NCBI RefSeq assembly: GCF_002920895.1
Contig: NZ_PQVG01000002.1
Location: 248,001 to 312,000, forward strand
DNA from: Flavobacterium alvei
GTDB taxonomy: Bacteria > Bacteroidota > Bacteroidia > Flavobacteriales > Flavobacteriaceae
Direction: 5' to 3'
Length of the DNA stretch: 64,000 nt
Within the stretch, counting starts at the first letter, position 1. Every line of letters begins with the position of its first letter. A program made the translations under genes and the position numbers. Positions 1-64,000 of the stretch are shown here, piece by piece. Below the pieces are notes generated by a model. The model made no database searches. It was not told where the DNA came from and saw nothing but the letters and a program-made list of their open reading frames with translations.

Positions 1-176
1 ATATCGTGAGTGGTACTTCCCCAGGCATAACCACTTTGAGAATAATCTTCTCTAACAGTTCCCCATTGACGATCGGTTAAATAAGGTCCCCATTTTTTCC
101 AACCTTTATTATCGGTTCTTAGTTTTAAACGTTCTTTTTCTGCGTTGGTTTCAACCCCTCTTTCTGACATACTCAT
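1..176 (-). CDS. GH63-like glucosidase (MGH1-like), N-terminal fragment
   Basis: Only the first ~58 codons lie in the window; the gene runs off the left edge. The reverse-strand frame begins with ATG at 176 (a second in-frame ATG is at 170). It reads through a segment with the words NKGWKKWGPYLTDRQWGTV and REDYSQSGYAWG. I recognise these as the typical start of the large cytosolic glucosidases of the GH63/MGH1-like family, which cleave alpha-glucosidic linkages in a six-hairpin (alpha/alpha)6 barrel. There is no signal peptide, as is usual in that family. The assignment rests on this short conserved opening only; the catalytic acids are outside the window. Confidence 0.7.
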   Translation of the reverse strand, partial: MSMSERGVETNAEKERLKLRTDNKGWKKWGPYLTDRQWGTVREDYSQSGYAWGSTTHD

Positions 177-381
177 TCTGTTTTGATTCTGAATCGCAAT
201 TTATATAAAACGAGTCTAAAAACACCTATAGAATTGGTAAAAATCAATTGATTTAATTACTGAAAAACTATTTATAAATTGTTTTATTATTGTATTTGTA
301 GAATTGCTAGAAAGTCAAAGTTTTGCTCTATTCTTTTTTCAAAAAGTAGTATTTCTTGAGGCCCTAAACCTTTTTTTATGG

Positions 382-389
382 TAATTTTG
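382..389 (+). promoter_or_regulatory. Sigma-ABfr -7 box for the PH-domain gene
   Basis: TAATTTTG matches the Bacteroidota -7 consensus TAnnTTTG. A TTG at 356-358 could be the -33 element. Transcription would begin near 395, giving a leader of about 35 nt before the ATG at 430. Confidence 0.5.
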
Positions 390-429
390 CAGGAGCAGTT
401 TAGAATATTTAACTTATAACAACAAAATT

Positions 430-813
430 ATGGGATTTTTTTCGGCCTTAATAGGCAATGCAGGAGCAGTAAGTCAGGAAAGTTTAGTAAAAGATTATGG
501 CAAATTATTAATCGAAAGTGAAGAAATTGAATTGGGTTTCAAACTCATTCGCGATGTGTTTATTTTTACCAATAAACGTTTGATTTTGGTAGAAAAACAG
601 GGGTTAACTGCTAGCAAAATTGAATACAAATCCATTACTTACAAGAGTATCTCAAGATTTAGCGTTGAAACAGCAGGTACTTTTGATTTGGAAGCCGAAC
701 TAAAAATTTGGGTTTCGAGCGAAACTCATCCAAGTATTGTAAAACAATTTAACAAATCGGTCAATGTATATGACGTTCATATGGTTTTGGCTACGCATGT
801 TTTAAATTCATAA
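430..813 (+). CDS. Bacterial PH-domain protein
   Basis: A 127-residue cytosolic protein without signal peptide. The central part (about 30-125) reads as a bacterial pleckstrin-homology domain of the bPH type: beta-strands around IFTNKRLILVEKQG, the KSITYKSISRFSVE strand, and a C-terminal helix. Such small PH proteins are common, mostly uncharacterised, and probably form oligomeric rings or bind other proteins rather than phosphoinositides. The gene stands alone, with a good -7 box upstream and a strong terminator downstream. The specific function is unknown; the family call is fairly safe. Confidence 0.75.
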   Translation: MGFFSALIGNAGAVSQESLVKDYGKLLIESEEIELGFKLIRDVFIFTNKRLILVEKQGLTASKIEYKSITYKSISRFSVETAGTFDLEAELKIWVSSETHPSIVKQFNKSVNVYDVHMVLATHVLNS

Positions 814-865
814 AAAACACTTGCTTTCCAATCATTTTAAGTCATTTGGAGCGGGATTTTGAACA

Positions 866-912
866 AAAAAGTATCGAGAAGCCTTTAAGAATTTGGCTTT
901 TCGATACTTTTT
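866..912. terminator. Bidirectional terminator between convergent genes
   Basis: An 18-bp stem (866-883 with 895-912) with one G-T mismatch and an 11-nt loop. It is flanked by A-tract and T-tract, so it can act in both directions. It separates the PH-domain gene (+) from the GH27 gene (-). Confidence 0.85.
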
Positions 913-923
913 CATTTCTTTGA

Positions 924-2162
924 TTATGGAATTAATTTCAACGTAATGACATCGTGAGAAGCAATATCGGCAGTTAAATTCTTTTTGGTTGTTCCTGCGT
1001 CTTTGTTTTTCCAAAGGTCTTTGATTTTGAAAATAGTTTTATTGAAATCGGCTTCAAAACCAAAATCGGCATCCTTGATTGGGTTTTTCTTCCAATCGAA
1101 ATTGACTTTTTTAGGCAATTCTGTTCTATTCAAAAACGTGATTGCCCAAGCTCCATCGGACAAGGGTTTTACCCATACTTCTACTCCATCTTCAACCGTT
1201 AATTTGAAGCCTTGAATTCCTAGTTTGTCTTGGTTTACGGCAATCAGATTTTCATTGGTTAAAATAGCCAATGTTTCAGGACTCATTTTTCTAAAATCAT
1301 TTCCTGCAATAAGTGGCGAAGCAAGCATACACCACATACTAAAATGGGTTTTATCCTCGGTATTGGTCATTCCGTCACCCACTTCCATCATATCAAAATC
1401 GTTCCAATGATCTGGACCCGAATATTTACGGATGTCTTTGCGCATTTCGGCAATTTTCATAAATCCCCAAGACGACCAATTGCCTTCTTCGTGGTGAAAT
1501 TCGCAATCAAAACAAGGATAAATATCGCCCGAAATTCTCCAAAGATTCCCCATTGGTTTTGCCCATTCCCAAGGTTGATTATCACCCCATTCGCACAAGC
1601 TAAAAACAATAGGTCGCCCAGCAGTTTTCAGTGCATTACTCATTGTTTTATAAGCTTCTGGAGCTGTGATTCCTGCCGTATTACACCAATCATATTTGAG
1701 ATAATCAATATCTAAGCTGGCATAAAAACGAGCGTCTTGGTATTCAAATCCACGAGTTCCAGGATAGCCCGCACAAGTTTGAGTACCGGCACAATTGTAC
1801 AAGCCAAATTTCAATCCTTTGGAATGTACATATTCAACTAAAGCTTTCATTCCGTTGGGAAATTTTATGGGATCTGGAACTAAATTTCCGTTGGCATCAC
1901 GCTCTTTTGTCATCCAACCATCATCTAAAACAATATAATTGTATCCTGCAGCAGCCATTCCTGAAGCCACCATAATATCGGCGGTTTCTTTAACTAATTT
2001 TTCGTCGATGTTGGTTTCAAAAGTGTTCCAAGAGTTCCAACCCATTGGTGGTGTCATTGCCAAACCGTCAAATTTTCCAGCGGCTTGAGTTACTTTATTT
2101 CCTTGGCTAAAGCCCGAAAATGCTACAAACAAAAGAATAAAAGGCAGTGTTATTTTTTTCAT
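924..2162 (-). CDS. GH27 alpha-galactosidase, secreted
   Basis: A 412-residue glycoside hydrolase with signal peptide (about 1-19, ending FSGFSQ). Family GH27 cleaves terminal alpha-1,6-galactose with retention. Diagnostic segments are TPPMGWNSWNTF at the start of the barrel, LDDGWM (79-84), the nucleophile Asp158 in YLKYDWCN, and the acid/base Asp213 in RISGD. A beta-sandwich C-terminal domain follows (about 330-412). The length is normal for bacterial GH27. It is the second gene of a two-gene operon, starting 13 bp after the GH2 gene. Together they would strip alpha- and beta-linked galactose from galactomannan, galactan or galactosylated hemicellulose. Some GH27 members act on beta-L-arabinopyranosides, which cannot be excluded from sequence. 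Confidence 0.93.
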   Translation of the reverse strand: MKKITLPFILLFVAFSGFSQGNKVTQAAGKFDGLAMTPPMGWNSWNTFETNIDEKLVKETADIMVASGMAAAGYNYIVLDDGWMTKERDANGNLVPDPIKFPNGMKALVEYVHSKGLKFGLYNCAGTQTCAGYPGTRGFEYQDARFYASLDIDYLKYDWCNTAGITAPEAYKTMSNALKTAGRPIVFSLCEWGDNQPWEWAKPMGNLWRISGDIYPCFDCEFHHEEGNWSSWGFMKIAEMRKDIRKYSGPDHWNDFDMMEVGDGMTNTEDKTHFSMWCMLASPLIAGNDFRKMSPETLAILTNENLIAVNQDKLGIQGFKLTVEDGVEVWVKPLSDGAWAITFLNRTELPKKVNFDWKKNPIKDADFGFEADFNKTIFKIKDLWKNKDAGTTKKNLTADIASHDVITLKLIP

Positions 2163-2175
2163 TTTTAAATGTTTT

Positions 2176-5049
2176 TTATTGTACTGTTTTAATGATTATT
2201 TCTGTTGATTTTAATCCATTGGCTGTAGCCGAAAGTTTCACTTCTCCTACTTCGCCAGTAGTTTGAATAATGACTTGAGCCAAACCATTGAATAATTTTC
2301 GTTTGTAATTATCCGCTTTGGTAATCAATTGAATCGTTCCCGGATTTTGATTAACCACATCCCAACTGTTTACTTTCAATAATGGTGTGGCAACAATTGC
2401 AAGGGTGTTTTTGCCTGAATGCAACATCGTTTTATCTAATAGAAATGTGTCGCCATGCTTGTTTTCGGGAATGGCATCTGCTATTTTTTTGCCATTAATA
2501 AAAATAGATTGCTGTTTTCCAAGACTATTATAAAAGAAATTAATTGTTGATTCGGTGTAATTTGCAGGCAATTCGAACTCGGTTCTATAAACGATGTTTT
2601 TTACTTTTTCGCCAAAAGCTGCATTTCTATCATCTGTAAAGGCTTTTTGCCAAGAATCGGTTGCTACATTTTCCTTGGTTTCGTCTGAAACATTAAAATC
2701 GGCAACCATTTTTTCTTTCAAATTTTCGATATTCAAAACAGTTATAGTTTCCAAATATTTATCAGCTTCCAGCGAGGTTGGATTTCCGTTGCCAACGCCA
2801 ATAATTTTGGCTGGACCAGAAATAGTAAAACTAACTTCGTTATCGGCAATTGGAACTTGAAGTCCCGCTTTATCTTTGGTACTAACCGTAATCATTGCAA
2901 TATCATTTTTCCATGCTTCCAAACTATTTTTATTGGATTCTAAATTCAGAATTGCAGCTGTTCCAGTAGTTTTTACGATCTCGCTAATGCTCTTTTTGCC
3001 GTTTTTATATCCAATAGCTTCTAGTGTTCCGGGCGTATAATTGACATTCCATTCGAGATGGCTGTCTTTTTGCATTGTTTTTTTGCCCAAACTCTTTCTG
3101 TTTAAAAACAATTCCACTTCGTCACAATTGCTGTAGGCCCAAACTTCGATACTTTGATTTTCTTTGCCAGTCCAATTCCAATGCGGTAAAAGGTGTAAAA
3201 CGGGTTCGTTTTGCCACCACGATTTCAAATACCAAGCGGTGTCTTTGTAAAACCCACATTGATCGACCATTCCAAAATAAGAACCCACCGACGGAAAGTC
3301 GAATGGCGTTGGTTCACCCCGATAATCAAACCCTGTCCAAACGAACATTCCTGCTAAATATGGACGGGAATTGTAATGTCTCCAACCGTTTTCTATGCTA
3401 ATAAAACTAGCACTTGGCGCTTTGTCATAAGCTGGCATAATGCGTTTTTGGTTGTCTCGATAATATTCGCCACGAGTGGCATTGGTACTTCCTTCTTCTG
3501 TCCCCCAAAGACATTGATTCGGAAATAATTGATGTTGCTTGTCGGTGCTTTTATTCACAATATAATTAATACCCAACAAATCCATTACCGTTGTGATTCC
3601 GTTACTCCCAATTCCGCCGCTAAAAGCGGCTGTTGCAGGTCTTGAAGCATCAATAGATTTCACATACGATTGCATCGAACTGGCAATTCTGGCTCCCACA
3701 ATGTCATTTTCAATTCCCCATTCTTCGTTTCCAACACTCCAACTAATGATGGATGGGTGATTTCTATCGCGTTCGATCAATTTTTTCACATCATTAAGTT
3801 GGTTTTGAGTACTTCCCATCAACCTATTTTCGTCAATAACTAGCATTCCCAAACGGTCGCAAGCTTCTAATAATTCGGGAGTTGGCGGATTGTGCGAACA
3901 ACGGTAGGCATTGCTACCAAACGATTTTAAGGTTTTGATTCTAAAATCTTGCAAAGCATCGGGCATCGCTGCTCCTACTCCTGCGTGATCCTGATGATTG
4001 TTTGTCCCTTTTATTTTAACGTGCTTTTCGTTCAGAAAAAAGCCTTCGTTGGCATCAAACCTAATGGTTCGAATTCCGAAAGTAGTTTCAAAAGTGTCAA
4101 CCAATTTTTCATCTTCAAAAATCGAGGTTGTCATTTGGTACAAATATGGATTTTCGATTGACCAAAGTGTGGCGTTTTCAACCGTCAAATCGCAGGTAAA
4201 GTCTTTGTTTTCTCTTGGATTTAAAGAACAGGAATTGATTGTTTTTTCAGAGACATTTTTACCCGTTGCATCCGTAATTGTTTGAATAATTTGGAATGAT
4301 TTTGAAGCTTTTCCATCATTTGCAACCGTAACCAAAGCATTTACCGTAGTTGTATTGTCTTTTGTTTTGGTTTTTACAAAAGTGCCGTTTTGAGGAATAT
4401 GAAGTTCATTGCTTTTATTGAGCCAAACGTGGCGATAGATTCCGGCACCTTCATAAAACCAGCCTTCTTCCATCGTGGCATCCACTCGAACGGCGATTGT
4501 ATTTTCGCCACCATAATTGATATAATCAGTAATATCGTATTCGAAGCCCAAATAACCGCTATCTTGATTGCCCAAATAATGACCGTTTATCCAAACAATT
4601 GAATTACGAAAAACACCATCAAAAGCAAGATGAATTCGGCGTCCCAAATCGCTTTGTGGAATGGTAATTTTCTTGCGATACCAACCAATACTTTTGTCTG
4701 GAAAATTGCGTCCAATGGCTTTGAAACCGTGACTAAAACTGGCGTCTTTGCTAAAACCTTGTTCGACTGCCCAATCGTGTGGCAGGTCTAATTTTCGCCA
4801 CGAGCGATCATCAAAATTGGCATTGGCAGCGCCATCACCAAAACCTGCTTTGGCCAAATACGAGAAATAAGCAATTCCGGTATTAAAATCTTTCTTTGTA
4901 TCGGAGGGATGACCAAAAGCAAATCTCCAATCTTTGTCGAGGGAAACATGTTCTCTATTTTGCTCCTTTGAACCTGATTGCGAAAAAGCAGAAAGGCAAA
5001 AACTAAAGAAAATAAGTAGTAGAAATGGTGCTTTAAGAGTATTTTTCAT
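2176..5049 (-). CDS. GH2 beta-galactosidase-like, DUF4982 type
   Basis: A 957-residue periplasmic or surface enzyme with signal peptide (about 1-24). Order: GH2 sugar-binding jelly roll (~60-220), Ig-like sandwich (~225-335), and a TIM barrel with general acid/base Glu442 in WSVGNEEWG and probable nucleophile Glu518 in LWGTEEGS. Then come a DUF4982 module (~620-690, around SYFGMVDQCGFYKD), an Ig-like segment and a C-terminal sandwich. This architecture belongs to the Bacteroidota exo-beta-galactosidase branch of GH2, although beta-glucuronidase or other specificities occur among its relatives. It is the first gene of the operon with the GH27 enzyme. No convincing TAnnTTTG box is visible in the 250 bp upstream. 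Confidence 0.88.
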   Translation of the reverse strand: MKNTLKAPFLLLIFFSFCLSAFSQSGSKEQNREHVSLDKDWRFAFGHPSDTKKDFNTGIAYFSYLAKAGFGDGAANANFDDRSWRKLDLPHDWAVEQGFSKDASFSHGFKAIGRNFPDKSIGWYRKKITIPQSDLGRRIHLAFDGVFRNSIVWINGHYLGNQDSGYLGFEYDITDYINYGGENTIAVRVDATMEEGWFYEGAGIYRHVWLNKSNELHIPQNGTFVKTKTKDNTTTVNALVTVANDGKASKSFQIIQTITDATGKNVSEKTINSCSLNPRENKDFTCDLTVENATLWSIENPYLYQMTTSIFEDEKLVDTFETTFGIRTIRFDANEGFFLNEKHVKIKGTNNHQDHAGVGAAMPDALQDFRIKTLKSFGSNAYRCSHNPPTPELLEACDRLGMLVIDENRLMGSTQNQLNDVKKLIERDRNHPSIISWSVGNEEWGIENDIVGARIASSMQSYVKSIDASRPATAAFSGGIGSNGITTVMDLLGINYIVNKSTDKQHQLFPNQCLWGTEEGSTNATRGEYYRDNQKRIMPAYDKAPSASFISIENGWRHYNSRPYLAGMFVWTGFDYRGEPTPFDFPSVGSYFGMVDQCGFYKDTAWYLKSWWQNEPVLHLLPHWNWTGKENQSIEVWAYSNCDEVELFLNRKSLGKKTMQKDSHLEWNVNYTPGTLEAIGYKNGKKSISEIVKTTGTAAILNLESNKNSLEAWKNDIAMITVSTKDKAGLQVPIADNEVSFTISGPAKIIGVGNGNPTSLEADKYLETITVLNIENLKEKMVADFNVSDETKENVATDSWQKAFTDDRNAAFGEKVKNIVYRTEFELPANYTESTINFFYNSLGKQQSIFINGKKIADAIPENKHGDTFLLDKTMLHSGKNTLAIVATPLLKVNSWDVVNQNPGTIQLITKADNYKRKLFNGLAQVIIQTTGEVGEVKLSATANGLKSTEIIIKTVQ

Positions 5050-5298
5050 TTACAAATAATTAATTGATGCAACATACAATAATACAGAATTAGGACAGAA
5101 AACAATGATACTTTATTGTCAAAATTCAATCTAAACTTTACATAAAGTTGTTTTTGGGTATTTATAAAACTTGGATAAAATTATTTATATATTGCACTAC
5201 AACAAAAGCTACTTTGTAGCATTTGCAAAATACCTCCAATTGAAACCGTAAATTTGTTTTTACTAATTCAAAAACTAATAACTAAAACAGAATCTTAA

Positions 5299-5598
5299 TT
5301 GAACGGCAAAATAAAATATGAGTTTTCAGAAAAATCTTGGCAACATTCTTCGCCAAGCGGTTGGTATTTTGTTGCTCTTCCAAAAGAAATGTCAAAAGAA
5401 ATAAGAAGTATTTTAAAATTTCAAGAAGAAGGTTGGGGACGTTTAAAAGCGGTAGCAAAAATTGGCAAAAGTGAATGGAAAACAGCCATTTGGTTTGATA
5501 CAAAAATTAACACATACTTATTGCCATTAAAAGCTGAAATAAGAAAAAAAGAAAATATTTCAGCGGAAAAAGAAATAGATGTTACTATTTGGCTTTAA
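5299..5598 (+). CDS. DUF1905 domain protein
   Basis: A 99-residue soluble protein that is almost wholly a DUF1905 domain: the YEFSEKSWQHSSPSGWYFVALP opening in two parts, then EEGWGRLKAVAKIG and the IWFDTKINTYLLPLKAEIRKKE strand pair. DUF1905 proteins form a small barrel of unknown function, sometimes fused to YdeI/OmpD-associated domains. There is no in-frame ATG where family members begin, so TTG at 5299 is the probable start. It is a single gene with no obvious partner. Confidence 0.75.
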   Translation: MNGKIKYEFSEKSWQHSSPSGWYFVALPKEMSKEIRSILKFQEEGWGRLKAVAKIGKSEWKTAIWFDTKINTYLLPLKAEIRKKENISAEKEIDVTIWL

Positions 5599-5730
5599 CC
5601 TATTATTGGATAAAACTAAATTTTCAATATAAAAACTAAATTTACTATATTCACATCCTAATCAACAATAAACCACACCAATACAATGTTTAGAAGTTGT
5701 GATTTGAGGTGTAATAAAGAAAAATAGTAA

Positions 5731-6672
5731 ATGAAAAAATCAGTTTCGCTAATTATAATGCTCCTCACATTCTACATTTCGAGCGCTCAGATAAAAACAG
5801 TTTTTTGGCGTGTGGACAATCTTACTCAAATTGGCGGCAAATCTGTTACTGTAAGCGGAAGTCCCAAGGTCATTCAAACAGAATTGGGTACTGCGGTTGA
5901 ATTTGACGGAATCAAAGATGGCCTTCTTGTAAATGATAATCCGATGAACGGAGCCACTGAATTTACTATTGAAATGATTCTAAAACCGTATTCAGGTGGA
6001 GCAGTTGAACAACGCTATCTCCATTTTCAACAAGACGACAATAATAGAATATTGGCAGAGTTGCGTAACAATAATAATTTGAATTGGAGTCTGGATACTT
6101 TTATTAAATCTGGGACTTCAAACCAAACTTTATTGGATTATTCCTTAGTTCACAGCATGAATAATTGGGTTCATATAGCTTTGACTTATAAAAATGGCGT
6201 AATGACAAGTTTTGTAAATGGCATACAAGAATTGGTAGGTGTGGTTAGTTATCAAGTAGTAAATTCTGGGCAAACTTCATTGGGCGTTCGAATGAATCAA
6301 GTGGCTTGGTTCAAAGGAGCGATACATTCTGTAAAAGTTACTCACGAAGTGCTTAATCCCTCCAATTTTATGAAAACAACGGATTTTCTGGGACTCCAAA
6401 ACCTAGAAAAAAACCAGTTGACAAGTCAAATTTCAACCAATCCCATGGTTACTTCTACCTTTTTGAAATACCAATTAGAAGAATCATCCAACGTTTCCAT
6501 TAAACTCTTTACCATCCAAGGAAAAGAAGCGATTTCTCTTTTTGATGGTTATAAAAATGCAGGACATTATGAATTAGAAATTAATCGTGATTATTTGAAA
6601 GCAGGAATGTATTTAGTAGTAATTCATTCTGGGAACAAAAAATCTGTTCACAAACTCATTATTAATCCTTAA
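5731..6672 (+). CDS. LamG-like protein with T9SS sorting domain
   Basis: A 313-residue exported protein with signal peptide 1-19 (ending YISSAQ). Residues ~40-215 look like a laminin-G/concanavalin-like jelly roll (AVEFDGIKDGLLVNDNPM, FTIEMILKPY, NNWVHIALTYKNG, SLGVRMNQVAWFKGAI). The last ~80 residues (from NQLTSQISTNPM) are a type A T9SS sorting domain, with the KLFTIQGKEA strand and terminal KSVHKLIINP. The protein should therefore cross the outer membrane by the type IX system and be surface-attached or released. The jelly roll suggests glycan or protein binding; no catalytic residues are apparent. It is a lone gene. Confidence 0.8.
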   Translation: MKKSVSLIIMLLTFYISSAQIKTVFWRVDNLTQIGGKSVTVSGSPKVIQTELGTAVEFDGIKDGLLVNDNPMNGATEFTIEMILKPYSGGAVEQRYLHFQQDDNNRILAELRNNNNLNWSLDTFIKSGTSNQTLLDYSLVHSMNNWVHIALTYKNGVMTSFVNGIQELVGVVSYQVVNSGQTSLGVRMNQVAWFKGAIHSVKVTHEVLNPSNFMKTTDFLGLQNLEKNQLTSQISTNPMVTSTFLKYQLEESSNVSIKLFTIQGKEAISLFDGYKNAGHYELEINRDYLKAGMYLVVIHSGNKKSVHKLIINP

Positions 6673-6713
6673 TTGTAAAGTTAGAATCCTAAAAGACTTT
6701 GAAAATTACAAAA

Positions 6714-6768
6714 CCGCAAATTCGCAAATTATAAACTCAATAGTAATTTATAATTTGCGAATTTGTGG
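6714..6768. repeat. Intergenic inverted repeat (CGCAAATT type)
   Basis: 22-nt arms at 6714-6735 and 6747-6768 pair with a single mismatch around an 11-nt loop. It lies between convergent genes, so it can act as a bidirectional terminator. The word CCGCAAATTCGCAAATT recurs at 55094-55110, marking it as a dispersed repeat family rather than a unique terminator. Confidence 0.8.
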
Positions 6769-6790
6769 ATACTCTTTTTAATGAAATTTG

Positions 6791-7345
6791 TTAGGAAACA
6801 ACTTCCTCTTCTTCATCTACAAATTCCATGTGGTCTTCTATTTCGGTAGCTTTTTCAGGTTTCGAAGCTTTGAGTGCGTTGAATTTTTCTAGTTGTTCTA
6901 ATTCGTCTTCATCACCACTAAAATAAGGAAAAACGTCCACAATTGGCGATTCAGAAATGGCTGGAATAGTATAGTCTCCCATTGTTCCTTTCATTACTTC
7001 GATGGTGTTGTCGTAAGCTTCTTTGACATCGTTGGCTTGTACTAAAACATACATATTGGTTTTCCGTTCTTTGCCACTTTCTTCGTCATAGGCCATTAAT
7101 GAAACTTTGGATTTAAACCAACGATCGGCATTTTCGAAAGGATGAATTTCGGCATAATTGGCCACTTTTATATTCGTGATTTTAAATTCTTCACTAATAT
7201 AAGCTTTCATTTCTTCGTTGATTCTGGATTCGGCTTCGGTATAGGATAAAGCATCAACCAAATAGGGTTCGGTTGTGACTTTTTGGGTTCCAATTTCGTC
7301 AACTTTTCTATATTTTACTTTGCATTCATACCACATTGCGCTCAT
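6791..7345 (-). CDS. DUF4494 domain protein
   Basis: A 184-residue cytosolic protein belonging to the Bacteroidota-specific DUF4494 family. It opens with WYECKVKYRKVDEIGTQKV and carries the family's PYLVDALSYTEAESRI and IKVANYAEI strands. The C-terminus is a low-complexity acidic tail (EIEDHMEFVDEEEEVV). The function is not known to me. It is monocistronic with its own -7 box, and is often found near housekeeping genes, as here next to lipA. Confidence 0.85.
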   Translation of the reverse strand: MSAMWYECKVKYRKVDEIGTQKVTTEPYLVDALSYTEAESRINEEMKAYISEEFKITNIKVANYAEIHPFENADRWFKSKVSLMAYDEESGKERKTNMYVLVQANDVKEAYDNTIEVMKGTMGDYTIPAISESPIVDVFPYFSGDEDELEQLEKFNALKASKPEKATEIEDHMEFVDEEEEVVS

Positions 7346-7368
7346 AATTTATTTTTTTTTAAGGACGC

Positions 7369-7376
7369 CAAAGATA
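7369..7376 (-). promoter_or_regulatory. -7 box for the DUF4494 gene
   Basis: On the reverse strand this reads TATCTTTG, a perfect TAnnTTTG match. It predicts a leader of roughly 20 nt before the ATG at 7345. Confidence 0.55.
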
Positions 7377-7525
7377 GCAGAAAGATTTTTTAATTTAGAG
7401 TTCGGATTTTAGATATAAAAGTTTATGGAATTGGGGCATTAAATTAAAAAACAGAAAACTGACAATCTTATATTAATTCCTATGAAATCTAAAATCTAAA
7501 ATCCAAAATCTAAAATTCCTTTCCT

Positions 7526-7533
7526 TATCTTTG
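7526..7533 (+). promoter_or_regulatory. -7 box for lipA
   Basis: TATCTTTG is a perfect match to TAnnTTTG. It overlaps the upstream TTG at 7531, which argues that this TTG is promoter DNA and that translation starts at the ATG at 7552, leaving a leader of about 12-14 nt. Confidence 0.6.
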
Positions 7534-7551
7534 CACTTTCAAAAAATAAAT

Positions 7552-8421
7552 ATGGAAACTGTTTTAGAGAATACATTACCCGTAGGAAAGCCAAAATGGT
7601 TGAGAGTAAAACTCCCAATCGGTCAAAAATATACAGAACTTCGTGGATTAGTTGAGAATTACAAACTCAACACCATTTGTACCTCAGGAAGTTGCCCGAA
7701 TATGGGCGAATGTTGGGGCGAAGGAACGGCCACTTTTATGATTTTAGGAAATATTTGTACCCGTTCTTGTGGATTTTGTGGCGTAAAAACCGGAAGACCA
7801 GAAACCGTAGATTGGGATGAACCTGAAAAAGTAGCGCGTTCTATAAAAATAATGAACATCAAACATGCCGTGATTACAAGCGTAGATAGAGACGATTTGA
7901 AAGATGGCGGTTCTATTATTTGGATAGAAACCGTAAAAGCTATTCGCAGGATGAACCCCAACACCACTCTTGAAACTTTAATTCCTGATTTTCAAGGCAT
8001 CGAAAGAAATATTGATAGAATTGTTGAAGCCAATCCAGAAGTAGTTTCGCATAATATGGAAACTGTTAGAAGATTGACTCGCGAGGTACGCATTCAAGCC
8101 AAATACGACCGAAGCTTGGAAGTATTGAAATACTTGAAAGAAAAAGGAATTCGCAGAACCAAATCAGGAATCATGTTAGGTCTTGGCGAAACCGAAGAAG
8201 AAGTTTTTGAAACCATGCGCGAATTATATGCAGCCAAAGTTGACATTGTAACCATTGGCCAATACTTACAACCCAGCAAAAAACATTTGCCCGTAAAAGA
8301 ATTCATAACTCCAGAACAATTTGCTAAATACGAAGCTTTCGGATTAGAATTAGGATTCCGTCACGTAGAAAGTGGCCCATTGGTGCGTTCTTCGTATAAA
8401 GCTCAGAAACATATATTATAA
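7552..8421 (+). CDS. lipA: Lipoyl synthase
   Basis: A 289-residue radical-SAM enzyme that inserts two sulfurs into octanoyl chains on the E2 and GcvH proteins to make lipoyl groups. The auxiliary [4Fe-4S] cluster motif Cx4Cx5C is seen in [12 protein letters not shown], the radical-SAM Cx3Cx2C motif in CTRSCGFC, and the C-terminal RSSY serine that ligates the auxiliary cluster is present in VRSSYKA. All catalytic features are intact and the length is normal. I chose ATG 7552 over TTG 7531 because the latter lies inside the -7 promoter box. A long hairpin follows the gene. Confidence 0.97.
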
Positions 8422-8426
8422 AAAAG

Positions 8427-8470
8427 TTAACTGATTAATCGTTTCAACGGTTAAACGATTAACCAGTTAA
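8427..8470. repeat. Long hairpin between lipA and the GAPDH gene
   Basis: Arms 8427-8444 and 8453-8470 (18 nt each) pair with one G-T mismatch around the loop CAACGGTT. There is no clear T-tract after it, so it may be an mRNA-stabilising or attenuating hairpin or a REP-like element rather than a classical terminator. Confidence 0.75.
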
Positions 8471-8489
8471 AACAATTAAGCTAAAAAAA

Positions 8490-9482
8490 TTGAAAACAAG
8501 AATTGCTATAAATGGTTTTGGAAGAATTGGGCGAAATTTATTTCGCTTGCTTTTGAACCATCCTACCCTAGAAGTTGTTGCCATTAATGACATTGCCGAC
8601 AAAAAAACAATGGCGCATTTAATCAAATATGACAGCATTCACGGGGTTTTGCCATCGATTGTTTCTTCTGATGAAAAAGGAATTATCGTGGGAGGAAAAC
8701 ATTATCTTTTTTTCCACGAGAAAAGCATTTCTAAGCTCGATTGGAAATCTGCCAACATTGATGTTGTTGTAGAATCGACTGGAAAATATAAAACTTTCGA
8801 CGAAATTAACGCTCATATTTTGGCTGGAGCCCAAAAAGTTATTCTTTCTGCCCCTTCAGAGGTCGATACTATTAAAACAGTGGTTTTGGGTGTCAACGAA
8901 CATATTTTGGACGGAACTGAAACAATCATTTCAAATGCTAGCTGTACGACCAACAACGCCGCTCCAATGATGAAAATCATCAACGAACTTTGCGGAATAG
9001 AACAAGCTTACATTACCACCATTCATTCTTATACAACTGACCAAAGTTTGCATGATCAACCGCACAAAGATTTACGTCGAGCTCGTGGTGCAAGTCAATC
9101 TATTGTTCCAACAACTACTGGTGCTGCCAAGGCTTTGACAAAAATTTTTCCAGAATTTGAAGGTAAAATTGGGGGTTGCGGTATTCGTGTTCCCGTTCCA
9201 GATGGCTCGTTGACTGATATTACATTCAACGTAAAACGTGCCGTAAGCATCGAGGAAATCAATGCCGCTTTCAAACTTGCTTCTGAAACGAATTTGAAAG
9301 GTATTTTGGCTTATACCGAAGACCCTATTGTTTCGGTGGATATTATTGGCAACAGAAATTCTTGCTTGTTTGATGCTCAATTAACATCGGTTATTGATAA
9401 AATGGTGAAAGTAGTGGGTTGGTATGACAACGAAATTGGATATTCTTCCAGAATTATTGATTTAATTATTTTAACTACTTAA
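8490..9482 (+). CDS. gap: Glyceraldehyde-3-phosphate dehydrogenase, type I
   Basis: A 330-residue NAD-dependent GAPDH, oxidising glyceraldehyde 3-phosphate to 1,3-bisphosphoglycerate in glycolysis or the reverse in gluconeogenesis. Visible are the Rossmann motif INGFGRIGR (7-15), Asp34 after the second strand (suggesting NAD preference), catalytic Cys152 in SNASCTTN, catalytic His179 in TTIHSYT, and the C-terminal WYDNEIGYS. The start is TTG at 8490, immediately before KTRIAINGFG; no ATG is available there. Flavobacteria often carry two gap genes, so this may not be the only one. The preceding hairpin could limit read-through from lipA. Confidence 0.94.
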   Translation: MKTRIAINGFGRIGRNLFRLLLNHPTLEVVAINDIADKKTMAHLIKYDSIHGVLPSIVSSDEKGIIVGGKHYLFFHEKSISKLDWKSANIDVVVESTGKYKTFDEINAHILAGAQKVILSAPSEVDTIKTVVLGVNEHILDGTETIISNASCTTNNAAPMMKIINELCGIEQAYITTIHSYTTDQSLHDQPHKDLRRARGASQSIVPTTTGAAKALTKIFPEFEGKIGGCGIRVPVPDGSLTDITFNVKRAVSIEEINAAFKLASETNLKGILAYTEDPIVSVDIIGNRNSCLFDAQLTSVIDKMVKVVGWYDNEIGYSSRIIDLIILTT

Positions 9483-9532
9483 AAAATAATTCAATACCTT
9501 TACCCACTTCATAAGGAAATCTCAAATGTCGG

Positions 9533-11707
9533 ATGAAATCAATTCTATTTTTTTTCTTATTCGTTAGTATCTTTTCATTTTCTCAAAAGAAAAAACCGGT
9601 TGAAAAGATCGATAGCATTGCCTATTACAACAATTTGCGTGATGTAAATGTAAAAGCAAATAAATATAAGGATGCACTTCATTACACCCAAAAAGCAATT
9701 CAGTATTCTAAAATTAACCACAACACTGATGCCTTAATAAATGAGAATTTCAGCTTAGGAAAATTGTATTATGATGTCAAAAAATATGATGATGCGTTAA
9801 AATATTTCAACAATTGTCTTTCATTATCTAAAACAATTACCCCAAATTCTTTGCAAGCAACATCCTATTATTACTTAGGAATGTGCTTTATGCAAAAAAG
9901 AAGTTATACCAATGCCAAATATAATTTTGACCAAGCCGAATCACTATACAATACCCTAGAAATTATTGATCATGCTGATTTAATTAACCTTCAGCGAGGT
10001 ATCATTTACAAATCAGATAAGAAATATGATTTGGCTTCTACACTTTTTAATCAAATAATGGTCAAACCTGATAGTCCATCTATTTTAGATAGCAAATCTG
10101 AGGCTCTTTATCAAATTGGAACTATAGAAATGGCTCAAAATAGAAATAATTTGGCATTGACTTATTTCAATAAAGCTTTGGCATTAAATTCTAAAAGCAA
10201 AAATCTAGAACAAAAATCAGCTATTTTACTTGCCTTAAGTACGGTTTATGAAAAAATGCTGGATCGAAATAGTGCTTACTCTTATTTGAAACAGCACACC
10301 AATTTAAAAGAAAGTATATCAATTATAGACAATGAAAAACTTGGAGTGGATGATTATGAAAACTTCAAGGAATCGGAACGTTTAAAAGAAATAAAACAAA
10401 TAAATGAAGAAGCCAAACAGCAAGAAAAGGCATCTAAGTTTTCCAAACTGATTAGTATTCTTGCTATTGCATTAATATCGATTTTGTCATTATTGAGTTT
10501 GTCATTATACAAAAACAATATCATTAGAACTCAATCTAATAAATTATTAGAAGAGAAAAATAAAGAACTCATTATTGCTAAAGAAAAAGTAGAAAAAGCA
10601 TCCAATGCCAGATCTGAATTCTTATCTACTGTAAGTCACGAACTTAGAACACCTTTGAATGCCATTAACGGTATTACTCACCTTTTATTAGAAGAGAATC
10701 CTAAGAAATCTCAAATGCAATATTTAGAATCTTTGCAGTATTCAGGGAATTATCTAACTAAATTTATCAATGATATTTTAGAAATCAACAAAATTGACTC
10801 GAGTAAAATACAAATCGAGCATATCAATTTTAACCTTAAACAATTAGTTGAAAATATACAAAGCTCATTGAAAGAGTTAGCTGTCGAAAACGACAATAGC
10901 TTTAATTTCAATATCGATTGTGAAATCCCCAATTATTTAATTGGTGACCCCACAAAATTATCTCAGATTTTAATGAATTTGATTAATAATGCCTTAAAAT
11001 TTACTCATGATGGAGAGGTAACTGTGACCACAAAATTAGTTTCTGTTCGGGATAAAAAAGCATTTGTTTACTTTGAAGTGAAAGACAATGGTATTGGAAT
11101 TCCTGAAGATAAATTCGAAAGTGTGTTCGACAGTTTTTCGCAAGGATCAATAGATATTAACCGAAAATACGGAGGAACAGGTCTGGGACTAACTATTGTA
11201 AGGAAACTAGTTCGATTATTAGGTGGAAAAATAAATCTTGAAAGTAAAGTAAATGAAGGCTCCACATTTAGTTTCGAATTACCATTCAAAATTTCTAAAA
11301 GGGTTCAAGATACTGACAAAAAAGAAACTACAATTGACACTATAGCCTTTGTAAACAAAAAAATATTGGTAGTCGAAGACAATAAAATTAATCAAATGAT
11401 TACCAAAAAAATGCTGAACAACAAAGGCATTGAATGTGAGATAATTGACAATGGAGAAGAAGCGATAGAAGCCTGCAAAACAAACCAATATGATTTAATT
11501 TTAATGGACGTTCATCTTCCTGGAATAAATGGAACAATTGCCACCCAAGAAATAAGAAAATTTGACACCAAAACTCCTGTAATAGCACTCACAGCAATTT
11601 CGTTGAATGAAAACAGAGAAATGCTTTTGTCCTACGGAATGAATGATGTCATTACAAAACCCTTTGTACCTGAAGATTTCTATATTGCTATTGCAAAATA
11701 TATTTAA
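9533..11707 (+). CDS. TPR-containing hybrid histidine kinase
   Basis: A 724-residue membrane sensor kinase. Signal peptide or anchor at 1-18, a periplasmic TPR array (~25-250), a transmembrane helix (~303-323), a coiled coil, then HisKA with phospho-acceptor His369 in SHELRTPLNA. An HATPase domain follows (N-box NLINNALKFT, G-boxes DNGIGIP and GGTGLGL), then a receiver domain (~605-724) with phospho-acceptor Asp659 in LILMDVHLPG and the conserved KP pair in VITKPF. All phosphorelay residues are present. No output domain is fused, so the receiver probably passes phosphate to an unlinked regulator or tunes the kinase. The ligand is unknown. It ends 4 bp before the convergent PNP gene. Confidence 0.92.
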   Translation: MKSILFFFLFVSIFSFSQKKKPVEKIDSIAYYNNLRDVNVKANKYKDALHYTQKAIQYSKINHNTDALINENFSLGKLYYDVKKYDDALKYFNNCLSLSKTITPNSLQATSYYYLGMCFMQKRSYTNAKYNFDQAESLYNTLEIIDHADLINLQRGIIYKSDKKYDLASTLFNQIMVKPDSPSILDSKSEALYQIGTIEMAQNRNNLALTYFNKALALNSKSKNLEQKSAILLALSTVYEKMLDRNSAYSYLKQHTNLKESISIIDNEKLGVDDYENFKESERLKEIKQINEEAKQQEKASKFSKLISILAIALISILSLLSLSLYKNNIIRTQSNKLLEEKNKELIIAKEKVEKASNARSEFLSTVSHELRTPLNAINGITHLLLEENPKKSQMQYLESLQYSGNYLTKFINDILEINKIDSSKIQIEHINFNLKQLVENIQSSLKELAVENDNSFNFNIDCEIPNYLIGDPTKLSQILMNLINNALKFTHDGEVTVTTKLVSVRDKKAFVYFEVKDNGIGIPEDKFESVFDSFSQGSIDINRKYGGTGLGLTIVRKLVRLLGGKINLESKVNEGSTFSFELPFKISKRVQDTDKKETTIDTIAFVNKKILVVEDNKINQMITKKMLNNKGIECEIIDNGEEAIEACKTNQYDLILMDVHLPGINGTIATQEIRKFDTKTPVIALTAISLNENREMLLSYGMNDVITKPFVPEDFYIAIAKYI

Positions 11708-11711
11708 GCTT

Positions 11712-12524
11712 CTAATAATTTAAAATCAATTCTTTAATCAAACTTCTCACGTTAGGTTCGGCTTTTTTAGCCGCTTCAAGAACCTCATCGTGCGAAACAG
11801 TTTCTATATTTTCCTCATTGCCCATATCAGTAATTACAGATAGTCCAAAACACTCCATATCCATATGACGAGCGACAATTATCTCAGGAACAGTGGACAT
11901 TCCCACACAATCTGCTCCAAGAATTTTGACCATTTTATATTCGGCAAGCGTTTCAAATGTTGGCCCTTGAAGTCCAAGATAGATTCCATCGTGAACTGTA
12001 ATATTAAGATTTTTAGCTAATGCTTTAGCCACAGCAATCATATTAATAGAAAAAGGTTCACTCATATTTAAAAAACGAGGGCCAAATCGTTCGTCATTTT
12101 TACCACGCAAAGGATGTTCCGGCATCATATTGATTTGATCTTTTAAAATTACAATAGACCCCACTTCGTAATTAGGATTTACACCTCCCGAAGCATTAGA
12201 AACAATTAATTTTTCGACTCCTAAATATTTCATTACACGAACCGGAAAAGTAACTTCTTTCATCGAATAGCCTTCATAAAAATGAAAACGACCTTGCATA
12301 GCAACCACTTTTTTGTTGCCAATAGTTCCAAAAACCAAAGCTCCTTTGTGTCCATGAACTGTCGAAACTGGAAAATTTGGAATTTCGCCATAAGGCAAAG
12401 TAAATTCTATTGCAATATCATCTGTAAAACTCCCCAATCCTGAACCCAAAATCACACCATATTCTGGATTGAAATTGGTTTTTTCTTTTATAAAACTAAC
12501 CGTTTCTTGTACTTGTTCCCACAT
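11712..12524 (-). CDS. Purine-nucleoside phosphorylase, trimeric family
   Basis: A 270-residue enzyme of the PNP/MTAP family, which splits purine nucleosides with phosphate. Conserved segments are GVILGSGLGS (phosphate loop), HGHKGALVFG, GRFHFYEGYS, SNASGGVNP, the base-pocket Glu195 in GPTFETLAEY, and GMSTVPEIIVARH. The position that is Asn243 in human PNP (ITN) is Asp233 here (VITD), which may broaden specificity towards 6-aminopurines. The length is typical. It has its own -7 box and is convergent with the TPR kinase gene. Confidence 0.93.
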   Translation of the reverse strand: MWEQVQETVSFIKEKTNFNPEYGVILGSGLGSFTDDIAIEFTLPYGEIPNFPVSTVHGHKGALVFGTIGNKKVVAMQGRFHFYEGYSMKEVTFPVRVMKYLGVEKLIVSNASGGVNPNYEVGSIVILKDQINMMPEHPLRGKNDERFGPRFLNMSEPFSINMIAVAKALAKNLNITVHDGIYLGLQGPTFETLAEYKMVKILGADCVGMSTVPEIIVARHMDMECFGLSVITDMGNEENIETVSHDEVLEAAKKAEPNVRSLIKELILNY

Positions 12525-12558
12525 AATTTAGATTCTTTAATTTCAAAACTTAATCAGT

Positions 12559-12566
12559 CAAATGTA
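12559..12566 (-). promoter_or_regulatory. -7 box for the PNP gene
   Basis: Reads TACATTTG on the reverse strand, a perfect TAnnTTTG match about 35 bp upstream of the ATG at 12524. Confidence 0.5.
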
Positions 12567-12668
12567 AAAATAAATTGGCATTAAAATCGAAATAAATCAA
12601 ATAAAAAAGGTTTTAAAACTGCACTATTTTTCAACTCAAAAAGCTTATAAATAATACACTTTTGAATG

Positions 12669-15600
12669 TTATTCTTGTTTTTGTTTCAAGTAATCCGAAG
12701 GAGCAATTTTGTAGTATTCTTTGAAACAAGTACTAAAATACCCCGCATCATTAAACCCAACTTTATAAGCAATACCAGCAATATCGGTTTCGCCTGCATC
12801 TAGAAATTGTTTGGCTCTTTTGATGCGCATTTCTCTAACAAATTCTACAGGAGTCATATTGGTCAAACTTTTAAATTTTCTGTTGAATGTGACTCTGGAA
12901 ATACTCAAGCTGTTGGAGATTACATCAATGTTGAATTTTGGATTGGTCAAATTGTTTTCTACAATCGCAATGCTATCTTTTAGAAATTGTTCGTCCTTGG
13001 TTGTAATGATTATTTCACTTGGTTCTAAAGCCATTGTTTTGACATTCGCTTGCAAGTTTTCAAAAATTTTCTTCCTCTGCTTAATTAAATTTTCGATAGA
13101 AGCCAATAAAAAATCGGTGTCGAAAGGCTTGGTAATATAATAATCAGCTCCATAATTCAAGCCTTCAATTTTGCTTTCGACAGATGATTTTGCCGTTAAT
13201 AAAACCACTGGAATATGGCTAGTTTCCTCTGAATTTTTAAGCGCATCCAACAACTCAATGCCATCCATTTCGGGCATCATAATATCACTCAAAATCAAAT
13301 CGGGCAGTTTTTTTGTGGCTATTTCTAAACCTACTTTTCCGTTTTCGGCTTCTATTATTCGATAAAAACATTGCAACTGACTTTTCAAAAATTTTCTCAA
13401 TTCATTGTTGTCTTCTACAATTAAAACCAATGGAAGATTAGTGTCGTTTTCGACTGCTACATTTTCATTGTTTTGAGCAATAACAAGAGGTTGTTTTTGA
13501 TTTTTTTGAGCTACCGACGCTATAGTATTCGAATGACTTTGAAGCAATTCATTGTTTAAATCGATTGTTATAGCAACGGTGAGACCGCCATCTGTATTAT
13601 TTACAGCATAAATAGATCCTTGATGCAACTGAACATATTCTTTGCAAAGTGCCAATCCAATTCCGGTTCCTACATTCTTATTTTTACCCGTGTTGGTTTC
13701 ATAATAAAGTTTGAAAATGTCTTCCAATTTATTTTCATCCACACCCGTTCCTTGATCGGCAACATATATTTTTAAAAAATTGTCTTTTTCTAAAGCAAGT
13801 TCTACTGTAATGACGCTATCATTTGGAGAGAATTTAAGGGCATTAGACAACAAATTATAGATTACAATATCCATTTTTTCCTTGTCGAGATTGGCATTTA
13901 TGCTTCCAAAATTAGATTTTGTTTGAATTTTAATATTTTTTTCGTGTGCAATATGTACAAACAAAGTTATGGTTTCATTGATAAAAGTAACCATTTCAAT
14001 AGGTGCGATATGAAGCTCTTCGTTGCCACTTTGTACTTTTCTAAAATCGAGTAATTGATTAACAAAACGAACTAATCTATCGGCATTTTTTCGGACGGTT
14101 TCGATGTATTCGTTTCCTAAAGGACTTAGATTTTCGTTTTTAGCGATTTCTTCAATTGGATTCACAATTAGCGTAAGCGGTGTTCTTAATTCGTGTGAAA
14201 TATTGGTAAAAAAACTCAATTTCAACTCGGTCATTTGATGTTCTACCACTACTTTATTTCGCAATTGAATCATCGAATACACAATTCTTCTGGACATTTC
14301 TAGCAATGCAAAAAAGATAATGGCGTATAAAAAATAAGCCCAATTGGTTTTCCAAAACGGAGGAGTAATGGTAAAAGACAGCTTTTTTTGAGGGACATTA
14401 GTGTATAAATCGGTATTCAAACATTTTACTTCAAACTCATAATCGCCAGGATCTAAATTGGTGAATGTTGCTTTTTTCTGGTTTTTCACCTGATGCCAAG
14501 TATCTTCTAATCCCTTTAAACGGTAGGCATAAAGTTGTTTATTATTCGATCTATAATCTAAAACGGTGTAATAAATACTGATGGTATTGTGTTGGTAATC
14601 CAATTCAATATTGTTGTCATAATTGATATCTTGTTTTAAAGGAAATTCAGCCGACTTTACATTCGAAATTTTATTATTGACTTCAAAATTGGTAAAAACC
14701 ATTTGAGTTGTACTTTTTTGATTTTTAATGGTTTGAGGGTTGAAATTTAAATACCCAATTTTACAACCAAAAATCAAATTGCCATTTTGTAATTTTAAAC
14801 TAGATGCCTCAGAAAATCTGGTTTTAAGCAAACCGTCATAAGTATCGTAATTTCTAAAAGTTTGATGTTTTATATTAAATTTTGAAATACCGTTTTCAGT
14901 GGCCAACCATAAATTCTTCTCGTCATCTTCTACCATACTCAAGATAAAATCGCTAGGCAAGCCATTTTCTTTAGTAAAGTTTTTAAATTTTAATTGGTTG
15001 TTTTGGGTTTCCATTGCCAAATTAAGGCCGCCACCCGCTGTAGAAAGCCAGATTTTGTCTTCGGAATCTTTGCATATAAACAATACATCGTTACTGTTCA
15101 AGCTCGATTTGTCGGTAGCACTTTTTACATATCTTGAAAATTTTATTTGATTGGGATTGTACGAATCTGGATTAAAAGTTACTAATCCGTTTGTAGTGGC
15201 TACCCAAATTTGACCTTTATACCCTTCAGACAAATACCTAACTTTGCTTGATTCCTCGAAAGGATAATTTTTGAAATGGTGCGTAAAACTAATTTTACCT
15301 TGATTTTCTTCTACTAAATTAATTCCATTGTCATAAGTTCCTATCCAAATTCTTCCTTTTTTATCTTCTAAAACGGAATAGATCAAATCGCTACTGATGC
15401 TTTTTGGGTTGTTTTTATCCGCTTTGAATTGTTGCAAACTGTATTGAGAATGTTGCACATTGACAGGAGTTGCTTTGTACAAACCATTCCCTTTTGTGCC
15501 TAACCAAATAGCGCCTTTTGCATCTTCGATAATGGTGTATATTAAACCAATATTTTCAACTTTAAAATTGATAAACAGGTTTTTTAATTCCTGATTATTT

Positions 15601-17015
15601 TGAAAAACTTTTAATTCACCTGCTTTTGATGCCATCCACAATCTATCGGAGCGATCGCTATAAACGGCTCTAATTTCATTTTCCAATCGGCTTTTGGGAT
15701 CAGGGACTAAAAGTTGTTGTTGAAAACTATTCTTTTGAAGAATAATTTTATTGATTCCTCCGTCATTAGTACTCATCCAAAGAATCCCTGACGGGTCAAA
15801 ATAGTGGCTGGAAACCGTATTTGAAAATTTTTGATTTTCATCTCCAGGTTTGTTAAAGAAGTAATCAAATGCATTGGTTTTAGGGTTGTAATGACCAAAA
15901 CCACCTCCTTTTAATTTTACCCAAACTCTATTGAAATTGTCTTCAAAAATGCCGTAACTATTTTTGAGTTGCACTATGGATACATCGGTTTTTTGAGAAA
16001 AAGATTGACTTTTTTTTGTTTTTAAATCAATCATTAAAACACCATTTTTATTAGGCTCACCCCATATCAAACCGCTTTTATCTTGATACAATTTGAAAAT
16101 GGCAGCGTCAGCAACTTTAAGAATCGAAGTCGTTTTTAAGGTTTTCAGATTAAAAGTTATCAGTTCTCCTTCAGCAGTGGACAACAACAAGGCGTTTTCA
16201 TTTCTTAATTTGATTATCGAATTAATACTTGTTTTGGCTAATATTATTTTTGAATATTTTTTATGAGTTGGATTGTACCTAATTAATTCGCCTGCATTAG
16301 TACCAAACCAAAATAGATTACTATCTATTAAAAAAGAGTTTAGATTGCTATTTTTAAGAATGCTTACACTTTTATACTCCTTATTTTTAGATAAAAAAAC
16401 ACAATCTAATCCTTTGTCAGAACCTACCCAAAACCTATTGTTGCTATCTAGAAATACAAAATTTGATTTATTAGAGGTCATTGAAAAATTGGCTTTTAAA
16501 CCTTGTCCGAAATGAGTAATTATAATTTGACTATTGTCTTTTTTTTGAGCTAGATATATTCCTTTTTCAGTTGTTGTTAGCCAAACATTCCCATTAGAAT
16601 CTGGAAAAATAGCTCTAAATTCAATTTTATTAGTCCCCAAAAGTGTAGCTATCGAAAGAAATTTTTCTGTTTTTTTATCGAATCTATAAATTTGATTATC
16701 ATAGGCTTTTAGCCAAATAAATCCATAGGCATCTTCTTTAATTTCATCAATACGATTATTTCCTAAACTACTATTATCGCCAGCAATTGCTTTGTAAGTA
16801 ATGAAGTTTTTACCATCAAATCGATTAATACCATCCCAGGTGGCGAACCACATAAAACCATCTTTCCCCTTGATTATATCTCGAATAACATCGTGCGAAA
16901 GCCCATCCTCGGTAGAATAATTTTCGATTTTGCATTTTATTTGAGCTAAAACTTCATTAGTTGAAGTAAGAACTAAAAGTGCCAATAAAAATATAAGGAA
17001 TAGTTTTTTTTTCAT
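12669..17015 (-). CDS. Hybrid two-component system (HTCS) regulator
   Basis: A 1448-residue one-protein two-component system of the type that controls polysaccharide loci in Bacteroidota. Signal peptide 1-24, then about fourteen propeller repeats of the Reg_prop kind (recurrent GxIWxGTxxxGL words such as KGAIWLGTKGNGLYK), forming the periplasmic sugar sensor. Then come a Y_Y_Y domain (~800-875), a transmembrane helix (~893-912), HisKA with His941 in ISHELRTPLTL, an HATPase, a receiver with Asp1244 in LILSDIMMPEMDG, and a C-terminal AraC-type helix-turn-helix (~1365-1448). It lies just downstream of the pectin-esterase operon, from which a strong hairpin terminator separates it, so it is probably transcribed independently. 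It is likely to sense a pectin-derived oligosaccharide; the ligand is inferred from context only. Confidence 0.95.
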   Translation of the reverse strand: MKKKLFLIFLLALLVLTSTNEVLAQIKCKIENYSTEDGLSHDVIRDIIKGKDGFMWFATWDGINRFDGKNFITYKAIAGDNSSLGNNRIDEIKEDAYGFIWLKAYDNQIYRFDKKTEKFLSIATLLGTNKIEFRAIFPDSNGNVWLTTTEKGIYLAQKKDNSQIIITHFGQGLKANFSMTSNKSNFVFLDSNNRFWVGSDKGLDCVFLSKNKEYKSVSILKNSNLNSFLIDSNLFWFGTNAGELIRYNPTHKKYSKIILAKTSINSIIKLRNENALLLSTAEGELITFNLKTLKTTSILKVADAAIFKLYQDKSGLIWGEPNKNGVLMIDLKTKKSQSFSQKTDVSIVQLKNSYGIFEDNFNRVWVKLKGGGFGHYNPKTNAFDYFFNKPGDENQKFSNTVSSHYFDPSGILWMSTNDGGINKIILQKNSFQQQLLVPDPKSRLENEIRAVYSDRSDRLWMASKAGELKVFQNNQELKNLFINFKVENIGLIYTIIEDAKGAIWLGTKGNGLYKATPVNVQHSQYSLQQFKADKNNPKSISSDLIYSVLEDKKGRIWIGTYDNGINLVEENQGKISFTHHFKNYPFEESSKVRYLSEGYKGQIWVATTNGLVTFNPDSYNPNQIKFSRYVKSATDKSSLNSNDVLFICKDSEDKIWLSTAGGGLNLAMETQNNQLKFKNFTKENGLPSDFILSMVEDDEKNLWLATENGISKFNIKHQTFRNYDTYDGLLKTRFSEASSLKLQNGNLIFGCKIGYLNFNPQTIKNQKSTTQMVFTNFEVNNKISNVKSAEFPLKQDINYDNNIELDYQHNTISIYYTVLDYRSNNKQLYAYRLKGLEDTWHQVKNQKKATFTNLDPGDYEFEVKCLNTDLYTNVPQKKLSFTITPPFWKTNWAYFLYAIIFFALLEMSRRIVYSMIQLRNKVVVEHQMTELKLSFFTNISHELRTPLTLIVNPIEEIAKNENLSPLGNEYIETVRKNADRLVRFVNQLLDFRKVQSGNEELHIAPIEMVTFINETITLFVHIAHEKNIKIQTKSNFGSINANLDKEKMDIVIYNLLSNALKFSPNDSVITVELALEKDNFLKIYVADQGTGVDENKLEDIFKLYYETNTGKNKNVGTGIGLALCKEYVQLHQGSIYAVNNTDGGLTVAITIDLNNELLQSHSNTIASVAQKNQKQPLVIAQNNENVAVENDTNLPLVLIVEDNNELRKFLKSQLQCFYRIIEAENGKVGLEIATKKLPDLILSDIMMPEMDGIELLDALKNSEETSHIPVVLLTAKSSVESKIEGLNYGADYYITKPFDTDFLLASIENLIKQRKKIFENLQANVKTMALEPSEIIITTKDEQFLKDSIAIVENNLTNPKFNIDVISNSLSISRVTFNRKFKSLTNMTPVEFVREMRIKRAKQFLDAGETDIAGIAYKVGFNDAGYFSTCFKEYYKIAPSDYLKQKQE

Positions 17016-17060
17016 TTAGAAATTCTGTTTTTATTATAAATATAAAACAACCAACTTATA

Positions 17061-17098
17061 AAACAAAAACACTTGCAAAAATAAAATTGCAAGTGTTT
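17061..17098 (-). terminator. Terminator of the pectin-esterase operon
   Basis: Perfect 12-bp inverted repeat (17067-17078 with 17087-17098) and an 8-nt loop, followed on the reverse strand by a T-rich run. It sits after the last esterase gene and before the HTCS start, so it separates regulator from operon. Confidence 0.82.
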
Positions 17099-17129
17099 GA
17101 AAAATAATTTGGTATAGAATAAACCTAAT

Positions 17130-19070
17130 TTAAGGTATGATAAATTTTGTTGTATTTGTGCCTTCTTGCGATTCAATTTTACCAATATAAAGACCTGCTG
17201 TTTTAGGTGCTGGAATTGCATTAGCATTAATTGATGATTTTAAAACCAATTTCCCTGTTAAGTCATAAATTGAAATTTTGCTGTTTTCGGGAGCTTTGCT
17301 TATCTTAATAAAACCATTTTCGACAGTCAAAATCATTTTGTTTTCTGAAAACTGATTTACAGATAAACTAGATGCTGGAAGCGCTACTCCGTGAATTTTC
17401 ATATCTGCAAGACAAATTGTTTTACCAGTTGCGGATCCATTATACCAAGGATAAACACGTACTTTTAATGTTTCACCTGCAACAAGTTTAAGTACAGGAA
17501 TCTTTGAAACAGCATTCATAGTATTGGCAACCATACTCTGAAACTCCCCAGCTACATAAGTGGTAACAAAATCGTCTTTTGAATACGAAATACGACAACG
17601 CATGCCGTTACCACCAGCTCCACCAATGTATAGACTAATTAAATCAATATTTAAATCAGTTCCTACGGCTGGTTTAATTCCAAATTGGATATAGCGAGTG
17701 GATACCTCATCAATTTCGCCAGCAGGCCAAGTTCCTCCTTCAATTACATTTCTTTGTGTTTTTCTAGTAGTATCATACCCGCTTCCCGCAGGCCATACTG
17801 TAGAAGTACCATTTGGAGCTGCATAACTCTGAAGAGTCATACCACTATAAGATTGATCAACAACAGTGGCTGGACCAACTAAAACGGGAGTGTTATTTGT
17901 GATTAATGGCCATAAAAGACTAACTTCAGTTCCACCAGTTAGGGTAATAAAATTAGCCGTCAGTGGCACAGTTTTGGTTACTGCTCCATTAGTTACAGTA
18001 AGTGTACCTGTATTAGTTCCACCAACAGATTGGGTTACTGAAATATAAAACTTTGTAAAAGCCAGACTTCCTGTTGTATAATTCATAGTGATTGAAGAAG
18101 CAAAAGTATCTGTTTTATTGGCTGCAATTTGGAAACCATTATCAACCGATAGGGTAAATGTTCCTGAAGCTGGAACCAAGTCAAAACCCGTAATAGTTAC
18201 TTCTTTAGTAAGTGTTTGACCTGTATAAGCATCTCCAAAATCGCAACTGGTTGGATTAATCAAAACATCGGTTGATGTGTTTATGTAAGGAGCAAGAATT
18301 CCTTGTTTGTACATCTCTTGAGCACACAATCTGGCTACTAAAGTTCCGCCTAAAGCAATAGGATGGGTTGAATCTGCAGAAGTAAAAAGTTGAGCTGTAC
18401 AAGCGGCATCGCCATAAGATTCAAAAAGGGTCTTTGTCAAAGCGGTTAAGTCAATAAATTTCACATTCATTTCTGTAGCAACTTCTTGCATTGCAAAACT
18501 GTAGTCATACGTATTATCAGTTGCTGGAACACCAAAATCATCTCCTAAATCGTGTTGTCCTTTGCGAGTTATAGTAGCACCGCTAAAATATTTTCGACAC
18601 ATTGCAGAGGCCAAAAGCGGTGTAGCTCCTAAGGCACGTGTTTCATTTACATATTTTCGTAGATAATCTTTATAAGTTCCTTGTGCAGTTGTACCTCGAT
18701 AATCAGTACCATTTATGGGATTTGCGGGATCGGTTCCTCCGTCAAGTCCACCGTTTTTTTCATCATTATGTGCAAATTGAATCAAGACATAATCCCCAAC
18801 TTTAATTTGCTGTTTTACAGTTGTCCAATAAGGAGCTTCCATATAAAAACTCTTGCTGCTAGCACCACTTTTTGCACGATCATTGACAACAACACCTGAA
18901 TTGAAAAATTGCGGTAACATCATTCCCCAGCCTCTTATATCGGACACATTTGGGTCATATATAGCTTGAGTAGAATCGCCAATGGTATGCAATGTAATTT
19001 GCGCATTCGCAGAAATAATACTGCAAAAAACAAATGCTGTTAAAAATAATTTTGCGACTGTTTTTTTCAT
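17130..19070 (-). CDS. CE12-like rhamnogalacturonan acetylesterase with T9SS domain
   Basis: A 646-residue exported SGNH esterase. The start is ATG at 19070: it gives a proper signal peptide (KKTVAKLFLTAFVFCS to ANAQ) and lies one base after the upstream stop codon, implying translational coupling. Residues ~25-270 form an SGNH hydrolase: block I GDSTQAIYD with the nucleophile Ser, block II near RAKSGASSKSF, block III QFAHND, and the catalytic DxxH in DSTHPIALGG. An Ig-like segment (~275-380) follows, then a beta-sandwich (~400-550) and a type A T9SS sorting domain ending TTKFIIP. CE12 enzymes remove acetyl groups from rhamnogalacturonan I or xylan. The surface location and pectin context support rhamnogalacturonan. 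Confidence 0.88.
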   Translation of the reverse strand: MKKTVAKLFLTAFVFCSIISANAQITLHTIGDSTQAIYDPNVSDIRGWGMMLPQFFNSGVVVNDRAKSGASSKSFYMEAPYWTTVKQQIKVGDYVLIQFAHNDEKNGGLDGGTDPANPINGTDYRGTTAQGTYKDYLRKYVNETRALGATPLLASAMCRKYFSGATITRKGQHDLGDDFGVPATDNTYDYSFAMQEVATEMNVKFIDLTALTKTLFESYGDAACTAQLFTSADSTHPIALGGTLVARLCAQEMYKQGILAPYINTSTDVLINPTSCDFGDAYTGQTLTKEVTITGFDLVPASGTFTLSVDNGFQIAANKTDTFASSITMNYTTGSLAFTKFYISVTQSVGGTNTGTLTVTNGAVTKTVPLTANFITLTGGTEVSLLWPLITNNTPVLVGPATVVDQSYSGMTLQSYAAPNGTSTVWPAGSGYDTTRKTQRNVIEGGTWPAGEIDEVSTRYIQFGIKPAVGTDLNIDLISLYIGGAGGNGMRCRISYSKDDFVTTYVAGEFQSMVANTMNAVSKIPVLKLVAGETLKVRVYPWYNGSATGKTICLADMKIHGVALPASSLSVNQFSENKMILTVENGFIKISKAPENSKISIYDLTGKLVLKSSINANAIPAPKTAGLYIGKIESQEGTNTTKFIIP

Positions 19071-19071
19071 T

Positions 19072-21819
19072 TTAGTTTTTATAAATTTTAGTTGCCCCTT
19101 GTTTTCCATCGATTTTATAACGAACAATATAAACACCTGATTTCAATTCGTTTAAATCAAGTTCCTTTGTTGATTTAGTTTGATACATCTTTTGACCTAA
19201 AAGATTGAAAATTTCTATGCTTTCAAGATTTCCGTTGACTTTTAAACTCCCATTAACTAAAAACACTTTTTCCTCTAAACCTAAAGAAGTACTGTTTACG
19301 GTAATTGAACCTGTGCCTGAAAACAAACCCGGGTGCGTGGTTGCATTATAAACTCCATCGGCAAATTGAACACCATTTAATGTGAATTTTTTAACCGCTA
19401 CTGCAACGTTCAATACCGCCGAAGCCGTTCCGGTTATGTTCATATTTAATTCATCGCCAGCACACTTTGCGTGATTAAAAAGGGCTTTATTAATCGACGC
19501 AAGGCTAATCAATCCTTTTCCGAAAGCATTTTCAACAGTTCCATTGATTTGAGTAGATGCTCCAACGGTTGTTGCGGCTGCTGTTAAATCCCATATTCCA
19601 GTAAAATTACTGTTATCACCACCAAGTTTAACAGTATTAGCAGTTAGTGGGCCATTGCTTCTATTGTTTGATACTTTTACCTTGTAACTACCCGTAAAAG
19701 TTCCAGGCAAATCCATAGTGCTACCTGCCGTATTAGCACTACTCATAAATAATGTAATATCGCCATTCAAAATAACATTTGCCTTCAAATAAAAACCAGT
19801 ACCGCTTGTAGCATAATTAATTGAGGTGCCTTGCTCCATTCTAACAGGGCCTTTACACTCGGCCGAAGTTGAGGTGGTTCTTAATAAGATATATTTACCA
19901 TTACTCAAATACATATCTCCTTTAAAATTTGCCGCAATAGCTTCGATATAATTATCTTTTACGGTTACTTTTTCACCTAATTCTGGCAACAACGCTGGTG
20001 AATAATGAGCCGGATTATCCCAGTTTCTATTAGCAGTTCCTCCAACAAAATTAAATTGGCTTGGTCTTCCAATAATTATTTTTCCTGTACCGCTAATGGT
20101 TGTTGGATTGGTAGTTGCATCATATATTCCTAATGGTTTCAAAACACCATCAACATACCATTCACTAATTGTTATGTCTTGATTAAGTACTAACAATGCC
20201 GCTCCTTCGGTATAAAGTGGGGTTTTGGGCTGAATGGCATTGCTAACGTCTATAGTTAATTTTCCACTGGTTTGAACAGTAATTTTAACTGCATTCCCCA
20301 GAGAATTTGCTATTTTGGCTTGTAAATCTCCATTTGTAATAATTAAATTACCTGTAAAACCTGAATTATTGCCGTTCAATTGACAAATTCCAGTACCTGT
20401 TTTAGTAATTTGATGAACTCCGCTAATTGCTGCAGCAACGCTAAGATTTCCAGTAGTATTGATATTTACTGTTCCTTTAGTTTTAATTGTTCCTGATAAT
20501 GAAGCAGTAGCCGAAGAAGAAATAGTAGCTTGATTTAATGTAAGCAAAGATGCAGTACTATTGGCCGAAACATCTATAGTTGCTCCATTAGTTAAATTCA
20601 AATCTGCTAGAAAACTTCCTCCATTTGCGTCTAGAGTTACGCTACCGTCAACATTGGCTACATTGGCAACTACAGGCACCCCATCTGGGTTCCAATTGTT
20701 TGCTTGAAGCCAACCATTATTAGCCGCTCCTCCATCCCAATTATATACAGTTACTGCTGGAGGAATTGCTGTAGGATCCCAATTGTCTGAACCTTTTAAT
20801 ACTGTTTTAGGTTCATATAAATCCGCTTCAGCTTGATTCAGCATTGCTCTTAGTCCTGCCCAATTGGCTCTTCCACTCATATCGGCACCAGGTCCAGTAT
20901 TCATCCATTCATACAAATGAAGATCAGTACTCGTATCAGAATAATCCATATTCCACTTATCTCCCCAACCTTGTGGATTGATTTGACTAGTCATAGCACA
21001 ATACAACCAAGCTACTTTTGGATAATTATGCCAAGGACGACCCAACCGAATTAGTGCACCCGTACTATTATCTCCAGAACTTGGACTATTAGGATCGTAA
21101 GTTAAATTACATTTATAGAATACAAATCCATAAGTTTGAGCAATTCCAGTAGAAGGGGCTGTAATCCATCCACCTCCATAACTTCTAATTTCACATTCGT
21201 TAAAAACAGCTACTCCACTACCATAAATATAATCTGTACGTCCGGTAATCAAGCAGGATTTAAAATAGGCACGAGAAGTTTCTGCCATCCAAAAATAAAT
21301 AGTGTCCTGATAAGCAGTTATATCACAGTTAACAAATACATTTCGGTCTGACTGAATGGTAAGAGCTTGCGCCTGACCTACATTTCCTGCTGTATTTCTT
21401 ATGGTCATATTTTCAGCTCTAAAATCATTAGCCATTATAGTAAGCGTTCCCGCTGTTCTCACTAAATCTGAATTACTACTCCAAAGTGCCACTTTAGCAT
21501 CTGGACATAAACCATCTCCACCATCATTACAGTTATAAATGTCATACGAAATAATGGTTTCTGTTCTGCTCTCACCAATTAAAGTAATATTGGTTTTGTT
21601 GGCAGGAATGATTAATTTTTCCTTGTCATACAATCCCTTTTTAACATAAATAATAGTAGGTGTACCAGCAGGAACAGCATTAAATGCAGCTTGGATGGAA
21701 GTAAAATCCCCTGTTCCATTAATATCTACCACAATATCTGGAGTGAAACTTTGTGCTTTAGAGTGATTAAATGATAATAATCCTATAATTAAAAGGACTA
21801 AAAAGTTGAGTTTTTTCAT
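19072..21819 (-). CDS. CE8 pectin methylesterase with long T9SS tail
   Basis: A 915-residue exported protein. Signal peptide 1-22. Residues ~25-345 are a right-handed beta-helix pectinesterase: oxyanion Gln in VGQAQALTIQ, general acid Asp in ITAYQDTIYF, nucleophile Asp in GRTDYIYGSG, and the Arg-Trp pair in RLGRPWHNYP. It demethylates homogalacturonan. The remaining ~560 residues are not esterase. They are beta-rich, with two related end motifs, YDATTNPTTISGTGKI and YNATTHPGLFSGTGSI, suggesting duplicated passenger-like modules. A type A T9SS sorting domain ends the protein (FNLLGQKMYQTK to GATKIYKN). Middle gene of the three-gene esterase operon. Confidence 0.92.
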   Translation of the reverse strand: MKKLNFLVLLIIGLLSFNHSKAQSFTPDIVVDINGTGDFTSIQAAFNAVPAGTPTIIYVKKGLYDKEKLIIPANKTNITLIGESRTETIISYDIYNCNDGGDGLCPDAKVALWSSNSDLVRTAGTLTIMANDFRAENMTIRNTAGNVGQAQALTIQSDRNVFVNCDITAYQDTIYFWMAETSRAYFKSCLITGRTDYIYGSGVAVFNECEIRSYGGGWITAPSTGIAQTYGFVFYKCNLTYDPNSPSSGDNSTGALIRLGRPWHNYPKVAWLYCAMTSQINPQGWGDKWNMDYSDTSTDLHLYEWMNTGPGADMSGRANWAGLRAMLNQAEADLYEPKTVLKGSDNWDPTAIPPAVTVYNWDGGAANNGWLQANNWNPDGVPVVANVANVDGSVTLDANGGSFLADLNLTNGATIDVSANSTASLLTLNQATISSSATASLSGTIKTKGTVNINTTGNLSVAAAISGVHQITKTGTGICQLNGNNSGFTGNLIITNGDLQAKIANSLGNAVKITVQTSGKLTIDVSNAIQPKTPLYTEGAALLVLNQDITISEWYVDGVLKPLGIYDATTNPTTISGTGKIIIGRPSQFNFVGGTANRNWDNPAHYSPALLPELGEKVTVKDNYIEAIAANFKGDMYLSNGKYILLRTTSTSAECKGPVRMEQGTSINYATSGTGFYLKANVILNGDITLFMSSANTAGSTMDLPGTFTGSYKVKVSNNRSNGPLTANTVKLGGDNSNFTGIWDLTAAATTVGASTQINGTVENAFGKGLISLASINKALFNHAKCAGDELNMNITGTASAVLNVAVAVKKFTLNGVQFADGVYNATTHPGLFSGTGSITVNSTSLGLEEKVFLVNGSLKVNGNLESIEIFNLLGQKMYQTKSTKELDLNELKSGVYIVRYKIDGKQGATKIYKN

Positions 21820-21862
21820 AGAATGGTTGGTTTGGTTAATTTTTTATTTTGAATTAAATTGG

Positions 21863-22666
21863 TTAATTGAGTTGTAATTTCTGCATGCCTTCAAAGACTA
21901 ATCTAGCAACCTCTTTAGCTCCCTCGGGTTGAAAATGAGTATTATCTTTTTGACCATCAGGATAAGCTTCATATACTCCTGCTGGTAAATTCATAAAGTA
22001 TTTTTCAGTCACATAGTCTTTGCCTTTTTTAGTAAAAAAATCTCTAGATAGTTGGTTTAAGTCTATTAATGGTACTTTCATTTCCTCAGCAACATCTTTA
22101 GGTGCTTTGTCATAGTCGCCGTGTACATCATTCAATACTCCGTTTTCCCATGGATAATTTCGGGCAACAGGTGTTAGAATAATAGGTAAAGCCCCTTTTT
22201 CTCTGGTTTGAGAAACAAACAATCTTAAAAATTCTTTATAGCCTTCAACATCTACATAGCGTTCAGTTTTTTCTTTGGAAGCATCATTATGACCAAATTG
22301 CATAATAACCACATCTCCTTTTTTTAGATTTTCATAAACAGCTCTCCAGCGTCCTTCTTGAAAAAAAGTTCGTGTACTTCTACCTCCACGAGCTCTATCA
22401 TCGACAAAAACACTATTCTTTTTGATGACGTTTTCAATTTTATACAAACTGTCGGAACTCATAAATGGCTGAAAAACTTGTCCCCAACCAGTAACCGGAT
22501 ATCGTACTTTCATATAGTCCTTACCCGGTTCGTAATTCTTACTATAATCTGCCATCGTCGAATCGCCTATTAAATAGACAGTAGTGACCTTCTTTTTTGA
22601 ATTAAATGCACATAATGCAAAAAATAATAGAGCTAAAAGAATACCCCTTTTTGTTTGTAATTTCAT
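21863..22666 (-). CDS. CE12 rhamnogalacturonan acetylesterase
   Basis: A 267-residue single-domain SGNH esterase with N-terminal signal peptide (1-21). All four blocks are visible: nucleophile Ser in LIGDSTMADY, Gly in RARGGRSTRTFF, Asn in MQFGHND, and the Asp/His pair in DNTHFQPEGA. This is the compact CE12 form that deacetylates rhamnogalacturonan in the periplasm. It is the first gene of the esterase operon. The second, T9SS-borne CE12 enzyme encoded downstream suggests de-acetylation both at the cell surface and after import. Confidence 0.93.
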   Translation of the reverse strand: MKLQTKRGILLALLFFALCAFNSKKKVTTVYLIGDSTMADYSKNYEPGKDYMKVRYPVTGWGQVFQPFMSSDSLYKIENVIKKNSVFVDDRARGGRSTRTFFQEGRWRAVYENLKKGDVVIMQFGHNDASKEKTERYVDVEGYKEFLRLFVSQTREKGALPIILTPVARNYPWENGVLNDVHGDYDKAPKDVAEEMKVPLIDLNQLSRDFFTKKGKDYVTEKYFMNLPAGVYEAYPDGQKDNTHFQPEGAKEVARLVFEGMQKLQLN

Positions 22667-22739
22667 AAATTAAAATCCTAAATATTGCTTTGTTTCAGTC
22701 AAACTATTTTGTGTTATTGAAATAAAAAAAAATAGTCTT

Positions 22740-22747
22740 CAAAAGTA
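22740..22747 (-). promoter_or_regulatory. -7 box of the pectin-esterase operon
   Basis: Reads TACTTTTG on the reverse strand, a perfect TAnnTTTG match. It predicts a leader of about 70 nt before the ATG at 22666. The tandem repeat at 22771-22810 begins about 23 bp upstream. Confidence 0.5.
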
Positions 22748-22770
22748 TTTCAATAAAAAAACAATGCCTA

Positions 22771-22810
22771 TTAAATTTTGGTCAATTCCTTTTAAATTTT
22801 GGTCAATACC
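22771..22810 (-). promoter_or_regulatory. Tandem 19-bp direct repeat, candidate HTCS operator
   Basis: Two copies, 22771-22789 and 22792-22810, are identical except for one base and have a 21-bp period (two helical turns). Each contains TTTTGGTCAAT. They lie immediately upstream of the operon's -7 box, where an AraC-type activator would bind as a tandem dimer. Assignment to the HTCS encoded at the end of the locus is inference. Confidence 0.6.
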
Positions 22811-23141
22811 CGAATTTACTAGGATTAAACTTGAAGTATTCTGTTTTAAAATGTATATTATTATACAATCAATTAAAAAAAGATGATTAAAATAGATAAA
22901 ATACAATTTCTAAAATGTCGTGATAATTTAAAGAATAGTTAAAATGCAACAATCAAAATATTGCATCCAATAGCCTTTTAGAGGGTATGGCTTTTGATTA
23001 TTTCCTTCAAGAAGTTTTTGAAGGTTAGTATAAAAACCCGTTTAGGATTTGTAATTAAAAAAAAAGGATTTATTATAATTGATCTTATGATAAATCAATT
23101 TTTTCGAACTTTTAAACTTAAAATAATGATGTTAAAAAAAA

Positions 23142-23855
23142 CTATAAATGAATTTTATTGAAAAAGGGAACTTTGTAACTTTCACTAATAGGCAAACGTC
23201 TATCAGCAATAATTACTTTGTTTTTTTGAATGGATTTAATGTGTTCTAAATTGATAATATAGGAACGATGAATTCTAGAAAATCCTTTTGATGCCAATGC
23301 ATTTTCTAATTTTATCAAACTCATCAAGGTTAATACATATTTGCCATCTGTAGTATAAATTTTGACATAATCTTTCAATCCTTCGACGAATAAAATATCA
23401 GAATAATTGATTTTGACATTTTCATATTCGGCTCTAACAAACATAAAATTATTGGTTTCCTCAGCAATAGTGGCTGGAATTGCAGCAGGTACAACATCTA
23501 TTGGCGAAAAAACATGCTCAGCTCGAACTACAGCTTTTAAAAATCGATTGAACGGAATAGGCTTTATCAAATAATCGACAGCACCAAAATCAAATCCTTC
23601 GACAGCATAATTAGAATAGGCGGTTGTAAAAATAATTAATGGCTTTTTATCAATAGCTTTAATAAAATCGATACCCGAAAAATGAGGCATTTCTATATCC
23701 AAAAAAATCAAATCGACTTCGGTTTTATTGATTACTGAAATAGCATCAATCGCATTGTTAAAAGTGTTTACTAGTTCTAATGAATCTATTTTACTAACGA
23801 AATCTTTGAGTAAATCAACTGCTAATGGTTCGTCATCAATAATTATACATTTCAT
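23142..23855 (-). CDS. LytTR response regulator
   Basis: A 237-residue transcription factor: a receiver domain (1-120) with acidic pocket Asp7/Asp8, phospho-acceptor Asp53 in LIFLDIEMP, Thr in FTTAYS and Lys in LIKPI, then a LytTR DNA-binding domain (~135-237; FVEGLKDYVKIYT, FSRIHRSYIINLEHI). It is the last gene of a five-gene operon, 16 bp after its kinase. It probably controls its own locus and perhaps the divergent DUF4270 operon. LytTR sites are short and degenerate, and I could not place one with confidence. Confidence 0.93.
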   Translation of the reverse strand: MKCIIIDDEPLAVDLLKDFVSKIDSLELVNTFNNAIDAISVINKTEVDLIFLDIEMPHFSGIDFIKAIDKKPLIIFTTAYSNYAVEGFDFGAVDYLIKPIPFNRFLKAVVRAEHVFSPIDVVPAAIPATIAEETNNFMFVRAEYENVKINYSDILFVEGLKDYVKIYTTDGKYVLTLMSLIKLENALASKGFSRIHRSYIINLEHIKSIQKNKVIIADRRLPISESYKVPFFNKIHL

Positions 23856-23871
23856 ATCGAGCTACTTATTT

Positions 23872-24960
23872 TTAATTAATTGATGTTTGAATTTGGTCTA
23901 ATTTGAGATTCAAATGTACCGAATAATTTTGGTCTTTTTGTTCGATACTAAGCGTATGCGAATCGGGATATAATAATTTCAATCGGTTTTTAATATTACT
24001 GATTCCAATGCCTGAATTTTCGGGATCAGGAACATTATTCTCCACTCTATTTTCTACCCAAAAATCTAAAGTATTATCCTCGATTTGAATTTTGATTTTC
24101 ACGCGAGTATTTCCTTTATAATCAGTTCCGTATTTGAATGCGTTTTCTATAAACGAAATCAGCAACAAGGGTTCGATATACTTATTCTTGGTCTCGCCGT
24201 GAATGTTTACGTAGATATTTTCGACATTATTCAACCGTAGTTTTTGTAATTCGATATAATTCTGGATGTAATTGATTTCTTTTTCTAACAAAACCGTCTT
24301 ATTATCCGTTTCATACAGCATATAGCGCATTAATTCAGATAAAGTTACAATGGCTTCGGGAACCAAATCGGATTTTTTGTGAGCCAAAGAATAAATACTA
24401 TTCAAGGTATTGAACAAAAAATGAGGATTGGTTTGTTTTCTCAAATAAATAAGTTCGGCGGTTGTCCGTTGTGACTCCACAAACATTTTATGCTGTTGAT
24501 TATTAAAATACTCCGATAAAATCCTGATAATAGTACTTATAGCTATAATAGAAAGATAGAAAAATGCGGGCATAATTCTAAAAAAAAGAGGCTTGTTTTT
24601 GTGAAATATTTTGTTCTCTAGAATTTCCTTGCCGTTTGCATCAAACATTTTAGGACGAGGAAGATCACGGAATTCTGGCATTAAATAATAGCTTCTAAAA
24701 AACACAAAAAGGGCTATCAAAAAAATTATTATTGCACAAAATTCAACATGTTTTTTTTGCAAAAGCATATTGGGAACAAAATAGTAATAGTTCAAATAAA
24801 AGAGTACGATGCCAGTCGCCCATTGTACAAAAAAATCATTCCCAATCTTAAATGGACTTTCGTAAAACTGCATTAAAGAAGCGAGTATGAAAAAAAACCA
24901 AATAAAAACATGTAAGATTATTTGGTTTTTGGAAATATTTTTGGTCGATACTAAATTCAT
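23872..24960 (-). CDS. LytS/YehU-type sensor histidine kinase
   Basis: A 362-residue membrane kinase with four predicted transmembrane helices (~15-33, 44-64, 72-91, 127-147) and almost no periplasmic loop, so it senses within or near the membrane. The His_kinase domain carries phospho-acceptor His180 in QTNPHFLFNTLNSIY. The HATPase shows the N-box SFIENAFKYG and the G-box GIGISNIKNRL. Its start codon abuts the stop of the DUF4907 gene, and it is followed by the cognate LytTR regulator. Both partners look intact. Confidence 0.93.
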   Translation of the reverse strand: MNLVSTKNISKNQIILHVFIWFFFILASLMQFYESPFKIGNDFFVQWATGIVLFYLNYYYFVPNMLLQKKHVEFCAIIIFLIALFVFFRSYYLMPEFRDLPRPKMFDANGKEILENKIFHKNKPLFFRIMPAFFYLSIIAISTIIRILSEYFNNQQHKMFVESQRTTAELIYLRKQTNPHFLFNTLNSIYSLAHKKSDLVPEAIVTLSELMRYMLYETDNKTVLLEKEINYIQNYIELQKLRLNNVENIYVNIHGETKNKYIEPLLLISFIENAFKYGTDYKGNTRVKIKIQIEDNTLDFWVENRVENNVPDPENSGIGISNIKNRLKLLYPDSHTLSIEQKDQNYSVHLNLKLDQIQTSIN

Positions 24961-25251
24961 TTAAAGAGCTATTTTTAATAAAATTAAATCTTTTTTTGCA
25001 ATCGTGGGAGATAAATTTTGTTTTATTCTATCTCGTACTAAGTTACCCACTTTCATTGCATCAGCTTCGCTCTTGAAACTCATTTGTTTGGAGACCGTTG
25101 GAATCACCGTTTGCCTGATCACAATTTTATCATTTATGGCAATGGTGTATCCCCAACCGTTATTACTTTTGAATGATCTTACGAGATATTGTTCTTTATT
25201 TTCACAAGAAATGAAGAGCAAAAAAAACACAACTATTTTTATGAATTTCAT
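24961..25251 (-). CDS. DUF4907 lipoprotein
   Basis: A 96-residue lipoprotein. ATG at 25251 is the natural start: it gives the lipobox signal FFLLFISC with lipidated Cys16. An upstream extension would run into the Kelch gene and has no signal character. The mature part matches DUF4907: NGWGYTIAINDKIVIRQTVIP, then SEADAMKVGNLVRDRI and a short C-terminal helix. The function is unknown. It lies between a Kelch-propeller lipoprotein gene and a membrane kinase gene, with zero spacing to the latter, so it may be an accessory sensor subunit. Confidence 0.82.
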   Translation of the reverse strand: MKFIKIVVFFLLFISCENKEQYLVRSFKSNNGWGYTIAINDKIVIRQTVIPTVSKQMSFKSEADAMKVGNLVRDRIKQNLSPTIAKKDLILLKIAL

Positions 25252-25268
25252 TTGATTATATATTATTA

Positions 25269-25288
25269 CCCACGATTTAAACCGTGGG
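25269..25288. repeat. Short palindrome between Kelch and DUF4907 genes
   Basis: CCCACG at 25269-25274 pairs with CGTGGG at 25283-25288 across an AT-rich, nearly palindromic centre. There is no T-tract. It could be an mRNA-processing or attenuating hairpin, or a small dispersed repeat. Confidence 0.5.
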
Positions 25289-25303
25289 CAATGGTCAAAA
25301 AAA

Positions 25304-26308
25304 TTAATCATTATCGACTTGCTCGTCATTAGGCAAAAACTCCCATAAATCGTCAAAATAACTGGTTCCTGAACGACCTAGCATAATAAATCCTCTATTG
25401 TTGATGGCCAATCCAACTGCGTCAATTCTTCCAGAAGCTTCTAAAGATGTTTTCTCTGTCCATAAATCTGTTCCTGGATTGTATTGCCAAATTGTTGTTG
25501 AATTATCACCACAAACGACATAACCTAGATTATTCAATACAAAACTGCTTGCATTTGCTCTAAGAATTTGATAATCTTCATTATATTCGTTGTCGTCATC
25601 GTCGTCAGTTGCTTTATCTATATCTCTCTTTTTAGTCCAAACTTCAGTGGCTCCATTAAATTCCCAAAAATCATATTGCAAAACATTATTACTTGTTCCA
25701 GTAGCTAGATAAGCTTTGTCATTAATTACAAAAACAGTTGCATTCCTTCTTTTATTTCCACCAAAACCAGAAGAAAGTGTCCAAGCATTGGTAGTTGGAT
25801 TGTATTGATAAAAATCTTTCAAATAATTTCCGTCATAACCCGTTCCGAAATAAGCTTTATCTGCCACCTGAAAACCAACAGCTCCATATCTTGCTGTACC
25901 AGCAAAATCGGCTTTTTGTGTCCAAGTATTGGTCGTTGGGTCATATTCATAAAAATCCTTAAGACGGCTTGAACCATCATATCCAAGTCCTACATAGCCT
26001 TTGCCACCCAGTTCAAATGCCGAAGCAGCACTTCGTTTCACCCCAATAAAATCGGCTTTTTGTTCCCAATAATCACCATCAGAATTATAAGCCCATAAAT
26101 CGTTTAGGTAAACATCGCCTGTATATCCTGTTGCAACGTAAGCATAATTCCCAATTACAAAACTAGCCGAACTAGATCGAGCTGGCCCATCAAAAGACGA
26201 TTTTTTAATCCAATTCCCTACTAATTCAACAGTGTCATCAGAATTACTGCAACTCACAAAGAATAGTGCTATTAGAATTGTAGCCAATGCCTTTTTTAAT
26301 TTAATCAT
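25304..26308 (-). CDS. Kelch-propeller lipoprotein
   Basis: A 334-residue lipoprotein with lipobox FFVSC (Cys20). The SNSDD after the cysteine resembles the acidic lipoprotein export signal of Flavobacteriia, so surface display is likely. The mature part is a beta-propeller of about six Kelch-type blades, each with a YVATGYTGD/LNDLWAYN or YFGTGYDGN/LKDFYQYNPTTNAWT pattern. An acidic insert around residue 231 (DDDDDNEYNED) sits in one blade. Such propellers bind ligands or proteins; no catalytic site is evident and a galactose-oxidase function is not supported. Second gene of the five-gene operon, 11 bp after the beta-barrel gene. Confidence 0.85.
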   Translation of the reverse strand: MIKLKKALATILIALFFVSCSNSDDTVELVGNWIKKSSFDGPARSSSASFVIGNYAYVATGYTGDVYLNDLWAYNSDGDYWEQKADFIGVKRSAASAFELGGKGYVGLGYDGSSRLKDFYEYDPTTNTWTQKADFAGTARYGAVGFQVADKAYFGTGYDGNYLKDFYQYNPTTNAWTLSSGFGGNKRRNATVFVINDKAYLATGTSNNVLQYDFWEFNGATEVWTKKRDIDKATDDDDDNEYNEDYQILRANASSFVLNNLGYVVCGDNSTTIWQYNPGTDLWTEKTSLEASGRIDAVGLAINNRGFIMLGRSGTSYFDDLWEFLPNDEQVDND

Positions 26309-26319
26309 AATGTATTGTT

Positions 26320-27159
26320 TTAATGTTTATATTTAATTGTTATGCCCAAATTGAACCCGTCTTTCATATTAAAATCGGTTGTAGTATTGTAATCGTTATC
26401 CAACAAAAGATAGTTTCGATTGAAATCATATCCTGCTTTTAAATTCACAAACCAATTGCCTTCCATATTTCTTTCATATTCAAATGAAGTGGTTTGCTGA
26501 AAAAAACTAGATTTCGTACTATTCGAAGAAAAAGTTTTCGAAGCTTCGTCTAAATTGTATACACTTCCGTTAAAAATATTTTTTATATAAAAAGCATTTC
26601 TAGCATTATTCGAATATTTAATTTTTGTTTCTGGAAATCCAATACTGAAATTAATTTTTTCGTTATATTGATAATTATATGTAAAAACCGGCAGTATCAT
26701 TGGTTTTCCAAAAACCACATTTCTGTTTACTCCTAAATTGATGCTAGAATTATTATTCCATTTATAATCAAAATTGAATCCTCCAAGCCAATCAATATCA
26801 TTCCATTCCAAATTGTTTTCACTAGCTACAAAAGGCTCTATTTCAAAATTAAATTGCGTTTTTTCACTCTTTAAATAACTAAAAGTAAACTTATTACTCA
26901 TTTGATTGTATTTGGATAAAGAATTCAAAACATTGGTATTGAAATAATTAATTTCCTTTGAATTAAGCGTAAGTTCATTGGCAATTTTCAAATTAGAATG
27001 CACTATTTTACTATAATCAATTCCAAAATTGAGGTCATTAATCTTTATCGTTTCGGTTGGTTGTGTGTTTACTCCAAAATCTATCGAATACTTATTTTGT
27101 GCTCTGAGATTACAAATTATGAATAAAAACATCCATTTTACTGCTTTACTTATCTTCAT
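26320..27159 (-). CDS. Predicted outer-membrane beta-barrel protein (DUF6268-like)
   Basis: A 279-residue protein with signal peptide (1-20, ending CNLRAQ). It contains repeated alternating hydrophobic/polar strands typical of a 10-14-strand barrel (KFTFSYLKSEKTQFNFEIEP, NFDYKWNNNSSINLGVNRN), ending with GFNLGITIKYKH, whose final aromatic/basic residues suit BAM recognition. It resembles DUF6268-type outer-membrane proteins but the match is weak. It is the first gene of the operon leading to the Kelch and DUF4907 lipoproteins and the LytS/LytTR pair, and is divergent from the DUF4270 operon. Confidence 0.65.
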   Translation of the reverse strand: MKISKAVKWMFLFIICNLRAQNKYSIDFGVNTQPTETIKINDLNFGIDYSKIVHSNLKIANELTLNSKEINYFNTNVLNSLSKYNQMSNKFTFSYLKSEKTQFNFEIEPFVASENNLEWNDIDWLGGFNFDYKWNNNSSINLGVNRNVVFGKPMILPVFTYNYQYNEKINFSIGFPETKIKYSNNARNAFYIKNIFNGSVYNLDEASKTFSSNSTKSSFFQQTTSFEYERNMEGNWFVNLKAGYDFNRNYLLLDNDYNTTTDFNMKDGFNLGITIKYKH

Positions 27160-27366
27160 TATTTTAATATTGGAACAAATCTATTTCGATTTCAAATCAT
27201 AAAAAAAGAATATATATAGACACCCATTTTTGATAGATGAATGGGTAGAAATGGTCGTTAAACACCTAATTTATTGATATAATCCCGTTGTAGTGTTTTA
27301 TCCGAAATTAGTAGATAGAATCAGGCTACTAGTATATATTATAGTTCAAAATACAAGTGCTCCCAT

Positions 27367-27374
27367 TAGATTTG
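27367..27374 (+). promoter_or_regulatory. -7 box of the DUF4270 operon in the divergent region
   Basis: TAGATTTG matches TAnnTTTG, 12 bp before the ATG at 27387. The 227-bp divergent region also holds a small inverted repeat (27222-27228 with 27240-27246), which could be a regulator site shared by both operons. No clear box was seen for the leftward operon. Confidence 0.45.
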
Positions 27375-27386
27375 TGAAAAAAAATC

Positions 27387-28709
27387 ATGAAGTATATTTG
27401 GTTTCTAATCCTTGTAATTGCATTTTTTCCCTCTTGCCAAACTGATAATGCCGAAGGTGATTTTGTGGTGGGTTCTGATTATTTAAGCATCAGTAATAAA
27501 GTAATAATGATTGACACCTTGACCGTAAATGTGTCAACTATAAATCTGGACTCTTTAATTACCTCCAATCAAAGTCGCATTTTAATAGGCAATTATACCG
27601 ATCCAATTCTAGGGCAAGTAAAATCTGAAAGTTATATAAAATTAACACCCGACAATTTCTATATAGGAAGCTCTGAATCGGATACTCAAACGGTAACTTA
27701 TGTTTTTGATTCGATAGCCATGATTTTGAAATATGATCGCTATTATTATGGAGATACTACCAAGACCCAAACAATCAACATTCATCAACTAACCCAAAAG
27801 GTAAAACCCAATACTGATGATACTAATTTTTACAATATTTCATCATTAACCTATGACAGCAAAAGCATTGGCACAAAAACTTTTCATCCCAAACCCATTG
27901 GAAAAGATTCGATAAACATTCAAATAGATGCCAATTTCGGGAAAAACTTGTTCAATAAACTCTACAATAATGAGATAACCGATGCCAATGAATTTGAAGA
28001 TTTATTCAAAGGAATTGTCATCAAACCTTCTACAACTAGTTCGTCAAATATGATAGGATTTAAGACCAGTAGTGTATTGCGACTTTATTACAAAAAAAAC
28101 AATTCCGATTCAGAAAATTCGCTGACAAAAGATTTTTCTCTAACCGATCTTACCAAACAATTCAACAATATTTCATTAGATAGAACAGGAACAATCATTG
28201 AAAATTTACCCGATTCGAAGAATAAATTGTCCAGCGAATTAACTAATAATAATGCCTTTATACAATCGGGAACGGGTCTTGCTTGTCGAATTGATTTTCC
28301 ATTTATTAAACAATTAAAATACATATCCGAGAAAGGAATAATCGTAGATGCAGAATTGGTTATTAAACCCAACAGGTCGAGTATTTCGAACTTATTTCCA
28401 ATAAAAGATTCATTACAAGTGTATGAATGCGATAATTTAAACCGAATTTCCAAAGTATTAACCAATTCTGATGGCTCCCAAAAACTAGCAATTCTCAATA
28501 CAACACCCGATGAATTCAATGAAAATATAGGGTATAAAGTCAATATTGGTGCTTTTTTACACCAAGAAATGCTTAAAACAACTGGTGCCAAATCTAATTT
28601 GATTTTGGCTTTCCCCAATATTTCAAAAGGAGTGAACCGAATTATTTTGGGAAATCAAAAAAACGCCGAGAATAAACTAAAATTAAAAATTTATTATATC
28701 TCTTATTAG
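27387..28709 (+). CDS. DUF4270 lipoprotein
   Basis: A 440-residue lipoprotein with lipobox AFFPSC (Cys17). It shows DUF4270 features: an N-terminal VNVSTINLDSLITSN segment, RILIGNYTDPILGQVKSESY, and a C-terminal beta-rich half ending VNRIILGNQKNAENKLKLKI. DUF4270 proteins are widespread Bacteroidota envelope proteins with no established function, usually annotated as outer-membrane lipoproteins. It is the first gene of a rightward operon, one base before the porin-like gene, and divergent from the LytS/LytTR-Kelch operon. Confidence 0.82.
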   Translation: MKYIWFLILVIAFFPSCQTDNAEGDFVVGSDYLSISNKVIMIDTLTVNVSTINLDSLITSNQSRILIGNYTDPILGQVKSESYIKLTPDNFYIGSSESDTQTVTYVFDSIAMILKYDRYYYGDTTKTQTINIHQLTQKVKPNTDDTNFYNISSLTYDSKSIGTKTFHPKPIGKDSINIQIDANFGKNLFNKLYNNEITDANEFEDLFKGIVIKPSTTSSSNMIGFKTSSVLRLYYKKNNSDSENSLTKDFSLTDLTKQFNNISLDRTGTIIENLPDSKNKLSSELTNNNAFIQSGTGLACRIDFPFIKQLKYISEKGIIVDAELVIKPNRSSISNLFPIKDSLQVYECDNLNRISKVLTNSDGSQKLAILNTTPDEFNENIGYKVNIGAFLHQEMLKTTGAKSNLILAFPNISKGVNRIILGNQKNAENKLKLKIYYISY

Positions 28710-28710
28710 A

Positions 28711-29946
28711 ATGAAAAACAAAATTTGGTTTGTATTATTTTTCGCCAGTCAATCTGTTGGTTTATATGCACAAAGTGTGGCTACATCTCCCTATTCCATT
28801 TACGGATTGGGAAGCTTGTTTGAAACTGACTTTGGTCCAATTTCTGCATTGGGCTCATCAGGAATTGCGTTGCCTACAACATCATTCATCAACAATCTAA
28901 ATCCTGCGTCGTTGGGATTTATTGGCAAACACAGCTTCTTTTTTGACACTGGTCTCAAAGGAACTGAAACCAATTACAAGAGCGAAAACTCTAGCGAAAA
29001 GAGAAATAATTTTCAATTTTCGCATATTGCCATTGCATTTCCTTTGAATTCCAAATCGGGTGTTAGCGCTTCATTAAAACCTTACTCTAGTGCTAGTTAT
29101 GTGATTTCAAATTTTCAATTACCTATAAGTAATAGCAATGAATTTTATAATTTAGACGCTGCTAGCTATGGAGGTCTCAATACTTTTGACCTTTCATACG
29201 GCTATAAAATTCAAAAAGGAATCACTTTTGGACTTACAACTTCCTTTTATTTTGGAAGCATCACAAACAACAAAGATTTTACGATTGCTAATTCTATAAC
29301 CAACATCAATAAAAAGAGTTTTTATAGCGGAATGCGAGTAACATTGGGAAATCAAATCAAAATCGATTCCACTTTCAATATTGGTTTAACACTAAAAATT
29401 CCTTCACAAATTACAGGTTCAAAAACCCAATCGGTCACTACAATAAATGATACCGAAACCCAATATATTGAAGATAATGTTGCTTCTAATGTGGATAATT
29501 ATTATTTGCCTTTTGAATTTGGTGTGGGTTTGAGTAAGTCATTCCATAAAAATTTCAATTTAACCTTAGATTACGAAAAAAGTCTTTGGAAAAACACCAA
29601 TCAAAATAGTGTTTATGGCGAATATAAAAATCAAGACAAATTTGCATTGGGTTTATCCTATTTAAAAAAAGAGCAAAGTTTTTACTATCTAGACAAAATT
29701 CGTTACTACTCAGGCTTCAATTATGACACAGGTTTTTTGTCTATAAATAACAAAAATGTAAACAATATGCGTTTTAGCCTTGGAGTTGGAATACCAATAG
29801 AATCGACAAAATCGGCCTTGAATATTAATTATTCTTATGGTATAAAAGGAACTGTAGGTAACCAATTAGTAAAGGAAAATTATCATATGATTGGTATTAA
29901 TTTAAGCTTAGAAGCCATTTGGTTTGTCAAACGCAAATACGATTAA
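28711..29946 (+). CDS. OMPP1/FadL-like outer-membrane protein
   Basis: A 411-residue beta-barrel with signal peptide 1-20 (ending GLYAQ). The N-terminus has the SPYSIYGLGSLFETDFGPIS segment and an INNLNPASLGFIGKHSFFFD strand, resembling the PorV/OMPP1/FadL superfamily hatch and first strands. About 14 amphipathic strands follow, ending MIGINLSLEAIWFVKRKY. FadL-type proteins carry hydrophobic substrates, whereas PorV-like members shuttle surface proteins. No choice can be made here. Second gene of the DUF4270 operon; the degenerate ABC ATPase starts 32 bp later. Confidence 0.72.
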   Translation: MKNKIWFVLFFASQSVGLYAQSVATSPYSIYGLGSLFETDFGPISALGSSGIALPTTSFINNLNPASLGFIGKHSFFFDTGLKGTETNYKSENSSEKRNNFQFSHIAIAFPLNSKSGVSASLKPYSSASYVISNFQLPISNSNEFYNLDAASYGGLNTFDLSYGYKIQKGITFGLTTSFYFGSITNNKDFTIANSITNINKKSFYSGMRVTLGNQIKIDSTFNIGLTLKIPSQITGSKTQSVTTINDTETQYIEDNVASNVDNYYLPFEFGVGLSKSFHKNFNLTLDYEKSLWKNTNQNSVYGEYKNQDKFALGLSYLKKEQSFYYLDKIRYYSGFNYDTGFLSINNKNVNNMRFSLGVGIPIESTKSALNINYSYGIKGTVGNQLVKENYHMIGINLSLEAIWFVKRKYD

Positions 29947-29978
29947 AACGTTTTAAATCATTCTAATAAGTATATAAA

Positions 29979-30656
29979 ATGGTAGCAAAATTTGAAAACA
30001 TCAACAAAACTTTCTGTACTAGTGCCGGAACATTTAATTGGGATGAAGAAACTTGTATTAATCTCAACAAAGGCGAAATTTTATTAATTACTGGAAAATC
30101 AGAATATTCAAAAAAAACATTACTCACTTTGATGGGATGCCTTATTAATCCTAATGAAGGCATTCTGGAAATCAACGGAAAAGACATCCATCTTTCCTGT
30201 TATGAAGAAATGGTTTTAATAAAATCACAAACCATTGGCTTTGTATTTCACCAACACAATTTATTAGAATCTATAAACACCGAAGAAAATGTAGCCTATC
30301 CGCTAAAATTTCAAAATTCAAAATCAGACGAAATCAGACAACGAACTACAGAAGCCCTAAAAATGGTCGAAATGTATGAGCAACGAAAAAAAATGCCCAA
30401 ACAATTATCGAAATTAGAAAAACAAAAAACTCTAATAGCTAGAGCTTTGGTTATCAATCCGAAAATTATCGTTTGTGATAGACCTACCGCCTTCTTGGAT
30501 AGACAAGCTGCCAAGCTCATTATGGAAAAACTGAAAGAATTGGCTAAAAAAGAAAAAACCATCGTCATTTTAAATCACGACTCCAGATTCAATGAATACG
30601 CCAATCGAGCCGTTGAAGTGAAAAACGGAATCGTGAATGAACTTATTTTGGTGTAA
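29979..30656 (+). CDS. Degenerate LolD/MacB-family ABC ATPase homologue
   Basis: A 225-residue protein with the fold of the LolD/MacB/FtsE ATPases, including FVFHQHNLLESINTEENVAYPL (Q-loop Gln92). The catalytic motifs are damaged. Walker A reads GKSEYSKKT (39-47), keeping the Lys but losing two glycines. The signature reads LSKLEKQ instead of LSGGQxQ. Walker B is IIVCDRPT, with Arg168 in place of the catalytic Glu. The H-loop His200 is kept. Nucleotide binding is doubtful and hydrolysis unlikely. No permease gene is adjacent. It is the third gene of the operon with DUF4270 and the porin-like protein. The frame is intact, so the protein is probably still used, possibly as a structural pseudo-ATPase. 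Confidence 0.83.
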   Translation: MVAKFENINKTFCTSAGTFNWDEETCINLNKGEILLITGKSEYSKKTLLTLMGCLINPNEGILEINGKDIHLSCYEEMVLIKSQTIGFVFHQHNLLESINTEENVAYPLKFQNSKSDEIRQRTTEALKMVEMYEQRKKMPKQLSKLEKQKTLIARALVINPKIIVCDRPTAFLDRQAAKLIMEKLKELAKKEKTIVILNHDSRFNEYANRAVEVKNGIVNELILV

Positions 30657-30666
30657 TGGTCTAAAA

Positions 30667-30804
30667 ATGGGACACAGATGACACGGATTTAGCCGATTCA
30701 AACGGATTTAAAATGCGTTTAAGCTGCAACTTTCAGATTATTGTTTGTATAAATTTCAAAAAAAACAGCAATATTCAGCGAAATCCGCGTCATCTGTGTT
30801 CCAT
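30667..30804. repeat. Long-range inverted repeat (ACACAGATGAC type)
   Basis: 27-nt arms at 30667-30693 and 30778-30804 pair with three mismatches, enclosing 84 bp. It lies between the convergent ABC-like gene and the GH95 gene. Arm words such as ACACAGATGACACGGATTT belong to a family of intergenic repeats seen across Flavobacteria; a related word (ACACAGAG) occurs at 44947. Confidence 0.8.
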
Positions 30805-30819
30805 TTAATCAACAAATCG

Positions 30820-33231
30820 TTACCAAATTATCTCCATCTTCTGTCCTTTTTTCAAAGTGATTGTCTTGTTTTTTGCACCAGAAATAAGGATTGTTTTTCC
30901 TCCATTTTTAGAAAAAACCGTCACTTTTTTTAAGGTTTTGGCATTCCATTCCATTGCAATTTCAAATCCACCACGGGCACAAATTCCTTTCACAGAACCG
31001 CTTTCCCAAGCATCGGGCAAAGCTGGAAGCAACCTGATTTCGGTTTCATTAGACTGAACCAACATTTCGGCAACGGCAGCCGATCCGCCAAAATTTCCAT
31101 CAATTTGAAACGGTGGATGTGCATCGAATAAATTGGGATAGGTTCCTCCTCCTCGTCTTGGTTTTTCGGTTTTCTTTCCATCAGGATCAACATAACGAAG
31201 CAATTCACGAAACATTTTATAAGAACGATTGCCGTCCCAAAGTCTTGCCCAAAGATTGATGCGCCAACCTTTAGACCAACCTGTAGTTTCGTCGCCTTTT
31301 ATTTCCAAAGTTTGCCTACAAGCATTCGCCAATTCAGGTGTTTTTAATAAATTAATATGATCGCCTGGAAAAAGTCCGAACAACTGCGATTGATGACGAT
31401 GTTTAGAATCTTTGTCATTCCAATCGAAATACCATTCTTGTAAATTGCCTTTTTTTCCAATTTGATAGGAATGCAATTTTGAAACTGTGGTTTCAAGTTT
31501 AGTTCTAAATTCAACATCCATATTCAACACTTTCGAAGCTTTAATGGTTTTGTCAAAACATTCACGAATCATCGCCAAATCAGCCGTTCCTCCATAAATT
31601 GTGGCACCAACAACTCCATCGGGAGTAACGTATTGATTTTCGGGAGAAGTTGATGGCGAAGTGATTAAATTACCATTTTTATCTTCGACCAACCATTTCA
31701 AACAAAATTGAGCAGCGCCACGCATAATTTGGTAACCCTCGTTTTTGAGGTAATTTTTGTCTTGTGTAAACACATAATGTTCCCAAATATGAGTGCTCAA
31801 CCAAGCTCCGCCCATATTCCAACACGCCCACATCGGTTCTTCTTTTCCAAATTGACCAACGGGATTGGTCATCGCCCAAATATCAGAATTATGCGAAGCC
31901 GACCAACCTTCATCCACTCCGTAAAATGTCTTGGCTGAAATTTTTCCAGTAACCGAAAGATTTTTGATAAAACTCAAAAGTGGCAAATGCATTTCCGAAA
32001 GATTGGTGTTTTCGGCCAACCAATAATTCTCTTCGAGATTGATGTTGGTTGTGTAATTAGAACTCCAAGGCGGATTGAGATACGGATTCCAAAGTCCTTG
32101 CAAATTGGCTGGAACGCCCAAAGTTCTGGAACTGCTAATAAGCAAATAACGCCCGAAATTGAAATATAAAACTTCCAGATTCTTGTCCTCTTTTCCTTCG
32201 GAATAGCGCAACAAACGTTCGTCGGTTGGCAAATTCGGAGCTTCGGTTTTTCCTAAATTTAAACTAACCCGATTGTAGAACTTTTGATAATCAGCAATGT
32301 GAGTTTGTTTTAATTTATCGAATGATTTAGAAAAAGCTTTATTCAAATTGTCCAAGGCAATGGCTTTGTCATTTAATCCTTGAGTTGCAGGATTTTTGTC
32401 GAAACCATTAAAACTCGTGGCGATAGAAACATAAATCAAGGCTTCGGTGGCGTTTTTCAATCCCAAACTAGAACTGGAACTTGTGATGATTCCATCCGTA
32501 TTTTTAATTTTTATCAAACTGGTGAATCGTGTTCCTCTCTCTTTTTCTAAAAGAAAAGCTGGAACAACTTCATAACCTTGATTTTCGTGAATGGGTGCAG
32601 AACCATTCATTGAAAGCACATTATCCTTAACCTCAGTTTTAAATTGTAAAAGACTATTCGAATTGATGTCAAAATTCAATGCTCCTTTTTTGCTGCTTGT
32701 CAGTTTGATAATCATAATTTTATCTGAAGCAGAAACAAAGTATTCACGAGTGAATTTCACTCCATCCACTTCATAACTCACTTTAGAAATGGCTTTGGAA
32801 ATATCCAATTCCCTGTAATAATTGATAGCTTTTCCGTTGTGATGGTTGTTTATTTCCATCGTGCCCAATGGCGAATAAGATTCTGAATTTTTACCTTGAA
32901 TCTTTTTGTTCAATTCTTCGGCGAGTTTGTAGTTTTCGTTTTTCAATGCTTCGCGAATAGCTGGCAAATTTTTATAAGCTTCAGGACTCATATTAGCATT
33001 GACAGGCTCTCCCGACCAAAGTGTGATATCATTCAAATAAATTTTATCTGAATTGACTCCTCCAAAAACGGTTCCTCCTATTTTACCATTTCCCAACACC
33101 AAGCTTTCCTCAAAAAATTCTGCTGGTTGTTTGTACCACAAAATATGGTCAGATTGAGCAGCTATTTTTCCGAAAAAGAAAGAAAACAGCAAACTTAAAA
33201 GTAGCTTGTTGAATAAGTTTGATTGCATCAT
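30820..33231 (-). CDS. GH95 alpha-L-fucosidase or alpha-L-galactosidase
   Basis: An 803-residue exported enzyme, signal peptide ~1-25. GH95 inverting enzymes have an N-terminal beta-sandwich ([19 protein letters not shown]), an (alpha/alpha)6 barrel and a C-terminal sandwich. Expected active-site parts are visible: the Asn pair in [10 protein letters not shown], general acid Glu484 in STHIWEHYV, and Asp711 in QIDGNFGG. It would remove terminal alpha-1,2-L-fucose (or L-galactose) from xyloglucan or other plant glycans. It starts 2 bp after the GH43 gene and is the last gene of the five-gene hemicellulase operon. Confidence 0.93.
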
Positions 33232-33233
33232 TT

Positions 33234-34733
33234 TTATTCTGTTTTATAAACAAAATTCTTAAATATCACTGAACCTTCGCCAACAGCTAAAAGCCCTATT
33301 TTGAGACTCATAAAACCACTTAGTACATTATGGTTAAATGAACTTACTTCGGCAGAATTTTCGATTTTTAACCAATCCTTTCCATAAAAACTATAAAACA
33401 TATTTACAACTTGTTGCTTTTTTTCTAAGCGTAAAAATAAATGTCGCTTATTCACTTCTTTTTCTGTTGGGAATTGCCATACTCTAAGAATTGCCATAAT
33501 ATTTTCTTTATCAAAAGCAATTCCAGTATATGCTTTAGCATCATAGAAAAGAACTAGTCCGGCCGATGCATCACCTTCTATTTCAATTTCAACATCTGCA
33601 GTATAGGAATGGTCTGAAGGAGTACATAATAAAGGAGAACTTTCAGCAATACTTTTACCTTTTCCCTTAATTTTTATTCCATTTGAAGAAAATGTAGCCC
33701 TTTGAGAATCATATTCATCATAAAACTGCCATTGCTTATTAAGCACCGTTCCTGTAAAAGTATCCGAAAGATTGAAATTACTTTTTATGGATTGACCAGC
33801 TGGTTTTTTTATTTCATCATCGGTTTTAATGCCTTCTTTCATTTTGAACCAGCCATCCGTTGTCCATTCAATAGGCTGCAGAAGTGTTTGACGTCCCATA
33901 TTGTAATGACCATTTTCATAACCGTGAAAAATCATCCACCAATTTCCTTTTACATCATCAATTATGGAGGCATGCCCTTTTGACCACCATTTTTCAGAAC
34001 TATTTTTTGTTCTAATGATAGGATTATTAGGAGCGTTTTCCCAAGGTCCAAAAGGCGATTTTGATCGAGCTGAAATTACCATATGACTTGTTGCCGGCCC
34101 CGAAGTGCCTCCTTCGGCAACAGTAAGATAATAATATTCTCCTTTTTTAATCATCTTGGGACCTTCCAAACAAAAACATTCTATAGTCCAATCTCTTGGT
34201 ATTTTCCAACCATCATAACTATGCTTTATATCACCAATTGCGGACAAACCATCTTTGGACAATGGAAGATAACCTCCATTGCTAAAATAAAGGAATCGAT
34301 TACCCTTTTCATCAACAAAATGTCCTGGATCAATAGCATCAATCTTCAACTCAATAGGATCGCTCCATGGCCCATTTATATTATCTGCCCAAACGACATA
34401 ATTGGTGTTATTAGCAGGGAAATAGATATAAAATTTGTTATTATATTTAACCAAATCTGGAGCCCAGACAGAACCAATATTTTTATGTAACGCATGCGTA
34501 ACTGATTTCCAATTCACTAAATCTTTAGAGGTCCAAATTAACAGTCCTGGATAATAATTAAATGAGGAATGCACAATATAGTAATCTTCTCCATCCCTAA
34601 TGATAGAAGGATCTGGATAATCTCCAGCAAAGATTGGATTTTTATACATTTCTGCGTTTTGCTGGCTTTTTTGTTGCTGTGCGTTGATGGCAAGCGACAT
34701 TGAAAATACAAATAGCAAAATTGTTTTTTTCAT
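33234..34733 (-). CDS. GH43 beta-xylosidase/alpha-L-arabinofuranosidase
   Basis: A 499-residue exported enzyme, signal peptide 1-18. The five-bladed propeller (~30-320) has the GH43 triad: general base Asp41 in GDYPDPSII, pKa-modulating Asp135 in DAIDPGHF, and general acid Glu190 in CLEGPKM. A C-terminal beta-sandwich follows (~330-499; [27 protein letters not shown]). Specificity for xylose or arabinose cannot be told from sequence. Fourth gene of the operon; 126 bp separate it from the esterase gene upstream, including an AT-rich hairpin. Confidence 0.93.
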
Positions 34734-34827
34734 AATTGTTTCTTTTACAGTTTTATGGATATACTCGAATTATTATTCATCCAAAAGACTTAAAAGATTT
34801 TAAAAACCTATTAAGTCTAATCGAATA

Positions 34828-34855
34828 ATTTTAAATTGAAATATCAATTTAAAAT
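34828..34855. other. AT-rich hairpin between esterase and GH43 genes
   Basis: Perfect 12-bp arms (34828-34839 and 34844-34855), 4-nt loop, almost all A and T. It sits just past the esterase stop codon and may trim or partly terminate the operon mRNA before the GH43/GH95 pair. Confidence 0.5.
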
Positions 34856-34859
34856 CAAA

Positions 34860-36809
34860 TTATTTGCTTACACTATATTTTTCATTGGCGGTAATCATTT
34901 CCCAATTATCAGTTCTGAAAGGTGAAGCAGGGAATTTTTCTTTATTGAAAAGATTGATTTCCGTATCATCATCTGCCCAACCATAATGAACTGCAACAGG
35001 ATTTTGAATTTTATCGCAAGATACAATTACTTTATTATCCTTGATAATAGCTTTCGCAGGATAGAAAATTTTGTCAGCACCAGCAATTTCAAATCCTTTC
35101 AAAATTCCATTTGGGTCTGTGGTTGACAATCCAGTACCTATGTTGTCAAAACTTAAAACGATTTGGTTTCCTTTTACTTCTTGAGATTTAAAAATAGGTC
35201 CCGAGTAAACCATTTTTTTACCATAAACATTGTTTAAGGCAATAGCTGCCAATCGTTTCCCAACATCTTGTTTATTGGTAGGATGAATATCTTTGGCGTT
35301 GCCAATATCAGTCGTTACAGCCATTCCCGTGTTGGGCAATTTCAACGTTTCAGTTTGTGCTTCGCGAAGTTCTGCCCAACGACTTCCTTTTTCACTATTA
35401 CCGCCATACTCATCAAAAGTGGATAATTGTACAAAATAGAAAGGAAAATTACCTTGTTTCCATTGAGTTCTCCAATCGTTTATCATTAAGGGAAATGATT
35501 TTTTGTATTCTTTTGCTCTAGTTACATTGGCTTCGCCTTGATACCACAAAACGCCTTGAAAAGCATAAGGAATCAATGGATTGACCATTGCATTGAACAA
35601 TAATGAAGGATAACTATTGGGAGAAATTTCTATTTTTACTTTCACTACATTAAACTTCCAAAGTCCTTCTAGCGGAATATTCGAATCTTTGAAATCGATT
35701 TTCAAATCGGCTGCATCGCCATAAATTCCGCCACCACCTGTATAATCGGAAATTCGAACCGCAATGACATTCTTGCCTTCTTTCAAAACGCCAGCAGGAA
35801 TTTTATAAACTCTTTGGGCATCCCAAAGATTGTTGGTTCCAATTTTGATTCCATTTATGTAGGTTTCGTCTTCGTCGTCCACTTTGGACAGATGCAGAAC
35901 GGCTTCTTTTTGGACTTGTTCCGCCGATAAAACAATCGTTTTTCGCATCCAAACGATGCCGTCAATATTGCCTATTTGCTGGTTTTCCCAAAGCGATGGC
36001 ACTTTTATTTCCGGCCAGTTTTTATCGTCAAAATTCGAGTCTTTAAACTGGTTTTCATTGGCCATTGTTACCTCAAAACCTTGCACTTTTTGGAGATTAT
36101 CTAAAACCGATTTTTTGTAGGTTTCAAAAATGACATCCATATTTACTGAAGGAATTTCTGCAATCATAGATTTGAATTCTTCACTTTTTTCGAATGCTGC
36201 CCGACTTGTCCAAGTTTCTACACAAGTTCCACCCCAAGAAGTATTGATGATTCCTATTGGAATTTTTAATTCGGCGTATATTTTTTTGGCAAAAAAGTAA
36301 CCTACTGCCGTAAAATCAGGAAGATTTTCTTTGTTGCAAACTGTCCATTTTCCAGCTTTCAAATCTTCTTTGGGAGTACCGCTCAAATCTTGGGCAACCC
36401 CAAAATGCCGAATCATCGGATAATTGGAATCTTCGATTTCGGCTTTGGCATTCATCGTTTTATAGACTTGAAATTCCATATTGGATTGTCCGCTACAAAT
36501 CCAGACTTCGCCCACCAAAACATTGGTTATTACTATTTTATTTTTGCCCGAAATGGTCAATTCAAAAGGGCCTCCTGCTTTTTCGGAATCTAAATTCAGC
36601 ATCCATTTTCCGTTTTGGTCGGCAGTGACGGTTTTGGTTTGTTTGTTGAAACGGACTTCTACTTTTTCATTGGCCTCTGCCCAACCCCAAACCGGAATGG
36701 GCTTGTTGCGTTGCAAAACCATTCCGTCAGAGAACAATAATGGCATTCGAACATTAGCGTTAGATAATAAACTAAATATCAGAAAAAGGAATAGGACACT
36801 TTTTTTCAT
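34860..36809 (-). CDS. Sialate O-acetylesterase-like carbohydrate esterase (SASA/CE20-like)
   Basis: A 649-residue exported esterase, signal peptide 1-18. An N-terminal Ig-like domain (LFSDGMVLQRNKPIPVWGWA) precedes an SGNH hydrolase: nucleophile Ser in EVWICSGQSNMEFQ, GIINTSWGGTCVETWTSR, and GVLWYQGEANVTRAKEY. A jelly-roll insert (~230-370; YINGIKIGTNNLWDAQRVY) interrupts the esterase, with the catalytic His probably in NAKDIHPTNKQDVGKRLA. Family members labelled sialate O-acetylesterase in plant-polysaccharide loci (CE20) deacetylate xyloglucan. The neighbours (BACON-GH5, GH43, GH95) favour that reading over sialic acid. Confidence 0.87.
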   Translation of the reverse strand: MKKSVLFLFLIFSLLSNANVRMPLLFSDGMVLQRNKPIPVWGWAEANEKVEVRFNKQTKTVTADQNGKWMLNLDSEKAGGPFELTISGKNKIVITNVLVGEVWICSGQSNMEFQVYKTMNAKAEIEDSNYPMIRHFGVAQDLSGTPKEDLKAGKWTVCNKENLPDFTAVGYFFAKKIYAELKIPIGIINTSWGGTCVETWTSRAAFEKSEEFKSMIAEIPSVNMDVIFETYKKSVLDNLQKVQGFEVTMANENQFKDSNFDDKNWPEIKVPSLWENQQIGNIDGIVWMRKTIVLSAEQVQKEAVLHLSKVDDEDETYINGIKIGTNNLWDAQRVYKIPAGVLKEGKNVIAVRISDYTGGGGIYGDAADLKIDFKDSNIPLEGLWKFNVVKVKIEISPNSYPSLLFNAMVNPLIPYAFQGVLWYQGEANVTRAKEYKKSFPLMINDWRTQWKQGNFPFYFVQLSTFDEYGGNSEKGSRWAELREAQTETLKLPNTGMAVTTDIGNAKDIHPTNKQDVGKRLAAIALNNVYGKKMVYSGPIFKSQEVKGNQIVLSFDNIGTGLSTTDPNGILKGFEIAGADKIFYPAKAIIKDNKVIVSCDKIQNPVAVHYGWADDDTEINLFNKEKFPASPFRTDNWEMITANEKYSVSK

Positions 36810-36846
36810 TTTAAAATTATTTACAAATTTGAATCTGATTAATAAA

Positions 36847-38361
36847 CTATTTTAATCCGTCCAGTAAACCAGTTAAAGCCTGTGCATCATAAACAGTATT
36901 GTTGCTTCTATCAAATAAAGACATTGTGTTTACTCCCAAATTTCCAGCGTCCCAATAAAAAGGAATCAGACCATTAAGCTTGGAACTTTTAACTACATAT
37001 TTCAAGAAATCAGCTCTTGATTTTAAATGTAAAGTCAAATCATTACCTGTCAAATTGGTGCGTTTAATGGCTCCAAATTCGCCCAAAATAACTGGAATTC
37101 CTTTATCTACAAATTGATTTTTCATTAAAAGAAAAAACTTATCTATGTCAGCTTCTTCTCCCCAAGTAGGATTATGAGCTGTATCGGTAGTCGAGTGATT
37201 GCCTGCACCCCAGTAATAAAACATTTTGCCCCAGGTTTCATCTTTGGTCATTAATGTAAATTGATAAGGATAAAAATGGACTTCAGCCATCAATCGATTG
37301 GCAACTTTATCCGTTGGCAAAGTAGTCATTAGTTTATTCGTTTTTTCTATGTCAGTTGAAGGCCCTTGAACTACTAATGTTCGGTACGCATTTTTACCTC
37401 CTGTTGAACGAACGGCATCAATAAAGGTTTGGTGATAAGAGTTCAAAACATCCATTTGTGTTGCATCGTCAACGTTGGGTTCATTGGCACTGGCAAAAAG
37501 CAAATGCTCGTCAAAATCTCTTAAACTAGTGGCGATTTGTTCCCAAAAGGCTTTTTGTTTGGCATTATTTTCTACTTTTTTGGCATTGGTACAATTATTT
37601 TCTAACCATCCGCCGTCCCAGTGAATGTTTACTAATACGTACATATCATTGTCAACACAATATTGAACGACTTCTTTTACACGAGCAAGCCAATCAGCTT
37701 TGATTTGAGCTGTTGTAGTGTTGGCCAAATTTTGATTCCAGGAACAAGGAATTCGAATGGCGTTGAAACCATTGGCTTTGACTAAATCGATCAAGGCTTT
37801 GGTCACTTTTGGATTTCCCCAAGCCGTTTCTCCGCCAGTGGCTTCAAGTGTGTTGCCAATATTCCAACCCAATTTAATTTTTGCTGCCAATTGAACCGCT
37901 GAACTGCTCATTCCTGTGGCATCTGCAGCGATTGGATTAGTATTGTAACTTGGATATAAATCAGTTACCGGAGGAACAACTCCTGGTTGAGTTATTGCAA
38001 TTAAGACCGAAGGAGCTTGACTTGAACTGACAGTAATTGTTGCTGAACGAGCCGTAGTTGTGGTGTTTGCAGTTGCGGTAATAGAAACCGAAGTTGTTCC
38101 TGATGTTCCTGATGTTTTACTTATTTGAATCCAACTAGTATCAGAACTACTCATTGTCCAAGCATCGACATTGGTTGTGATACTAATACCCGAACTATTT
38201 CCTGAAGTTAGAAATTCAACACTACTTACATTTACTTTTAGCGTTTTTGTTACTGGAGTTACAACTGGAGTTGAGCCAGAATCTGAACTACAAGCAAAAA
38301 ATCCCAAAAAAGCCACAGTCAAAATGACACATATTATTTGATTAGCAAGTCTATTTTTCAT
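36847..38361 (-). CDS. BACON-domain GH5 endoglucanase (GH5_4-like)
   Basis: A 504-residue surface lipoprotein, lipobox FFAC (Cys24). A BACON domain spans ~45-125 (VDAWTMSSSDTSWIQISKTS). The GH5 TIM barrel follows: KLGWNIGNTLEATGGETAWG (subfamily 4 hallmark), NAIRIPCSWNQ, acid/base Glu294 in SANEPN, nucleophile Glu428 in VILGEFGA, and a late Trp in IPFYWDAG. This architecture matches the cell-surface endo-xyloglucanases of Bacteroidota, although mixed-linkage glucanase or mannanase activity is possible. It is the endo-acting enzyme of the operon; the downstream genes provide debranching exo-enzymes. Confidence 0.92.
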   Translation of the reverse strand: MKNRLANQIICVILTVAFLGFFACSSDSGSTPVVTPVTKTLKVNVSSVEFLTSGNSSGISITTNVDAWTMSSSDTSWIQISKTSGTSGTTSVSITATANTTTTARSATITVSSSQAPSVLIAITQPGVVPPVTDLYPSYNTNPIAADATGMSSSAVQLAAKIKLGWNIGNTLEATGGETAWGNPKVTKALIDLVKANGFNAIRIPCSWNQNLANTTTAQIKADWLARVKEVVQYCVDNDMYVLVNIHWDGGWLENNCTNAKKVENNAKQKAFWEQIATSLRDFDEHLLFASANEPNVDDATQMDVLNSYHQTFIDAVRSTGGKNAYRTLVVQGPSTDIEKTNKLMTTLPTDKVANRLMAEVHFYPYQFTLMTKDETWGKMFYYWGAGNHSTTDTAHNPTWGEEADIDKFFLLMKNQFVDKGIPVILGEFGAIKRTNLTGNDLTLHLKSRADFLKYVVKSSKLNGLIPFYWDAGNLGVNTMSLFDRSNNTVYDAQALTGLLDGLK

Positions 38362-38387
38362 TTGGTTTTGTATTTTAAATTTGAATC

Positions 38388-39959
38388 TTATTGTTTAATG
38401 AAATTGAGGAAATACACATCATTTTCGTTCATTTCAATTTCTTTTGAAAAATTCCCTTTTGCATCTACAGTAAGTTTTTCTATTTTAAAAACCGATCCAT
38501 TATTATTTTCTTTTAGCTTTTTTACTTGTTCTTTTGTCAACTGATTCGGTTTATTCATCCCTAAATAATCGGTAAAAGCGTCGTTTGATTTATAACCTAC
38601 TTTGTAAATTTCTAAATTATAATTACCTTCTTGCAAACCTGCAACTTCAATTTTTACTTTTCCTTTATACTTTGAAGGTAAATCTTTTATATAATATTGT
38701 TGATTGTTGGTAGCTTCTGGCAAAGTGTAGGTAAAATCCCAAAACAGCAGTTGCACATCTCCTTTTTTATTTTTTGTTGCCCAAGAAGAAGTGTCAGTAT
38801 TTTGAAGTTCGGTTTCTCCCAATTTGTTTAGAAAGGAATAAGAGAAATAGGCTGGCTTCTTAATTCCTTGAGTATTCAACAAGCCAAAACCACCGTGAAA
38901 AGGGGTAAATCGTGGTCCTGGTTCTTCGAAAATATCAGTAAAAACCCAATACGACATCGAGTTGGCGGCATTCCCTACTTGTTTCAGTTTTTGAAGAATA
39001 TAAGCAGCCGAATGGTAACTGTCGTGAATGGGATCGGCTGGTGTGTAAGAGGAACTCCATTCGGTATAATGCAATTCGAGATTGGGTTTGACTGAAGAGG
39101 CAATTTGTTTACGAGAATTAATAACATCGCCACTTACGCTCGAAGTTTCTTTACTCAAAACCGTTCCGCTTTGTCCAAATTCATCTAAAAAACCTTGTCC
39201 AACACCGTAGCTATGGGTTGAGATAAAATCTATTGGCACATTATTTTTATCGCAAAATGCTATCGTTTCAGGAACCCAACCCGCTCCAGCTGTTGCAGGG
39301 CCACCTACTTTGTAATCTGGATTTACACTTTTTATTCCTCTAACAGCGTAATCATAGAGTTTGAAATATTCTGCTTGAGTGCCCGTCCAAAATCCTGGAG
39401 TTAAATTGGGTTCATTCCAAACTTCGAAATACCAAGTTTTTACTTCATCAGCTCCATAACGTTCTGTAAAATGTTGGGTTAAATTTCGAATTAAATCTTC
39501 CCATTTTTTATAATCTTTTGGAGGAGTTACGTTGCCTTTCCACCAAAAAATGGTTTCTTTTCCACTGGCCAAAGCATTAGGCATAAACCCCAATTCAACA
39601 AAAGGTTTCATCTTGATACTTATAAGAAAATCGAATAAAACATCGACATATTGGTAATTGTATTCTGGATTTCCTTTGCTATCTTCACGATAAACCGCCA
39701 TATCATCGGTCAATAAACCGTGCATTCTAATGTATTTGAAATCGCATTCTTTCTTGACCATAGCCAATTGCTGTTGCCAATCGGCACGCAATCCTTCATT
39801 GGCTCTTCCTGCTCCAACACATTCTTTGAACATGGTATTGAATTTTCCTGCCGATTGATTCGAATTCACCTTAATGATTCTATCTGTTGAAATTTGCCCA
39901 AACAAGCTAACATTGGTCAGACAGATTAGCAAAACTGATGCGAAAATGTTATTTTTCAT
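38388..39959 (-). CDS. GH39 family glycosidase (beta-xylosidase-like)
   Basis: A 523-residue exported enzyme, signal peptide ~1-21. The GH39 TIM barrel shows FKYIRMHGLLTDDM, acid/base Glu183 in YFEVWNEPNL, and nucleophile Glu300 in HYTEWSSSY. The barrel is followed by a beta-sandwich (~385-523). GH39 retaining enzymes are mostly beta-xylosidases, with some alpha-L-iduronidases and other activities. First gene of the hemicellulase operon, 26 bp before the BACON-GH5 gene and divergent from the Nudix-type regulator. Confidence 0.9.
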   Translation of the reverse strand: MKNNIFASVLLICLTNVSLFGQISTDRIIKVNSNQSAGKFNTMFKECVGAGRANEGLRADWQQQLAMVKKECDFKYIRMHGLLTDDMAVYREDSKGNPEYNYQYVDVLFDFLISIKMKPFVELGFMPNALASGKETIFWWKGNVTPPKDYKKWEDLIRNLTQHFTERYGADEVKTWYFEVWNEPNLTPGFWTGTQAEYFKLYDYAVRGIKSVNPDYKVGGPATAGAGWVPETIAFCDKNNVPIDFISTHSYGVGQGFLDEFGQSGTVLSKETSSVSGDVINSRKQIASSVKPNLELHYTEWSSSYTPADPIHDSYHSAAYILQKLKQVGNAANSMSYWVFTDIFEEPGPRFTPFHGGFGLLNTQGIKKPAYFSYSFLNKLGETELQNTDTSSWATKNKKGDVQLLFWDFTYTLPEATNNQQYYIKDLPSKYKGKVKIEVAGLQEGNYNLEIYKVGYKSNDAFTDYLGMNKPNQLTKEQVKKLKENNNGSVFKIEKLTVDAKGNFSKEIEMNENDVYFLNFIKQ

Positions 39960-40300
39960 GATACTTTAATTATATTTTTTTTAATCGAATACACTCTTTT
40001 ATACTTATGGTAAATTTGACAACAAGTTTACTGTTTTATTTTTATATTTGCAATATGATTAGCCATATATTTATGTATATCATAATATATTATTTATGTT
40101 TTTACTAAATCATCAATAATTACAACATTTTATATTTTTAAATAGCACATTTATTTATTAATATTGAAGTCTAAAGAGTCTTTTTTTTGAAAGAAAATCA
40201 ATTTACCATGAGAAATCATTAAATTTAATTTCAAAAAAAATAGAATGAAGTCCAATAAAATCCAAACAAAGAATCAATAACTTCTAATACTCTAACAACT
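39960..40300. other. 341-bp divergent regulatory region
   Basis: No gene is visible. Very AT-rich DNA separates the GH39-led operon from the Nudix-type regulator gene. Two -7-like words, TAAATTTG (40011-40018) and TATATTTG (40043-40050), face right but are ~250-280 bp from the regulator start, so they imply a long leader or a small RNA. A perfect palindrome lies at 40071-40085 (separate entry). Confidence 0.5.
40071..40085. promoter_or_regulatory. Candidate operator palindrome
   Basis: TTATGTATATCATAA: 5-bp arms with AT centre, in the divergent region between the GH39 operon and the Nudix-type regulator. NrtR/AraR-family regulators bind AT-rich palindromes, so it is a plausible autoregulatory site. 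AT-richness makes chance palindromes common. Confidence 0.3.
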
Positions 40301-40966
40301 ATGAATGAAATTTCTATTGACTGTGTCATTTTTGGTTTTAAGAACGGTATTCTTAATGTCCTTTTGGTAAAACATGCCATTGGTGACAGCAAAGGCGAAT
40401 GGGGACTTCCTGGTGGTTTGATTTTGAAAAAAGAAGCAATTGATGCTGCTGCTCAAAGAACACTGAAAGAACTTACGGGTTTAGATAATATTTTTTTAGA
40501 ACAACTAAAAGCTTTTGGAGAACCCAATCGAATTCCTTTGGGAAGAGTCATCACAATTGGATATTATGCTTTAATTAATTTTGACGATTATGATGTAAAA
40601 GCAGGAATTACCGTATCTGAAGCCAAATGGTATAAAATAGATTCTATTCCTAAATTAATTTATGACCACAATGAAATTTTAGATTTTGGTCTGAAAAAGT
40701 TGCAAACTCGCATTCTATCAACCCCAATAGGATTTAATTTATTGCCTGAAAAATTTACTTTATTGCAATTAATGCATCTTTATGAAGAAATTCTTGGCAA
40801 AGAATTAGACAAATCAAACTTTCGTAGAAAAATTTTGAAAATGAAATTACTTGTAGTCCTAGACGAAAAACAACAAGATGTATCTCATCGCGCAGCCAAT
40901 TTATACAAATTTGACGATGCTATTTACAAAAAACTCAGCCAAAAAGGGTTTAATTTTGAGATTTAA
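40301..40966 (+). CDS. Nudix-fold transcriptional regulator (NrtR/AraR family)
   Basis: A 221-residue protein: Nudix domain (1-~145) followed by a winged helix-turn-helix (~150-221; TLLQLMHLYEEILGKELDKSNFRRKILKM). The Nudix box (39-61) keeps Gly39, Glu45, Arg53, Glu57 and Gly60 but has Thr54 and Leu58 where the consensus REUxEE needs two glutamates. It is therefore probably a sensor rather than a hydrolase. In Bacteroidota, members such as AraR use this domain to sense pentoses and repress or activate sugar genes. Position divergent to the GH39/GH5/GH43/GH95 operon suggests that operon is its target. Confidence 0.87.
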   Translation: MNEISIDCVIFGFKNGILNVLLVKHAIGDSKGEWGLPGGLILKKEAIDAAAQRTLKELTGLDNIFLEQLKAFGEPNRIPLGRVITIGYYALINFDDYDVKAGITVSEAKWYKIDSIPKLIYDHNEILDFGLKKLQTRILSTPIGFNLLPEKFTLLQLMHLYEEILGKELDKSNFRRKILKMKLLVVLDEKQQDVSHRAANLYKFDDAIYKKLSQKGFNFEI

Positions 40967-40971
40967 ACCCG

Positions 40972-41988
40972 CTAGTTTTTAGATTGAACAAAATCAGTAA
41001 TAGTTTTATCAAAGCTTTCACCATTAGAAAGAAAAGAACTTCGAATGGGTAAATAGAAAAGTTGCTCTTTGGTCAATTTCCCTTTCAAACGCATAAAATC
41101 TTTTTCGGTGGTAAGGATTATCTTGTTTTGTGTTTTGTTCTTAATTTCTAATAAATCATTTTCCGAAAAATGATGATGGTCTGGAAAAACCAATTTCTCA
41201 TCATTTTGGCTTTGCAAATGATTGAAAAACGGCTCCGGTTTGGCAATTCCTGCCACAAGCAATTTATCTACAGACTTAATTTCGCTAACTTTCATCGATT
41301 TTTCTTCCGAAAAAATAGAATCATCATAATCAATGAAAGAAAAATACAATTCTTGATTCGAAACCAAATTCAATTTGTCCTTAATTATATTTTGTTCGTC
41401 AAGCGAAAGATGGGATGGACATTTTGTAACAATAACCAAATTGGCTCTTTTTGCTCCGCTCCTACTTTCTCGCAGATTTCCTGTTGGCAACATAAAATCA
41501 TCCGAATACAAATCACCATACGAAGTCAGTAAAATATAGAAACCTGCTTTTACTTTTCGGTGTTGAAAAGCATCGTCCAGCAAAATAATATCGGGCTTTT
41601 CGAGTTGAGAAAGCAATTGCTCAATACCATTTTTTCTATCGGCATCAACGGCAACCCGAATGTTTTTGAATTTTTGATAAAACTGAAATGGTTCGTCTCC
41701 CAAAATTTCAGCATTCGAAGTAGCATTGGCCAAAACAAAACCTTCGGATTTTCTTTTGTAACCACGACTTAAAGTAGCCACTTTATATTTTGAAGAAAGC
41801 AACCGAATTAAATATTCGATTTGGGGTGTTTTTCCGGTTCCGCCCACGCTGAGATTTCCAACGGCAATAACGGGAATATCAAATGAATAAGATTTCAAAA
41901 TTCCTTTATCAAAAAGAAAATTCCGAATACTGGTAATGATTCCATACAAAATGGCGAAAGGAAAGAATATTTTTCGAACTAAATTCAT
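40972..41988 (-). CDS. lpxK: Tetraacyldisaccharide 4'-kinase
   Basis: A 338-residue inner-membrane-associated kinase that phosphorylates the lipid A disaccharide precursor at the 4' position. The N-terminal membrane helix is FFPFAILYGIITSIR. The P-loop is VGNLSVGGTGKTP (Lys53), followed by LSRGYKRKSEG, ILLDDAFQHRKV and FPDHHHFSE. The length is normal. Convergent with the Nudix regulator at a distance of 5 bp, and divergent from the nif3-like gene. Confidence 0.96.
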   Translation of the reverse strand: MNLVRKIFFPFAILYGIITSIRNFLFDKGILKSYSFDIPVIAVGNLSVGGTGKTPQIEYLIRLLSSKYKVATLSRGYKRKSEGFVLANATSNAEILGDEPFQFYQKFKNIRVAVDADRKNGIEQLLSQLEKPDIILLDDAFQHRKVKAGFYILLTSYGDLYSDDFMLPTGNLRESRSGAKRANLVIVTKCPSHLSLDEQNIIKDKLNLVSNQELYFSFIDYDDSIFSEEKSMKVSEIKSVDKLLVAGIAKPEPFFNHLQSQNDEKLVFPDHHHFSENDLLEIKNKTQNKIILTTEKDFMRLKGKLTKEQLFYLPIRSSFLSNGESFDKTITDFVQSKN

Positions 41989-42008
41989 ACTACGAAAGTA
42001 TAATAATT

Positions 42009-42016
42009 TATCTTTG
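42009..42016 (+). promoter_or_regulatory. -7 box in the lpxK/nif3-like divergent region
   Basis: TATCTTTG, a perfect TAnnTTTG match, 82 bp before the ATG at 42098. It probably drives the nif3-like and coiled-coil gene pair. Confidence 0.45.
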
Positions 42017-42097
42017 AATTAAAATTTTGTTTCTTTTGTTTAATGTTTGAACTTTTCAAATTAAAACTTCAAGCCTTAAACTTTTAACCTAAAAACA

Positions 42098-43192
42098 ATG
42101 AAAATCAAAGAAATAATTTCCGTACTCGAAGAAATGGCACCATTAGCTTATGCCGAAGACTTTGACAATGTAGGTTTATTGGTTGGAAATCAAAATTGGG
42201 AAGCAACGGGAGCTTTGGTTTGTCACGATGCGCTCGAAAGTGTAATTGAGGAAGCTATTGCAAAAAATTGCAATTTGGTGGTTTGTTTTCATCCTATTTT
42301 GTTTTCCGGTTTGAAGAAAATCACGGGCAAAAACTATGTAGAACGCTCTATAATCAAAGCCATAAAAAATGACATTGCTATTTATGCCGTTCATACCGCC
42401 TTGGACAATCATCAAGAAGGCGTCAACAAAATATTCTGCGATGCTTTGGGGTTAACCAATACTAAAATTCTAATTCCGAAGTCGAATTTCATTCGAAAAT
42501 TAGTCACATATACCATTCCAGAAAATGCTGAAAAACTCCGAAATGCCTTGTTTGATGCTGGAGCAGGAAATATTGGCAACTACGAAAATTGTAGTTTCAA
42601 CTCCAAAGGAATTGGAACTTATATGGGCAATGAACACAGCAATCCCGAAATTGGAGAACGCTTTGAATTTGTAGAAAATGAGGAAATAAAAATAGAAGTC
42701 ACTTTCGAAAAACATTTGGAAAACAAAATCCTGAAAGCACTTTTCAAAAATCACGTATATGAAGAAGTGGCTTATGAAATTTATGATTTGCAGAACAAAA
42801 ATCAAAATATGGGATTAGGAATGATTGGCGAATTACCAGCTCCAATGGATGAAATAGCTTTTCTTAATCTGGTAAAAGACAAAATGCAAGCTGATGGGAT
42901 TCGACACAGCTCTTTTTTAGGCAAGTCGATAAAAAAAGTGGCCGTTTTGGGCGGTTCAGGAAGTTTTGCTATAAAAAATGCTATTCAGGCTGGAGCCGAT
43001 GCTTTTTTGACCGCCGATTTGAAGTATCATCAGTTTTATGAAGCCGAAAATCAGTTAATTTTAGCCGATATTGGTCATTTTGAAAGCGAACGCTATACAA
43101 AAAATTATATTGTTGATTTTCTTCGGAAAAAAATCCTTAATTTTGCAATCGTTTTATCAGAAGAAAATACAAATCCAGTTAAGTACTTATAG
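42098..43192 (+). CDS. Nif3-like dinuclear metal protein (GTP cyclohydrolase I type 2 family)
   Basis: A 364-residue protein of the Nif3/DUF34 family, forming hexameric toroids with a two-metal site per subunit. Metal-site segments are visible: VCFHPILFSG, YAVHTALDNHQEGVN near the N-terminus, and LADIGHFESERY near the C-terminus. A ~110-residue insertion (~130-235) corresponds to the PII-like domain of the long family form. The biochemical role is unsettled. Probably co-transcribed with the coiled-coil gene 11 bp downstream, a pairing common in Bacteroidota. Confidence 0.93.
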   Translation: MKIKEIISVLEEMAPLAYAEDFDNVGLLVGNQNWEATGALVCHDALESVIEEAIAKNCNLVVCFHPILFSGLKKITGKNYVERSIIKAIKNDIAIYAVHTALDNHQEGVNKIFCDALGLTNTKILIPKSNFIRKLVTYTIPENAEKLRNALFDAGAGNIGNYENCSFNSKGIGTYMGNEHSNPEIGERFEFVENEEIKIEVTFEKHLENKILKALFKNHVYEEVAYEIYDLQNKNQNMGLGMIGELPAPMDEIAFLNLVKDKMQADGIRHSSFLGKSIKKVAVLGGSGSFAIKNAIQAGADAFLTADLKYHQFYEAENQLILADIGHFESERYTKNYIVDFLRKKILNFAIVLSEENTNPVKYL

Positions 43193-43202
43193 ACAATAGA
43201 AT

Positions 43203-43982
43203 ATGGCGACTACAAAAGAATTGAGTGTTGAAGACAAATTAAGAGCAATTTATGATTTACAATTGATTGACTCAAGAATTGACGAAATTAGAAACGTGAG
43301 AGGTGAACTTCCTCTTGAAGTAGAAGATTTAGAAGATGAAGTTGCAGGATTAAGCACACGTTCAGAGAAATTGAAAAAAGATCTCGAAACTATTGAAGAG
43401 CAAATCAAAGTGAAGAAAAACGCTATTGATGAGCACAAAGAGTCAATCAAAAAATACACCAAGCAACAAGAAAGTGTACGTAACAATAGAGAATTCAACT
43501 CTTTGACCAAAGAAGTAGAATTTCAAGAATTAGAAATTCAATTGGCCGAGAAGCAAATCAAAGAAATGAAAGCTTCTATCGAACATAAAAAAGCAATTAT
43601 TGCAGAATCAAAAGAGAGATTAGAGATTAAATCGAATCACTTAAAACATAAAAAATCAGAATTAGACGATATTATGTCTGAAACTGCAAAAGAAGAAACA
43701 TTCTTGTCCGATAAATCATTTGAATATAGAGCCTCTATCGAACCTCGTTTACTAGCAGCTTATGATCGTATTCGTTCAAGTGTTCGCAACGGATTGGCTG
43801 TTGTTTCTATCGAAAGAGGAGCTTCTGCAGGATCATTTTTCACTATTCCGCCACAAACTCAAGTAGAGATTGCTGCTAGAAAAAAAATCATCACTGATGA
43901 ACATTCTGGAAGAATCTTGGTTGACAGTGTATTGGCCGATGAAGAGAAAGAAAAAATGGAACAGCTTTTTGCTAAATTCTAA
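43203..43982 (+). CDS. Coiled-coil protein of the C4-zinc-ribbon family, cysteines lost
   Basis: A 259-residue cytosolic protein: a long antiparallel coiled coil (~10-185) followed by a domain matching the zf-RING_7/C4-type zinc ribbon. In the family the ribbon has CxxC ... CxxC; here the equivalent segments read GASAGSFFTIPPQ and ITDEHSGRIL, with no cysteine. The fold signature (FFTIPPQTQVEI, GRILVDSVL) remains. So zinc binding is lost while the protein is kept. Relatives are thought to act as nucleic-acid-associated or scaffold proteins; the function is unknown. Two tandem terminators follow. Confidence 0.85.
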   Translation: MATTKELSVEDKLRAIYDLQLIDSRIDEIRNVRGELPLEVEDLEDEVAGLSTRSEKLKKDLETIEEQIKVKKNAIDEHKESIKKYTKQQESVRNNREFNSLTKEVEFQELEIQLAEKQIKEMKASIEHKKAIIAESKERLEIKSNHLKHKKSELDDIMSETAKEETFLSDKSFEYRASIEPRLLAAYDRIRSSVRNGLAVVSIERGASAGSFFTIPPQTQVEIAARKKIITDEHSGRILVDSVLADEEKEKMEQLFAKF

Positions 43983-43990
43983 AAATAGTT

Positions 43991-44019
43991 AAGTCCCGAT
44001 ACAAATCGGGACTTTTTTT
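43991..44019 (+). terminator. Rho-independent terminator
   Basis: Perfect 10-bp stem (43991-44000 with 44005-44014), 4-nt loop, then T-tract to 44019. It ends the nif3-like/coiled-coil operon. Confidence 0.9.
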
Positions 44020-44030
44020 ATACTATATTT

Positions 44031-44057
44031 AGTCCGCTATGCGGACTTTATTTTTTT
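44031..44057 (+). terminator. Second, tandem terminator
   Basis: Stem AGTCCGC (44031-44037) with GCGGACT (44041-44047), 3-nt loop, followed by a T-rich run. It lies 12 bp after the first terminator, a tandem arrangement. Confidence 0.75.
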
Positions 44058-44091
44058 AAGGCAATAGGGTCGTAATCATATTATTTTGTTT

Positions 44092-44934
44092 ATGAAAAAA
44101 ACATTTTATTTTTTGCTAACCAAATCAATTGGGTCTTACATCAACCTAATGAGTTTTATATTTCCAGAAAAAGCTATTCAAATGGCTCACGGCTATTTTA
44201 GTGAACCTAGAAAAGGAAAAATCACCCAAAACAAACTTCCTAAAACCTTACAAGGAGCTCATTCAGAAACAATCTTTCATAACGAAGATGTAATTCAAAC
44301 CTATATTTGGAAGGGAAATGACACTGTAATTTTGCTTATTCACGGTTGGGAAAGTAATTCCTCTAGATGGAAAAAAATGCTTCCTTATTTAACAAAATCA
44401 GGAAGCACAATAGTTGCCATCGATGGTCCTGCTCAGGGATTGTCTAGTGGCAAAGAATTTACCGTTCCAAAATATGCCGAGTTTATGGATATTGTTGCCA
44501 AGAAATACCAACCAAATTTTATAATTGGCCATTCAATGGGAGGGCAAACCTGTTTGTACTATCAATACAAATACCAAAATCCCAATATTCGAAAAATGGT
44601 AATTCTAGGTGCTCCAAGTGATTTTACTATTATTCTAAACAACTTCACCAATTTATTAAGTATAAATAGTAAAGTAACCAAAGCGTTAGAAAACAAATAC
44701 ACCCATTTTTTGAATCTGGATTTATCTCAATTTTCATCCAAAGAATTTGCTTCTAAAATAGAAACAAAAGGTCTTCTTGCTCACGATATTGATGACACCG
44801 TGGTATTATTTAAAGAAGCAAAAAAAATAGCTGAATCTTGGAAAGATGTTCAATTTATTGAAACTAAAGGTTTGGGACACAAACTTCACGATGATGAATT
44901 GTATCAAAAAATCAATAAGTTTTTGTTTGAATAG
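44092..44934 (+). CDS. Alpha/beta hydrolase
   Basis: A 280-residue serine hydrolase of the alpha/beta fold. Visible are the oxyanion strand VILLIHGWESNSSRW, the nucleophile elbow GHSMGG (Ser148 from this start), the late Asp in HDIDDTVV and the catalytic His in GLGHKLHDD. ATG 44092 is preferred over the upstream TTG at 44086. The N-terminus is hydrophobic (FYFLLTKSIGSYINLMSFIF) and may associate with the membrane. The substrate is unknown. It is monocistronic, between a tandem terminator and a repeat. Confidence 0.85.
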   Translation: MKKTFYFLLTKSIGSYINLMSFIFPEKAIQMAHGYFSEPRKGKITQNKLPKTLQGAHSETIFHNEDVIQTYIWKGNDTVILLIHGWESNSSRWKKMLPYLTKSGSTIVAIDGPAQGLSSGKEFTVPKYAEFMDIVAKKYQPNFIIGHSMGGQTCLYYQYKYQNPNIRKMVILGAPSDFTIILNNFTNLLSINSKVTKALENKYTHFLNLDLSQFSSKEFASKIETKGLLAHDIDDTVVLFKEAKKIAESWKDVQFIETKGLGHKLHDDELYQKINKFLFE

Positions 44935-44946
44935 CTACTATTTTCT

Positions 44947-45040
44947 ACACAGAGATTCACTAAGAAAACGCAAAGTTTTGCTAAGGTTTTAATAATTTTA
45001 CTTTGAGTATCTCTGCGATTTACTTTGTGAATCTCTGTGT
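44947..45040. repeat. Long-range inverted repeat (ACACAGAGATTCAC type)
   Basis: 18-nt arms, 44947-44964 and 45023-45040, pair with one mismatch. The 58-bp interior contains further related words (ACGCAAAG, CTTTGAGTATCTCTGCG). It lies in the short gap between two rightward genes and resembles the dispersed intergenic repeats at 30667 and 55093. Confidence 0.78.
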
Positions 45041-45069
45041 AATAACTGTTTTTACGTACTCAAATTGTT

Positions 45070-45077
45070 TACTTTTG
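45070..45077 (+). promoter_or_regulatory. -7 box abutting the rluF-like start codon
   Basis: TACTTTTG, a perfect TAnnTTTG match, ends only 4 bp before the ATG at 45082. Transcription would begin at or next to the start codon, predicting a leaderless mRNA. Confidence 0.55.
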
Positions 45078-45081
45078 CACT

Positions 45082-45903
45082 ATGGAAGAAAATCTAAAAC
45101 GTCTCAATAAATTCATTGGAGAAACTGGTTTTTGTTCGCGTCGTGAAGCGGATAAAATCATTGAAGAAGGTCGAGTAACTATCAATGGGGTTGTTCCAGA
45201 ACTAGGAACTAAAGTTGCGCCAGACGACGAAGTGCGAATTGACGGCAAATTAATTCGAGTGAAAAGAGCCAAATCAATCTATCTGGCTTTCAACAAACCT
45301 GTGGGAATTGAATGTACGACCAATTTAGATGTTCGTAATAATATTGTAGATTACATCAATTATCCAACCCGAATTTTCCCGATTGGACGATTAGACAAAG
45401 CCAGTGAAGGCTTGATTTTTATGACCGATGATGGCGATATAGTCAACAAAATTCTTCGTGCCAGAAACAATCACGAAAAAGAATATACCGTAACGGTTAA
45501 CAAACTTATTACCGATCGTTTTATCGAAAAAATGAGCAATGGCGTTCCAATTTTGGACACGGTTACTCGAAAATGCAAGGTAGAAAAAATCAGTTCGACG
45601 ACCTTTAAAATCATATTGACCCAAGGTTTGAACCGTCAAATCCGTAGAATGTGTGAGTATTTGGGTTATGAAGTTATTGCTTTGAAACGCATTCGAATCA
45701 TCAATATTTCATTGGATATTCCAGTAGGAAGATATCGTGATTTAACCGAAGCAGAAATCAAGGAATTGAATCAACTTATCGAACCTTCGAGTAAAACCGA
45801 AGAAGCAAGTTTACCAAAACCTGAGAAAACAGAAATACCTAAAAAAAGAACCGAATTCATCAAAAGAGATGATCCAAGGTTTAAGAGAAGAGGCAATTAT
45901 TAG
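45082..45903 (+). CDS. rluF: 23S rRNA pseudouridine synthase, RluF-like
   Basis: A 273-residue RNA-modifying enzyme. The N-terminal S4 RNA-binding domain ([20 protein letters not shown]) is followed by the RsuA/RluB/E/F catalytic domain with Asp105 in [11 protein letters not shown] and the motif [17 protein letters not shown]. The family makes pseudouridine in 23S rRNA; the short S4 segment and motif II wording best fit RluF, but RluB/RluE are close relatives. A basic C-terminal tail ([20 protein letters not shown]) may aid RNA binding. Confidence 0.9.
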
Positions 45904-45916
45904 AATTAATTAAGAA

Positions 45917-46957
45917 TTATTTTATAAATTCAATTTTTTGAGCTTCTTCTTCGTTGATACTATCAAAAAATCCTTGTTCGTTCATCCAGTCATCACTAAA
46001 CACTTTACTCATATAACGAGAACCGTGATCTGGGAAAATTGCAATTATATTACTATTTTCATCAAACTCTCCTTCTTCGGCATACTGTTTTATAGCTTGA
46101 AGAACGGCTCCAGATGTATAACCCACGAATAAACCTTCCGTTTTGGCTAATTCTCTAGTAGAATGTGCACTTTCTTCATCGGTAACTTTCATGAACTTGT
46201 CGATAACGTCAAAATCTGTTGCAGAAGGAATCAAATTTTTTCCTAAGCCTTCAATTCTGTACGGGTAGATTTCGCTATTATCAAATTCTCTAGTTTCGTG
46301 GTATTTTTTTAATACAGAACCAAAAGCATCAACGCCTAAAATTCTAATATTTGGATTTTTTTCTTTTAAAAATTTTGCCGTCCCAGAAATGGTTCCTCCT
46401 GTCCCGCTACAAGCAATAAGATGGGTAATTTTACCATTAGTTTGATTCCAAATTTCAGGTCCAGTAGATTTGTAATGTGCATCAACATTAAGCTGATTGA
46501 AGTATTGATTGATATAAACAGATCCTTTAGTTTCTTCGTGTAAACGTTTGGCAACATTGTAATAGGAACGTTCATCATCGGCAGAAACGTGTGCAGGACA
46601 AACATAAACTTTTGCTCCTAAGGCACGCAACATATCGATTTTGTCTTTAGAAGATTTGGAAGTAACAGCCAAAATACAATTGTATCCTTTGATGATACTA
46701 ACCATTGCTAAACTAAAACCAGTATTTCCTGAAGTAGTTTCTATTATTGTATCTCCTGGAGTAAGGATTCCTCTTCTTTCGGCTTCTTCAATAATGAATA
46801 GAGCTATTCTATCTTTGGTGGAATGACCTGGATTAAAAGCTTCTACTTTAGCGTAAAAATTTCCTTTTAATTCTTGGGTAACTTTATTTAATTTAATGAG
46901 CGGTGTGTTGCCTATTAATTCTAAAATATTATTATAAGCTTTTATTTCTTCTTTCAT
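45917..46957 (-). CDS. PLP-dependent cysteine synthase/cystathionine beta-synthase-like
   Basis: A 346-residue fold-type II PLP enzyme. ATG 46957 is chosen because family members begin just before [18 protein letters not shown]; the upstream in-frame ATG adds an unconserved stretch. PLP lysine Lys48 lies in [12 protein letters not shown], the substrate loop is [11 protein letters not shown], and the phosphate loop is [10 protein letters not shown]. The C-terminus carries [18 protein letters not shown], typical of cystathionine beta-synthase-type enzymes in Bacteroidota. The reaction is either cysteine from O-acetylserine or cystathionine from serine and homocysteine; the sequence alone does not decide. 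Convergent with rluF (13 bp). Confidence 0.92.
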
Positions 46958-47015
46958 AAAAAAATAGTTAATCAAGGACTCTTTTTTATTCAACTTCAAA
47001 TCCCTGCAAATTTAA

Positions 47016-47023
47016 CAAAAATA
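47016..47023 (-). promoter_or_regulatory. -7 box for the cysteine-synthase-like gene
   Basis: Reads TATTTTTG on the reverse strand, right after the oligopeptidase gene's stop. It gives the gene an independent promoter and a leader of about 55 nt to the ATG at 46957. Confidence 0.45.
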
Positions 47024-47029
47024 ATCTAA

Positions 47030-49090
47030 TTACTTTTTAATTTTTTCTAAATCTAATAAAAAACAATATTCTTTTGCTAATTCCTTAATCGCTTCAAACC
47101 TTCCAGAAGCTCCTCCGTGACCTGCATCCATATTGGTATCGAGAAATAAAACAGAATCATCTGCTTTTTCACTTCGCAACTTAGCCACCCATTTAGCTGG
47201 TTCCCAGTACTGTACCTGAGAATCATGCAATCCTGTTGAAACATACATATTGGGATACTTCTGTTTTTTAACATTATCATAAGGTGAATAAGAAGCCATA
47301 TACTTGTAATATTTTTTAACATTTGGATTCCCCCATTCGTCATATTCTCCTGTCGTAAGTGGGATGCTTTCGTCCAACATTGTGGTTATAACATCTACAA
47401 AAGGTACTTGAGCGATGATTCCGTGATACAATTCGGGAGCCATATTTACAATTGCTCCCATCAGCAATCCTCCTGCCGAACCACCTTCGGCATACAAATG
47501 TTCAGACGAAGTATATCCTTGTTCAATGACAAATTTAGAACAGTCAATAAAATCAGTAAACGTATTTTTCTTTTTTAACAATTTACCGTCTTCATACCAT
47601 TGCCTTCCCAAATCTTCGCCTCCGCGGATGTGTGCTATAGCAAAAACAAATCCTCTGTCTAATAAAGACAATCGTGTAGATGAAAAAGTAGCATCCATCG
47701 AATGTCCATAAGAACCATAGGCATATAACAACAACGGATTCTTTCCGTTTTTCTCCAATCCGTTTCTGTAAACTACCGAAATTGGTACTTTCGTTCCATC
47801 TTTTGCCGTAGCCCAAATTCGCTCTTCGGTATAATTATTTTTATCAAATTTACCTCCTAAAACCTGTTGCTCCTTCTTGATTTCCTTGATTTTAGTTCTC
47901 ATGTTAAAATCAATCACAGAAGAAGGAGTTGTCATCGATTGATAGGAATAACGCAAAATATCAGTGTCAAAATCTACATTTGTTGAAGTATAAGCAGTAT
48001 AAGTTTCACTATCAAAAGGCAAATAGTATTCTCCCTCCCCGCTCCAAGGCATAATTCTAATTTTATTCAAACCATTAGTACGCTCTTCTAGCACCAAAAA
48101 ATCTTTAAAAATCTCAATATCTTCTAATAAAACATTGTCACTATGCGATATAACTTCTGTCCAATTCTCTTTAGAAGTTGCTGTTTCTAAAGTTTTCATC
48201 AACTTAAAATTCGTGGCTTTCTCTGCATTGGTCATGATGTAAAAACTATCACCATAATGATTGATACTGTATTCCAAACCTCGAATTCTTTTTTGAAAAA
48301 CTCTAAATTTTCCATCTGGATTATCAGCTTCTAATATTTGATATTCTGTAGTTAATGTACTTCCCGACTCTATCGCAAGATATTTTCTAGACTTCGATTT
48401 AGCAACCTCAACATTATACGTTTCGTCCTTTTCAAAATAAACTAATACATCATCAGCCTGAGTTGTTCCTAATTTATGCTTGAAAATTTTATCAGAACGC
48501 AAAGTCACTTCGTCTTGACTGGAATAAAAAATAGTCTTATTATCATTTGCCCAAACTGCATTTCCAGAGACTTTTTCGATTTTATCGGATAAAATTTTAC
48601 CCGTTTCTAAATTTTTGATTTGAATATCATAAATTCTACGCCCAACAACATCCGTACTAAAAACAGCCAATTTATTGTCGGGACTAATACTCAAACCACC
48701 TAATTGAAAATAAGATTGTCCTTTGGCTAATTTATTGCAATCGAATAAAATTTCTTCTTTGGCCGAAAGGCTTTCTTTTTTTCGGGAATAAATAGGGTAA
48801 TTTTTTCCTTTTTCGAATCGGGTGATGTAATAATAACCGTTATACAAATACGGCACCGACTCATCATCTTCCTTGATTCTGCTCTTCATTTCTTCAAATA
48901 ATTCCTTCTGAAATACTTTGGTATGAGCCGTCATTTTTTTATAATAGGCATTCTCTTTGTTAAGATAATCAATAACTTCTGGATTTTCTCGATCATTCAA
49001 CCAATAATAATTATCAATTCGTACATCGCCGAACTTTTCTAATTTTTTAGGGATTATTTTAGCGATTGGTGGTTGAATTTTTTTAGACAT
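47030..49090 (-). CDS. ptrB: Oligopeptidase B
   Basis: A 686-residue cytosolic S9A serine peptidase that cleaves after basic residues in short peptides. An N-terminal segment (PPIAKIIPKKLEKFGDVRID, YYWLNDRENPEVIDYL) and a seven-bladed propeller (~75-420) precede the hydrolase domain with Ser538 in EGGSAGG, Asp623 in GLHDSQVQYWEP and His658 in DAGHGG. YEDGKLLKKKNTFTDFI is typical of oligopeptidase B. There is no signal peptide. The length is normal. Confidence 0.95.
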   Translation of the reverse strand: MSKKIQPPIAKIIPKKLEKFGDVRIDNYYWLNDRENPEVIDYLNKENAYYKKMTAHTKVFQKELFEEMKSRIKEDDESVPYLYNGYYYITRFEKGKNYPIYSRKKESLSAKEEILFDCNKLAKGQSYFQLGGLSISPDNKLAVFSTDVVGRRIYDIQIKNLETGKILSDKIEKVSGNAVWANDNKTIFYSSQDEVTLRSDKIFKHKLGTTQADDVLVYFEKDETYNVEVAKSKSRKYLAIESGSTLTTEYQILEADNPDGKFRVFQKRIRGLEYSINHYGDSFYIMTNAEKATNFKLMKTLETATSKENWTEVISHSDNVLLEDIEIFKDFLVLEERTNGLNKIRIMPWSGEGEYYLPFDSETYTAYTSTNVDFDTDILRYSYQSMTTPSSVIDFNMRTKIKEIKKEQQVLGGKFDKNNYTEERIWATAKDGTKVPISVVYRNGLEKNGKNPLLLYAYGSYGHSMDATFSSTRLSLLDRGFVFAIAHIRGGEDLGRQWYEDGKLLKKKNTFTDFIDCSKFVIEQGYTSSEHLYAEGGSAGGLLMGAIVNMAPELYHGIIAQVPFVDVITTMLDESIPLTTGEYDEWGNPNVKKYYKYMASYSPYDNVKKQKYPNMYVSTGLHDSQVQYWEPAKWVAKLRSEKADDSVLFLDTNMDAGHGGASGRFEAIKELAKEYCFLLDLEKIKK

Positions 49091-49123
49091 ATTGCAATCT
49101 TTCTATTTATATTGTGTTAACCA

Positions 49124-49131
49124 CAAAAATA
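49124..49131 (-). promoter_or_regulatory. -7 box for ptrB
   Basis: Reads TATTTTTG on the reverse strand, about 33 bp upstream of the ATG at 49090. Confidence 0.45.
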
Positions 49132-49176
49132 CACAAACCACTATAAAACGAGCCTATTTTTAGTTAAAAAATTAAA

Positions 49177-49207
49177 TTGAATATCAAGCTACAAAAGAGT
49201 AATTTTG
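49177..49207 (+). promoter_or_regulatory. Promoter of the ybaB-like gene
   Basis: TTG at 49177-49179 (-33) and TAATTTTG at 49200-49207 (-7), with 20 bp between: one of the most complete sigma-ABfr promoters in the window. The leader would be about 20 nt. Confidence 0.6.
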
Positions 49208-49231
49208 CATTAAACTTTTAAAATTATAACA

Positions 49232-49552
49232 ATGGATTTAATGGGAATGATGGGTAAATTGAAAGAAACCCAACGAAAAATGGAAGAAACAAAACTGCGT
49301 ATGGATACTGTTTTGATAGACGAACAAAGCAATGACGGCGCATTGAAAGTAACCTTTACAGCAAACGGAAAATTAAAATCGATTGCGATTGCTGATTCAT
49401 TATTAGAAGACAAAGAACAACTAGAAGATTATTTAATTGTAACCTTAAACAAAGCCATCGAAAAAGCAGCAAAAGTAAACCAAGCTGAATTAGATGCTGT
49501 CGCAAAAGTCGATATGCCAATGATTCCAGGAATGGATGAAATGTTTAAATAA
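49232..49552 (+). CDS. YbaB/EbfC nucleoid-associated protein
   Basis: A 106-residue protein of the YbaB/EbfC family: an alpha-helical N-terminus ([18 protein letters not shown]), a central three-stranded sheet ([19 protein letters not shown]) and a C-terminal helix ([19 protein letters not shown]), ending in the characteristic [10 protein letters not shown]. Dimeric members bind DNA with a tweezer shape. Unlike in many bacteria it is not next to dnaX or recR. Monocistronic, with promoter and bidirectional terminator. Confidence 0.93.
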
Positions 49553-49556
49553 TTTA

Positions 49557-49603
49557 AATTATGAGTTATTAATTATTAGTTGAATAATTAATAACTCATA
49601 ATT
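49557..49603. terminator. Perfect bidirectional hairpin between convergent genes
   Basis: 21-nt arms (49557-49577 and 49583-49603) are perfectly complementary with a 5-nt loop. The right arm overlaps the stop codon of the threonine aldolase gene. AT-rich, but long and exact. Confidence 0.78.
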
Positions 49604-50615
49604 TTCCTAAGGTTTCCAATACATAAGAATGCATCACTTCGCGATAATCCAGATGGGTGACAATTCGGAGTTTTCCTTGTCCCATCGAGCTTATCCCAAT
49701 TCCTTTTTGATGTAATTTTTCTAATAAAACTGCTTCGCTAATTTGCGGATGCAACGAAAAAATTAAAATATTAGTTTCTATAGGTTCAACCTTAGCAACC
49801 CAATTCAATTTTTCTAAAACAGCACCTATTTCTTTGGCACGACGGTGATCTTCTGCTAATCTTTCGATATTATTTTCCAAAGCATAAAGTCCTGCTGCCG
49901 CCAAATAACCTACTTGTCGCATTCCTCCACCTAATATTTTCCTAATTCGCAAAGCTCTGTGAATAGTGGCTTTATCAGAAATTAATACTGAACCTATTGG
50001 TGCTCCCAAACCTTTAGACAAACAAACCGATATAGTATCAAATAATTTTCCGTATTCCAATGGATTGTCATTAGTAGCAACCAAAGCATTCCAAATTCGG
50101 GCACCATCTAAATGAAATTTTAAATTATTGGCATCACAAACTTGGTGGATTTTCTTGAATTCTTCAAAATCATAACAAGCACCACCTCCTTTATTAGTGG
50201 TATTTTCTACACAAACCAAACTCGTAAGCGGACTATGATAAAATTCTGGATCATTGATTGCACAAGCCACTTGTTCGTCCGTAATCATTCCGCGATTTCC
50301 GTCCAATAAACAGCAGGAAACACCGCTATTAAATGAAGCTCCACCACCTTCATAATTGTAAACGTGAGCCCATTTATCAGCAATTAATTGCTCTCCGGGT
50401 TGAGTATGTAGCTTGATTGCCGTTTGATTGGCCATCGTTCCTGAAGGAAAAAAAAGACCTGCTTCCATTCCAAACATTTCGGCAACTCTGGCTTCCAATT
50501 CGATGACTGTTGGATCTTGTTTGTAAACATCATCTCCTACTTCTGCTCGAAACATGGCCCGCAACATTTCCTGAGTTGGTTTGGTTACAGTATCACTAAT
50601 TAAATTTATTCGCAT
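49596..50615 (-). CDS. ltaE: Low-specificity L-threonine aldolase
   Basis: A 339-residue fold-type I PLP enzyme that cleaves threonine or allo-threonine to glycine and acetaldehyde. It opens INLISDTVTKPTQEM, a family hallmark. PLP Lys201 lies in SVCLSKGLGAPIGSVL, with FHLDGARIWNA before it and RKILGGGMRQVGYLAAAG after it. The length is normal. It is transcribed alone, divergent from prfB. A small AGCCCTA/TAGGGCT hairpin (50638-50657) lies in the gap. Confidence 0.94.
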   Translation of the reverse strand: MRINLISDTVTKPTQEMLRAMFRAEVGDDVYKQDPTVIELEARVAEMFGMEAGLFFPSGTMANQTAIKLHTQPGEQLIADKWAHVYNYEGGGASFNSGVSCCLLDGNRGMITDEQVACAINDPEFYHSPLTSLVCVENTTNKGGGACYDFEEFKKIHQVCDANNLKFHLDGARIWNALVATNDNPLEYGKLFDTISVCLSKGLGAPIGSVLISDKATIHRALRIRKILGGGMRQVGYLAAAGLYALENNIERLAEDHRRAKEIGAVLEKLNWVAKVEPIETNILIFSLHPQISEAVLLEKLHQKGIGISSMGQGKLRIVTHLDYREVMHSYVLETLGKL

Positions 50616-50672
50616 TTTTGAATTTATATTTAAAAATAGCCCTACCGGATTAGGGCTCTACATAAAATTTTC

Positions 50673-50680
50673 TATTTTTG
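50673..50680 (+). promoter_or_regulatory. -7 box for prfB
   Basis: TATTTTTG, a perfect TAnnTTTG match, 22 bp upstream of the ATG at 50703. Confidence 0.5.
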
Positions 50681-50702
50681 TGCCACAAAATTACTATAAT
50701 TT

Positions 50703-51801
50703 ATGACAACTACCGAACAAATAAAAGGTATTGTAGAGCGCCTTGGTGCGTTGAGGAGGTATCTTTGACGTTGATGCCAAGCTTATCGAAATTACCAACG
50801 AAGAAGAAAAAACTTTAGCTCCTGATTTTTGGAACAATCCCAAAGAAGCCGAAAGCTATGTAAAAATCCTTCGTTCGAAGAAAAAATGGATTGAAGATTA
50901 CAATAAAGCAGTTGAAATGACTGATGAATTGCAATTGGCCTACGAATTCTTCAAAGAAGGAGAACTTTCTGTAGAAGAATTGGACGATCAGTATAATGGT
51001 ACTCAAAAACATATCGAAGCGATTGAATTCAAGAATATGCTTTCGGATGAAGGCGATAGTTTGAGTGCTGTTTTGCAAATTACAGCTGGTGCTGGTGGAA
51101 CCGAAAGTTGTGATTGGGCTTCAATGTTGATGCGAATGTATATGATGTGGGCCGAAAAAGCGGGTTACAAATTACGAGAACTGAATTACCAAGAAGGTGA
51201 TGCTGCGGGTATAAAAACAGTAACTTTAGAAATTGAAGGTGATTATGCTTTTGGTTACCTAAAAGGTGAAAATGGAGTGCATCGATTGGTACGTATTTCC
51301 CCTTTTGACAGCAATGCCAAACGCCACACTTCTTTTGCTTCAGTTTATGTCTATCCATTGGTTGATGATACTATAGAAATTGAAATCAATCCTGCCGATA
51401 TTGTCATCACAACGGCACGTTCGAGTGGTGCTGGAGGACAAAATGTGAATAAGGTAGAAACGAAAGTGCAATTAGTTCACAAACCTTCGGGAATTCAAAT
51501 TCAATGTTCGGAAACCCGTTCGCAACACGATAATAGACAAAGAGCGATGCAAATGTTGAAATCGCAATTGTATGAAATTGAATTGAAAAAACAACAAGAA
51601 CAACGCTCGGATATTGAAGCCGGAAAAATGAAAATTGAATGGGGTTCGCAAATCCGAAATTATGTGATGCAACCTTATAAATTAGTCAAAGACGTCCGCA
51701 CTGGTTTTGAAACCAGCAATGTCGATGGCGTAATGAATGGCGAAATTGACGAATTCCTAAAAGCGTTCCTGATGATGATGGGACAACGAGAGGAAGAATA
51801 G
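50703..51801 (+). CDS. prfB: Peptide chain release factor 2 with programmed +1 frameshift
   Basis: RF2 recognises UGA and UAA. The first frame, ATG 50703, runs 21 codons to an in-frame TGA at 50766-50768; a +1 shift at CTT TGA C resumes at GAC 50767 and continues to 51801, giving ~365 residues. The shift site has an internal Shine-Dalgarno-like AGGAGG (50754-50759) three bases before CTT. The protein has the release-domain motif [16 protein letters not shown], whose GGQ triggers peptide release, and an RF2 codon-recognition region before it. The arrangement is the classical autoregulatory one: low RF2 slows UGA decoding and allows shifting. Confidence 0.96.
50754..50769 (+). promoter_or_regulatory. 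prfB frameshift signal
   Basis: AGGAGG (50754-50759), TAT, then the slippery CTTTGAC (50763-50769). This differs from the Escherichia coli AGGGGG only in the purine stretch. It is notable in a phylum where Shine-Dalgarno sequences are otherwise little used. Confidence 0.93.
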
Positions 51802-51843
51802 TGTCCAGCATTCAGTATTCAGTGTTCAGTTGAAATAATTTAG

Positions 51844-51882
51844 ACCCGATAGCTATTTTTAAATTCTATCGGGTTTGTTTTT
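51844..51882 (+). terminator. prfB terminator
   Basis: 9-bp stem ACCCGATAG (51844-51852) with CTATCGGGT (51866-51874), then a T-rich run to 51882. Confidence 0.85.
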
Positions 51883-51986
51883 TGAAGCCCCATTTACTAC
51901 AACGTGGTAGTTTTATATAGTGTTAAAATATCAATTTTTCGAGTAGATTTAATCAAATTTATTGCCTGCTGTTTCTATAAATACCT

Positions 51987-52013
51987 TAAGTTTGTTTCAA
52001 ATTTAATTTGAAA
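51987..52013 (+). promoter_or_regulatory. -7 box plus palindrome upstream of the phosphorylase-like gene
   Basis: TAAGTTTG (51987-51994) matches TAnnTTTG. A 19-bp perfect palindrome (51995-52013; TTTCAAATT, T, AATTTGAAA) follows directly, at the expected transcription start, where a repressor could bind. ATG is at 52025. Confidence 0.42.
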
Positions 52014-52024
52014 AACGACTACAA

Positions 52025-53689
52025 ATGAGCAAGATATTACCCGAAAAATATAGACATCCCTACGCTTTTAATCCTAAATATAAAAAATCTGCTGTGTATT
52101 TTTCAATGGAATTTGCCATTGACCAATGCTTAAAAATTTATTCTGGCGGATTAGGCTTTTTGGCTGGTTCTCATATGCGAAGTGCTTATGATTTGAAGCA
52201 AAATGTTGTTGGAATTGGAATCTTGTGGAAAAAAGGATATTACGACCAATTCAAACAAGAAGACCTTTCGATGGGAGTTCTTTTTCAAGAAAAAAACTAT
52301 CATTTCTTAGAGGATACTAATATAAAATTTACCATAAAAATCAACAATCACGATGTTTGGGTAACGGCTTTTTATTTGAAACCCGAGACTTTTGGTACAG
52401 TTCCAATGTTTTTTCTATCGACAGATTTACCCGAAAATGATTATTTAGCCAAATCGACCACTTTCCGTTTGTATGATTCAGATACCAATGCCAAAGTAGC
52501 TCAAACAATGGTTTTGGGTCTTGGTGGTGCCAAATTATTAGACGCCTTAGACTATGAACCCGATGTGTATCATTTAAATGAAGCCCACGCGGTTTCTTGT
52601 GTTTTTCATTTGTACAATAAATTTAAAAGTGTCGAAGCCATTCGAGAAAAAATGGTGATTACCACTCACACTCCTGAAGAAGCAGGAAATGAGAAACACA
52701 ACATTCACTTCCTAGAATCATTGAGCTTTTTCGACGGACTTCCTTTAGATAAAGTCAGAGAAATTACGGGAATTTATGATGACACTTTCAATCATACTTT
52801 GGTTGGACTTCGATTGAGTCGTATTGCCAATGGCGTTTCAAAATTGCACGGTGAAGTTTCGCGAGATATGTGGAAAGATTATCCTGGAATTTGCCCGATT
52901 ACTCATATAACTAATGCCCAAAACAAAAAATATTGGGTAGATCCTTGGCTTGACGAAGCTTTTCAAAATAAAGATAGAGACGCATTAATCAAAAGAAAAA
53001 CAAGACTAAAAGCAAAGCTTTTTGAAGTTGTTGCCGATCAAACTGGGAAGATTTTTGACCCCAATGTTTTCACTATTATTTGGGCAAGACGATTTGCCGA
53101 ATACAAACGACCCGATTTAATCACCAGAGATTACGAACGTTTTATAAAATTACTGGCCAACACAGATAAACCAGTTCAAATTATATTTGCAGGAAAACCC
53201 TATCCAATGGATTATGGTGCTATTCACAACTTTGACAATCTGACTCATATTAGCAAAAACATCAAAAATATGGCAGTGCTAACGGGTCATGAATTGAAAT
53301 TATCACGTCAGTTAAAAGAAGGTGCCGATGTTTGGTTGAACAATCCGAGAGTGACAAGAGAAGCTTCGGGAACCTCAGGAATGACTGCGGCAATGAATGG
53401 TGCGCTGAATTTTTCGACCAATGATGGTTGGGTTCGTGAGTTTAAAGATTTGAACAAAACCCAAAATTCTTTTGTACTTCCAATTGTGGATCATACCCTA
53501 CCAACGCATCAACAAGACGAAATGGATTTAGAAAATCTGTATGAAATGCTCGAAAACAAAATACTTCCTTTATATTATGATACTCCAAAAAAATGGTGGA
53601 ATTTAGTAGAGACCAGTATGAAACAAATTGTTCCGTTTTTTGATTCATCAAGGATGGTCGATGAATACTACAAGAAGTTGTATAAGTAA
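52025..53689 (+). CDS. Alpha-glucan phosphorylase homologue (GT35-like, short form)
   Basis: A 554-residue cytosolic protein of the short alpha-glucan phosphorylase type. It keeps the glycine-rich loop YSGGLGFLAGSH near the N-terminus, DVYHLNEAHAVSC, THTPEEAGNEKH and the phosphate-contact region IIWARRFAEYKRPDL. The segment that holds the pyridoxal-phosphate lysine in phosphorylases (GTGNMK or GTSGMK) reads EASGTSGMTAAMNG, with Thr454 in place of Lys. PLP could then not form its usual Schiff base, so the reaction may differ from glycogen phosphorolysis. It stands alone with a terminator, not in a glycogen operon. Confidence 0.85.
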   Translation: MSKILPEKYRHPYAFNPKYKKSAVYFSMEFAIDQCLKIYSGGLGFLAGSHMRSAYDLKQNVVGIGILWKKGYYDQFKQEDLSMGVLFQEKNYHFLEDTNIKFTIKINNHDVWVTAFYLKPETFGTVPMFFLSTDLPENDYLAKSTTFRLYDSDTNAKVAQTMVLGLGGAKLLDALDYEPDVYHLNEAHAVSCVFHLYNKFKSVEAIREKMVITTHTPEEAGNEKHNIHFLESLSFFDGLPLDKVREITGIYDDTFNHTLVGLRLSRIANGVSKLHGEVSRDMWKDYPGICPITHITNAQNKKYWVDPWLDEAFQNKDRDALIKRKTRLKAKLFEVVADQTGKIFDPNVFTIIWARRFAEYKRPDLITRDYERFIKLLANTDKPVQIIFAGKPYPMDYGAIHNFDNLTHISKNIKNMAVLTGHELKLSRQLKEGADVWLNNPRVTREASGTSGMTAAMNGALNFSTNDGWVREFKDLNKTQNSFVLPIVDHTLPTHQQDEMDLENLYEMLENKILPLYYDTPKKWWNLVETSMKQIVPFFDSSRMVDEYYKKLYK

Positions 53690-53715
53690 ATTACTGTTTC
53701 AGTAAGAATAATGCT

Positions 53716-53755
53716 GACCTAACAGTTTTTATAACTTGTTAGGTCTTTTTTTTTT
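53716..53755 (+). terminator. Terminator after the phosphorylase-like gene
   Basis: 9-bp stem (53716-53724 with 53737-53745), 12-nt loop, then ten T residues. Confidence 0.87.
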
Positions 53756-53929
53756 AAATCCCGCTTTCAAAACATCCAAATTTCCCATAATAATAGTTGG
53801 ATTTTGTTTGGGGTCGAGCCAATTGACCATAATCTTCATATATTCTTCTTGAATAGCCACACAACCTGAACTGAAAGAAGCCATTTTTATGTCATTTGAA
53901 ATAAATGTTGACTTCGGCTGCAATACCAA
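53729..53929 (-). pseudogene. L,D-transpeptidase C-terminal remnant
   Basis: A ~66-codon open frame whose text contains MASFSSGCVAIQEEYM and NWLDPKQNPTIIMGNLDVL. This matches the catalytic-cysteine end of YkuD/L,D-transpeptidases (T/S-xGC-xA followed by WLDPxxxP). The catalytic His segment and everything upstream are absent: the frame is closed by a stop just upstream (near 53951) and the flanking 150 bp do not continue the family in any frame. It looks like a decayed gene end. No real start codon is visible, and the neighbouring terminator overlaps it. Confidence 0.65.
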
Positions 53930-54078
53930 TTTTAAAAAATTGTATGATTATTATATCATTTTATAAATAAAACCTATTAAAAGACCTAATTAGTTTAGTT
54001 ATGCATAATTAATTAGGAATTCCTGTTCAAATTCGTTTTATTTGGTAAATACAAATCCATCTAAATCAGGACCCCTTA

Positions 54079-55074
54079 ATGACATATACAATTCAAGAAA
54101 TAAACGAAGTTTTAAAAGGCACAATTGTTGGCGATACTTCCATAAAAATAACCGCACCAGAACAATTAGAATTAGCCAGTAATTCGGAAATTTCTTTTAT
54201 TGGAAACAAAAAATACGAAAAATGTTGGCAAAATTCTAAAGCGTGTGTTGCTGTAGTTAACGAAGATATTTCCATAAATCCTGGCGAAAACAGAGCATTT
54301 ATAAAAGTTAAAAATGCTGATTTGGCTATGTCACAAGTTTTATCTCTTTTTGCCCTACCTACTCCACTATTCAACACAGATATTCACCCATCAGCAATTA
54401 TTGATATTACGGCTATTATAGGAAAAGGAACTCGAATTGGAGCTGGAAGTTATATTGGTCCTAAAGTAGTTCTTGGCGAAAATGTTACTATTTACCCAAA
54501 TGTAACTATTCTGGACGAATGTACAGTCGGCAAAAACACAGTAATCTGGCCAGGAGCAGTTATTCGGGAGCGTTGTCATTTAGGAGATCATTGCATTATA
54601 CATCCCAATGCAACTATTGGTGCAGATGGTTTTGGATTTAGACCTTGCCCAGAAAAAGGCTTGGTAAAAATTCCACAAATTGGAAACGTAATTATAGGAA
54701 ATAGTGTCGAAATTGGAGCTAATTCGTGTGTTGATAGAGGAAAATTTAGCTCTACTGTTTTAGGCGATGGCTGCAAGATTGACAATTTAGTTCAAATTGG
54801 TCACAATAGCATATTAGGTAAATTTTGCATAATGGCTGGAAATTCAGGATTAGCGGGTTCAGTAACCCTCGGAAATGGTGTTATCATTGGCGGAAGCGCC
54901 TCCATAAAAGATCACACCACGATTGGTGATGGCGCTATCGTTGGAGCTGGTTCTGGTGTTACTTGTGATATTCCACCCGGAAAAACAATGTTAGGTTATC
55001 CTGCTGTCGAAGCTCGTGATGCCTTAAAACAATGGGCGATTCTAAAACGTATGGTCAGCGATTCTAAGAAATAA
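54079..55074 (+). CDS. lpxD: UDP-3-O-(3-hydroxyacyl)glucosamine N-acyltransferase
   Basis: A 331-residue lipid A biosynthesis enzyme that adds the second acyl chain to UDP-3-O-acyl-glucosamine. The N-terminal uridine-binding domain (~1-100; SNSEISFIGNKKYEK) is followed by a left-handed beta-helix of hexapeptide repeats (~103-300) with catalytic His242 in VQIGHNSILG, and a C-terminal helix (ALKQWAILKRMV). The length matches LpxD. Bacteroidota often have more than one lpxD-like gene, so this may be a paralogue. Not adjacent to lpxA, lpxB or fabZ here. Confidence 0.93.
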   Translation: MTYTIQEINEVLKGTIVGDTSIKITAPEQLELASNSEISFIGNKKYEKCWQNSKACVAVVNEDISINPGENRAFIKVKNADLAMSQVLSLFALPTPLFNTDIHPSAIIDITAIIGKGTRIGAGSYIGPKVVLGENVTIYPNVTILDECTVGKNTVIWPGAVIRERCHLGDHCIIHPNATIGADGFGFRPCPEKGLVKIPQIGNVIIGNSVEIGANSCVDRGKFSSTVLGDGCKIDNLVQIGHNSILGKFCIMAGNSGLAGSVTLGNGVIIGGSASIKDHTTIGDGAIVGAGSGVTCDIPPGKTMLGYPAVEARDALKQWAILKRMVSDSKK

Positions 55075-55092
55075 ATTGTTACCATAAAATTG

Positions 55093-55148
55093 ACCGCAAA
55101 TTCGCAAATTTTAAAATTATTTAAAAAAAAAATCTGCGAATCTGCGGT
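55093..55148. repeat. Intergenic inverted repeat (CGCAAATT type)
   Basis: 18-nt arms (55093-55110 and 55131-55148) pair with two wobble-type mismatches around a 20-nt AT-rich loop. The left arm is identical over 17 bases to the arm of the repeat at 6714, about 48 kb away. Confidence 0.8.
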
Positions 55149-55235
55149 AAAATATTTCTCTCGAATATTCTAAAATTTGTTCCAACAGTTTTCGTAATTT
55201 AGCCATCGCTATTTTTAGACAAACACAATTGCATT

Positions 55236-56864
55236 ATGGATTTGAACTTCAATAAAAACGAAGACCACAACAAACTACTTCTTACTGACTTGCGTCAAAA
55301 ATTGGCCAAAGTAAAACTGGGCGGTGGAGAAAAACGCATCCAAAAACTACATTCCGAAGGCAAAATGACCGCACGGGAACGCATTGATTATTTGCTAGAT
55401 GCTAAAGGAAAAAGCATTGAAATTGGTGCTTTTGTTGGAGAAGGAATGTATGCCGAACACGGTGGTTGTCCGTCGGGTGGTGTGATTGTGAAAATTGGGT
55501 ATATCAAAGGGAAACAATGTATTGTTGTAGCCAATGATGCTACCGTAAAAGCGGGTGCTTGGTTTCCCATTACGGCAAAGAAAAACCTCAGAGCGCAAGA
55601 AATTGCAATGGAAAACAGATTGCCTATTATTTATTTAGTGGATTCGGCTGGGGTTTATTTGCCTTTGCAAGACGAAATTTTTCCTGACAAAGAACATTTT
55701 GGTCGCATTTTTAGAAATAATGCCTTGATGAGCAGTATGGGAATTACCCAAATTGCAGCCGTTATGGGAAGTTGTGTGGCTGGCGGAGCTTATCTTCCGA
55801 TTATGAGCGACGAAGCTTTAATTGTAGATAAAACAGGGAGCATATTTTTGGCAGGAAGTTATTTGGTTAAAGCAGCCATTGGCGAAAATATTGACAACGA
55901 AACTCTAGGTGGAGCCACAACTCATTGCGAAATTTCGGGAGTTACCGATTATAAAGCCAAAGACGACAAAGACGCTTTGGACAAAATAAAAAATATAGTT
56001 GACAAAATTGGCGATTATGACAAAGCCGGTTACAGCCGAATTAAACCCGTTAAACCCGCTTTAGAAGAAAAAGATATTTATGGCATTTTGCCAAAAGCTC
56101 GAAATGAGCCATACGATATGATGGAAATCATCAGGCGATTAGTTGATAATTCTGAATTTGATGCCTACAAAGAAGGCTACGGCCAAACCATAATCACAGG
56201 TTATGCTAGAATTGACGGTTGGGCTGTGGGGATTGTGGCCAATCAGCGTAAAGTGGTAAAAACCAAAACAGGAGAAATGCAATTTGGCGGTGTTATCTAT
56301 TCTGATTCTGCGGATAAAGCGACTCGTTTTATTGCCAATTGCAACCAAAAGAAAATTCCATTGGTTTTCCTGCAAGACGTTACCGGATTTATGGTAGGAT
56401 CTAAATCCGAACAAGGAGGCATCATAAAAGACGGCGCCAAAATGGTGAATGCCGTTTCGAATTCGGTGGTGCCAAAATTCACAATTATTGTTGGAAATTC
56501 ATATGGAGCAGGAAATTATGCCATGTGTGGAAAAGCCTATGACCCGAGATTAATTATGGCTTGGCCAAGTGCTGAATTGGCCGTTATGGGAGGAACTCAA
56601 GCCGCCAAAGTATTGGCACAAATTGAAGCTTCTTCTTTAAAATCCAAAGGTGAAATCGTGGATGAAGCAAAAGAAAAGGAATTATTTGATAAAATAAAAG
56701 CTAGATATGATGAGCAAACTTCGCCTTATTATTCGGCTTCCAGACTTTGGACAGATGCTATTATTGACCCTTTAGATACGAGAACTTGGATTTCGATGGG
56801 AATTGAAGCTGCCAACCATTCGCCAATTGAAAAGAAATTTAACCTTGGTGTGATTCAGGTTTAA
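55236..56864 (+). CDS. Acyl-CoA carboxylase, carboxyltransferase (beta) subunit
   Basis: A 542-residue biotin-dependent carboxyltransferase. The N half has the acyl-CoA site (CVAGGAYLPIMSDEALIV, GSIFLAGSYLVKAAIGE, LGGATTHCEISGVTDY). The C half has the carboxybiotin site (GNSYGAGNYAMCGKAYDPRL, WPSAELAVMGG). GGAYLPxMSDE and the LVKAAIGE text are closest to methylcrotonyl-CoA carboxylase beta (leucine breakdown), although propionyl- or geranyl-CoA subunits are related. No biotin carboxylase subunit gene lies next to it. The alpha/beta hydrolase gene starts 2 bp later and is probably co-transcribed. Confidence 0.9.
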   Translation: MDLNFNKNEDHNKLLLTDLRQKLAKVKLGGGEKRIQKLHSEGKMTARERIDYLLDAKGKSIEIGAFVGEGMYAEHGGCPSGGVIVKIGYIKGKQCIVVANDATVKAGAWFPITAKKNLRAQEIAMENRLPIIYLVDSAGVYLPLQDEIFPDKEHFGRIFRNNALMSSMGITQIAAVMGSCVAGGAYLPIMSDEALIVDKTGSIFLAGSYLVKAAIGENIDNETLGGATTHCEISGVTDYKAKDDKDALDKIKNIVDKIGDYDKAGYSRIKPVKPALEEKDIYGILPKARNEPYDMMEIIRRLVDNSEFDAYKEGYGQTIITGYARIDGWAVGIVANQRKVVKTKTGEMQFGGVIYSDSADKATRFIANCNQKKIPLVFLQDVTGFMVGSKSEQGGIIKDGAKMVNAVSNSVVPKFTIIVGNSYGAGNYAMCGKAYDPRLIMAWPSAELAVMGGTQAAKVLAQIEASSLKSKGEIVDEAKEKELFDKIKARYDEQTSPYYSASRLWTDAIIDPLDTRTWISMGIEAANHSPIEKKFNLGVIQV

Positions 56865-56866
56865 CG

Positions 56867-57634
56867 ATGAAAAAAATATTCTTTATTACAATTGCTTTTA
56901 TTTCACTAAATATTAGTGCTCAAAAACTTCATGAAAAAGGCAAATATGTGGCCGTTAATGGCGTAAAACTATTTTACGAAATATATGGTGAAGGCGAACC
57001 CTTATTGATGATTCACGGCAACGGTGGTTCTTTTTCTTGCTTTGAAAATCAAGTAAAAGAATTCTCAAAACATTTTAAAGTCATATTAGTAGATTGCCGA
57101 GGAAGAGGAAATTCAACCTATCAAAAAGGTATTGAATTGACTTTTGACTTGCAAGTTCAAGATATTAATTTATTTCTTGACCAATTAAATATCCCAAAAA
57201 CGAATATTTTGGGTTGGAGCGATGGAGGAATAATTGGTCTTTTATTGGCATTGAAACATCCTGAAAAAGTCAATAAATTAGTGACATCAGGAGCTAATAT
57301 TTTTCCCGAAGGAGTTATTGATTTCGAAGATATGAAGAAAACAGTGCTTGATTTAGAAAATAAAAATAAAAATCACGAAAATGATTTGGCCATTGATTTG
57401 AACAATTTAGATTTAAAATATCCCAATTTGAATTTCACGGATTTGAATCTTATAGAATCTAAGACTTTAATTATAGCCGGCGATCACGATATGATTAAAG
57501 GAGAACACACGCTTAAAATTTATGAATCCATTCCTAATGCACAATTGGCAATTTTGCCTAATAGTTCGCATTCTGCTTTGATAGAAAATTCAACACTTTT
57601 TAATGAAATAGTCTTGCGTTTTTTAATGCAATGA
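56867..57634 (+). CDS. Exported alpha/beta hydrolase
   Basis: A 255-residue alpha/beta-fold hydrolase with signal peptide 1-18 (ending SLNISA). The oxyanion motif LLMIHGNGGSF, nucleophile elbow LGWSDGG (Ser118), Asp in IAGDHDMIKGEH and catalytic His in LPNSSHSALIE are all present, so it should be active on an ester, peptide or epoxide in the periplasm; the substrate is unknown. It begins 2 bp after the carboxylase gene. Confidence 0.87.
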   Translation: MKKIFFITIAFISLNISAQKLHEKGKYVAVNGVKLFYEIYGEGEPLLMIHGNGGSFSCFENQVKEFSKHFKVILVDCRGRGNSTYQKGIELTFDLQVQDINLFLDQLNIPKTNILGWSDGGIIGLLLALKHPEKVNKLVTSGANIFPEGVIDFEDMKKTVLDLENKNKNHENDLAIDLNNLDLKYPNLNFTDLNLIESKTLIIAGDHDMIKGEHTLKIYESIPNAQLAILPNSSHSALIENSTLFNEIVLRFLMQ

Positions 57635-57772
57635 ATAAAATAGATTTTAATTTCAAAAAAAAACTTTCTTAGCTATTTTGCCGATTCAATATTAGAAACT
57701 TCTAATACCAATTTTTACATTATTTCATTAAAAATTAGTAACCTAGTGTTTAATTTTTAAAATTAATGGATT

Positions 57773-58204
57773 ATGAACAATGTAAAAAGTTTGAATAAAT
57801 GGGCCAATGCGCACACTTATTTACCTGTAGATTTGCTTCGAATGGCACTTGGAATTTTCTTGTTCTGGAAAGGGGTTACTTTCATCACAAACATCCAGTA
57901 TCTAGTAGATTTATTATCTCCTATCGACAAATTAGATGATGGAATGTCTGGTATGCTAATCGTTCATTATGTCGCTTCGGCACATTTTTTGAGAGGTATC
58001 TTAATTTTCTTCGGATTACTGACCAGATGGGCGCTCATCGTGCAATTACCTATTTTAATTGGAGCAGTTGTTATCAATTTTATGGGTGAAATGCATTCTC
58101 AAAACTTATTTTTATCCCTGATAACTCTTGTCATTTGCGTGGCTTTTATCATTTATGGTAGCGGAAAACATTCAGCTGACTACTATTTCAAAATGCAGGA
58201 ATAA
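57773..58204 (+). CDS. DoxX-family membrane protein
   Basis: A 143-residue inner-membrane protein with four transmembrane helices. It has DoxX-family features: DLLRMALGIFLFWKGVTFIT near the start and SAHFLRGILIFFGLLTRWA in the third helix. DoxX proteins are small quinone-linked or redox-associated subunits of uncertain role. It is preceded by a 138-bp gap without clear signals and followed by a bidirectional terminator. Confidence 0.85.
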   Translation: MNNVKSLNKWANAHTYLPVDLLRMALGIFLFWKGVTFITNIQYLVDLLSPIDKLDDGMSGMLIVHYVASAHFLRGILIFFGLLTRWALIVQLPILIGAVVINFMGEMHSQNLFLSLITLVICVAFIIYGSGKHSADYYFKMQE

Positions 58205-58213
58205 ATGGCAAAT

Positions 58214-58249
58214 AAAAAGGGAGAATTTTTGAAAAACTCTCCCTTTTTT
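58214..58249. terminator. Bidirectional terminator
   Basis: 11-bp stem (58214-58224 with 58238-58248), flanked by A- and T-tracts. It separates the DoxX gene (+) from the menE-like gene (-). Confidence 0.88.
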
Positions 58250-58268
58250 ATATTCGATAATGCTTTAT

Positions 58269-59321
58269 TTACTTCGATAAAATACTTTCTCTTCTCATAA
58301 TTTTACCCGTTGCAGTTTCTTGAAACTTAGGAATAAAAATAATTTCTTTTGGTATTTCGTATTTGTTTAAAAGACCAAAAACAGATTCTTCTATTTCTAA
58401 TGGTTCGCCTTCAACATAAAGAATTGCTTTTTCGCCTAAAACCTCGTCTGTTTTTCCAAAAACAAAATAGCGTCTTGGGATTAAAGTTGAAAGTTTTTCC
58501 TCTATTTGTTCTGGCAATAATTTAATTCCTCCACTATTAATAACATTGTCAATTCTACCTTCCCAAATAAATTGAGTGTCCGAAATTAATTTTACAATAT
58601 CATTGGTTACAATTGGATCTTTACTAATATTTTTGGCTTTAATCACCAAACATTGATTTTTATCCTCAGAAACAGAAACATTGGGTAAGGTTGTAAACGC
58701 TACGGCACCAATTTTTTTGGCAGCAATATGCGTAATGGTTTCAGTCATACCGTAGGTTTCATAAATTTCCATTGGCAATTTTACTAATTCTTGCTCTAGG
58801 GCTTTATGTACTCTTACACCACCAATAATTAATTTTTTAATCTTTTTTTGTTTCAGTTTTTCCAAAGAATTTTTGGCTTGTAAGGGAACCATTGCGCAAA
58901 AATCGAAACATTCGTCCATTTTTTCTAATGGATTTGAAGTTGGTTCCACAAATTTCATATCTAATCCTAAAATAAAGGAACGCACCCACATCATTTTTCC
59001 AGCTACATAATTAGTTGGCAAACAATGTAACATAGTATCTCCTGGTTGTAAACCAAAGAAATCTCCTGTTGCTAATGCTGAATCTAACATGGCTTGCTTT
59101 TCGATTCTAATAATTTTAGGAACACCAGTAGTTCCAGACGTTTGTAATTCGATATACGATTTTTCATCAAACCAGTCTAATAAGAAATTTCCAATGTGCT
59201 GTTCAAAAGGCTTACCTTCTTTGATGAAAGAATAGGCTACATAAAACATTTCTTTTCGACTAATATGTATTCCGTTGAGTTTAAAACGGTTGTGTATATT
59301 TTTATACGTTATTTTGTGCAT
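58269..59321 (-). CDS. menE: AMP-binding ligase, MenE-like
   Basis: A 350-residue ANL-superfamily enzyme. The P-loop IELQTSGTTGVPKIIRIEK, TYGMTETITHIAAK, the WEGRIDNVINSGG hinge and the C-terminal Lys in TATGKIMRR are present. It is short for the family (usual ~450), as Bacteroidota o-succinylbenzoate-CoA ligases are; these activate OSB in menaquinone synthesis. It is not next to other men genes, so the gene name is a family-based inference. It follows the CPBP protease gene by 9 bp. Confidence 0.83.
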   Translation of the reverse strand: MHKITYKNIHNRFKLNGIHISRKEMFYVAYSFIKEGKPFEQHIGNFLLDWFDEKSYIELQTSGTTGVPKIIRIEKQAMLDSALATGDFFGLQPGDTMLHCLPTNYVAGKMMWVRSFILGLDMKFVEPTSNPLEKMDECFDFCAMVPLQAKNSLEKLKQKKIKKLIIGGVRVHKALEQELVKLPMEIYETYGMTETITHIAAKKIGAVAFTTLPNVSVSEDKNQCLVIKAKNISKDPIVTNDIVKLISDTQFIWEGRIDNVINSGGIKLLPEQIEEKLSTLIPRRYFVFGKTDEVLGEKAILYVEGEPLEIEESVFGLLNKYEIPKEIIFIPKFQETATGKIMRRESILSK

Positions 59322-59330
59322 TGTGTTGTA

Positions 59331-60254
59331 TTAATTTGTAGTTTGTAATTTTGGAGCTTGAATTTTACCTGTTAGTTTAGTTTTCCAATTCGTCCAATTA
59401 TATCTTTTTGCAAAGATATATAAGATTATCGGATACACAATTGCAATTGAAACTATCATTTCATTTAACATATCAACAGGTTTTTCAACACCCGAATACT
59501 TAAAAAGAGCATCTGTATGAATGGCTGAAACATCTGAAGTAATTAATAAAGCCGCCATCAAATTGTTGCCTAGATGAAACCCCAAAGCCAGTTCCAAACT
59601 TTCGTCCATTAATGTCATAATACCGAGTAAAAATCCTGTACCAATATAAAATACCATAACGCCATAACCCATTTGTTGAACCTCAGGATTGGCACTGTGG
59701 AACAGGCCAAAAACTATGGAAGTGAATAGCAACGGAAACCATCTATTCTTAACAACTATGCCTATTTGTTGCATCAAATATCCTCGAAATAAATATTCTT
59801 CCAATCCTATTTGACAAGGAAATAACAATAGGCTAATGGCAAACAAAATCGTAAATTTCAACGGATTAAAATTCAAAATTATGTTAGAATGATCTACCAA
59901 ATAAGAGATTATAAACATCACTATTGTTAATGAAACAATCAATAAAAAAGAGAATAAAATTCTTTTATAATCTATTGATTTTCTAGAAGTAGTAAGCGAA
60001 AGCACACTTCTTTCGTGTAAAACACGTACCAACAAAAACAACAATAGCAACAGTAAAATAAAAGGCGACAAATTGATAAGAAGCGACAAATTATTAGGAA
60101 CTTCGCTCATCGTTTTATAAACGGCATCCATTTCCTCTTGTGACATCATAAAATAAGCAACAAAATTGATGAGGAATACTCCTGCTGTCAAAAGGGTGGT
60201 AATTAAAACGCGCCACCAAGTATTATTTCCTTTATATGCTTGTTCTATAAACAT
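59331..60254 (-). CDS. CPBP-family intramembrane protease
   Basis: A 307-residue multi-pass membrane protein of the CPBP/Abi family. About eight transmembrane helices are predicted. The metal-dependent site motifs are EEYLFRGYLMQ (EExxxR), SIVFGLFHSANP (FxxxH) and GFHLGNNLMAA (HxxxN/B). Family members process prenylated or other membrane proteins. It heads the transcript that continues into the menE-like gene. Confidence 0.9.
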   Translation of the reverse strand: MFIEQAYKGNNTWWRVLITTLLTAGVFLINFVAYFMMSQEEMDAVYKTMSEVPNNLSLLINLSPFILLLLLLFLLVRVLHERSVLSLTTSRKSIDYKRILFSFLLIVSLTIVMFIISYLVDHSNIILNFNPLKFTILFAISLLLFPCQIGLEEYLFRGYLMQQIGIVVKNRWFPLLFTSIVFGLFHSANPEVQQMGYGVMVFYIGTGFLLGIMTLMDESLELALGFHLGNNLMAALLITSDVSAIHTDALFKYSGVEKPVDMLNEMIVSIAIVYPIILYIFAKRYNWTNWKTKLTGKIQAPKLQTTN

Positions 60255-60362
60255 TTACAAAAAATTATTAATTTAAGGATTAGTTTGTTTTTTGTCAGCC
60301 CGAAATTAAATTAATTTTCCGTTTTTATACTTTACTTTGCAAAAAAATTAAAAACAAATACT

Positions 60363-60704
60363 ATGATTCAAATTTATCATAATTCACGTTGCGGAAAATC
60401 GAGAGAATGTCTTGCTTTCCTTGAAGATTCTGGCAAAGAATTTGAAATTGTCAAATATCTCGAAAATGTTCCAACCTTTGACGAATTGAAGTCCATCATC
60501 AAAAAATTGGATATAAAACCCATTGAATTAGTACGTCAGAAAGAAAAAATTTGGATTGAAAATTTTAAATCTAAAAAAATGTCTGATGATGAAATTATTC
60601 AAACTATGATTTTGAACCCCATTCTTATTGAAAGGCCTATTGTTATTAATAGCGATAAAGCATTCATAGCAAGACCTTTAGAAAAAGCTGTAGCTATTCT
60701 TTAA
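60363..60704 (+). CDS. ArsC-family arsenate reductase-like protein
   Basis: A 113-residue thioredoxin-fold protein of the glutaredoxin-coupled ArsC family. The catalytic Cys10 is in YHNSRCGKSRE, the mid-domain Arg in LVRQKEKIW, and the C-terminal Arg/Pro in LIERPIVINSDKAFIARP, matching the anion-binding arginines. No ars operon is present, so the true role may be a Spx/YffB-like redox protein. A weak -7-like TTACTTTG is 25 bp upstream. Confidence 0.86.
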   Translation: MIQIYHNSRCGKSRECLAFLEDSGKEFEIVKYLENVPTFDELKSIIKKLDIKPIELVRQKEKIWIENFKSKKMSDDEIIQTMILNPILIERPIVINSDKAFIARPLEKAVAIL

Positions 60705-60802
60705 AACAATTTATCTTTATTTTAACAAACCTTTAGGATTTAGAGCTTAAACCTATGCCCTTTTCTGAAGTCTAAATTGGAAATTACCAAAAACTCATTT
60801 TA

Positions 60803-63250
60803 ATGAAAAACCTTAAAATTACATTATTTGTATTGTTGATACTAACTTCAATAACCATTTATTCACAACAAAAACCTTCATTCCCAAAAATTAAGATTTA
60901 TGGAAAAGTAATCGAAAAAGTAAGCAAACAACCATTGGAATATGCTACAATTTCATTTACTGATGAAACATCTCCTAAATCACTTGGAGGAGGAGTTACC
61001 AATCCAAAAGGAGAATTCGACATTGACATCACTCCAGGAACATATGACATTAAAATAGAATTCATATCCTTTAAACCCATTATAATCAAAGGGAAAAAAC
61101 TTCAAGAAAAAACAAATTTAGGGCAAATAGCCTTAGAGGAAGACGCCACACAATTGAACGAAGTTGTGGTTCGTGCCGAAAAATCATCTGTCGAAATCAA
61201 ACTGGACAAAAAAGTTTATAACGTAGGACAAGATATGATGGTAAAAGGCGGAACTGTAAGCGATGTTCTTGACAACGTTCCATCAGTTTCTGTTGATACC
61301 GAAGGAAATGTTAGCCTAAGAGGAAGTGATAACATCCGAATCTTAATCGACGGAAGACCTTCATATGCAGTAAATATTGCCGAAGCTTTGAGACAACTTC
61401 CTGCTGATGCAATTGATAAAGTGGAAGTTATTACAAATCCATCTGCTCGATATGACGCCGAAGGGGGTTCTGGAATAATCAACATTATTCTAAAAAAAGG
61501 TAAAAATCAAGGTTTCAACGGAACTGTAATTGCTTCAACCGGTATTCCAGAAACTTATGGAATAAGTGCCAATGTGAATTATAAAACAGAAAAATTAAAC
61601 TACTTCACTACCGCTGGTTACAATTACAGAACAAATGAAGGTGGTGGTAAAACCAATTCCCAATATTTCAATGATGACGGTTCTACTAAAAACTTTCTAG
61701 ACGAAGATCGAAACACAGAGAGAACAAGAGATGGTTTTAACGGAAGAGCTGGAATTGAATGGACAGTAGCTCCTAATACCTATTGGACAAATGCCATCAA
61801 TTATCAAAAAGATAATGGTAATAATACTGATTTAATCAATTACAAAAACTATGATGCATCTCATAATTTTACGGGTTCAACTTACCGTTTGGGTACAGGA
61901 GAAAGTGGTGGTGAAAATGTTGAATTTACTTCCAACTTAATCAAAAACTTCAACGACAAAGGACACAAACTTACAGTTGATGGCTCCATTTCAAGAAATA
62001 CAGATGACAGCCAAAGCATTATTACGGGTTCTAACAACTACAATAACACCTTAAATAACCAAGTTCAAAAACAAGCCCAAATACAAACCGATTATGTCCT
62101 TCCGCTGGGAGAAGGAAGTCAATTTGAAGCCGGATATAAAGGAAATTTCGGTGACTTAAATAACGAATACTACGTTCTTGACGATCAAGGAGTAAGAATA
62201 GAAAATTTGTCAAATACTTTAGAATATAAAGAATACATTAATGCACTTTATACTCAATATGGTTTCAAAAAAAATAAATTCTCTTATTTGTTTGGGTTGC
62301 GTTGGGAAGACACTAATATCGAAGTAAACTTATTGGACACCAACGATTTCAATACTAAAAAATACAACAATTTTTTCCCAAGTGCCTTTGTTAGTTATGA
62401 AATTTCAGATCAAAGCAACATTACCACAAGCTACAGCAAACGTTTGACTAGACCAAGAGGACGTTTTATGAATCCGGCAGTAAATTACTCTAGTAACGTT
62501 AATATTTTTCAAGGAAATCCTGACTTAGATCCATCTTTAACAGATAAATTCGATTTTGGATTTATCAAACGTTGGGACAAAATAACTTTCAATACTTCGG
62601 CCTATTTCGAAAACACAAAAGATGTTTTTAGCTTTGTGAGATCCCCTACAGGTGATGAAGTAAACGGAATTCCTGTTATTTTGAGCCGACCAATTAACTT
62701 AGGTAGAGAACAAAAATATGGTTTTGAGTTTACATTGAATTACAGCCCATTCAAAATATGGAAAGTAAACAGTAATTTCAATTTATATAATGTTAAAACA
62801 ACTGGTGAAAACAGCTATACAGATACACAAGGCAACCTTGTTGTTCAAAATCTTGATAACCAAGCTAATAATTGGTCTGCAAGAGTTAGTTCAAAACTAA
62901 CTTTGCCATACAAAATTGACTGGCAATTGAATGCTAACTACAATGGAGCTCAAAAAACCGCACAAGGAAGAAGCTTGGATCAGTTTGGTATGAATACTGC
63001 TTTCAGCAAAGATCTAATGAAAGACAAAGCTACCATTGCTCTCAATGTTAGTGATATTTTCAACACTCGAAAAATGAGATCTTATACTGAGCTTGAAAAC
63101 CAAACTTCTTATGGCGAAATGCAGTTCCGTAAACGACAAATTAATTTATCATTCACCTACCGTTTTAACAAAGCAAAAGGAGAAAAAGATAAAAACGCCC
63201 AGCCTAAAAACGATGGCGGTGGAGATGGCGGTGGAGAATTCCCTGGATAA
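60803..63250 (+). CDS. TonB-dependent receptor-like outer-membrane protein
   Basis: An 815-residue outer-membrane protein: signal peptide 1-21, a CarboxypepD_reg-like domain (~30-115; IYGKVIEKVSKQPLEYATIS), a plug (~125-230; VSVDTEGNVSLRGSDNIRIL, GGSGIINIILKKG), and a large C-terminal barrel of the OMP_b-brl_3 type. This family (often labelled outer membrane beta-barrel or TonB-dependent receptor) lacks a SusD partner and its substrates are unknown. A glycine-rich tail (DGGGDGGGEFPG) extends beyond the last strand, unusual because the last barrel strand usually closes the protein. Followed by a strong terminator. Confidence 0.9.
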   Translation: MKNLKITLFVLLILTSITIYSQQKPSFPKIKIYGKVIEKVSKQPLEYATISFTDETSPKSLGGGVTNPKGEFDIDITPGTYDIKIEFISFKPIIIKGKKLQEKTNLGQIALEEDATQLNEVVVRAEKSSVEIKLDKKVYNVGQDMMVKGGTVSDVLDNVPSVSVDTEGNVSLRGSDNIRILIDGRPSYAVNIAEALRQLPADAIDKVEVITNPSARYDAEGGSGIINIILKKGKNQGFNGTVIASTGIPETYGISANVNYKTEKLNYFTTAGYNYRTNEGGGKTNSQYFNDDGSTKNFLDEDRNTERTRDGFNGRAGIEWTVAPNTYWTNAINYQKDNGNNTDLINYKNYDASHNFTGSTYRLGTGESGGENVEFTSNLIKNFNDKGHKLTVDGSISRNTDDSQSIITGSNNYNNTLNNQVQKQAQIQTDYVLPLGEGSQFEAGYKGNFGDLNNEYYVLDDQGVRIENLSNTLEYKEYINALYTQYGFKKNKFSYLFGLRWEDTNIEVNLLDTNDFNTKKYNNFFPSAFVSYEISDQSNITTSYSKRLTRPRGRFMNPAVNYSSNVNIFQGNPDLDPSLTDKFDFGFIKRWDKITFNTSAYFENTKDVFSFVRSPTGDEVNGIPVILSRPINLGREQKYGFEFTLNYSPFKIWKVNSNFNLYNVKTTGENSYTDTQGNLVVQNLDNQANNWSARVSSKLTLPYKIDWQLNANYNGAQKTAQGRSLDQFGMNTAFSKDLMKDKATIALNVSDIFNTRKMRSYTELENQTSYGEMQFRKRQINLSFTYRFNKAKGEKDKNAQPKNDGGGDGGGEFPG

Positions 63251-63273
63251 TTTTAAAGCCTATTCATTTCAAG

Positions 63274-63312
63274 AAATGACCTATGAAGTAAAATTTCATA
63301 GGTCATTTTTTT
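63274..63312 (+). terminator. Terminator of the TonB-receptor-like gene
   Basis: Perfect 14-bp stem (63274-63287 with 63295-63308), 7-nt loop, T-tract to 63312. Confidence 0.9.
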
Positions 63313-63338
63313 ATACCATAATTTCTAGTTCTTTTCAA

Positions 63339-63346
63339 TATCTTTG
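63339..63346 (+). promoter_or_regulatory. -7 box for the small membrane-protein gene
   Basis: TATCTTTG, a perfect TAnnTTTG match, 18 bp before the ATG at 63365. Confidence 0.55.
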
Positions 63347-63364
63347 AAACATAATTTCTAAAAA

Positions 63365-63571
63365 ATGAAAAACTCACAAATTTTAGTTCTGTTCCTAATT
63401 GGCGCAGTACTTACCATTACAGGCGCATTATTCAAAATCACAAACGAACCCAAAGATTGGACTACTTTCTTTCTAATCATAGGAATGACTTTTGAAGCTG
63501 TCGCCGCAATATTGATGTTGCTCAAATTATTCAAGAAAAAAAACAATACCGATTCGTTTCTGGATAGTTAA
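63365..63571 (+). CDS. Small two-helix membrane protein, GldL-like N-terminus
   Basis: A 68-residue protein with two transmembrane helices (~7-25 and ~34-55) joined by a short loop (FKITNEPKDWTTF) and a basic C-terminus (KLFKKKN). The pattern ILVLFLIGAVLTITGALFKI resembles the first helices of the gliding-motility/T9SS motor protein GldL, but the cytoplasmic domain is missing and no gldK, gldM or gldN is nearby. The similarity may only reflect the helical hairpin. It has its own promoter and terminator, so it is probably real. Confidence 0.7.
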   Translation: MKNSQILVLFLIGAVLTITGALFKITNEPKDWTTFFLIIGMTFEAVAAILMLLKLFKKKNNTDSFLDS

Positions 63572-63593
63572 TTGTCCATCCGAAAACTAAATA

Positions 63594-63629
63594 AAAAGGG
63601 CTACATTCATTATCGAATGTAGCCCTTTT
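63594..63629. terminator. Bidirectional terminator
   Basis: Perfect 15-bp stem (63594-63608 with 63615-63629), 6-nt loop, flanked by A and T runs. It separates the small membrane-protein gene (+) from the ammonium transporter gene (-). Confidence 0.9.
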
Positions 63630-63647
63630 ACAATTTATAAGTAATTT

Positions 63648-64000
63648 TTATCGTTGTTGTCTTGCTATTTCGCCGTGATGCGACAAATCTAATCCTAATT
63701 CTTGATCTTCTTCAGTAACTCTTACAGGAATAAATTTATTGATTATTTTAAACAATAATAAAGTAAAAAAGAAAGCATAACTGGTTGCAAATAGAATGGC
63801 TGCACATTCTTTAAACAACAACATAGCATCTCCTCCAAAAAACAATCCGTTCGGAATTGCCTCGTTTATAGCACTATTAGCAAAGAAACCCACACAAATG
63901 GTTCCAATAATTCCTCCCATTCCGTGAACCCCCCAAACATCAAGTGCATCATCCCAACCTTTCTTTTCTTTGAATTTTACCGCAGCAAAGCAACCAAAAG
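63648..64000 (-). CDS. amt: Ammonium transporter (Amt), C-terminal part
   Basis: The last ~117 residues of a multi-helix ammonium channel; the gene continues past the right edge. Visible are CFAAVKFKEKKGWDDALDVW and GVHGMGGIIGTICVGFFA, typical of Amt helix IX with the pore His, followed by the last two helices (LFATSYAFFFTLLLFKIIN) and a short cytosolic tail (DQELGLDLSHHGE) that in relatives contacts the GlnK/PII protein. The stop at 63648 is preceded by the bidirectional terminator. Confidence 0.93.
   Translation of the reverse strand, partial: FGCFAAVKFKEKKGWDDALDVWGVHGMGGIIGTICVGFFANSAINEAIPNGLFFGGDAMLLFKECAAILFATSYAFFFTLLLFKIINKFIPVRVTEEDQELGLDLSHHGEIARQQR

Follow-up and report, generated by a model that had tools for sequence, protein, structure and literature searches.

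Two structures reported in 2025 identified BamG, the barrel, and BamH, the canopy scaffold, as core components of a BAM of a new type in the Bacteroidota, a phylum that counts important gut and environmental bacteria among its members. The complex of Flavobacterium johnsoniae comprises BamA, BamD, BamG, BamH, BamM and BamP (PMC12611786; PDB 9n2d), and that of Bacteroides thetaiotaomicron and Porphyromonas gingivalis comprises BamA, BamD and BamG to BamK (PMC12578637); the excerpts of the latter paper used here describe BamI of Bacteroides as a lipoprotein whose six-bladed propeller touches BamH. A second pair, BamG2 and BamH2, is also on record. As far as the excerpts of PMC12611786 go, this pair showed no appreciable expression in rich medium in F. 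johnsoniae and could be deleted, a BamH suppressor did not act through BamH2, and BamH2 is without the hairpin that binds BamM; the terms "operon", "two-component" and "transcription" do not occur in the main text. In B. thetaiotaomicron, the excerpts of PMC12578637 equate Bt1785/Bt1786, a putative operon, with BamG2/BamH2, which were not detected, and report that a bamH bamH2 double deletion had no added effect, a result that its authors see as arguing against an alternative complex able to rescue. An apparent low-iron induction of BT1785-86, listed as 3.6 in the portion of PMC10434189 consulted, was set aside, as the next column gives 0.437, which we read as the p value.

The locus analysed here lies in a 64,000-nucleotide stretch of the Flavobacterium alvei genome (contig NZ_PQVG01000002.1, positions 248,001 to 312,000), hereafter the window. 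A preliminary description had proposed an eight-gene divergent envelope locus, and our direct check of the window bears out this layout: all eight open reading frames are intact at the coordinates first assigned, the divergent gap is 227 bp long (27160-27386), and the kinase gene begins (start codon at 24958-24960, minus strand) right after the DUF4907 stop (Table 1). Pfam agrees with the original LytTR regulator, LytS-type kinase, DUF4907, Kelch and DUF4270 calls, and gives the leftward beta-barrel a family, DUF6268.

Table 1. Genes and candidate regulatory elements of the locus, in window coordinates.
Feature	Position	Strand	Basis
LytTR response regulator, 237 aa	23142..23855	-	Pfam Response_reg + LytTR
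LytS-type histidine kinase, 362 aa	23872..24960	-	Pfam His_kinase; position conserved
DUF4907 lipoprotein, 96 aa	24961..25251	-	Pfam DUF4907, 78 bits
Kelch-propeller lipoprotein, 334 aa	25304..26308	-	Pfam Kelch
DUF6268 barrel, optional, 279 aa	26320..27159	-	Pfam DUF6268, 52 bits
TAnnTTTG-type -7 element, facing left	27176..27183	-	direct reading
Candidate LytTR operator, boxes RTAG, RTAG, GTATATRTTAT, 21-bp period	27289..27342	+	sequence repeats
TAnnTTTG-type -7 element before BamH2	27367..27374	+	direct reading
BamH2, DUF4270 lipoprotein, BamH paralogue, 440 aa	27387..28709	+	Pfam DUF4270; model vs PDB
BamG2, paralogue of BAM barrel BamG, 411 aa	28711..29946	+	NCBIfam BamG; PDB 9n2d_B; second genome copy
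Degenerate LolD/MacB-like ABC ATPase, lineage-specific add-on, 225 aa	29979..30656	+	Pfam ABC_tran

The rightward barrel had been misread as FadL/OMPP1-like. It reaches 373 bits against the NCBIfam BamG model (curated cut-off 250), a model that does not tell type 2 from canonical BamG, and has zero Pfam matches at E<=0.1. In the PDB, it matches the solved BamG chain 9n2d_B over its full length (E 5e-30), and BamG chains are its nearest solved structures by a wide margin (238 vs 49 bits), with the TodX and TbuX channels among the weaker matches. Judged from the alignment with 9n2d_B, it keeps the N-terminal tail and the C-terminal end, which in the excerpts of PMC12611786 are the parts of BamG that contact BamA and BamD. 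Moreover, it does not lie at the canonical bamG site behind coaX, the canonical copy being elsewhere in the genome, and it forms a branch of its own, apart from canonical BamG. At the level of sequence, then, the barrel is a BamG paralogue, here called BamG2.

Its upstream neighbour matches DUF4270, which is the BamH family, with 110.6 bits (threshold 27), and has no match to NCBIfam BamH_fj at E<=0.1, whereas the canonical BamH of the same genome scores 567 bits against that model. As a sequence-profile search of the PDB returned nothing at E<=0.01, we used a predicted structure (pLDDT 61), whose best matches were the BAM chains 9n2d_C (E 1.6e-11) and 9hjm_G (E 9e-11), with TM values of 0.38-0.40; at E<=0.001, the matches were exclusively BAM chains. 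The protein also carries a surface-lipoprotein signal (CQTDNAE) by the rule, in the partial form available to us, of at least two acidic residues among the first six after the cysteine. Judged by these matches, it is a BamH paralogue and not the canonical BamH, and because a canonical BamG and BamH are encoded separately in this genome, we identify the window pair as BamG2/BamH2. Both proteins thus leave the group of envelope proteins to which no role had been assigned. The window proteins are paralogous to BamG and BamH in the same way as the F. johnsoniae pair named BamG2 and BamH2 in PMC12611786, to which they are matched by protein type and not by locus; unlike the F. johnsoniae BAM (PMC12611786), they are encoded in a separate locus with two-component, Kelch, DUF4907 and DUF6268 genes. 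The adjacency of the two genes recalls Bt1785/Bt1786, likened here as a protein pair and not by a Kelch neighbourhood, within what the excerpts of PMC12578637 cover.

On the other side of the gap, direct reading gave six motifs for the Kelch protein and an acidic stretch behind its lipid cysteine, which is invariant in 16/16 aligned relatives. This propeller differs from that of Bacteroides BamI, and its gene lies beside that of BamH2. DUF4907 is predicted to fold into three strands and two helices, and nothing in the PDB matched this model at E<=0.001; a lipoprotein signal is present here, as originally described, though many relatives have a plain membrane anchor instead. At the far right end, the ABC ATPase is indeed degenerate, reading GKSEYSKKT at Walker A, CDRPT for the usual DEPT and LSKLEKQ for LSGGQ, and it lacks the intact Walker A, signature and Walker B glutamate of an active ABC ATPase. 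Orthologue-level matches were found in only 2 of 117 loci, the window and locus L079, where the copy is likewise degenerate (dN/dS 0.11 between the two), and we therefore rejected it as a component of the locus. A different, weakly similar ABC ATPase (119 bits) lies beyond a GatC gene at locus L063.

The gene-neighbourhood search that the preliminary description had called for was strongly positive, the arrangement recurring far above chance. Regulator, kinase and Kelch genes lie divergent from BamH2-BamG2 in 104 of 106 Flavobacteriaceae loci (101 distinct); the remaining two are short contigs. A LytTR gene accompanies Kelch throughout (105 of 106) except at L119, which is cut off. Gene order is maintained across genera. 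DUF4907 is a usual member, while the DUF6268 barrel is optional and was not found in 15 of the 106 loci, one of them on a cut contig. Beyond Flavobacteriaceae, the combination of Kelch with BamH2-BamG2 occurs in other families, and DUF4907 adjoins the Kelch gene across families; among 40 class-level loci fetched, the two stand side by side in 20, only 2 of which have BamG2 too, and many genomes have Kelch-DUF4907 without BamG2. In the control genome, Bacteroides ihuae, BamG, DUF4270 and DUF4907 all gave matches. The flanks in other families (class II tRNA synthetase, asparaginase, pyruvate:ferredoxin oxidoreductase, SNF2 helicase, GTP1/OBG GTPase and an AcrB-type pump) are unrelated and suggest no pathway. 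Collectively, these comparisons support an envelope locus inherited as a unit, which upholds the earlier proposal with the ABC ATPase left outside the recurrent set and the leftward barrel as an optional part.

In the two-component pair, a receiver-plus-LytTR regulator adjoins a membrane His_kinase protein whose first 150 residues hold roughly three or four hydrophobic segments by hydropathy. The preliminary description put the lipoproteins forward as possible sensory partners of this kinase, for which they are at most candidates. Within the divergent gap, we noticed direct repeats with a period of about 21 bp at the presumed target promoter, putative LytTR sites seen in Flavobacterium only. 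Of 83 distinct Flavobacterium regions, 58 contain TRTAG pairs with 21-bp spacing (expected 0.4) and 74 have the leftward -7 element at a distance of 16-17 bp from the left gene; the rightward element follows the third box by 24 bp in all 28 Flavobacterium regions where it fell within the stretch examined. Outside this genus, the operator was not recognisable in the loci examined, except weakly in L026. The divergent region first described thus carries a conserved LytTR-like array in Flavobacterium, and control by the adjacent regulator would be the natural reading. A genome scan with the operator pattern gave the window site as its sole zero-mismatch match; a wider regulon was rejected, the reversed control giving as many matches at <=3 mismatches (9 against 5). 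The 21-bp period just upstream of a promoter resembles that of the LytTR direct-repeat regulators (PMC6193735; there 9 bp + 12 bp), though the repeats there are of ACC type and differ from these boxes; moreover, those systems are not two-component pairs, while here a kinase accompanies the regulator, which presumably acts on an envelope assembly module. According to excerpts of PMC10197871, an F. johnsoniae LytTR regulator/kinase pair (FJOH_RS09515/RS09520) was mutated in each of the five lines that had co-evolved with Burkholderia, with regulator changes C44T and G46A. Its identity with this locus is not supported, since these changes need C and G at the two bases and, read from the usual start codon, 88/88 Flavobacterium regulators have T44; the exclusion hinges on the annotated start and is not absolute, because the L153 regulator would fit both changes if an upstream TTG were its start.

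Of 19 genomes that carry BamG2 in such a locus, four have no other recognisable BamG, and their sole DUF4270 gene adjoins it. The coaX site is otherwise intact but without bamG in the three of these genomes where it could be checked (3/3). Two of the four loci (L059 and L061) are missing adjacent two-component genes. The best explanation is that the type-2 pair has supplanted the canonical one in some lineages, where the latter has been lost.

We consider it probable that the locus encodes a two-component-regulated alternative BAM canopy able to displace the canonical pair. Activation of the LytS/LytTR pair would lead the regulator to bind the 21-bp repeat array and switch on BamH2-BamG2 on one side and Kelch-DUF4907 on the other, with the DUF6268 barrel co-induced in some lineages. 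BamG2 would then take the position of BamG on the shared BamA barrel, and BamH2 would dock onto BamG2, while the Kelch propeller would join as a surface subunit, perhaps at the place of BamM (Flavobacterium) or BamI (Bacteroides). The outcome would be an alternative canopy used under another condition or for other clients, with a presumed inducing signal. The absent BamM-binding hairpin of BamH2 and the BamH-touching propeller of BamI fit this model. Counting against it are the reports, cited above, of a pair that is hardly expressed or not detected and can be deleted, the Kelch-DUF4907 pairs that stand without BamG2, the lack of two-component genes beside L059 and L061, and an operator recognised outside Flavobacterium only weakly, in L026. 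More tentatively, and as a serious possibility only, such a switchable BamG2, BamH2 and Kelch canopy with its own two-component system may be good enough to have supplanted the essential canonical BamG/BamH on several occasions during evolution.

The wider distribution of Kelch-DUF4907 pairs leaves some room, albeit with a rather low probability, for a dedicated assembly line in which BamG2/BamH2 fold or display one client set, namely Kelch, DUF4907 and the DUF6268 barrel, whose job lies elsewhere, for instance in glycan binding. The pair is, in the excerpts cited above, dispensable in two model species, as such a line would allow, but the DUF6268 barrel is missing from many loci, and where the sole BamG/BamH is of type 2 it presumably serves all clients, which counts against this explanation. 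In Bacteroidota, it is common to find a lipoprotein-barrel pair together with a local sensor. That background, the FadL fold of BamG and the TodX and TbuX matches would suit nutrient or signal uptake outside BAM; BamG2 would then be a FadL-like channel that takes in a hydrophobic compound, with surface binding left to BamH2 and Kelch and sensing to the kinase. We regard this as improbable, however, given that BamG chains are by far the nearest structures, the BamA/BamD-contacting ends are retained, the partner is a BamH paralogue and the type-2 barrel is the only copy in some genomes. Finally, the absence of a reported deletion phenotype and the scant expression in rich medium, both from partial sources, might suggest old duplicates retained by chance beside unrelated regulators; the low dN/dS between the window and L079 (0.07 for BamH2 and 0.10 for BamG2), the gene order kept over genera and the only-copy genomes make such a relic very improbable.

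After the 2025 structures, BamG2/BamH2 lacked a condition, a partner or a role, and the locus supplies testable predictions for all three: a two-component switch dedicated to the pair, Kelch as its partner at the surface, and organisms with the type-2 pair alone. If the alternative canopy is real, a cell could remodel, as needed, the outer face of the machine that assembles its outer membrane, and an essential pair of a core machine could be exchanged for its paralogue; the composition of BAM would then be both regulated and exchangeable.

All eight open reading frames named in the preliminary description were found in place, and domain searches agree with its labels for the LytTR regulator, the LytS-type kinase, the DUF4907, Kelch and DUF4270 proteins and the ABC ATPase fold. 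The rightward barrel, described there as FadL/OMPP1-like, proved to be BamG (NCBIfam, 373 bits for a cut-off of 250), and the leftward barrel is a DUF6268 protein. DUF4270 is the BamH family; the genome's other DUF4270 protein scores 567 bits with NCBIfam BamH_fj and matches the solved chain 'Bam H' of the F. johnsoniae BAM structure (9n2d_C) at E 1e-127. A second BamG in the same genome (448 bits) is flanked by genes of 244 and 184 aa, which we take to be coaX and lptC. Since the genome thus holds a separate BamG and BamH elsewhere, the window proteins are paralogues. Two 2025 papers (PMC12611786; PMC12578637) name such paralogues BamG2 and BamH2, and already treat the BamG paralogues as phylogenetically distinct. 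A tree built from 44 BamG sequences needs two changes in the type-2 label, with two long canonical rows placed apart; once these two rows were removed, the 26 type-2 proteins formed one side of a branch (support 100/95), so the window BamG2 did not arise by recent duplication of the BamG elsewhere in its genome.

From sequence and predicted structure, both window proteins look like functioning BAM parts. BamG2 aligns with BamG (9n2d_B) over nearly its full length (E 5e-30), and the match takes in both the SPYS-YG stretch close to the N terminus and the WFVK-K end; according to PMC12611786, the N-tail of BamG contacts BamA and its C-tail BamD. While the BamH2 sequence profile gave no match in the PDB at E<=0.01, its modest predicted model (pLDDT 61) matched just two PDB chains at E<=0.001, namely 9n2d_C and 9hjm_G (TM 0.38-0.40), which belong to the BAM complexes of F. 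johnsoniae and P. gingivalis, respectively. A simple count, with synonymous sites near saturation, puts dN/dS between the window and the related locus L079 at 0.10 (BamG2) and 0.07 (BamH2).

The locus is a unit. DUF4907 occurs in 14 of 120 genomes of the family set, the window genome among them, and in all 15 loci fetched (the other 13, plus two that lack DUF4907 yet have a second DUF4270) the regulator, kinase and Kelch genes diverge from BamH2-BamG2. In the phylum set (296 genomes, 24 with DUF4907), the 21 newly examined carry, adjoining DUF4907, Kelch in 21, BamH2 in 18 and BamG2 in 16. From a Kelch scan of named genomes, the 80 best among 555 confirmed relatives were used: 79 bear the title Flavobacterium or [Flexibacter], the other Flavobacteriaceae. 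The full set of regulator, kinase, Kelch, BamH2 and BamG2 genes is found in 104 of 106 Flavobacteriaceae loci, which carry 101 distinct Kelch proteins; the two exceptions, L080 and L119, are short contigs (3-4 kb). The gene models used for these loci, for the 21 genomes of the phylum set and for the class-level loci below were built from loci of the same set, and so locate relatives rather than test families independently. DUF4907 is missing from 2 of the 106 and DUF6268 from 15. Kelch, DUF4907, DUF4270 and LytTR genes thus recur together across genomes, especially in Flavobacteriaceae, in the kind of neighbour search proposed by the preliminary description.

It had also counted the ABC ATPase as a member, which does not hold, this gene being confined to the window and L079 among the loci compared. 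Of the catalytic motifs, neither Walker A nor the signature nor the Walker B glutamate is intact in either copy, though dN/dS between the two is 0.11; no permease gene adjoins the window copy. As a guess, the inverted repeat beyond it is a REP-type palindromic element. The window locus lies within a run of carbohydrate-active genes, and a GH95 gene adjoins the locus of L067, possibly by coincidence.

Coordinates of the locus and of features beside it, in the window and in loci from related genomes (L handles)
Sequence	Feature	Positions	Remark
Window	Locus	23142-30656	
Window	ABC ATPase	29979-30656	
Window	Inverted repeat	30665-30806	32 nt, 88% complementary, 78 nt between arms; lies between ABC ATPase and next gene
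Window	Carbohydrate-active genes	17130-22666; 30820-36809	surround the locus
L067	GH95 gene	10501-12978	adjoins Kelch-BamH2 locus of an unrelated family
L036	Two further, less similar LytTR/kinase pairs	5056-6869; 14874-16646	either side of the locus
L070	Extra ORF, 236-237 aa	9986-10699	in a Flavobacterium locus, between kinase and regulator; no match to any gene model built here
L076	Same	6291-7001	same
L077	Same	10148-10858	same

The unit has limits. DUF4907 is present in 82 of 395 genomes of the class set, and among the 49 not examined earlier (at least 97% complete) it adjoins BamG in 2 and DUF4270 in 4, though contig ends may hide a few further cases. Of 40 such loci fetched, 20 have a same-strand Kelch gene beside DUF4907 and 20 have none. 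Kelch and DUF4907 thus form a more widespread pair, found also where BamG2 is absent, which BamG2/BamH2 accompany in part of the phylum. Three tandem Kelch genes adjoin DUF4907, with neither BamG2 nor BamH2, in L062, L209, L214, L218, L221, L222, L228, L231, L232, L234 and L236. Two-component genes of the same kind go with the locus in Flavobacteriaceae, L058 and L068, less similar ones near by in L060, L063, L197 and L198, and none beside the remaining distant loci.

Among the 71 DUF4907-carrying genomes searched for BamG (our own, 21 and 49), 19 have BamG2 at the Kelch locus. In four of the genomes (G014, G126, G354 and G369; three families, completeness 99-100%, G014 a single contig) this is the sole BamG match, adjoining the sole DUF4270 match. 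A missed canonical BamG is unlikely, because non-locus BamG scored 194-460 bits in other genomes (own and 21). In the canonical arrangement bamG follows coaX; in G014, G369 and G354 the surroundings of coaX are preserved and the downstream genes are in order, with bamG missing, these stretches having zero masked bases and no bamG remnant at E<=1, while CoaX was not found in G126, so the comparison of this site covers three genomes. G365 and G398, with their only DUF4270 at the Kelch locus and BamG elsewhere, carry no weight here, the DUF4270 model being weaker at that distance. These sequences indicate that the type-2 pair can be a genome's only BamG/BamH pair.

The divergent region contains elements matching the Bacteroidota -7 promoter consensus in both directions and, before the BamH2 promoter, three boxes 21 bp apart. 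Of 89 Flavobacterium regions, 80 have all 11 scored box positions, whereas none of the shuffled regions reached 10; the positions had been selected partly from within this set of related sequences, and the control consisted of single-base shuffles. By a less tuned count, TRTAG pairs at 21-bp spacing occur in 58 of 83 distinct Flavobacterium regions versus 0.4 in shuffles; a second favoured spacing, 30 bp, is seen in 42 of the 83. LytTR regulators bind direct repeats, mostly of 9 bp with 12 bp between, according to PMC6193735. The array is not recognisable in 20 regions from other genera (best L026, 10/11), and the operator is thus shown for Flavobacterium only. Its one exact match in the genome is the locus site itself, and as a control pattern matches equally well once mismatches are allowed, we claim no wider regulon.

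Most likely, the locus works through a regulated BamG2/BamH2/Kelch canopy, whose assembly and regulation we infer. Here, the kinase would respond to an envelope condition and the regulator would then fill the repeat array, whereupon BamG2, BamH2, Kelch and DUF4907 would be produced; BamG2 would take BamG's place on BamA, with BamH2 on top, and the Kelch propeller would complete the canopy. BamH2 lacks the BamM-binding hairpin (PMC12611786), and so may have room for another partner. Bacteroides BamI, described in PMC12578637 as contacting BamH, is a six-bladed propeller, and the window Kelch protein has six motifs as read from the alignment. BamG2 and BamH2 themselves were already known from PMC12611786 and PMC12578637, which find them dispensable in two model species. 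Nowhere in the open-licence full text searched, supplements and figures aside, did we find a description of the locus, its switch, its Kelch partner or the replacement of the canonical pair; PMC12611786 has a gene map (Extended Data Fig. 3a), outside this coverage, which may show some neighbours. Against a regulated canopy, the same two papers report neither phenotype nor rich-medium expression of BamG2/BamH2 in the two model species, and PMC12578637 a bamH2 bamH double mutant that fared as well as the single one. All of these results could reflect an inducing condition that the experiments did not provide.
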